Position numbers and translations under genes: made by a program
Assembly (NCBI GenBank): GCA_030180075.1
Contig: JASNJN010000048.1
Location: 1-33,190 of the forward strand
Source: Mikrocytos mackini
Lineage: Eukaryota > Endomyxa > Ascetosporea > Mikrocytida > Mikrocytiidae
Reading direction: 5' to 3'
DNA length: 33,190 nucleotides
Notes under the pieces: generated by a model
Database searches by the model: none
What the model was told of the DNA's origin: nothing
What the model saw: the letters and a program-made list of their open reading frames with translations, nothing else
Shown here: positions 1-33,190 of the stretch, piece after piece
Layout: every line of letters starts with the position of its first letter
Position numbering within the stretch: the stretch's first letter is position 1

Positions 1-1399
1 ATAATACATAAAATTTTAAATTATGAAAATCTTTATTTTACAAGATTAAACAAAATTACAATCAAAATTTTTATTATCAACAAATTTTAAAGAAAAAAAT
101 CGTGCTGTTAGTAGGTTCTTTAAAAAAATAATTTTTTATAAAGGGATTTTTGAAAATATAAAAATTTGAATATATGTAACTTTTAAAAATACAAAAAATT
201 TCCATTTACACTTTCTTATAATATGGAGAAATTTTTGTGTATTTTTTAAAAAGTTATTTTTATGTACATGTTAAAATTTTAAATTTCAATTTTATAGAGT
301 ATAAAGCATTTAAAACCAATCTAAACATCATAATAGTTGAATACACTATTAATACACATTTACAAAAAATGACGTAGTTCGGTTTAGATTTACAACTTTT
401 TTGTAAATATTTACTTTTATTTTTTAGTTTTTATTTGTTTAAACGTCAATAGAATGCTTACCAGCCTTTCTTTGTGCTTTGTATATCTGCCCCTGTGTTC
501 CTAGTTTACAGGTGCAGTCGGCTGGCCTTACAGCGGCGTCTTCCGCTTCTCCTAGGCGGGAATAGTGAGTTGTAAAGAAAATAGGAGTTGTCCAGGCTCC
601 TAAGTAATAGGACAATGTTGGAAATCCCTTTACGCATCCCCAGATCAATATAACACAAGTGTTACTCCCTGGAGGTTTATATCGGGAATTTCCATTTTTC
701 AAAAGTTAAATTTTCAAAACTAAAGTTTTTGTTTACGACCAGGGGCGAGGTCAATACAAATAAAATTCAACAGGTTTGTTTATTATATGTTAATATCACG
801 TTTGTAAGTTTTTATTTTCGATTTTAATGAGGTTGGAAATTTTGCATTTTGGTCAAATTTAAATTTTGGTCACAGTCAGTACATAATAAAACACATTGTT
901 ATCAATATATAGGATGGTATTTCAATGTTTTAAAATTCATATTTACTTTTTGAAACAAATTATGTGATATTCAAGGAAATATTTTTATTTGAACTTGTCA
1001 ATAACCCATAAAAACCGACCAAACTTAGAGCGACTAAAGCTACAAAACGACCAATCCATCGATGTTTACTGTAGTCGATAAACTATCTAGATATACAGTC
1101 GATTTTGTTTCTAGCATTATAGAGTTATTCTCCTGGTGCTCCTTTTGTACTGGGTTAACTTTTTATAAGACCAAAATTTCATCCCCATAACAAACCAGTC
1201 TTTCTCAGAATCGTCCATTGTGTTAGAATTAATTTTTTTTAAGTTACCATATATCACTGCAAACACAACTACACTTTACAAAGCACAGAACTTTAAATTT
1301 TCGCAATTGAAACAGAAATCAACATATTCCTTTGGCAGGAACTCAAACAGCTAGGCGAATAGCCCAAATAAGAAACCTTCATAATACTTTGGTTGGGAT
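1..1399. other. AT-rich intergenic region with one GC-richer block
   Basis: I see no gene here. Most of it is A/T-rich with stops in all frames. An imperfect inverted repeat lies at about 176-257. A distinctly GC-richer block at about 445-690 carries an 87-codon minus-strand frame (439-702) with no recognisable domain. In composition it resembles the GC-rich repeats at 2830 and 4174, so it is more likely a transposon remnant than a gene. Confidence 0.4.
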
Positions 1400-2579
1400 T
1401 AGTGTTTTTTCGGGAGTGAGTAAACGGGATTCCCGGGATTATATCAATAATTGATAGAAATTTTATTTTGTCAGCTTTTTGAGCTCAGTATCAATAAGAG
1501 TTTCAATTTTTCTCGGGTTCAAATTTATCATAAATTAAGAAATAGATTTTAAGCCATAAATCCTGGGAAATAAGGAGTATTCTCGAGAAATTTTGATATA
1601 AAGGGCCAGTTTCTGGGAGTTGGAAACTTAAATGTCAATAATGAAATACTAAGAATTTATATCACCGGAATTTAACTATAATAATTTGATTGAAATATCT
1701 TAAAGATTAAAACAAGGAAAATTCTATTAGGATTAAAATTTATATTTAAAAATGGTTTCTAGTGAAGAAATCTGAATTTAGTCAAATCTAGATAAAATTT
1801 ATAAATTCTATAAATAATTTTAATTTTATGAATTAAATTTTGAAATTTATTTTAAGAATCGATAATTGATACTTAAATTGTAAGAAACTAACTAACAAAT
1901 GTGAAAGTCTAGATGAGATTGAACTTTTCTTTATCAGTCACTGTGCTTAATTTAATTCTTTATGGAATTAAACACCATGGTGAAAACATTATGCAGATGT
2001 TTGATCGATCCCGATGTACACGATCCTAACTAATGTGTTAGATTTCCTAACTATTTTGGACTTCATTGGGATTTCATGGTATCAAAAAATTTCTTGACAT
2101 GAAATTTCCTTTTCTAAAATACCCCCAATTGGCTTTTTCTGTTGTTTAATTTATATCAAATAAAATAAGGTTCTTATTTTGAAAATAAAGCACTGGTATT
2201 CAAAATAATGAGCTCCAAAATTTTCGAAATTTCCTACTGTATAGTCTCGCAAACACATTAATCCTACGTTTTTAGTTGTTTACTGTATAGTTTGCGAACG
2301 GCGCACTTTACACTCGATTTAGTAAAAGAATTTCAACCTGATGTTTTGTTCCGCGATAAAGTTTTAAGAACCTTATAATTTAACTATTTTTTAACCATAT
2401 CAAAGTTGCACGAATCTAAAACAACGTGGTAATTTATTGTACCTGGTATTTACATATAGTTTATTTATAGCATTATTTATCAAGTCATATTCCCGGGAAT
2501 GTCATTAATTCCCGGGAATGATTTTGTGTACGGGATTCCCGGGAATACGGGAGTCTCGTTCCCGATTAAAAAAACACTA
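1400..2579. mobile_element. probable non-autonomous hAT-like element with CCCGGG-rich ends
   Basis: The left end reads TAGTGTTTTTTCGGGAG and the right end, reverse-complemented, reads TAGTGTTTTTTTAATCGGGA. Both ends carry clustered copies of the palindrome ATTCCCGGGAAT or close variants (about 1430, then three within 2490-2550). The flanking octamers are GTTGGGAT (1392-1399) and GTTTTAAT (2580-2587), matching at 5 of 8 positions, as an old 8-bp hAT target duplication might. No transposase frame is visible inside. The boundaries are inferred from the inverted ends; chance similarity of poly-T termini is the main alternative. Confidence 0.45.
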
Positions 2580-2829
2580 GTTTTAATACATTGATACGTG
2601 TGTTTATTGAGGGTACGAGTGCCCTCAGCCACAAAATCATTTACTATTAATAATTTACCATTTTTATTTATTTTTAAAAATAAAAGAAGCTAGAATGTTT
2701 ATTTTTTATTCATAATAAATTATTTTAACCTAAATATTGTGCTTATTATTCTATCTATCGACATTAACACTATTTTGGAATTTCAATAAATTTGTGTTTC
2801 ATCATATACTATCCTATTTATAATACATG
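2580..2829. other. AT-rich spacer
   Basis: A/T-rich sequence between the element at 1400-2579 and the GC-rich repeat. I see no gene or defined repeat in it. Confidence 0.4.
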
Positions 2830-3200
2830 TTTTAAAATTTTCCCTGGGTATCGCTGCAGAGTGCAACATGAGCCCAGGATGGAGGCGAAGAGCCCAAGGT
2901 TGCAACAACTAGCTCATCAAGGTCTCCATATTCCTCCCGGCCTTCAAAACTCCCTTAACCCAACCTCTGCCTGGTCCCCTATTAGGAAGATAATAAAGCC
3001 AGATGGGAACCATATTGATCTGTCCCGTAGTTACCGCTTTAACGCGGGGTCGCAAGGCCCATAATAAAAAGACGGGTCCCGAATCAATTCATGATTCCCT
3101 GGCCACAGGACCGGCAAACCGCCCAAAGGGAAGGTGAACCATGAATACCAGTTCTCAACGAGAAGGTGGGATAACTTTGCGACAACCCCTTGGGCTCATC
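2830..3200 (+). repeat. GC-rich dispersed repeat, copy A
   Basis: This block is clearly similar along its length to 4174-4542 on the same strand. Shared blocks include CTGGGTATCGCTGCAGAGTG, AATCAATTCATGATTCCCTG and CCGCCCAAAGGGAAGGTGAA. Copy A stops where the small inverted-repeat element at 3203 begins. A 90-codon frame over it (2792-3064) is not conserved in copy B, so it is not a gene. GC-rich untranslated sequence of a non-LTR retrotransposon, or a SINE-like unit, is the most likely nature. No family can be named from sequence alone. Confidence 0.6.
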
Positions 3201-3202
3201 AC

Positions 3203-3648
3203 TAGGGCTCCCAAAAAGCAATTTTTTCAAAATTGCATATGATTATTAATACGTCATTTTAACGCTCTAGAACGATTTTCAGATCCCGTAGAGCCATTGG
3301 TAGCGTTTTTTAAAAGCAATAAAAGGCAATAAAGCAATTTTGGGCAATTTTTAGGAAAATTGACTAAAATAACAGCAATTTGGCGTAATAAATGGAATTA
3401 TTTGAGTTGTTAATCTGGCAAAATACAAATAAAAATTTTTGACGAAAAATTCAAAAATTAANNTCANCNTATTTATCATTAACGTATATTTGAAATCGTT
3501 ATTAATATATAATCAGATTTATTTTGTCATTTCAGGTTATTTTCAGAAGGAATTTCCCCAAATTTATAATAAATAACTGGATTTTTGTCGTTTTAGAGGA
3601 AATTTGCGCAAATAATGCATGTTTTTAGAGAAATTTCTGGGAGCCCTA
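3203..3648. mobile_element. MITE with TAGGGCTCCCA inverted ends
   Basis: The ends are exact inverted repeats: TAGGGCTCCCA at 3203-3213 and TGGGAGCCCTA at 3638-3648. The interior is A/T-rich, has no coding frame and contains several N bases (3462, 3463, 3467, 3469). The terminus looks hAT-like, but the flanking octamers match at only 4 of 8 positions, so a target duplication is not established. It abuts the end of GC-rich copy A. Confidence 0.6.
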
Positions 3649-3714
3649 GTAATAATCTATAGGATTAGTTGGCCGCTTCGATAATTCTTATTAATTTCGA
3701 TGATTCGTCTAGTT

Positions 3715-4054
3715 TAGGGTTACCATTTCCAGGAATGGATTTTCCGATAACCAGGAAACTACATTTAGGTTTCCCAAAAAATACCGAAACAAAAAGCCGG
3801 GAATACAAATTAGGAAAACAAGACGTAAATTCCCATAATATTGACTTTGATGATAATATACAACAATAAACATTCAGTTAGCCCGAACAAAATAGATTTT
3901 CTGATAACTAATACGAACAAATTTCGATTTTAACATTTTCCAAAATTCACTTATTTAAATTTGAATAAATTGTAGTGAAAAAATCATTTCTCGATTCTCG
4001 GGAAATAAAGAAATGGATTCCCGTTTCCCATTTCCAGGGAAATTGGAAACTCTA
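3715..4054. mobile_element. hAT-type MITE with TAGRGTTWCC ends and near-perfect 8-bp target duplication
   Basis: The left end TAGGGTTACCATTTCCAGG pairs with the reverse complement of the right end, TAGAGTTTCCAATTTCCC. The flanks are GTCTAGTT (3707-3714) and ATCTAGTT (4055-4062), identical at 7 of 8 positions, which fits the 8-bp duplication typical of the hAT superfamily. There is no transposase. The right terminus shares TAGAGTTTCCAATT with both outer ends of the palindrome at 18176-18989, suggesting one family. Confidence 0.7.
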
Positions 4055-4173
4055 ATCTAGTTATATACTTCGAGGAAGTCAATAGACATAATGTTAGGAG
4101 TCGCATGTTTTATGGTCCTACAAGTGTTCACAACAATTTCATTTATATGATGATCTATAAAAAAATTTTTTAA

Positions 4174-4843
4174 TTTTAAAATTTTTCCTGGGTATCGCTG
4201 CAGAGTGCAACACGAGCCCAGGATGGAGGTGAAGAGTCCGAGGTCGCAACAACTAGCGCGACAAGGGCTCCACATTCCTCCCGGCCTTCGAAACGGCCTA
4301 TAACCCAACCCCCGTCTGGTCCCCTATTAGGGAGACAATAAAGTCAGATGGGGAACCAAGTTGGTCTGTCCCGTCATTAACGCTTTAAAACGGGGCCGCA
4401 AGGCAAAAAAAAGACAGGTCTGGAATCAATTCATGATTCCCTGTCCACAGGCCCGGTATACCGCCCAAAGGGAAGGTGAATCATGAATACCAGCTCTCAA
4501 TGAGAATGTGGTCGAACTTTGCGTCAACCCTGTAGGCTCAACGCATAGACCAAAACTAGGTCTCCAATTTATATCGCCACTAGCGATGAAACGGAGTGGT
4601 ATCGTTAGATATCACAGCGACCTGGTAATACCCAGTAACCTGGCTAGCCACATACACGCCGAACCCCAGTGAATGGAGTAGTAAGTGAAAATAAGTGGTT
4701 TTGACTGGGTTATAATAGAGTCTGAAAAACGCCCTGGGGATAAACAAAGTGAATCACCAAGTTGGGCCGGAATCCATTGGTTTCACAAGGAAGGGCTGAA
4801 GTGGCCAAGCGATAGTGCCTTAATTAATAATAATTAATTATAG
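4174..4843 (+). repeat. GC-rich dispersed repeat, copy B, with TAA-rich tail
   Basis: Positions 4174-4542 match copy A (2830-3200). Copy B then continues for about 300 bp of GC-rich, non-coding-looking sequence and ends in a TAATTAATAATAATTAATTA tail (about 4820-4843). A simple A/T-rich tail is typical of the 3' end of non-LTR retrotransposons and SINEs, which suggests this is the untranslated end of such an element. The hAT MITE at 4852 is inserted just beyond the tail. No reverse transcriptase is present here. Confidence 0.55.
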
Positions 4844-4851
4844 GTTTAAAA

Positions 4852-5219
4852 CAGACATGAGCGTACCCGACCCGATCGGGTCGGGTTCGGGCGGAAGAAG
4901 GTCCAAAAATCACCAAAAATTCTCAACAAATCACGAAAGACCAAAATTGTCAATAATATCACCTTTTAAACTTACTAAACTTACTAAATCTATTCAGAGA
5001 TTTAGATAAGTGAAATATACTATATTCGGAGGGATAATTCTATTTGGTTCTAATCAAAAAGTTGATTTACCAACTTTTATAACACTATTTTGATCAATAA
5101 TTTTCAAAAATTCAAAAAATTTACTACCAAAATGATTTTCATTTTCGACCCGAGCCCGCCCGACCCGTTTCGGGTCGGTTCGGGTCGGGTCCGGAAATCA
5201 TCGAAAATGCTCATGTCTG
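4852..5219. mobile_element. hAT MITE, CAGACATGAG family, copy 1, perfect 8-bp target duplication
   Basis: The terminal inverted repeats are CAGACATGAGC and GCTCATGTCTG. Subterminal GC-rich blocks repeat the motif CCGACCCG/CGGGTCGGGT at both ends around an A/T-rich core. The flanks are a perfect direct repeat, GTTTAAAA at 4844-4851 and 5220-5227, the 8-bp duplication expected of hAT transposition. No coding capacity. Copy 2 of the family is at 28001-28305. Confidence 0.88.
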
Positions 5220-5400
5220 GTTTAAAATCATCACTCGATGATGTGTACACATAACCGCGCCTCCTACTAAGAAGTACGCGTTGTTTCTAAACCACAATTT
5301 CTAATGCGAAAGTGAACAATTTACAACATCTTTTCAGAATGGTAATGGATCTCAAGTTCTTTGACGTAGTTTTCTTAATAGACATATTATAAAAATGAAC

Positions 5401-6035
5401 TGCCCCCACATATGTATGGTTACAAATGTAGTTGCCTCATTTTACAAGTTCTGCCGCAAAATCTTGTGTGTGCCTCATTTGTACTGTGGCCTCACAATAA
5501 AAAATTTTTAATGGATTACAAGGGTTAAAAATATGAAAATAATACTTCTCGGAGTGCAGTAGAGTTTAAATCGGTATGTTTTAAATTTTACTTGTTCTAT
5601 AAGTCTGGTTAATCTATAAAACCTCACTATTTTTGGGTGAAGAACCGATTTTTTCAAAATGTTGAAATGAGACATATAATTTATTTTAAACGTTGTATTC
5701 AGCAATCTGAGCAATATTTGTTTGAGAAACTTGTCTATGAAAACTCCGATTTTGATATTTATTCTACGTTACATATATAAAATGAATTTCACAAAATGTT
5801 CATTACACAACACATAAATTTATTTTATATTACTTTGAAAATGTTTATGGCTAGTTGTAGGATATAGATAATATATTAAAGAAATAAAATTTTAAAGATG
5901 TTGGGGGTATTTTTCATTCGTATGAGGCATACACAAGATTTTGAGGCATATACACATTTCTGAGGCAATTTACACACTTTTGAGGCAATTTCACACTTTT
6001 TGAGGCAAATTCAATTGTAGCCCATATGTATGGGA
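5401..6035. mobile_element. non-autonomous element with tandem GCCTCA repeats at both ends, copy 1
   Basis: The two ends are imperfect inverted repeats (around CATATGTATGG...TACAA...TTGCCTCA). Each carries a small tandem array: three GCCTCA at 5430-5500, and five TGAGGC spaced about 16-20 bp at 5925-6010. Positions 5660-6023 recur in inverted orientation at 32843-33190, which establishes it as a dispersed repeat. A 68-codon frame at 5508-5714 has no recognisable content and is not conserved as coding sequence. Outer limits are approximate and the transposon class is unknown. Confidence 0.6.
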
Positions 6036-6447
6036 TCATAAACACTTATTTGAATAAAGTTTGGGAAATAAATAATTGAAATATTTTCTCAGGATTCTCG
6101 ACTATATTTTGATGAAATTTAAGTAAGGTTTGACAAATTGAGCTTTTAATCAATATTTTATACGATCATGGCCTGAGTTAAAATGTAAAATATTTTAAAT
6201 TTTTTTGGAATTATTGGTTTACTTGCAAAGTTTTCCTATATATTTTATCATTTTGAGCTTATTTAACTTTGTTTATGAGGATATTTTTGTGATTATTAAC
6301 CTTGAAAATTAACCATTTGGATTAGGAAAATATTTAACTCGCTCATAGTTATACATTTCCATTTTTCATCTGAATTTATTCTAATAAATACTTTTTTTTC
6401 CAACCAATTTAATAAACAAGTAATTCTAATCTGAACTAATATCTTAT
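6036..6447. other. AT-rich spacer downstream of the bromodomain gene
   Basis: A/T-rich sequence lying 3' of the minus-strand bromodomain gene, with stops in all frames. I see no gene, repeat or clear terminator. Confidence 0.4.
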
Positions 6448-7638
6448 TTAGTGAAAATCCAAATCACCATCATCTTCACTCCCTGTAAAAAAAGTCTCCG
6501 CCACCACTTGTTCATTATTTAAATCATCCTCTCCATTATTTATATTTTTGTCATCATCCAAAAATTCTGTTTTAGTTTCTTTTACAACGTCTTTTGTCCT
6601 CAAATACAACCCTTCTTCAATTTCCTTTTCTATTTCTTCGAACACTGAAACCTTTAAATGTTTAACTTGTTCCGATACAACTTTATCCAAAAAGTTTTCT
6701 AAATTATACTCATCGAATTTTACATGCATTTCCTTTTGTTTTTCCGCGTTCAATTTAAAGAAGTTTTCACTTAACGCTTGTCCTCTATGAACCAGCGAGT
6801 CCAAACCATCCTTATCCATTATATCGATGAATGTAGCGTCATTGTATTTCTTTTCTTCATCTTGAGGTTGTACTTTTGCCTTTTTAACGCTCCCGGATCG
6901 TGGTGTTTTGTTTGTATTTGTATTTTTATTTGCACTTTTGTTTGTTGTAATTGTGTTAAGCTTAGGTTTACTCTTTTTTGGTTTCACAGGTTTAGCTTTA
7001 CTTTCCTTTATAACGTCATCCGAAATATTACTCAAAGTGTCTCCGTTTCTTAGTAAACTCAAGTTCTTTGTGAACTTACTCTTTATCCACTCCATAGATA
7101 CAGCTATTTGAGACCTATCGCCGTTGTACTTGCGCGCGTTTTCCCACACCAAGTCGATGTCTTTGAGCATTGGATTGTCGTCCGCCCAGACCTCCGCTGA
7201 GTTGGTCTTGCTGGAAAAGAACGGAGTGTAGACGCCGCAGATGAGGTTGTTGTAGACGGTGCTTAAGTCCATGGGCTGGGTTACAATAGTGTAGTAGTCC
7301 GGAATTCCGAACTCGTAGGTGTTGACTTGCTTGGAGAAGGTCTTGTTGGCGTCGGCGCTGATGAGTTTGGTTAGCAATATGATTGCCTCTCGCAAATAGT
7401 CGTTGTCGAACATCTCGATGATGTACTCGGGCACATTACTAGAAAATTCCTTCTTTACAATGAATGGGGACAGCTTGGAGTGGAGTTTCGTGATGTAAGC
7501 GTTTTTGAACTCTTCAAGTTGAAGTTCTTTCGATATCTTCTCTCTGTTTAGCCGAAATAGCTCCCTGCGTATTAAATCGAGTGGCGAAATGTCGGGGGCT
7601 GATTTAGAAGCAGGTTGTGTTTTTGAGTTTTTTTCCAT
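6448..7638 (-). CDS. bromodomain protein
   Basis: Likely a chromatin reader that binds acetyl-lysine on histones, in the nucleus. In the 396-residue product the bromodomain covers about residues 80-195. The ZA-loop signature is IPDYYTIVTQPMDLSTVYNN (PMDL at 122-125). The second helix pair carries DIDLVWENARKYN, in which Asn172 (after Tyr171) occupies the conserved acetyl-lysine-binding position. A Lys/Pro/Ser/Thr-rich linker with clusters such as KPVKPKKSKPK follows (possible nuclear signal), then a charged, partly helical segment and an acidic C-terminus. The first ATG in frame is at 7638; a TTG start at 7656 would add six residues and is less likely. A single bromodomain excludes a standard tandem BET architecture, so the exact orthologue (Bdf1-, Gcn5-complex- or RSC-type) is open. 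It is transcribed divergently from the gene at 7835. Confidence 0.87.
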   Translation of the reverse strand: MEKNSKTQPASKSAPDISPLDLIRRELFRLNREKISKELQLEEFKNAYITKLHSKLSPFIVKKEFSSNVPEYIIEMFDNDYLREAIILLTKLISADANKTFSKQVNTYEFGIPDYYTIVTQPMDLSTVYNNLICGVYTPFFSSKTNSAEVWADDNPMLKDIDLVWENARKYNGDRSQIAVSMEWIKSKFTKNLSLLRNGDTLSNISDDVIKESKAKPVKPKKSKPKLNTITTNKSANKNTNTNKTPRSGSVKKAKVQPQDEEKKYNDATFIDIMDKDGLDSLVHRGQALSENFFKLNAEKQKEMHVKFDEYNLENFLDKVVSEQVKHLKVSVFEEIEKEIEEGLYLRTKDVVKETKTEFLDDDKNINNGEDDLNNEQVVAETFFTGSEDDGDLDFH

Positions 7639-7834
7639 AATTTCTATAGTTGGCAACGAATATGGTCAATAGTTGACACAGTAATATATATTATTGCAAA
7701 AGCATGCCTGTTCATTTAAACACTCACCGTATGTTTGATTGAAAATTTTCACCATATGAGCAAATCAAGGCCAATATCGAAGTTATAGTGTTTAGGATCA
7801 GCAAACAGTTCGTTGCTTTCATTTTAAAGAGGCT
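7639..7834. promoter_or_regulatory. shared divergent intergenic region
   Basis: These 196 bp separate the start codons of the minus-strand bromodomain gene and the plus-strand gene at 7835, so they should hold both promoters. The run ATTTTAAAGAGGCT directly precedes the plus-strand ATG. No defined factor site is recognisable. Confidence 0.4.
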
Positions 7835-8257
7835 ATGGATAATTTGGTAGAAAATCTAAAACAACTTCAAAATAATACAGAACGCCATAAAAAGATTATC
7901 GTTCTCACATGCCCACACTTCAATGAGAAATTAACAGATAGGACAATTTTTGAGTTGTACAAACACCTTGGTTATAATTTTGCTCAGAATATCGAATTCA
8001 TATCCATACATTGCACTTTTAGAAGTGACAACTACGAATTATCCAACTCAAGTTACAAAGACAAAGAACATATCTCCAAAGAAAGAGCAAATGTAATTTA
8101 TTTGCTCAAAATTTACACGGAATACCTTTCATCCGGAGAAATAGACACCGAGTTAATTTTATATAGGCCTTCCCATTGCTTCCCTCCAAGCCAAGCTTTT
8201 CAAATTTTAATAAAATCTCTTGATTTTTCACGTAATATTTTAGTTATAAATAATTAA
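7835..8257 (+). CDS. hypothetical protein, 140 aa
   Basis: I do not recognise this protein. It begins with a short amphipathic Asn/Gln-rich helix, then a hydrophobic strand-like stretch KKIIVLTCPHF near residues 19-29, a mixed helical middle, and a final hydrophobic segment ending ILVINN. The alternation of strands and helices suggests a small alpha/beta fold. No catalytic motif, signal peptide or membrane segment is visible. The ATG is the first in frame. Its stop overlaps the stop of the convergent 520-residue gene by 4 nt (8254-8257). The clean frame and packing support a real gene. Confidence 0.65.
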   Translation: MDNLVENLKQLQNNTERHKKIIVLTCPHFNEKLTDRTIFELYKHLGYNFAQNIEFISIHCTFRSDNYELSNSSYKDKEHISKERANVIYLLKIYTEYLSSGEIDTELILYRPSHCFPPSQAFQILIKSLDFSRNILVINN

Positions 8258-9816
8258 TAAGTTTCTATTTCTTTAACGTTCTTTTTCAATGTATCGTAAA
8301 TAAATATTCCTTTTGAGCCTTTATTATTAAGAACCACATATTCTTTCTCATCTTCCATCTCTGAATGCAACCCTTTAATAAACTCATACGTTTTCTTTAT
8401 TTTCCCAAATACATCCCATTTCTCTGCACACACTTTTATTTCCGAAGTACTCATTACTTTCTCATAAATAACATTATGATTAAAGTTATTGTTTGGCGCT
8501 CTCCTTTTCGCGAACGCAACACAAAGCTCTCTGCCTCCCATAAGCACCAGTTCAGTAATAGCTCTAGCAAAAAAGAATTTGTTGTTTTCAAGTTCGTTAC
8601 TAAAAATGGAATTAAACTGTTGTTTCTGTAAATTGTCAAAGTCTCCCTTTTTGTTCTCTAAAAGCACAACGACTTTAATTGGGAAGTTCTTTCTCTTTCC
8701 GTCTATAATGTTAACAGATTCTATTTTGAAGTCCTGTCCTTTACAGTTAAAAGAAGTTATATTGGTTTCTGACTTCCTGCAAGTGTGGGATTTGTAGTTT
8801 GTTGCTACGTAACTTGTTTCGAACGATTTAGCTAACAGTGAATCTACTTCTTCACTTGTAGCCTGTTGTAAATCATCCCCTGTTTGATCGAATATTATTT
8901 TTGTTTTGAGTTGTTCGTATGAAACGAAGTCTCTTGGAATGTCATAGGAATTGTTTTCTGAGTTCTTTTGTAGAAGTTGGAAAATAGAAAGGTAGCTCAA
9001 AGTGAATGACTTAGTAGTTTTCTTGAGAGATAAATAAAATGGAGCTATAGCGAAATCTGCACAAACTAAAAAAGCAAAGTCTCTAGCTGTACAATGTAAT
9101 GCGTTTGTATTTATTTCTTTTGAGTGAGAGAAATCTGTGAGACATTCTAACTGTTTGAAATCGTCTAACTGTCGTAATTTGTTTATGTCTGTAGAACACT
9201 CAAAGTAGTTCCTCAGTGGGTGTGATCGAATGTTTAAATGGGAAAAAATGGGCTTGAAATTGTTAAGGGACTCGGCCGGCTTCAAAACAGAAACGGAGAA
9301 TTCGGAAAAGAAGTCAGATAAAGCGATAGACTTTGATTTCGAGACTTCTTTGAAAACTTCGAGTAGTAAAGTCCAGTTTGGGTCTGTATTCAAATGACTT
9401 TTTAAAGTACGCAGCTTGTAATTCGCCTGGTGCATTTTGGCTTTGTCCTCGTACATGTACTTCTTAGCTTTTTCTTTATAAATTGTCCATTTATTTCTTC
9501 GAGCAACGTTTTTGTTTTTGTTGCTTGATGGAGGTTGAGATTTTGGTAGCGAACTTTGAGGTGTTAATGATGTAGTCAATTTAGTATCTTTAGAAATCCT
9601 AGATTTTACTAGGCTTATGGTTAGAGGTTCAGTGCCTTTGGAAGCACTTTTCTTGAGACGTTGAATTAGATCGTTGACTTTTTCGTTTTTGGTGAGATGG
9701 ATAGAAACATCGGACAGAAAACTTCGTGCCGCTGGGAAAGTTTTGGTTGGATCTTTATCGAACCCTTCAATAAGAAACGGTGAGTCTTTCAATAGGTTGA
9801 GATATTTGTCTTTCAT
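8254..9816 (-). CDS. hypothetical protein, 520 aa, basic N-terminal third
   Basis: Function not recognised. The first 110 residues are Ser/Thr/Pro/Lys-rich and probably disordered. Residues about 105-145 form a strongly basic, likely helical stretch (NVARRNKWTIYKEKAKKYMY). The remainder alternates hydrophobic and polar segments and looks globular, with scattered Cys but no regular zinc-binding spacing, no signal peptide and no clear membrane helix. The start ATG at 9816 follows A/T-rich sequence containing AAATTTTTCAAATT. It lies 38 nt downstream of the 366-residue gene on the same strand, which suggests adjacent compact genes rather than an operon. A nuclear or RNA-associated role would be a guess based only on the basic helix. 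Confidence 0.7.
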   Translation of the reverse strand: MKDKYLNLLKDSPFLIEGFDKDPTKTFPAARSFLSDVSIHLTKNEKVNDLIQRLKKSASKGTEPLTISLVKSRISKDTKLTTSLTPQSSLPKSQPPSSNKNKNVARRNKWTIYKEKAKKYMYEDKAKMHQANYKLRTLKSHLNTDPNWTLLLEVFKEVSKSKSIALSDFFSEFSVSVLKPAESLNNFKPIFSHLNIRSHPLRNYFECSTDINKLRQLDDFKQLECLTDFSHSKEINTNALHCTARDFAFLVCADFAIAPFYLSLKKTTKSFTLSYLSIFQLLQKNSENNSYDIPRDFVSYEQLKTKIIFDQTGDDLQQATSEEVDSLLAKSFETSYVATNYKSHTCRKSETNITSFNCKGQDFKIESVNIIDGKRKNFPIKVVVLLENKKGDFDNLQKQQFNSIFSNELENNKFFFARAITELVLMGGRELCVAFAKRRAPNNNFNHNVIYEKVMSTSEIKVCAEKWDVFGKIKKTYEFIKGLHSEMEDEKEYVVLNNKGSKGIFIYDTLKKNVKEIETY

Positions 9817-9854
9817 AATTTGAAAAATTTAATTTTTGGAATTTCAATTATCAT

Positions 9855-10955
9855 TTACTTATCCACTACGCTCCCTTCAGACCTTTGAACTTTCGTCATC
9901 TCTTCTTCGCGTATCATCATTACATCTTCCCCAACTTTGGTCCTCTCCAAGCAATAAACAAAGCGATTCCACTCCTCATTAGACAATTCTACAATTTCCT
10001 CCTTCATTATTTCTTTGAATACACAATCAGCAGGATAAGTTAAACTATCAGACAACTCAAAATATATTCTAGCACCTTCCTTCTTGAACACATTGAAACA
10101 AACATCAAAATACTCAACGTTATTCTCCAATGAATAGTTATACTTATTATTCCAATAGTATTCTAGACACCCAAACTTAGCCTTATTTAAAGCGTAATTA
10201 TTTTCACTTTCTGGAACCACGGCCTTTGTAAAATTAGGCCACGTCAAACACTTGTAGTTACACAAAGCATCAGTTTCTGTGTAATACTTCAAAAAGATTT
10301 TTAAAGGTTGAACGTATACTTTGAGAGTGTGGTTGTTTATGGTTAACATGATCTTCCATTTGTCCATCTCGATTACTTGGTCCCTTTTCAGTCCTTTAAC
10401 TTGGATTAAGCTAGGTGTTTGGATTAGGTCTTGATTACGTGACCAACTCATGTTGTTGAATTCGTGTGTTAGGTTGTTTAGGATGTGCTGTTTTAATATG
10501 CGATCTTGTAATGCTTTGTGGTCCTCGGAGTCAAGGTTGAGTTTTGTTATGGAAAGAGAAAGGGGTGTGTTATTGATTGAAAAGATATTGAAGGTTTTCG
10601 TTTGTAATTGAAGAGGTTGGTGGTCAATTGTGACTTTGTGTGGAGTTATTTCTAAGGTTGAGAGACATGTATTGCACAGAGGTAGGCTAGAACAAAGGAA
10701 ATCTAAAAACTCTTGAATTGTGTCCTGTGATTGGGTTAATATTAGAATCTCATCAAGCTCAAGACGGTTAACAAATGCTGGAGTGTTGTGTTTGTTCAAG
10801 AAAGACTTTATTGAGTGGTTAAACATTTGGGAAGGTAAAAAATTTAGACATTCCGATGTGGTTTTATTTTTGAATGCATCAAAATTATTTATCTTTATTC
10901 TATAAATAGGAGAGTATTGAAGTTTAAGATTGGTTCGAAATTTAATACTTTTCAT
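9855..10955 (-). CDS. hypothetical protein, 366 aa
   Basis: Not recognised. The protein is mixed alpha/beta in appearance, rich in Asn and Lys, with isolated Cys (CSSLPLCNTCLSTLEI near residues 88-103) that do not form a standard finger. The last 40 residues are acidic and Met/Glu-rich. There is no signal peptide, membrane segment or known catalytic motif. The ATG at 10955 is preceded by the A/T-rich sequence TATAATATTA. It shares strand and close spacing (38 nt) with the 520-residue gene downstream. A long, undamaged frame in A/T-rich DNA supports a real gene. Confidence 0.7.
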   Translation of the reverse strand: MKSIKFRTNLKLQYSPIYRIKINNFDAFKNKTTSECLNFLPSQMFNHSIKSFLNKHNTPAFVNRLELDEILILTQSQDTIQEFLDFLCSSLPLCNTCLSTLEITPHKVTIDHQPLQLQTKTFNIFSINNTPLSLSITKLNLDSEDHKALQDRILKQHILNNLTHEFNNMSWSRNQDLIQTPSLIQVKGLKRDQVIEMDKWKIMLTINNHTLKVYVQPLKIFLKYYTETDALCNYKCLTWPNFTKAVVPESENNYALNKAKFGCLEYYWNNKYNYSLENNVEYFDVCFNVFKKEGARIYFELSDSLTYPADCVFKEIMKEEIVELSNEEWNRFVYCLERTKVGEDVMMIREEEMTKVQRSEGSVVDK

Positions 10956-11089
10956 GGAAATATAATATTAGAATCAATTACAATTAGTTACTAAAGTTAT
11001 TTAACCTGAAACAATATAAAATATGTCGTTATAATATTATCAAATCGTTATATTTTGTGAATAATCAATAACCAAATAAATATATTACT

Positions 11090-11605
11090 TTATTCAACCA
11101 AGACCTCTGTTTCATCAATTTCAAACCAATTGTCACTTTCATCAATTCCACATATAATGCCATCTTTTTCAAACATAAAACTAGTTCTATCATGCATTTT
11201 ACAATCGTATTGCTTCACTTCTTTATCGATGGTATTATAAGAATAAAGTCGAAACACTTCTCGTTCATCCTCATATACTACTGTATAAATTTTGTTATTT
11301 TTAACCATTATAATATGACAATCACCTTTTGGTTTAATTTTATCGTCGGTAATGATCTCTTTCCCATTTATACCAAAAAATTGTAGATTTGCTTTCTCTT
11401 TAAATCCTATAAACCTATTTCCACATTTGTATAGTCTGTTATATTTAATATCATTTTGTTTACATCCTAAATATAATAGAGTGTTACTTTCTATTCTGTA
11501 GTATTCGAACCTAGAATCAACAGCTATTATGAAATGTACTTCGTCTATAAATAATGCATCTTTAAGGAATCCTCTGACTTCAATTTGTAGCTCGTTTGTC
11601 GTCAA
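11090..11605 (-). CDS. C-terminal segment of the CPSF_A-like gene
   Basis: No ATG begins this 171-codon frame; the first candidate start is TTG at 11605. The frame is open further upstream to overlap the end of the middle segment (..NIDIVVILFRSLHSYELTTN), so it is most likely the displaced C-terminus. Strand pattern and motifs (GNRFIGFKEKANLQFFGING, KIYTVVYEDEREVFRLYSYN) resemble the CPSF_A domain of DDB1-type proteins. The final residues are acidic. Confidence 0.55.
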   Translation of the reverse strand: MTTNELQIEVRGFLKDALFIDEVHFIIAVDSRFEYYRIESNTLLYLGCKQNDIKYNRLYKCGNRFIGFKEKANLQFFGINGKEIITDDKIKPKGDCHIIMVKNNKIYTVVYEDEREVFRLYSYNTIDKEVKQYDCKMHDRTSFMFEKDGIICGIDESDNWFEIDETEVLVE

Positions 11606-11655
11606 CTCGTAACTATGTAGAGACCTAAAAAGAATAACAACAATGTCTATATTCT

Positions 11656-12819
11656 TCAGGCGTGCTTTTTTGTTGCTTTCCTTCTACAATGACGTTCAAA
11701 TGTGTCTAGACATTTTGTTGTAAATCCAAGTGCAACAATGTGCGAATTATTTACTACTTCACATTTAATAAATATGTTATGTTTTGCCACTGTGTTCGAT
11801 TTTAGTTGGTATTCGAAGTCTTTTGTATTTTCGGTTAAAAAGTTTATCGTTTTTAATTGTTCTTGGTGATAAAATAAAGAGTTTAAATGAGTGCAGAAAT
11901 TAAAACAAAATATTTGTTCTTTCGAGTCGGAGTTGTTAAGTAACTTAACTCCTTTTGTGTAATCTATCAATTCACTTTCTTTGTCGGGGTTTCTGATTTC
12001 CCAAAACTTGAACACTGTTTTGTTTTGTTTCATTTGTATTGACAAGACATAAGATACGTCTTTAATATGTATTTGTACGCATTCTTCGGTCAGTTTATGT
12101 ATTAAGCATGTTATACTTTTATTGTCTTCTTTTTCAATGTAGTTATTCAGTAAGAAAGTTTCTATACGTACTAATGTATAATCTTTTATTACCTTTACAC
12201 ACATAAGATTATGTGTAATAATTATTCCTAAAATAACATTATCGCTTAATCTAATAATTTTAGACTTTATTATTGGAATGAAAATACCTGTTTCCTTTAT
12301 GTCGGTTTTTATTTTAGTAATGTCAACTATTTTGCTCGTAGTTTTTGCTGTACCTGTATAAATAACTGTATTGCTATCCATGAATAAAACTATATATGTA
12401 TCCTTTCGTTTATTGTATTCTAAGAACAAACATATTGGTTCCGAAAATCTAAATAGTTCTTTTATTCCGTCCATCCGAATTGCCCACCTTTGCTTTTTAA
12501 GAGTGTTAATATTGTTGATATTGTATGTGCTTATGTCAATAAAATCATCACAGTTTATCTTAAATAAAGCTTCTATTATTTTAATGTTGTCCTCTTCCTC
12601 TTTTCTAATAATAGCATCCAGTTTTAATTCCTTAAGTACAATTTTGTTAAACCGGTACGTGTCCTTTATTCTTTTGTGATGTGTTATACTGCTTTCTTCT
12701 TTGAAACTCATTAGACTATCCACATTTTCAAATCTTTCATTAATTTGATATAGAGATTCTTTTTGTATAACAAACGTTTTGTTTAATTCATCGATAAAAT
12801 TTCCTTGATTTACATCATA
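11656..12819 (-). CDS. middle segment of the CPSF_A-like gene
   Basis: The open frame runs directly from the codon after TAA 12822-12820 to TGA 11658-11656. The first ATG inside it is at 12711; the region before it (YDVNQGNFIDELNKTF...) is also coding-like, arguing against an independent start. The sequence is strand-rich, with Lys/Ile-rich blocks and a basic end (ERHCRRKATKKHA) that probably marks the point where the true frame has been lost at the adjacent A6 run. It has no recognisable motif of its own. Confidence 0.55.
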   Translation of the reverse strand, partial: YDVNQGNFIDELNKTFVIQKESLYQINERFENVDSLMSFKEESSITHHKRIKDTYRFNKIVLKELKLDAIIRKEEEDNIKIIEALFKINCDDFIDISTYNINNINTLKKQRWAIRMDGIKELFRFSEPICLFLEYNKRKDTYIVLFMDSNTVIYTGTAKTTSKIVDITKIKTDIKETGIFIPIIKSKIIRLSDNVILGIIITHNLMCVKVIKDYTLVRIETFLLNNYIEKEDNKSITCLIHKLTEECVQIHIKDVSYVLSIQMKQNKTVFKFWEIRNPDKESELIDYTKGVKLLNNSDSKEQIFCFNFCTHLNSLFYHQEQLKTINFLTENTKDFEYQLKSNTVAKHNIFIKCEVVNNSHIVALGFTTKCLDTFERHCRRKATKKHA

Positions 12820-14007
12820 TTATCTAAAAGCGTCGTTTATTCCTGTATATTTGATACTTTCTATGGTATTGGTTTCAGTGCTAGGCAATACATCTTTTAT
12901 TGAAATTTGAAATACATGGCTTTTAGAGCAACCTTCATTCGTTGCAAAAGAAATATGTGTATCGTTTCTGTATAACTCCATAACGATCAAAATCTTACAA
13001 TTTGTTAGTTTATCTCTCTTTATGCGTTTTACTTGATTAGTCTCGTTATTAATGTAAAACACGTATCCATTTGAGTTTATAGTTAATAATTCAAACTCAT
13101 TAATGTTTATGATAGCTCTAATATTTCCCAGGGAGTATACATTATCAGCTACTTTTTTCATATAAATTTTCCTTGATGAGTCTAAGATGTTCGGGGAATT
13201 GTTCTGACGTTTGTAATCAATTTTTGTTTTATAAATATTCTCATTAGTGTATAAAGTGAAACTGAATTTGCCATCATTATTCTGAGCTACATAATATACG
13301 TTATCTTCTGGAATTGAGACTTTTGAATGTGAATTATATGCTCGTGTTCCTTCGATATAGTTGCATATCTTTCTGGTTGAAGTGTTCAAAAAGTGGAAGT
13401 AATATTTGTAATGTGGTTCTTCTTCATAACACATGTCATTATTATTTTTGTCGTGTTTATTATCCGATATGTAACCAAACAAAATTACTATTTCTTTATC
13501 ATTTGTTTCGAAAATGTACTGAATGCTATCTATTGGGGCATTAATCTTTGTGAACGTAATTATATGTGTGTCCAATGTATATCCTATTTTGGTTAAAGGG
13601 GTAGAAGGCCCAAACAACAAAAGCTCATGTGAATTAAGTGTAAAGTAAGGACATATCAAAAGTCTATAAGGGAAAACAGAACTAGTGTGCACCTGGTTTA
13701 CTTTTTTGACTTCAACTAATTTGTCTTTAATTGTCAAGAAGAATAGCTTTAAACGAAAACCGGGGAATGTTCTTTGGATTATAATGCAAGGCAATGCGTT
13801 TATAGCTTCGTTGTACTGAAATATAAAGATGGCTTCGAAATGTTCGTCCCATACGCCATGTGCTAATAAAGGATAATTGTGTTCAAATTTACAAACTTCT
13901 ATTGAATTCGAAGAGAATGCAAATAAATTCAAAATTTCGCCTGTGTTTGTTCTGTTGATGTATGTTATATTATATTCGTCTCGACCGTAATGATAAGTAC
14001 ATGGCAT
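12820..14007 (-). CDS. N-terminal segment of the CPSF_A-like gene, 395 aa
   Basis: The frame starts at ATG 14007, after an A/T-rich leader with AATTTAAATTTTTAATTTCCC, and ends at TAA 12822-12820. The product is beta-strand-rich (for example LKLFFLTI, EIVILFGYI, KYYFHFLN, FELLTIN) without signal peptide or membrane helix, consistent with the first propeller of a CPSF_A/MMS1 protein. The codons after the stop remain open in the same frame into the next segment, so this stop looks like an interruption rather than a natural end. Confidence 0.6.
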   Translation of the reverse strand: MPCTYHYGRDEYNITYINRTNTGEILNLFAFSSNSIEVCKFEHNYPLLAHGVWDEHFEAIFIFQYNEAINALPCIIIQRTFPGFRLKLFFLTIKDKLVEVKKVNQVHTSSVFPYRLLICPYFTLNSHELLLFGPSTPLTKIGYTLDTHIITFTKINAPIDSIQYIFETNDKEIVILFGYISDNKHDKNNNDMCYEEEPHYKYYFHFLNTSTRKICNYIEGTRAYNSHSKVSIPEDNVYYVAQNNDGKFSFTLYTNENIYKTKIDYKRQNNSPNILDSSRKIYMKKVADNVYSLGNIRAIININEFELLTINSNGYVFYINNETNQVKRIKRDKLTNCKILIVMELYRNDTHISFATNEGCSKSHVFQISIKDVLPSTETNTIESIKYTGINDAFR

Positions 14008-14151
14008 GGGAATAAATGTCTCGGTTCCGGGAAATTAAAAATTTAAATTTTGAAAAGGGCAACCCAAATTGAGAGTGATATTTTAACAAAAAGAGTTTTT
14101 TGTAATAGATCCAAAACAATTAATAAATGCCATTTTGAACTTATTAAGTTC

Positions 14152-14185
14152 TGACGTACTTTTAAAATTTTAAAAGGTTGATGTA
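14152..14185 (-). repeat. 34-bp direct repeat, 3' copy (LTR part)
   Basis: Identical to 18144-18177. On the element's sense strand it ends in AAAAGTACGTCA, giving the CA expected at an LTR end. If the LTR starts with the TG of the integrase stop codon it would span 14224-14152, unusually short. The A/T-rich core (TTTTAAAATTTTAAAA) could also serve as the promoter. Confidence 0.65.
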
Positions 14186-14221
14186 ATAATAAGATATTTA
14201 GTTATTAAGTCCGGAGATACC

Positions 14222-15472
14222 TCATCCTGCCTCTTCTCTTGAGCCTCCTCTAAATAGTTTTAACTCTTTGATGTTTAACCATCGTAATTTATTTCCTAAA
14301 TCTATTTGGACTTGGTTTGGATTTCGGCTCAGTTTTTTAATCTCGAGCGGTCCCTCGAATAAGTTGTCCAGTTTTCTCCGTTGTCTGACTCTTACGAATA
14401 CCTTACTTCCTTCCCTGAAGTTTCGGTTTAAGATTCTGTTCGCGTTTGTTTCGTGATTTCTTTTAGTTCCAATATCGTTGATTCTGTCTTTAAGTTCTGT
14501 CATGTCAACAGTTATAGCTCGTTTTAACGTATCTATAGAAGATCGTTGTAAAAAGACTTCTTCTGGAGTTCTTTTTAGAGTTCTGTTAACTGTAGAATTG
14601 AGCGCTATTTTTATTAATGCTATTGTCTTGTCTAAAGGTGAATCCTTGTTCATTCTCATAAGTGCCCCAATGGTTTGATTAATACGTTCCGAGATGCTGT
14701 TTGAAGTCGGATTATAAGGGCTTGTCAAGTTGTGTTTGATCCCGTATTTTCTCAATAACTCTTTAAATTCTCTTGAAGTATATTGAACTCCGTTATCAGA
14801 AATTAAACTCTTGGGTGTTTTATATCGTTTTAGCCAATGATTTTCTATTTCCTTAACTATTGTTTGAGCATCTGACTCATATAATAGAATTACCTCACTG
14901 AAGCACGAAAGGATGTCCGTGATAGTTAGTATGTATCCTTTTCCTTGGTCTCCAAAGGTGTCTAACTCAAAGGGTCCAAATATATCAGTGGAGATTCTTT
15001 CTCCTATTTCCTGTGCTTTCAGAAACCCTTGTATTTCTCCATATTTAGGGTTGTTTATTTTGTTCTGATAACACGGAATACACTGATCTGTTATAGTCTT
15101 TGCCTCTTTGTTTAAATCTTTAATTAAATAATATTCTTTTAACGTGTTTCTGAGTTTGTTGTCACCTGGATGTCCCAGTGTATGGTGAGAATTGGTCAGA
15201 AATTTGTTTGTGAGCGATGGAGGTATGTATAATCTATCTTTATCATCGTATAGTAGTTCATACTCATTTATTTTTTTGGTTTGAAGACTAGTATCCGTCT
15301 TTTCTTCATTAGAATAAGTTTGTTCCAGTTCTTTAAAATCTATTAATTCCAAGTTTTCTATTCTACTATTTCGAGACAAATAGTCTGCGGCTCTGTTCGC
15401 AGTTCCCGATATGTGTGAGATAGAGTAATCGAATAAACTTAAGATTTGGTTCCATTTGCAAGTCCTCTGAGT
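14222..15472 (-). CDS. integrase region of retrotransposon 1
   Basis: Catalyses insertion of element cDNA. The frame is open from just after TAG 15475-15473; no ATG start exists because it is the 3' part of a broken polyprotein. It begins with the end of RNase H (AADYLSRNSR). An HHCC zinc-binding domain follows (HHTLGHPG...CIPC), then the DDE core: Asp in RISTDIFGPF, Asp in LISDNGVQYTS and Glu in NSISERIN. A C-terminal basic domain with FVRVRQRRKLDNLFEGPLEI matches the usual GPY/F-like end of Ty3/gypsy integrases. The catalytic residues are intact, but translation is blocked upstream. Confidence 0.85.
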   Translation of the reverse strand, partial: TQRTCKWNQILSLFDYSISHISGTANRAADYLSRNSRIENLELIDFKELEQTYSNEEKTDTSLQTKKINEYELLYDDKDRLYIPPSLTNKFLTNSHHTLGHPGDNKLRNTLKEYYLIKDLNKEAKTITDQCIPCYQNKINNPKYGEIQGFLKAQEIGERISTDIFGPFELDTFGDQGKGYILTITDILSCFSEVILLYESDAQTIVKEIENHWLKRYKTPKSLISDNGVQYTSREFKELLRKYGIKHNLTSPYNPTSNSISERINQTIGALMRMNKDSPLDKTIALIKIALNSTVNRTLKRTPEEVFLQRSSIDTLKRAITVDMTELKDRINDIGTKRNHETNANRILNRNFREGSKVFVRVRQRRKLDNLFEGPLEIKKLSRNPNQVQIDLGNKLRWLNIKELKLFRGGSREEAG

Positions 15473-15792
15473 CTATGCGGCCTTAAAGGTTAAGTTTTTA
15501 TTATCTGTTCTAATTATTACTTTGGAGAATCTGATTATAGGACGGAAATTTTCGAGGCTTTTGATGATTGCTAAGGCCTCTTTCTCCTGAACAGTCAGGT
15601 TCTCTTCGTTTTCCGATATCTTCTTACTGAATAAACGAACTAATTTGTTTTTTGTGTAAGTACGCCCGATATACCTTGATTACTGGCATCGGTGTAGAGT
15701 GTATAGGGTTCGTTGGAATTAGGTATGAGTAGGGCTTGGTTTCTCATAATTTCCTCTTTGACCCTTTTAATTACGTTTCTGTCTTCCTCGTT
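15473..15792 (-). pseudogene. broken RNase H segment of retrotransposon 1
   Basis: Between the two long frames the sense strand still encodes RNase H features: TLYTDASNQGISGVL, with the catalytic Asp, and a VQEKEALAIIKSLENF stretch with the catalytic Glu. They lie in two frames joined at a homopolymer (T6 on the plus strand, 15648-15653), and stop codons fall at both ends (15795-15793 and 15475-15473). The element therefore cannot make a full polyprotein. Confidence 0.8.
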
Positions 15793-18141
15793 CTATTTGA
15801 AGTGGTCATTCGTTTTCTTTAATTTTTGAGTTAAAGGAGTGATTAAGTTACTGCACTGGTATATAAATGGTCGAAAGAAGTTTATGTATCCAATTATCGA
15901 TCTTAATTGGCTTCTGTTTGATGGTTCTTTCTCCAGTTTGGGTGAGTTGAAATCAGAAAGGTCTGCCTTTTCTGTCCCATTAGAAATTACTCGTCCCAAG
16001 TACCTAATAGTTGTTTTAAAGAATTCTGACTTTCTGATGTTAACTTTTATGTTGTTGTCCTGGACGATTTTGTTCACTTTAAGGAGTAAACGATAATGAT
16101 CATCTAAAGATTCATTAGCAATCAAAAGATCGTCCAAATATATGAAAATGTCCGGTTCGTCTTTGAACAATTTTTCAATAGCACGTTGAAACGATTGAGG
16201 AGCAGTTGTGAGACCAAAAGGCATTCTTAGAAATTCGAATTGGCCTTGAGGTACTACAAAGCTCGTGTAGGGAATGGAGTTTTGTGCCATAGGTACTTGA
16301 TAATACCCTTGGGATAAATCTATTTTATAAAAGTATTTTCTATTAGATAGTTTACTAATTATACTTTCTACGTCTTTTAAAGGATAATGATCTGGAAGTG
16401 TGAATTTGTTAATTCGTGTATAGTCTATAACTAGTCTCATATCCGATGTTCCTTTCTTTTTGACTAGGAAGCCATTTGAACATATAGGTGATTCAGAAGG
16501 GCGGATAATTTGTTGTTTGAGTAGTTTTTGGATAATTGTTTCTAGTTGTGTGTTTTCATGTATTGAAAATCTGAATGGTTTGATTCTTTGGGTTGGCTGT
16601 TTGTGAAAGTCGCTATGGATCTTTATCGAGTGTTCTGTATTTGGAAATTCCCCAAGCGTTTGATTGTTAGATGAATCAGCGATTTCTTGGTAGATTTCCT
16701 TTGCTTTAATCTCGAGATTTATTGTACTTTCGTCTTTATCTGCATGTGGTGTCATTAGAAGGCTGTTTTGTTCTTCTATTTTATTTTCGTCGAAATCCCG
16801 TCTAGGTGTTGAACTCGTGTTAAGAGAGTTTATATTTGTTGTAGTTTTGGGACGATCGAGGAATGGAATTGCGAATCCTGGAAATTGTAACTTCTGGTTT
16901 CGGTAGTCTAAAGAGCATTGATGTGTTAAGAGGAAATCTTCTCCTAATATCAGTTGATCAGGTAGATTTTCATCAATGATCGCTTTTACCTTGAAGGATG
17001 TGTGAGGGTCTTCTTCGAAAGTCAGAGTTAGGAATACAAATTCTTTGTGTAACTTGACCTCACTGTTTCCGTATAGAGTTAGTTTAGGATCAGAGTGACA
17101 ATCCAAATTGTTATTAGCTATTAAGCTCTTATTAACAAGAGTGAATGAACTGCCGGAATCGACTAAACAAGGTACGTCCATAGAAACTTCTGCAATGTTG
17201 GCAAGAATTTGTGACTTGAGTTTTGAAGTGTAATCTTTTATACTCTTATGTTCCTTATCAATGTGGTTATTTCTGCCCTTCTTTTGGGCAAAACACTCAG
17301 AATCGCTATGAGTTTTTACTTTGTGAAAGTTACACCATTTCGAGTAACGAGAAGGCGTGTTGTTCCTTCGGTTGTGGGGATTGTTATTGTAACTGTGTGT
17401 TGGTGCTTTCCTGGCGTAAAATGCTCGATCGGGTCTTGCTCTAGGCACGTTATACGTATGATGAAGACTTTTAGAGATAAACAAAGAGTCATCGATCTTA
17501 ACTGCGAGTTCTTCTAAGTTTGTTGTTCGCATAATCGACGCAATCTTTTTGATATCCTCAGGAAGCGCTTTTACGAAGAACTCGAACAGTTCTCGTTCTC
17601 CAAGTTGGTCTGTACCTGATACTGTGATGTTGGCTAAGCGCTGTAGATTTCGTAACTCTTTAACGAAGTTCACTATCGTCGAGAAATCGTAGGTCTTCAA
17701 CATACTTATTTTCCTTTTGTAAAGAAAAAAATTCGTCGCAGGGAAGTAATATGTTCTAAGCATTGCGTATGCTTGTTCTAAGTTAAGTGAATCCGAAACT
17801 ATATTCTGTATATCAGGGTCCAAGGCGAGAGAAAGACAAGCTAATCCTTGTGCATCAGTCCATTTGTTAGCTGTAGTTATGGATTTGAACTGTTGGATGA
17901 AATTGGGGATGCCGTCTGGTGAAGTAGTTGTACGAAGCACGGGAAGTGTTATGCTTGGGCCTGTCACGAACTCGTTCTTGATATGGAAGGTGATTGTGGA
18001 GTCTATGCGCTGAGAGTCCAAACTTTCTTTCTTTGAGGCGGTAGGATTTGAGGAAGGATATCGATGTTGGTTTTGTCTTGATCTATCAGAAGAGAATGGA
18101 GGCGGTCTGCCATACCCTCTCTGGTCGTCGTATGAATTCAT
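15793..18141 (-). CDS. gag-protease-reverse transcriptase of retrotransposon 1, 782 aa
   Basis: Residues 1-260 are a gag-type capsid region. A zinc-knuckle-like motif WCNFHKVKTHSDSEC begins near residue 269. The retroviral-type aspartic protease active site is DSG at 328-330 (CLVDSGSSFTLVN). The reverse transcriptase follows, with RLVIDYTRIN, LRMPFGLTTAPQSFQRA and the catalytic YLDD at 668-671. Gag and pol share one frame. The ATG at 18141 lies two bases after the end of the 5' 34-bp repeat, leaving no room for an ordinary primer-binding site; this is odd. The frame ends at TAG 15795-15793, where a complete element would continue into RNase H. Confidence 0.9.
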   Translation of the reverse strand: MNSYDDQRGYGRPPPFSSDRSRQNQHRYPSSNPTASKKESLDSQRIDSTITFHIKNEFVTGPSITLPVLRTTTSPDGIPNFIQQFKSITTANKWTDAQGLACLSLALDPDIQNIVSDSLNLEQAYAMLRTYYFPATNFFLYKRKISMLKTYDFSTIVNFVKELRNLQRLANITVSGTDQLGERELFEFFVKALPEDIKKIASIMRTTNLEELAVKIDDSLFISKSLHHTYNVPRARPDRAFYARKAPTHSYNNNPHNRRNNTPSRYSKWCNFHKVKTHSDSECFAQKKGRNNHIDKEHKSIKDYTSKLKSQILANIAEVSMDVPCLVDSGSSFTLVNKSLIANNNLDCHSDPKLTLYGNSEVKLHKEFVFLTLTFEEDPHTSFKVKAIIDENLPDQLILGEDFLLTHQCSLDYRNQKLQFPGFAIPFLDRPKTTTNINSLNTSSTPRRDFDENKIEEQNSLLMTPHADKDESTINLEIKAKEIYQEIADSSNNQTLGEFPNTEHSIKIHSDFHKQPTQRIKPFRFSIHENTQLETIIQKLLKQQIIRPSESPICSNGFLVKKKGTSDMRLVIDYTRINKFTLPDHYPLKDVESIISKLSNRKYFYKIDLSQGYYQVPMAQNSIPYTSFVVPQGQFEFLRMPFGLTTAPQSFQRAIEKLFKDEPDIFIYLDDLLIANESLDDHYRLLLKVNKIVQDNNIKVNIRKSEFFKTTIRYLGRVISNGTEKADLSDFNSPKLEKEPSNRSQLRSIIGYINFFRPFIYQCSNLITPLTQKLKKTNDHFK

Positions 18142-18143
18142 AA

Positions 18144-18177
18144 TGACGTACTTTTAAAATTTTAAAAGGTTGATGTA
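18144..18177 (-). repeat. 34-bp direct repeat, 5' copy (truncated LTR)
   Basis: Identical to 14152-14185. It lies immediately upstream of the gag start, as the 3' end of a 5' LTR would. The palindromic structure begins at 18176, overlapping it by two bases (TA), so the rest of the LTR is missing. Confidence 0.65.
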
Positions 18178-18989
18178 GAGTTTCCAATTATCGACTTCAG
18201 AAAAATATACCGGTATCGGTTATTGTTATAAGAAACCGGTATTACCGGTAAATACGCCATTTTATCATACAAAGGACATTTTAAAAAATTATTCTCCTTA
18301 TAGTCGTTTAATACGGATGGTTGGGATTCAGTTTAATATAATAAATGATTTTGTCGTTTTTAACATGTGTTTTCATATATTTTGAGGCTGTGAATCTACT
18401 TCTATGTCGAGATGTTGTGTGGTTTATGTTTTAAAATTGGCATTTCGAAAGTAATGTTTAAAATAATATGAAACTGAAGAAATGTGTTTGTAAAATACAT
18501 ATAACAATGTTCTGCCATTAAATGAGCCGAGTCTTTGTTTATATAGAAGTGCTTAGCCCTTACAGTTACTTTTTAAGTTTTGAAATATTTAAAATTTTAA
18601 AAACACAAATCTAAACCCGGTATTAGCACACGGAATGGCTCATTTAATGGCAGAACATTGTTATATGTATTTTACAAACACATTTCTTCAGTTTCATATT
18701 ATTTTAAACATTACTTTCGAAATGCCAATTTTAAAACATAAACCACACAACATCTCGACATAGAAGTAGATTCACAGCCTCAAAATATATGAAAACACAT
18801 GTTAAAAACGACAAAATCATTTATTATATTAAACTGAATCCCAACCATCCGTATTAAACGACTATAAGGAGAATAATTTTTTAAAATGTCCTTTGTATGA
18901 TAAAATGGCGTATTTACCGGTAATACCGGTTTCTTATAACAATAACCGATACCGGTATATTTTTCTGAAGTCGATAATTGGAAACTCTA
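18176..18989. repeat. 814-bp palindromic structure: two identical 353-bp inverted arms
   Basis: The left arm 18176-18528 and right arm 18637-18989 are exact reverse complements wherever I compared them, with no indel, around a 108-bp spacer (18529-18636). The outer ends read TAGAGTTTCCAATT and continue with repeated ACCGGT motifs, like the termini of the hAT-type MITE at 3715-4054. No coding frame and no target duplication is seen (GGTTGATG on the left, AAACTAGA on the right). It sits exactly between two head-to-head retrotransposons. A fold-back transposon, an inversion junction and an assembly chimera are all possible. Confidence 0.9.
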
Positions 18990-19788
18990 AAACTAGAGAG
19001 GTTAGTGCCAGGCACCACACATCCAGAAGTGCTACCTGATTGGGTACGATCTTTTAGGAATTTAGTGAGCGCGAACGAATGGGATAACAGACGAGCTCTA
19101 ATGATGCTGCACTTCACACTCGACCCAAAGCTACAACCACACGTCGAGCAAGCAAACACATTAGACGATGCACTCCATGGAGTTCTCGCAACATTCTTCC
19201 CAAAAACTGATTTCTTTATATACCAACGCGAACTCAAGAAGTTAAAATCGTATTCGTTCGCTACAGTTGCCGAATACGTAACACGAATTAAGTCATTGGT
19301 AAATCTTGCAAACAATTGTGTGCCAGAAGAATCACTCCTAGAACGGGAAATCTACAGCTACTTCTTACACGGCCTTACGGACCGACAGAGCTTTCCTACT
19401 CCCATCAGGAATCCTGGAGATCGACCAAGCTGCCAAACAACTGGACCAAACAGAATTTTTGGTTAACCAGTTCAGCAGTGAGTCCGAGAAAGGACACAAA
19501 GGCAATCACAATCAAGGAAGAACAGAACACACATGGTGTAAACACCACAGATCTGATACCCACAATACAAAAGATTGTCGAACACCATCTCGACCAGGTT
19601 ACAACACACAAAGCAGGGGATTTTCAAACTACAAAAGGAACACTCCTAAACCAAATGTATGGTGTTCTAGACACCAGACCAACCGATATAGCGACGCTGA
19701 TTGTCGAGCACAAGCTTCTAACAGTTCACAAAGAACTCATACCGCAATGCTAGAACCAGCATCATCTACACAGAGCGGGTTTCTCTAA
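18990..19788 (+). pseudogene. broken gag of retrotransposon 2
   Basis: From 18990 to about 19390 one frame matches the gag of element 1 (DWVRSFRNLVSANEW against NFIQQFKSITTANKW). The match then continues in the next frame (FLLPSGILEIDQAAKQLDQT) to a stop at 19786-19788, showing a single-base indel near 19375-19395. The second part has two zinc-knuckle-like motifs, WCKHHRSDTHNTKDC and WCSRHQTNRYSDADC. No true ATG begins the gene because the 5' end is lost at the palindrome. Confidence 0.8.
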
Positions 19789-22709
19789 AAGGCGCCATTG
19801 AGAACGAATTCTTAGAGATAGAACTGGACACAGGTGCCACTGTCTCATACGTAAACTCGCGAACAGCAGAATTAGGAATTCAGACGAAACTCCTACAGAC
19901 ATTGAAAACAACTACAGCAGACGGACGAGCCTTCACTGCGACTCACGCGTCCACAGTTACCTTCGGCATCACTTCGCTTCCTTCGCAAACGTTTACATTA
20001 CAGTGTTTAATTCTACCTACGCTCCCTATCGATATAAACTTAGGAATCGACTTTATGCAGTCACACGGCGTAATGGTAAATTTCAAAGACAGAACTATTA
20101 GAATAAACGATAGTGAAATAGAGATGAAGAAACAAAAACCTTTGAAAATACTCAGCGCAAACGTGAACACTCTATCTCACCCACAGCAGGAAGTAAAGAA
20201 CGAAGAGACATCAGAGTTTGACGCAGAAGAACAAGCGAAAGCGGATATTAACCGACTAATCACTCAACAACACGAAAGTAATCCCAGTCTTGGAAGAATC
20301 CCAGGAATCGAACACAAGATAGATCTTACCGAGATTCCTACAGGCGTTTCTAGGCCTTATAACATGCCATACAAACTCCAGATCTCAATGAAAGAAGAGC
20401 TGGTACGACTACAACGAGCGGGCATCATTAGAAGATCAAATTCATTGATAGCAGCGCCCGCATTCTTAGTTCCGAAACCGAATAAAAGTCCAAGATTAGT
20501 AATAGACTATCGGAACATCAACAAGCACACACGAACCGATCCTTATCCGTTCCCGAGCATTGAAAGTTTGTTTATGGGATTAAAAGAAAGCAGAATTTAC
20601 TCCACCATAGATCTACACAGCGGATACTACCAAATCCCGGTAGCTAAGGAAAGCATACCTTACACCTCTTTTGTCACAAACGACGGACAGTATGAATTCT
20701 TGCGCATGCCGTTCGTACTCAAAACGGCACCGCGCACGTTCCAACGAACTATGGAACTAATGTTGCAAGGAATTCCAGAAGTAAGAATTTACATTGACGA
20801 TGTTCTCATAGCAACCAACACACTACAAGAACACAAAAGGGTTCTAGAAGAGGTTCTAAAAAGACTACGAGACAACAAAGTGTCAATAAACTTCGAGAAG
20901 AGCGAATTCGTAAAAGAAAAGATCTCTTATTTAGGCCACATCATAGAACATGGAACTATAAAGGCAGACATAAGCAATCTTAATAAACCAAAGATACAGA
21001 GGATCCCTAAAACAAGGAAAGAGCTTCGCTCACTCATAGGGTATTTAAATTGGTTTAGGCCCTATGTTGAGAAAATGAGCTCCTTTATTGCACCACTGAA
21101 CCAGAAGCTAAAACAAAAGAGCTTTAACTGGACCGACGACGACATGAAGAATGTGGAAGCAATACAACAAAAGATTGAAAGTCAACAAACATTACATTTG
21201 CCGGACCTGAACGCACCATTCACAATGTTCACCGACGCTTCAGAGCGGGGAATAGCAGCAATACTCCTACATGAAGACAAAGTAATTCGACTATACTCAT
21301 CAAAGCTAAACGAAAGTCAATCTAAATACACAGTAACGGAAAAAGAAGCGTTAGCTGTCATTTTAGGATTAAAAGCTTTTAAGCCCATCATTTGGCAAGC
21401 ACAAGTTCAAGTGTTTACGGACAATAGGAACTTTACCTTCGACGCTCTCAAACCCAACTCAAGAGCACAACGATGGAAAGCAACATTGGGAGAATTTGAC
21501 GTGCATATAAACCACGTAAAAGGGACACAAAACGCAGGAGCAGATTTCCTATCCCGCATTTTTCTCATTACTCCAATAGAAGACAAACAATTACCCATAA
21601 GCATGGAAACATTAATTCAGAAACAAGAAGAAAACTGTGAAGAATTAAAGATTAAAACGACAACAAAAGAAATTCAATACGGAAATGTGTTACTCGACTC
21701 AAAGGAACGCATTTGTATACCTTCTAATTTCGCTAACGAATTCACAGAAAGGTACCACAAGTTCTTAGGACACCCAGGATCCACAAAATTAAAAGAAACT
21801 CTCAGACCCTACTACTACATACACAGAGTAAACGACATAATACAGGAAACCACAGAAAACTGTTTACCGTGTCACCAAAACAAAAGTCAAACGTCAAAGA
21901 AAGGAAAAGTAGAAGGACACATCGAGTCAGAGGGACCAAGATGCAGAATATCGAGCGATATTTTCGGTCCAATAGATTTGCAAGAGTTTCAAGGTTGTGG
22001 AAAAGCATTCTTACTCACAATAACGGACATTTTTAGCAGATACTCTATTGTTCGCGTACTAGAATCTCCAAACACTGAAGAGATGGTCAGGGAAATACAG
22101 ACTAGTTGGATAGACGTATTCGGAAAACCTAAAAGCCTTCTAACAGACAACGGGACATGTTATACAAGTGACGAGATGATAAAATACTTAAAGAACATGA
22201 AGATAAAACCGGTGCATTCGACTCCTTATAACCCTACAGGAAATTCGCTCAGTGAAAGAATCAACACGAGCTTGGGGAACATACTGCGTATCGAAAAAGG
22301 AAAACCGATAAAAGAAGTTTTGGAAATTACGGAACGTTTCTGGAATTCTACAGTGAACAGAACTTTAGGAGATAGCCCAGAACAAATATTCTTAAGGAGA
22401 ACCAAAGTAGATCCTTTTAGCACTAGAATAAAGTACGACAATCAGGAGTTAAAGAGAAGAGTACTTTCAGAAGCAAAGAAAACTGAAAGGAATACGAACA
22501 AACGTAGAAAAGAGTTTTCTTTTGAAAGAGGAATGGAAGTACTTGTAGCCAATAGGAACAGAAAGAAGTTAGACCCCTACTGGAATGGACCATGCAGAGT
22601 CTTAGACATCAGTGAAAAAGGAAATAGCTTAAAACTTGACTCAGGACGAAGAACATTTTGGGAAAACATAAAGCAAGTAAAGTTCTTTCGAAAAGAAGGG
22701 GTAGAATGA
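19722..22709 (+). CDS. protease-RT-RNase H-integrase of retrotransposon 2
   Basis: The frame is open from 19722, overlapping gag by about 67 nt in another frame; the first ATG at 19902 is too late because the protease Asp (DTG, codon 19827-19829, ELDTGATVS) lies before it. The domain order is protease, then RT (RLVIDYRNIN, YIDD at 20790), RNase H (FTMFTDASERGIAAI), and integrase with HHCC (HKFLGHPG...CLPC), Asp in SSDIFGPI, Asp in LLTDNGTCYTS and Glu in NSLSERIN. The usual MPFGL of the RT reads MPFVL (GTA at 20715-20717), a change at a strongly conserved Gly that may inactivate the enzyme. Fusion to gag may have been by frameshifting, or the offset may be another mutation. Confidence 0.9.
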   Translation, partial: QFTKNSYRNARTSIIYTERVSLKGAIENEFLEIELDTGATVSYVNSRTAELGIQTKLLQTLKTTTADGRAFTATHASTVTFGITSLPSQTFTLQCLILPTLPIDINLGIDFMQSHGVMVNFKDRTIRINDSEIEMKKQKPLKILSANVNTLSHPQQEVKNEETSEFDAEEQAKADINRLITQQHESNPSLGRIPGIEHKIDLTEIPTGVSRPYNMPYKLQISMKEELVRLQRAGIIRRSNSLIAAPAFLVPKPNKSPRLVIDYRNINKHTRTDPYPFPSIESLFMGLKESRIYSTIDLHSGYYQIPVAKESIPYTSFVTNDGQYEFLRMPFVLKTAPRTFQRTMELMLQGIPEVRIYIDDVLIATNTLQEHKRVLEEVLKRLRDNKVSINFEKSEFVKEKISYLGHIIEHGTIKADISNLNKPKIQRIPKTRKELRSLIGYLNWFRPYVEKMSSFIAPLNQKLKQKSFNWTDDDMKNVEAIQQKIESQQTLHLPDLNAPFTMFTDASERGIAAILLHEDKVIRLYSSKLNESQSKYTVTEKEALAVILGLKAFKPIIWQAQVQVFTDNRNFTFDALKPNSRAQRWKATLGEFDVHINHVKGTQNAGADFLSRIFLITPIEDKQLPISMETLIQKQEENCEELKIKTTTKEIQYGNVLLDSKERICIPSNFANEFTERYHKFLGHPGSTKLKETLRPYYYIHRVNDIIQETTENCLPCHQNKSQTSKKGKVEGHIESEGPRCRISSDIFGPIDLQEFQGCGKAFLLTITDIFSRYSIVRVLESPNTEEMVREIQTSWIDVFGKPKSLLTDNGTCYTSDEMIKYLKNMKIKPVHSTPYNPTGNSLSERINTSLGNILRIEKGKPIKEVLEITERFWNSTVNRTLGDSPEQIFLRRTKVDPFSTRIKYDNQELKRRVLSEAKKTERNTNKRRKEFSFERGMEVLVANRNRKKLDPYWNGPCRVLDISEKGNSLKLDSGRRTFWENIKQVKFFRKEGVE

Positions 22710-22840
22710 CGCAGCTGTCTATTCTTCAATAGACAATGCATCCTATTTCGGAATACAGGGGCAGGAATAGGATAAGTAAAAGTAAATAAAAATAACATTT
22801 TAAATTTCACAAAAAATATGACAATATTTTCTTTACGTCA
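22707..22840 (+). repeat. candidate 3' LTR of retrotransposon 2
   Basis: The segment begins TGACGCAGC at the pol stop codon and ends CTTTACGTCA, giving inverted TGACG/CGTCA ends. As in element 1, the LTR would overlap the stop codon and end in ACGTCA. No 5' copy exists to confirm it, and the GC-richer sequence up to about 22940 could also belong to it. Confidence 0.4.
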
Positions 22841-23009
22841 CAGACGTCCATCCGGAACACCAGCGGACCGTAAACGTAGCAAATCAGCCGACTATCTAAC
22901 GCTACCCGTTTCAACGACATCGGCCGGCTACGACACTGAGAAACAACATATATCGTGAACCATAAAATAATGATAAATATTTTATATATGTAAAATCAAA
23001 CNNNACANA
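22841..23009. other. spacer with N bases upstream of the serpin
   Basis: GC-richer sequence to about 22940, then A/T-rich sequence with ambiguous bases at 23002-23004 and 23008. The serpin frame runs leftwards into these N bases and has a stop at 22974-22976, so its true start is not resolved here. Confidence 0.5.
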
Positions 23010-24068
23010 CTCATAAGCTCGTACCTGTCAACTCTAACGGGGAATGATTCATTCTTCGGCGCAAGTAGTGCTATGGAAGTTTATTACACAATCTGTGAAG
23101 GTTTATCAGACTTAGCGCTCGAAGAAAGCGTTAAAAGCTTCCCATTTTCATCATTAGAAAGCGACTCGAGTATTAAGAAACTGGGATACTTTTTTGACGT
23201 GCCGGAAAAGCTTTCAACACTCAGCAGTTGCATACTTACCAAGCCTGTTCAACTTAAGCCTGCATTTCTTGATAAAGTCAACAACCAATATGGATTCAAG
23301 ACCATTCCATTATATGACAGGCCTGAAGACCAGCAGCTAGCCTTTTGCAACGATCTGATATACAAATACACAAAACAGAAAATAAAAGACTTCTTCGATT
23401 CGCTCGCAGACTTCAAAAACAGTGCTTTCATTTTGTTGAACATTGTGCATTTCAAACTGGCCTGGTTAAATGAGTTCGAAACAAAAGATACAGTTGAGAA
23501 GCTGTTTGATGACAGAATCAAGGTCCAAATGATGAACATGACAGAGCGTCTTTTTTACTATAGGGAAAAGGAATTTCAAATGTTCGAGAAGGGGCTTGAA
23601 TCTGGACTCTCCATGTTTTTCGTAAGGCCTGAAAGTGACGTACTGTCTTTAATAAAAAGTATAAATTCAAAAGAAGGGGCGTTTGGTGCATTTATCAATT
23701 CGTTCCACCAACACAAGGCCAAAAGACACTGTCACATTGAAGTCCCTAAATTCGAAATCAAGACCAGGAATGACTTGGTGGGACTGTACCAGGAAAACGG
23801 AGTAAACAAAATGTTTGAATTTGGTGGGAATCTAAGCCGGATGACAGAAGAGGATTTAAAAGTCGGGAAGTTTCTACAAGAAGCCTATATTGATTTGAAC
23901 GAAGCGGGGATCGAAGTAGCCTGTGTAACTGCGGCGATAATGATGATGAGGGCCTGTTTTGGGAAACCTGAATTCGAAGAGGAAATAGTTTTGGATAAGC
24001 CTTTTATTTACGGGATAATGAAAGAAGAAACAGTGCTATTTGTAGGGGTTTGCGCCATGCGAAAGTAA
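23010..24068 (+). CDS. serpin, 5' end unresolved
   Basis: Serine-protease-inhibitor fold. Family features include FILLNIVHFKLAWLNEF (breach/helix F region), VQMMNM, SMFFVRP, VPKFEI and LDKPFIYGI before the end. From the first ATG (23073) the product is 331 residues, but the frame is open upstream to 23010, and those codons (LISSYLSTLTGNDSFFGASS) align with the serpin N-terminal segment normally reading like 'NVFFSPLSISSAL'. The real start is therefore upstream, in or beyond the N bases. The hinge reads EAGIEVACVTAAI, with P14 Ile instead of the usual Thr; counting from it predicts P1 Arg293 (in ATG-based numbering) and P1' Ala, a trypsin-like target. No signal peptide is visible, which may be due to the missing start. 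Serpins are reported from some microsporidia. Confidence 0.88.
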   Translation, partial: LISSYLSTLTGNDSFFGASSAMEVYYTICEGLSDLALEESVKSFPFSSLESDSSIKKLGYFFDVPEKLSTLSSCILTKPVQLKPAFLDKVNNQYGFKTIPLYDRPEDQQLAFCNDLIYKYTKQKIKDFFDSLADFKNSAFILLNIVHFKLAWLNEFETKDTVEKLFDDRIKVQMMNMTERLFYYREKEFQMFEKGLESGLSMFFVRPESDVLSLIKSINSKEGAFGAFINSFHQHKAKRHCHIEVPKFEIKTRNDLVGLYQENGVNKMFEFGGNLSRMTEEDLKVGKFLQEAYIDLNEAGIEVACVTAAIMMMRACFGKPEFEEEIVLDKPFIYGIMKEETVLFVGVCAMRK

Positions 24069-24195
24069 GTAATGTGAATGTTTATACTGTTGATGTTCTG
24101 CTGAAGTTCCATACACCCTTGGGTTATTTGCTCATTCTAAACCTAGTGTAAATTCGAAACTGAAAATGTTGATTTTTTATAAAAGTAAAATTTAA

Positions 24196-24654
24196 ATGAA
24201 TCAAAAATCTTTGAAAGAAATTGAAAATACAATCGACACAAAGCAAATACTCTACGATTTTACGAAAAATGAAACCACCCGGGAATTCGACACTAAAATT
24301 AACACGGTTAAAGCACGCTACAAACATGGAATTGACATTTTATTCACCGAGATTAAAAAAGTTGTTAGTTTGATACGAAAGCTGGAACGCGATGAGAAAG
24401 TGAGGAGGATTAAAGTAAATGTCAATTCACACACATACAAACACAGGAACGCAAAAAAGTCGAGTTTTGACATAATGACTGAAAAGAAGAAGGATGACGA
24501 CACAAACCTCAACATTTCGATTGTAAAATATATGCTGCCCAAATTAAAGACCGACGCACGGGACCTTAAGAAGGACGACGACAGGGTATTGGAGTTAAGC
24601 AAAAAAGAGTTGAAGGAGGACATGTATCTCATACACATGGCGAAGAAAAGTTAA
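24196..24654 (+). CDS. hypothetical charged protein, 152 aa
   Basis: Not recognised. The protein is very rich in Lys, Asp and Glu, mostly helical in appearance, with likely short coiled coils around residues 1-70 (LKEIENTIDTKQILYDFTKN, then IKKVVSLIRKLERDEKVRR) and again near the C-terminus. It has no Cys-based motif, signal peptide or membrane segment. The ATG follows TAAAAGTAAAATTTAA, the A/T-rich leader seen at other starts here. Its TAA (24652-24654) overlaps by 4 nt the original stop of the convergent CPSF30 gene (24653-24651). Confidence 0.65.
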   Translation: MNQKSLKEIENTIDTKQILYDFTKNETTREFDTKINTVKARYKHGIDILFTEIKKVVSLIRKLERDEKVRRIKVNVNSHTYKHRNAKKSSFDIMTEKKKDDDTNLNISIVKYMLPKLKTDARDLKKDDDRVLELSKKELKEDMYLIHMAKKS

Positions 24655-24834
24655 TTAGGTTTGTTTTTGTTCAGGAGGCTATCTATATCGATTGTATTGT
24701 CACAGTTTTGGATGCTGTGTCCAATGGACCGGCATCGCAAACAGAAGAACGGAGGGAAACTGTTCCCTTTAATATTCTTCCCAACGTTTACCGCCATTTG
24801 TGGAAGTTCAAATTTGGGGTGCCCCTTTTTGCAG
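24651..24834 (-). pseudogene. displaced 3' end of CPSF30: finger-5 His and zinc knuckle
   Basis: Read on the minus strand from the target-site copy (TGC AAA AAG GGG CAC), this segment gives CKKGHPKFELP. That supplies the His missing from zinc finger 5, followed by the HPxFELP block typical of CPSF30. It continues to a CCHC zinc knuckle, CLRCRSIGHSIQNC (C-x2-C-x4-H-x4-C), and ends at TAA 24653-24651. It is cut from the rest of the gene by the 247-bp MITE. The frame is uninterrupted, so the insertion is probably recent. Confidence 0.9.
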
Positions 24835-25081
24835 GTCAGGTCTATTTACGCTAATTTTTAAAAAAACCATTTTTTATTAGGAAATTTACCCTTGAAATTT
24901 TTTGGTGCGAAAAATTTTTTGTCGACTTTTTATTAAAAAGTCGCCACAAACCCCACAAATTGCCCAATTCGACTGGTTTTGACTAAAAGCAGCATGCTAA
25001 CACAATGCTAACGACATACTTGTCGTACGGGTATAATTGTCTTCTATATGAAAAATAAAAGTTAGCGTAAATAGACGCGAC
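24835..25081. mobile_element. 247-bp MITE inserted in the CPSF30 gene
   Basis: The termini are inverted repeats: GTCAGGTCTATTTACGCTAA on the left and, reverse-complemented, GTCGCGTCTATTTACGCTAA on the right. An 11-bp direct repeat, CCTTTTTGCAG, flanks it at 24824-24834 and 25082-25092. A target duplication of that size is typical of Mutator-like elements (9-11 bp). No coding capacity. With one target copy the net insertion is 258 bp (86 codons), but the inverted repeat itself supplies an in-frame TAA to CPSF30. Confidence 0.9.
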
Positions 25082-25559
25082 CCTTTTTGCAGTCTGCTCC
25101 GTTCGGACAAAAGCCGGCCATATAAAGCTCGCAGATTTCTTTCCTTATGTGTCTGTTCTTACAGTTGGGACCGTGTTTGCAGAAACCCCTGTTGTACCAG
25201 AAGCAGTCCAATGAACGGGCAGAGTGCTGGTCGTGTATAAATAGACAGTCCGGATTTTTGCACTCTCCTGTTGAAAGGAAATTGCTGCAAGAGGGCATTC
25301 TAGAAGGACAGTAGATGTGGAGAAATTCGCAGCCCATATCTTTCCTGCACACTCCCTTCAGCCATAGTTTACATACGACTGTCTTCTCATTCCTTTCATG
25401 CCGTAATGTACATTTTGAACCCAGGAAACACTGGTTCTGTAGATAGTATTTACAAACCCCTCCGTTTTTAACCTTAAACTCCTCGAATATTTTATTACAT
25501 ATGTCGTCTATTTTGGCTTGTACTGTTTTCGGAAATTGCCAGTGTTCATTTTGTGACAT
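25062..25559 (-). CDS. CPSF30 / Yth1 polyadenylation factor, truncated by MITE
   Basis: Zinc-finger subunit of the cleavage and polyadenylation complex; the family binds the AAUAAA signal and Fip1. Five CCCH fingers appear in order: CKYYLQNQCFLGSKCTLRH, CKLWLKGVCRKDMGCEFLH, CSNFLSTGECKNPDCLFIH, CFWYNRGFCKHGPNCKNRH and the incomplete CELYMAGFCPNGADCKKG. The inter-finger DCFWYNRGFCKHGPNC closely matches animal and fungal CPSF30. The MITE at 24835-25081 replaces the final His by Arg and ends the protein five codons later (GRVYLR, stop in the element's terminal repeat). The first ATG is at 25559; an upstream TTG would overlap the divergent protease start. The truncated protein of 165 residues may be partly functional, since yeast Yth1 lacks the knuckle, but finger 5 cannot form normally. 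Confidence 0.93.
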   Translation of the reverse strand: MSQNEHWQFPKTVQAKIDDICNKIFEEFKVKNGGVCKYYLQNQCFLGSKCTLRHERNEKTVVCKLWLKGVCRKDMGCEFLHIYCPSRMPSCSNFLSTGECKNPDCLFIHDQHSARSLDCFWYNRGFCKHGPNCKNRHIRKEICELYMAGFCPNGADCKKGRVYLR

Positions 25560-25572
25560 CAGAAAAATTAAA
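25560..25572. promoter_or_regulatory. 13-bp gap between divergent start codons
   Basis: Only CAGAAAAATTAAA separates the ATG of CPSF30 (25559, minus) from the preferred ATG of the aspartic protease (25573, plus). Each gene's promoter must therefore lie within the other's coding region, and their transcripts probably overlap at the 5' ends. Confidence 0.6.
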
Positions 25573-27048
25573 ATGGAAATTTTTAGAAACGTGCGCAACT
25601 ACTCTTACAGAGCCGGGTTGGCGTTCTGTCTTTTAATAACTGCATTTCTACCAAGAATAACAGCCGTGGAAGAAGAAAAGACCTTTTCAGTGCGTGACAT
25701 ACCTCTTTTCATAGAACAAGATTCTGACATCGTAACCAGAATACACGATATGGAAATAAGAGATAATCTACACATCAATTTTCACCACAAAAGAGCGTTA
25801 CATAGGGAGTTGAAGAAAAGAGCAGAAGGGGGAATGGCCCAATCGAACGAGTACAAGATTGTTGGCATGCCGAGTGATATGGTCAGTGCGGCTTTCTTAG
25901 TCATCGGCAGTGACACAAAGGGTGAAAAGGTGATTATGGACACTGGCAGTCATCTACCAGTTTTGGCCCTGCCAGAATCGATACAGGGAGAAAACGCTTT
26001 CATTCCTCTTGATGAAGAAAGTTTGAAGAAGTTGAAAAAGAACAGTTTCGAGTGGGTTTATAAATGCCCGGCGTTCTTTATGAAAGGGTTTTCGTGTGGA
26101 AAGGAAAGGTACGGGTCTGGAGGCGTCAATTCAGTTATTGTTCAAGGAAGGTTTGGGTTCAGAGAACCGACGGAAAAGGATTTTGAGAAGAATAAAGAAT
26201 ACTATGATGATGGAAACACATCCCTGCAAGCCATGTCAGGGAATGCGGCTAGGATTAAAGGCGGTGTGGGAGCAGATGGGTTTGTGAACACGGCGATACT
26301 CTTCCAACTGAACACTATATACGGGCAGTCTCCACTGGGGATTCTCGGGCTCAGTTTCGGGAAGAACGGCTTTGATGTTAACCCATTCTTGACTGCACTT
26401 GACTTGAAGAAGAAAAACTTTATGTTTCAAAGCACAAATAGCAAAGTACATGAAGGAAAGCAAGACATTAGCATTAAGTTTGGGGTCGACTATAACAACG
26501 ATGATTACCATTGGACTGAGTTTACAGGATATTACAAACTATTTTCGATGTTCAATTTATACAGTGTGGGAGCTCAAAGAGGTGCTTATAGGAGAGCAGA
26601 CGATCCGATATTCGACGATATCAAGGCTAGTAATGTTATATTTGATTCAGGAACCAACGTTTTAGTGCTGCCAAAAAGTATAATAAAAAACCTAGTTAGC
26701 GATCTAATAGGAAGTATGTCAGATAAAGTCGACTTGAAGAAACTTGACCAACAAGGAAAGAGCTACCAATTATGTTGGGAAGCTGGGAACGGTGTTAAGA
26801 TGTTAATAAGGCTGAAGGAGTTTGCTTTAGAAGTGGATCTGGACTTAATAGGAATTTATAGAATTAAAAAAGGCGGGGTGGTTACTACGTGCAACTATAT
26901 ATTGGAAGATTCGTTTGGCGTTGTACCTGTTGGGTTCAGTTTATGGCACATGTTTGATGTGATTTGGGATTCAGATTTTAAAAAGGTGGGATTCAAACCT
27001 GGACAACAATGTGAAAACAATAAATGCAAAATACTGGAGTATAATTAA
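25573..27048 (+). CDS. secreted pepsin-family (A1) aspartic protease, 491 aa
   Basis: Endopeptidase with two catalytic Asp. From ATG 25573 the product starts with a signal peptide (basic RNVRNYSYR, hydrophobic AGLAFCLLITAFL, possible cleavage after ITA). An upstream in-frame ATG at 25501 lies inside CPSF30 and would bury the signal peptide, so I reject it. A propeptide-like segment runs to about residue 85. The first active site is VIMDTGS (Asp123) and the second VIFDSGT (Asp358), at a spacing normal for bilobal A1 enzymes. GILGLSFG and VVPVGFSLWHMFDVIWD are further family blocks. Cys near residues 162-172 and at the C-terminus could form disulfides. Likely acts outside the cell or in the secretory path. 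Confidence 0.92.
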   Translation: MEIFRNVRNYSYRAGLAFCLLITAFLPRITAVEEEKTFSVRDIPLFIEQDSDIVTRIHDMEIRDNLHINFHHKRALHRELKKRAEGGMAQSNEYKIVGMPSDMVSAAFLVIGSDTKGEKVIMDTGSHLPVLALPESIQGENAFIPLDEESLKKLKKNSFEWVYKCPAFFMKGFSCGKERYGSGGVNSVIVQGRFGFREPTEKDFEKNKEYYDDGNTSLQAMSGNAARIKGGVGADGFVNTAILFQLNTIYGQSPLGILGLSFGKNGFDVNPFLTALDLKKKNFMFQSTNSKVHEGKQDISIKFGVDYNNDDYHWTEFTGYYKLFSMFNLYSVGAQRGAYRRADDPIFDDIKASNVIFDSGTNVLVLPKSIIKNLVSDLIGSMSDKVDLKKLDQQGKSYQLCWEAGNGVKMLIRLKEFALEVDLDLIGIYRIKKGGVVTTCNYILEDSFGVVPVGFSLWHMFDVIWDSDFKKVGFKPGQQCENNKCKILEYN

Positions 27049-27528
27049 ATGTTAAATATAAATCGTCGTGGAAAAGTTATATATTAAATTTGTTTCTAAA
27101 ACATTGATAAGACTGGGATTGTTTTTCTGATTTTTCGAATTATTGGTATAATTCGATCATTATCGCCAAAATCTTCTATTTAATTTAACAAATTTTAAAA
27201 ATGAATTGAATAAATTTTTGGTTTTAGATAGCGTTCGATTTTGTAATGTTATGTCATAATTAGAAATTCGTTGTATAACACCAAAAACTACAAACCTAGT
27301 ACGATATATGGTTCTTATAAAATTATAACATGATTAAATAAGAATCTATAGACATTGTATTTAATGCAAAAATTATCTTGAAATGGAATGGAATACAACG
27401 GTATTTCTTTTATAATCGAAACTAATTATAAATTCCACCCATGTTTGCTTCTGATCTACTCATTAAATTATACGCCCCTCAACACATTCATTGGGGTCTG
27501 GTTCTATTTTTGTTGTCGCTTCGGCGAT
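27049..27528. other. AT-rich spacer downstream of the protease
   Basis: A/T-rich with stops in all frames except a short non-conserved frame from 27388. I see no gene or repeat here. Confidence 0.4.
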
Positions 27529-28000
27529 TTAACTGGCCTGATCATTTTCATGGCCGTTGATTTGCGCCCTATTTTCAAATCCTCGTTCATTTTTACCATG
27601 ATGTGTCAGACATGTTGATGGCCGGGTGTTTGTCTCTAAATGCTGATTTGCGACAAGCGTCTTGAGCCTTTCAGTGTAAACTGTTGACGCTCTATCTCTT
27701 TCGTCAATTTTAGAGTATCCACATTCGAGGTGAAACATTGGTATATCTGTAGTGACCATTTGATGGTCACGTTCGGAATCTTCCCGTATAGTTCAGCTGT
27801 GAGTTTTGGGGATATCCTTGTATCTCCTTATGTGAGTTCGATTTTCCTCAACCTAAATACGTTTCTGTGCGCTACACTCAAGATGGCTCCCAGATATCCA
27901 ATGAAGACTACTCTGCAGTCTACTTGTGACCTCTGTACCACTTAGTTACCATGTTTGTGGTTTTATGGTAATTTTTGACTTTCTCTTCCTCATTGCAAAC

Positions 28001-28305
28001 CAGACATGAGAATAACCGACCCGATCAGGTCGGGTTCGGGCGGAAGAAGGACCGAAAATCGCTAAAAATTCTCAACAAATCGTGAAACATAAAAATAATG
28101 AAAATAAAATAATATAAACTTCAGATATACATTCCAGCAATTAAGCAAACGTGGGAAAGATTCCCAACGGAGTATTTGGAGTCTTAGGTCTAAAAAAAAT
28201 TGAACACCCACTTATATTTCGAGGTAAATTTAAACAGAATTTTGAAATTACATGATAAATTACTACCAAAAAATTTATATTTTCTACCCAAAATTCTCAT
28301 GTCTG
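28001..28305. mobile_element. hAT MITE, CAGACATGAG family, copy 2, perfect 8-bp target duplication
   Basis: The ends are CAGACATGAGAAT and ATTCTCATGTCTG. The left subterminal part (CCGACCCGATCAGGTCGGGT, GGCGGAAGAAGG) closely matches copy 1 at 4852-5219. It is flanked by TTGCAAAC at 27993-28000 and 28306-28313, an exact 8-bp direct repeat. The right GC-rich block of copy 1 is missing. It interrupts the endonuclease part of the non-LTR remnant. Confidence 0.88.
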
Positions 28306-28484
28306 TTGCAAACAGTTAGGTCTTCAGCCGAAACACCGACCTCTACGACTGTTATTCGCTTCTTGGCTTTGTCTATACATATGAAATCCGGCTGTTGTAC
28401 TGTTTTATGGGGCCCATCGAATTTTCATATTTCATAGGAAATAACTTTTTCTCAGAATAAGTTTATATGGTGTGAAAATTATTA

Positions 28485-29082
28485 CAGTCAAACCTCGATA
28501 AGCTTTACAAAGTCCCGTTTTTCTCCATGTTTTGTAAATCTTATGTGTAGTTTTGGATTTTTTCACGATACGACCGGGATTTTGTAAAACTATAAATGAA
28601 TATTTTATGTATTTCTCAATTATAAAACAGATGTAATCCATGGATCTCACAATTATGATAAATTTTTATTTCCTCAAGAGTATAAATGACAATTTTTTTA
28701 TGATTTTGCACTACGCTATAGCTTATAAATTTTATTATAAGATGTTCTAAATTAGCGCTAACATCTCTATTTATAGTCAAATTATACTTAGAATATTGAA
28801 CCAAGATTTTTCGTTGGAATATTTTTGATAAAATAAATTTTATCCGAGTGTAAATCTTAAGAAAAAAAATATTTTCCAAATTTTGATAAATGAATTTCTA
28901 TGCTATTTTAGCACTTAATTAATACTTATTGAGTCAAGTTCACATAATTTATGCACAATCGGGTGATTATTGAGTCATTTTCCGAAAAATAATTTTCGGA
29001 AAATGGTCGAAAATAGGTGTTTTTTGTAAATCTTACATGTGTAAATCTTAGAAAATTTGTAAATTTTATCGAGGTTTGACTG
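28485..29082. mobile_element. pogo/Tigger-like MITE with TA target duplication
   Basis: The ends are CAGTCAAACCTCGATAA and its reverse complement, with TA directly outside both (28483-28484, 29083-29084). CAGT...CCTCGAT termini and a TA duplication are typical of pogo/Tigger elements of the Tc1/mariner superfamily. The left interior (GCTTTACAAAG) and the right interior (AATTTACAAA in reverse) extend the similarity imperfectly. Short frames inside show no transposase motif. It lies within the non-LTR remnant. Confidence 0.85.
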
Positions 29083-29720
29083 TATATCGGTTTCAGTCGC
29101 TTTTAACGCTAATAATTTGTTTGTTTTTTGAACATTTTGAAAAATAAACATCAATTGGCATTTTCAGTCTGGTTCTATAGTTGTAGGCCCAATTTATCAA
29201 AAAATTTAAGCACTGAACCAAAATAGATCGAAACCAAACCCAGAACGTTGTTTATGAGTTCGAAATCTACGCATTAAGGTCATATAAATGTTTATTTTTA
29301 ACATATTTAAAAAGTTATTTCCTAAAAAATACGCTGTGTGGCCCGTTGCCAACAACAACTCTTTGATTAAGTATTAACTTGGAGTGTTTAGGGGTTCTTA
29401 CTAGCCTTGCCCAAGTGTCTTTCAAGAAAAATTATTGACCAAGTCATGGTAGGCTCTTATCTCATTTGCAATCATTAGGACTACCGCGTCGTGTCTGTCT
29501 TTAAGCAGACTGAACTACATGGCTGGGCAGCTACCCAGCATGTGTCCTATTGTTCCTTTCCTCGTGTAGCATCTCCCACAGGTGTTGGAAATGGTGGGGT
29601 CGATCACCTTCTGGTTTCTACAAATTGCATATGTTGTAAAACACAAAAGGGTTCGCGGAACCAGGGAAAACTTTTGGGTCTTGTTTTTTATATTAAAAAA
29701 TATAGATATTTTCATTATTG

Positions 29721-30291
29721 TCCGATATGGAGTTGTTTCTCAACAATACAACCAACTCCGAATATAACGAAGTTTATCAAATTAGAGCAGTTTTCTTTTA
29801 TAATTTTGTTCGGATATACTAATTATCGCCGATAACAGGATAGCGGAATTTTACCGAATTTGGAAATTGGGGTTTACTATCTTTGGAATCTTTTTGAAAC
29901 ACAGAAATTATATTATGCATATTAGACACATATATTTGGCTAGTATTAAAACTTACCATAGAATGGCTTAATACAGGTTCAAATAAAACTGACCAAATTT
30001 TTACCAAGTAGTAAAAATTTTCAAATAGGCCACATTTTTCTGAAACATCCACGTTTAAATTCTATTATTTTGGTTTAACCATATTATATTTTGATATTAA
30101 TAGTTTTTATTCCCACTTCAAAATATTTATTATATTCGGATATTTTGCTGTAATTTATTGGAAAATTATATTCTTAAAATCAAAGGTCGGTTGTTTTACA
30201 ATCGATTACGATATACTACATATCTAGGTTTGACCTGTAAAATTACTAATTGTTTGATACTTCACTCAAGTTTTAAAATTTAAAAACTTAA
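29721..30291. other. AT-rich spacer
   Basis: Stops in all frames; only short frames. The last 30 bases (TTTTAAAATTTAAAAACTTAA before the ATG at 30292) look like the leader of the next small gene. Nothing else is recognised. Confidence 0.4.
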
Positions 30292-30531
30292 ATGTTAGAG
30301 AATACTCTGGGTGATATTTTGAAAACCATAGAACTCAACAATACAAACCAGCTGTTCAAAACAGTGTTCGCCAACTTAATACTTCTCAACGATAATGCTT
30401 TCACACAAGACCCAAGTATAATGGAAGACGTTGATGAATTAAAAATCCATATGTCGGTATTAAAGATAATAGCGGAAATTTTATCGCGTTTCTTCAAAAA
30501 AGAATCTTGGATGTGGTTTAAAGGCTCTTAA
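30292..30531 (+). CDS. possible small protein, 79 aa
   Basis: Not recognised. The product is almost entirely helical in appearance, with leucine/isoleucine heptad-like spacing (LGDILKTIELNNTNQLF, then VLKIIAEILSRFF), suggesting a small coiled-coil or subunit-type protein. The ATG follows an A/T leader (TTTTAAAATTTAAAAACTTAA) like those of the solid genes in this window. Isolation within transposon-rich DNA and short length lower the confidence. Confidence 0.5.
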   Translation: MLENTLGDILKTIELNNTNQLFKTVFANLILLNDNAFTQDPSIMEDVDELKIHMSVLKIIAEILSRFFKKESWMWFKGS

Positions 30532-31129
30532 CATTACATTTAACTGTAAAATGCGTTGTACAAGTGAGTAAAAGTATAAAATCATCTTTAAACAACACAT
30601 AGAGATATAATATTTTACAATTGAATTTAAAAATCACCCCGAGATAATTTTATCTGCCAACTATACTACAAGAACGGCTTGTAATTTTGAAACTATTGCT
30701 TCTAAGAAAAAAAAAATTTTAGAAATTATTTACAAATATCGCAAAGTGAGACCGTCAACACTGTATTATATTATAGAAAATTTTATTACTAATAGAATAA
30801 AAGCGGTATTGATTTTTGATTAGGGGATAGAATTACCATAACGTTTCTTCGAAATTATGTGTCAAATATTACGGGATGCGAAATAGAATATTTCTTTATA
30901 TACGCATTATATAGATAATATCGGCGTATTAATAGCTCTTAGTGCAGAACCTTTGTTGTCCAGTGTTGAAAAATTCAGACATTTCTGTAAACATGCAACA
31001 TATAAATTAACCAACCTTGATCTGGCATTGGTTGTTTTCGGAAAATTTCAAAATGTAAACAGTTTCAATTAACTGTCCTTTTGTGGTTAAATCGTAAAGT
31101 TTGGCGACGTATATTTGGTGTATTAATAG
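30532..31129. other. AT-rich region, possibly part of a decayed transposon
   Basis: No open frame of note. It lies upstream of Mutator-like transposase fragments on the same strand and may be more decayed sequence of that element, but I cannot show this. Confidence 0.3.
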
Positions 31130-31309
31130 TTGAAAAAACTATTTTGGGTAAAAGAAATCCGACTCGTGCCTGAAGCGGTAATTGCGGATAATGCGCTTGC
31201 AATCACCAGTGCAATGGGAAATAGTTTTCTCGAAACCCAACATATTAATTGTTGGACACATATTGCTCGCAAATTTAGAGCAAAAAACAAAATGATGATC
31301 CTGATATGA
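31130..31309 (+). pseudogene. Mutator-like (MULE) transposase fragment
   Basis: The open frame reads LVPEAVIADNALAITSAMGN and, continuing, FLETQHINCWTHIARKFRAKN. The order 'Asp-x-x-x-Ala-(Leu/Ile) ... C-W-x-H-(I/V)' is the MULE transposase pattern around its second catalytic Asp and the C/H motif. It ends at TGA 31307-31309, and there is no start. Further coding-like sequence continues with frame changes to about 31480. Only a small part of a transposase of 500 or more residues remains. Confidence 0.55.
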
Positions 31310-31579
31310 AAAAATGATTATATGAAGGCATACTTCTTTTACATAGGGATTATAAAAGAAAGATATTCACTAAGACGTTACTAGTGTTTAATTTTTATTG
31401 GAATTCATTTAAACATTTTACACTGTCTATATCTTATTAAAAAATTATGTGAAACGAAATTCAAATTGTTTTCAAGTTTGTAATTTGTGGTGCGGAATGC
31501 CAAATAATTCATTAGCAGGATTACATACAAGTTATTTAATATTTTATTCGACGATTGGAACTACTTTTAGCAGACGAAA

Positions 31580-31909
31580 GTGAAAAATACAGCACTAAAG
31601 ACTTCAATGAAAGGTACAATCTTGCATACTAATACAAAGGAAGACAACCATAAATTCGATGTTCATTTGCTGGACAATAACGAAACGGTTTTCTATTATT
31701 ACTTGAAGCGACAAAATCAACAAACACAAACTAATGAAATATCAGTGGAAAGACTATGGCAGCTTGTTGTCAGAGAGGATAATTTTAATAGCTTAGTCGA
31801 ATTTAAAAAGTTTATTATATGTCCCGTTGTTGTTCATCAAGCGGTTGCCCCAATGAATGGAACAGTTTTTACTGTTCCGGGTACTTGTCAAGAAGTACGG
31901 AAAATGTGA
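31580..31909 (+). pseudogene. open frame, probable tail of the MULE remnant
   Basis: A 109-codon frame without a clear ATG at its start (GTG at 31580; the first ATG is a few codons in). It contains a segment (ISVERLWQLVVREDNFNSLV) that looks protein-like and ends in MNGTVFTVPGTCQEVRKM. The position, a few hundred bases downstream of the transposase fragment on the same strand, suggests the C-terminal part of the same transposase. I see no SWIM-type zinc motif, so the link rests on position alone. Confidence 0.3.
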
Positions 31910-32450
31910 TCACGTTTTCTTTCTGGTGGAAAGATATTTGCATGGGAAGGAGTTGAATATTATAAAAGGAGGTCATTTAACAGAGAAAATACATGGCGAA
32001 TATGAGGTAACGGATATTTAGGGAGAAAATTGGAGCGTGTTGGTTAAATATTATATTATATTCTATTACAACAATCATAACCATATATTTATTGAATTTA
32101 AAGTTTGAATAAATCTTGTTATATATTTTCCTTTTAAAACTATCATTTATACGCCCATGACTTTGTTAATAAAATCAGGATTTATATGTATTTTGTTTTA
32201 AAATGGTTTTATATTATAAATGAACTTAACTTTAATGTTTCTTTGCGACGACACAAAATTACTTAAATAGAGTCTATTTTGCTGTTTTCCTTGTTTCATC
32301 TTTGTTTTGTGTTAGTTTTTTTGGAAATGTTGTTCAGAGAATCCCAGGCTCTTGCTTTATGTTAGTTCGATTATTTTCAAAATTTTAAATGACACAGAAC
32401 ATCACACATAAAACGGGATAACCTAACATCACCTACACACTCACTTTGGC
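31910..32450. other. AT-rich spacer
   Basis: I see no gene, structured repeat or transposon end that can be defined here. Confidence 0.4.
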
Positions 32451-32640
32451 GCTAAATTCCCTATTTATACGTTATTTAGAGATAAAATAGTCAAATATGT
32501 CGGGAAAACAGAGGTTAAATTATACAAAGTCATCACAACCAAATTTGCGTCGAGTTATAATGAATTTAAGACTGTGAGCAATGAACCCAATGTCCGCAAG
32601 AAGCGAAAATATTACAGGCTAAACTACGAATGCGATTAAG
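32451..32640 (+). pseudogene. short coding-like remnant
   Basis: About 62 codons stay open without a start codon (KFPIYTLFRDKIVKYVGKTE to KKRKYYRLNYECD, TAA at 32638-32640). The basic KRKYYRLNYEC ending is faintly like the N-terminal WRKY/FLYWCH-type zinc domain of MULE transposases, but one Cys is not enough to claim it. It may also be chance. Confidence 0.25.
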
Positions 32641-32842
32641 GACACGAACGTGAATCTATATCTGGTCAGAAAAGAACTCGAACAAAGAAGATAGTCTTCA
32701 GGTTTCTTTTAAAATCATTTCAACAGGATCTAGTTTAATTAATACAGACATAGCCACTCACGACTCACATCCACTAGTCAGCTTTATCAAGAAGAAGTTT
32801 AACGAAGAAAAATGAAACAAATTGAAGTAGGAGAAAAGATGC

Positions 32843-33190
32843 GGGCTACAATTGAATCTGCCTCAAAAGTGTGTAAATTGCCTCAAAAATGTGTGTTTGC
32901 CTCAAAATCTTGTGTGTGCCTCATACGACTTTAAAATATACCCCAATCCTTTAAAATTCCGTTTCTTTTAGATATTATCTATATCTATCCTACAATTTGC
33001 CATAAACGTTTTCAAAGTAATATAAAATAAATTTATGTGTTATGTAATGAAAATTTTCCGAAATTCAATTTTTCCATGTAACGTAGAATAAATATCAAAA
33101 TCGGAGTTTTTCTAGAAAAGTTTCTCAAACGAAGATCGCTCAGATTGCTCAATACAACGTTTAAAATAAATTAGAAGTCTTATTTCAACA
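32843..33190. mobile_element. GCCTCA-repeat element, copy 2, cut by window end
   Basis: Reverse-complement match to 5660-6023. It starts GGGCTACAATTGAAT, has four GCCTCA spaced about 17-20 bp (32868-32930), then matches through TCCTACAATTTGCC and TATAAAATAAATTTATGTGT to CAACGTTTAAAATAAATT at the end of the window. It is diverged by scattered substitutions, so this is an independent copy, not an assembly duplicate. Confidence 0.75.

Follow-up and report, generated by a model that had tools for sequence, protein, structure and literature searches.

The CPSF30 gene of Mikrocytos mackini, as assembled, is cut between the third cysteine and the histidine of its fifth CCCH zinc finger. We consider it very probable that the interruption reflects the recent insertion of a MULE MITE by a transposase acting in trans, that the insertion duplicated 9 bp of its target and reduced the product to a weakened CPSF30 of 165 residues, and that splicing does not rescue the gene. 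The gene lies on the minus strand of the 33,190-nucleotide stretch of DNA that was analysed (the window), in which the gene and the element comprise the following features:

25062..25559, minus strand: CPSF30 5' part, with fingers 1-4 and three cysteines of finger 5
25062..25064, minus strand: in-frame TAA stop, within the 27-nt terminal repeat of the element
24651..24833, minus strand: CPSF30 3' part, with the duplicated CKK, the native GH, the FELP block, the CCHC knuckle and a stop
24834..25082, unstranded: element of 249 bp, GGTC...GACC, classed as a MULE-derived MITE by comparison of copies
24834..24860, plus strand: one arm of the terminal inverted repeat, 27 nt, 89% complementary to the other arm
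25056..25082, plus strand: other arm of the terminal inverted repeat, 27 nt
24825..24833, unstranded: target-site duplication, one copy of CTTTTTGCA, as aligned for element copy L004
25083..25091, unstranded: target-site duplication, other copy of CTTTTTGCA, as aligned for L004

The interrupted gene

The minus-strand open reading frame from 25559 to 25062 encodes 165 residues of CPSF30 and then a stop. Its best relative among solved structures is human CPSF4 (E 7.7e-41, residues 32-158), and it is 45% identical to P0001, a predicted relative of 213 residues that has both parts of the protein. From these sequence comparisons the orthology of the gene to CPSF30 is clear, and the frame runs through fingers 1-4 and three cysteines of finger 5 just as the initial annotation had described. 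Its native portion amounts to 159 residues and ends in CKK (CELYMAGFCPNGADCKK); six residues derived from the element (GRVYLR) follow before the TAA at 25064-25062, so that the stop is indeed supplied by the terminal repeat. On the far side of the element, the frame picks up again with CKKGHPKFELP... and continues through the CCHC knuckle (24833-24654; GHPKFELPQMAVNVGKN...CLRCRSIGHSIQNC...SLLNKNKPN) to a native TAA stop at 24651-24653. That this downstream portion holds the missing histidine, the FELP block and the knuckle had also been proposed at the outset, and it is borne out by identity to P0001 at 29 of 57 residues. The histidine that the element cuts off is invariant in all eight of the aligned homologues.

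In place of five CCCH fingers, the assembled gene therefore has four that are complete and a fifth without its histidine, and the locus, as assembled, codes for no more than a 165-residue CPSF30 consisting of fingers 1-4 and the incomplete finger 5, with no knuckle. The intact fingers 1-4 are like those of known CPSF30, Yth1 and CPSF4 proteins, and the C-terminal knuckle is like that of animals, whereas the assembled M. mackini gene differs from all of these in stopping inside finger 5. The C-terminal piece by itself had no candidate relative in the protein collections; against solved structures it gave weak matches to viral proteases among the best 60 of 293 (best E 0.01), which we attribute to chance.

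No CPSF30 protein of M. mackini was present among the eight matches to the gene at E of 1e-20 or below (91-289 residues considered; best identity 49%). In contrast, the Prp8 of this species matched a protein under a GAHX accession, which we take to be the M. mackini transcriptome, and was identical to it over the 501 residues compared. As Prp8 was matched in this way and CPSF30 was not, these searches gave no sign of CPSF30 expression. The Prp8 match also led to the rejection of a microsporidian origin, at first suggested by gene density, in favor of M. mackini (Rhizaria). A literature search for the co-mention of Mikrocytos mackini and CPSF30 found no paper with both.

Family, mobility and age of the inserted element

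To place the element we compared copies of it across 733 contigs totalling 13.6 Mb, approximately 27% of the bases in the published 49.7-Mb assembly; all contigs of known length in this set exceed 10 kb. At least 36 matches were found, including the copy in CPSF30 (L004), and 26 of the 30 loci returned were inspected for copies with two ends. This yielded 17 two-ended rows representing 16 copies, as L012 and L013 read one copy on a palindromic contig. A 9-bp target duplication is exact in 13 of the 17 rows and has one mismatch in three, while a duplication of 8 bp fits the remaining row (L005). Counted by distinct sites (n = 15, since L001 and L002 share flanks), the duplication is exact at 11, has one mismatch at three and is of 8 bp at one. 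The element had been measured initially as 247 bp with an 11-bp duplicate of the target, and the comparison corrects both values, to 249 bp (24834-25082) and 9 bp, respectively. The extra bases of an apparent 11-12-bp duplication are chance matches to the element's own ends, as the other copies show.

The transposon interpretation given in the initial annotation stands and can be refined. For copy L010, four paralogous repeats (on contigs C717, C465, C4 and C105) align on both sides without the element, and for three of the four the junction is displayed with a single copy of the 9-bp target, TGGTCCATA. These empty sites are direct evidence that the element has been mobile. No empty site corresponding to the CPSF30 copy was seen in the 13.6 Mb searched.

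Two further loci carry the 27-nt tips of the element's terminal repeat at 92-96% identity, L033 at both ends and L041 at one end. Each holds an open reading frame of 724 residues whose best Pfam match is the ZSWIM1-3 RNaseH-like family PF21056 (E 2.6e-15 and 9.6e-15) and which, over the same stretch, matches the MULE transposase family PF10551 (E 2.3e-11 and 8.2e-11), all of these matches being above the cut-offs. In L033 a distance of 4.2 kb separates the tips, and the terminal repeats measure 962 nt. The other loci that share ends with the element, L034-L040, hold other frames.

MULE target duplications are typically about 9-11 bp. The inverted repeats, the 9-bp duplications and the tips held in common with an element encoding a MULE transposase make the classification of the element as a non-autonomous, MULE-derived MITE well supported at the sequence level. 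It resembles other Mutator-like MITEs in being short and AT-rich and in each of these features, but only its terminal 27-31 nt are common to L033, its internal part being unaligned. A MULE transposase acting in trans would have moved it, and 346 genes with MULE transposase domains are annotated in M. mackini according to PMC11069148. Merlin-like MITEs, with duplications of 8-9 bp, provide an alternative class, and examples with 8 bp are listed in PMC4405373. Both of the end-sharing loci covered by the scan of open reading frames (L033 and L041) proved to be of MULE type.

The copy in CPSF30 is identical to L001 and L003 over the whole element. Zero differences in 249 sites bound the divergence to about 1.2%, whereas the mean pairwise divergence is 2.5% among 14 rows (the 17 two-ended rows minus the duplicates L002 and L013 and the divergent L024). 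Because the element matches the copies at two further sites without a difference and its duplication is exact, we judge that the insertion in CPSF30 is recent. Recency had been argued initially from the intact tail of the gene, which is weak evidence: of the 540 single substitutions that the tail allows, only 17 create a stop, and the probability that it would stay open at 5% divergence, from substitutions alone, is about 0.75. The conservation of the C-terminal block relative to P0001 suggests that it was under selection until recently.

A mixed population or a shortened CPSF30 as possible explanations

A published k-mer analysis interprets the majority of the genomes it covers as haploid; it names two exceptions, neither of them M. 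mackini (PMC11069148), which suggests that M. mackini is haploid. Should that reading be correct, a heterozygous state of the insertion becomes improbable, and this form of the polymorphic allele proposed in the initial annotation loses ground. What would remain is a mixed population, a second copy of the gene elsewhere or a truncation that is tolerated. The first and last of these appear to be about equally probable.

It is plausible, at somewhat short of an even chance, that the insertion is polymorphic in the population, with other cells or lineages keeping an intact and functional CPSF30 and the assembly displaying the occupied form. Such a mixture is realistic, since the sequenced DNA was pooled from many parasites purified from laboratory-infected oysters (PMC10245619), and it is consistent with the intact downstream frame and with the youth of the element, which does not differ from the copies at two further sites. 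There is also a precedent for presence/absence variation of MITEs in an intracellular parasite, documented for Nosema bombycis (PMC4405373). A possible trace of a second version is contig C636, which ends in 339 bp that are 99.7% identical to 23005-23343 of the window but has a different upstream neighbor, although a misjoin would produce the same pattern. Against this reading, a 5-kb DNA query of the 13.6 Mb did not bring up the CPSF30 stretch in any second version, the k-mers favor haploidy and the occupied form sits on a 33-kb contig, and so is not an obvious minority. Besides the MITE and the overlap with C636, the 5-kb query matched places on C17, C239 and C362 (within 22506-22939) and on C16 (27423-27489). 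If the insertion is polymorphic, it shows very recent movement of MULE MITEs in M. mackini, and the site would offer a presence/absence marker for strains.

The other leading possibility, which we likewise advance tentatively, is that the insertion is fixed in the isolate and that the 165-residue protein suffices for polyadenylation, perhaps less efficiently. As the sequence shows, the insertion of the MITE within finger 5 duplicated 9 bp, and the terminal repeat ends the CPSF30 frame after six residues. In PMC9512404, finger 1 is described as the binding site for CPSF160-WDR33, fingers 2 and 3 as reading AAUAAA together with WDR33, and fingers 4 and 5 as binding Fip1. The shortened protein would retain fingers 1-3, which contact CPSF160/WDR33 and AAUAAA, as well as finger 4, the main Fip1 site in yeast. 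From the yeast and human work, its function is expected to be reduced but not abolished, and a weakened but working protein of 165 residues is possible.

The published mutants bear on this in both directions. Yeast Yth1 lacking finger 5 and the C-terminus is reported to have lower, though not abolished, binding of Fip1 and Pap1 (PMC8559680), and human mutants with one Fip1 site show polyadenylation that is reduced but retained (PMC9512404). The knuckle is described as absent from yeast Yth1 and dispensable for assembly of the complex (PMC9512404, PMC5760199), while plant CPSF30 naturally lacks fingers 1 and 5 as well as the knuckle (PMC4496715). Conversely, a human CPSF30 reduced to fingers 1-4 was impaired in Fip1 binding, one assay still detecting some of it, and finger 5 is called necessary in that source (PMC5760199). 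The same source cites a polyadenylation defect in vitro for the finger-5 deletion in yeast and reduced cross-linking to AAUAAA RNA for deletion of the knuckle from human CPSF30 (PMC5760199). The conservation of the C-terminal block also argues against a tail that could readily be lost. As to whether CPSF30 is essential in other eukaryotes, as the initial annotation assumed, this does not hold universally: an Arabidopsis null mutant has been grown and studied, with lower fertility among its phenotypes (PMC4496715).

In favor of this reading, the genome encodes a Fip1 domain (PF05182, E 1.9e-19, above the cut-off); one of 14 control genomes also matched this family, below the cut-off. A search for the CPSF_A family gave no match here nor in any control genome, and so was uninformative. 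Together with the haploidy suggested by the k-mers, the existence of CPSF30 proteins without a knuckle in yeast and plants makes the truncated-protein reading credible. The plant short form and yeast Yth1 are alike in missing the knuckle, and the plant form is also missing finger 5, but these are long-established forms, whereas that of M. mackini would be put to use following a recent insertion.

The element contains two AATAAA motifs in the sense of the gene. These might provide the short CPSF30 mRNA with its 3' end, although the pair may be due to chance in such AT-rich sequence. In its fullest form the reading is that M. mackini, probably haploid, manages with a MITE-shortened CPSF30, with the element providing the stop and perhaps the 3' end of the mRNA, and with the second Fip1 site and the knuckle lost at once; in this entirety we regard it as rather unlikely. 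If the insertion is indeed fixed, the locus would represent a natural experiment on the minimal CPSF30 of a eukaryote, caught at the moment of loss.

Other explanations and the setting of the locus

We think it improbable that an intact second CPSF30 resides in the remaining part of the assembly and that the interrupted gene is a dispensable copy. There is room for one, as 733 contigs and 13.6 Mb were searched relative to the 16,018 contigs and 49.7 Mb published (PMC10245619), and the assembly is highly repetitive. Nevertheless, three queries (the 5' piece, the 3' piece and P0001) identified no second CPSF30 in the 13.6 Mb, the P0001 query giving one weak extra match of 24 residues (E 0.018) on contig C167, and the suggestion that this is one of several copies is not upheld in that portion, where the gene is single. 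Moreover, a re-assembly of the genome came to only 15.4 Mb (PMC11069148), so that repeats may account for much of the other 36 Mb.

A misassembly at a repeat that joined the element into the gene is considerably less probable again. The evidence for the occupied site comes from a single assembly, and the contig has a doubtful join close to the gene. Ns occur at 23002-23004 and 23008, exactly where C636 diverges from the window, and the serpin frame that begins beyond them lacks its N-terminal part in the window and continues upstream on C636. Either the contig is misjoined at 23002-23008 or two versions of this place, which lies 1.3 kb from the 3' end of CPSF30, are present in the sample; the join serves as a warning about the assembly and may point to a mixed sample. 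Its presence on the same contig adds slightly more weight to an artefact. Further suspicious features of the assembly are the mismatched flanks of L033, whose left flank shares ATCAAAGCC with the right flank of L041, and contig C280, which starts with a 1.4-kb near-perfect palindrome. However, the sequence from 23009 to 33190 is free of Ns, and the doubtful join leaves the CPSF30 stretch itself untouched. The two flanks of the element belong to one gene and keep its register, with an exact 9-bp duplication of the kind usual in the family between them, whereas a misjoin driven by a repeat would connect different loci. The neighbors of CPSF30 in this region are:

23073..24068, plus strand: serpin (PF00079, E 7.8e-43, from profile position 80)
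24196..24654, plus strand: convergent open reading frame of 152 residues with no Pfam match, its end overlapping the CPSF30 stop
25573..27048, plus strand: divergent aspartyl-protease-like gene (PF00026, E 6.3e-05)

The mechanical start of the aspartyl-protease-like frame is at 25501, and 25573 is its second in-frame ATG.

The least probable explanation is that the element is removed as an intron, as is described for MITEs in genes of Nosema bombycis, and we consider its splicing out to be very unlikely. Spliceosome components (Prp8 and U6) are present in the M. mackini genome, but all 224 of the introns predicted for the species are short, 217 being of 16 bp and seven of 17 bp (PMC10245619), a rule that the element would break if it were a recruited intron or introner. 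The element carries stops in all three frames. Within it and 40 bases on either side there are only two GT-AG segments of 16 or 17 nt, and none of the four combinations of these restores an open frame that reaches the native stop. Given the literature on 16-17-nt introns and the outcome of this frame test, the splicing system of M. mackini is not expected to remove the element.

Six longer GT-AG pairs within the limits set do preserve the frame (240, 252, 267, 300, 321 and 330 nt), so that long introns are not impossible from the sequence alone. Exact removal of the 258 inserted bases is absent among the six. The best 5' site, which fits 5 of 6 bases of a canonical hexamer, belongs to a pair that would remove most of finger 5 together with the end of finger 4; the mildest pair, of 252 nt, would keep the knuckle, with a 5' site that fits only 4 of 6 bases. 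The distribution of the family is also unlike that of an introner, as only three of the 15 distinct sites (CPSF30, L005 and L010) lie in long frames, and at the 12 others the best open run measures 36-112 codons.

The genome of M. mackini is swamped by transposons and, according to PMC10245619, has no identified Argonaute or Dicer. The insertion event is ordinary in kind; it is set apart by the gene that was hit, the apparent haploidy of the organism and an intron system that is not expected to hide the damage. A close parallel is provided by the MITEs of N. bombycis, which likewise lie inside single-copy coding genes of an intracellular parasite (PMC4405373). In that organism, which belongs to another supergroup, presence/absence polymorphism is known and seven single-copy genes with MITEs are reported to have given transcripts from which the MITEs had been spliced out (PMC4405373), in contrast to the 16-17-nt introns of M. 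mackini.

Other reading frames that hold the MITE

The MITE also cuts a second long frame, at a copy on another M. mackini contig (around 1501-1749 of locus L005, from G000:C248), with 100 codons before the insertion and 165 after it. The orientation of the element relative to the gene is the same in this frame and in CPSF30, the target duplication is 8 bp, and the upstream frame continues past one stop. A search with the flanks of L005 returned no other place matching over more than about 36 bases. A third frame (L010, G000:C136) holds a MITE copy with 288 codons before it and 19 after; by eye this frame looks like a Tc1/IS630-type transposase, and MITE-less paralogues of it are present.

MULE termini and an inverted repeat

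Two further structures carry these elements or their relatives:
about G000:C100:28718-32921, MULE with terminal repeats of 962 nt (L033)
G000:C280:62-3086, inverted repeat of 1.4 kb, 99.5% identical, at the contig start (L047)

The 962-nt terminal repeats of the MULE are 100% complementary, yet its flanks are unequal. Its left flank shares ATCAAAGCC with the right flank of L041 (C617), a second locus with a MULE transposase frame; this suggests that the join is chimeric or that two insertions have recombined. Each arm of the inverted repeat contains one MITE copy, and the repeat is either a real palindrome or an assembly artefact.

Surroundings of CPSF30 in the window

Two retrotransposon-type pol frames lie within 15793-22709 of the window:
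15793-18141, minus strand, reverse transcriptase domain
20055-22709, plus strand, reverse transcriptase, RNase H and integrase domains

The end of the latter lies 1.9 kb from CPSF30. The last 339 bp of another contig (L076, G000:C636:21206-21544) are 99.7% identical to the window, in the region 23002-23343, and the upstream neighbour of this stretch differs between the two: on C636 the serpin frame continues upstream, whereas in the window Ns mark the join and a retrotransposon precedes it. This difference reflects either a misjoin or two versions of the same place.

U6 snRNA

One U6 snRNA match was reported:
G000:C124:5457-5555 (L051)

Its box reads ATAAAGAGA; the canonical U6 box is ATACAGAGA. 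Relative to that form, A replaces C where almost all U6 sequences agree, and this could bear on how the 16-nt introns are recognised.
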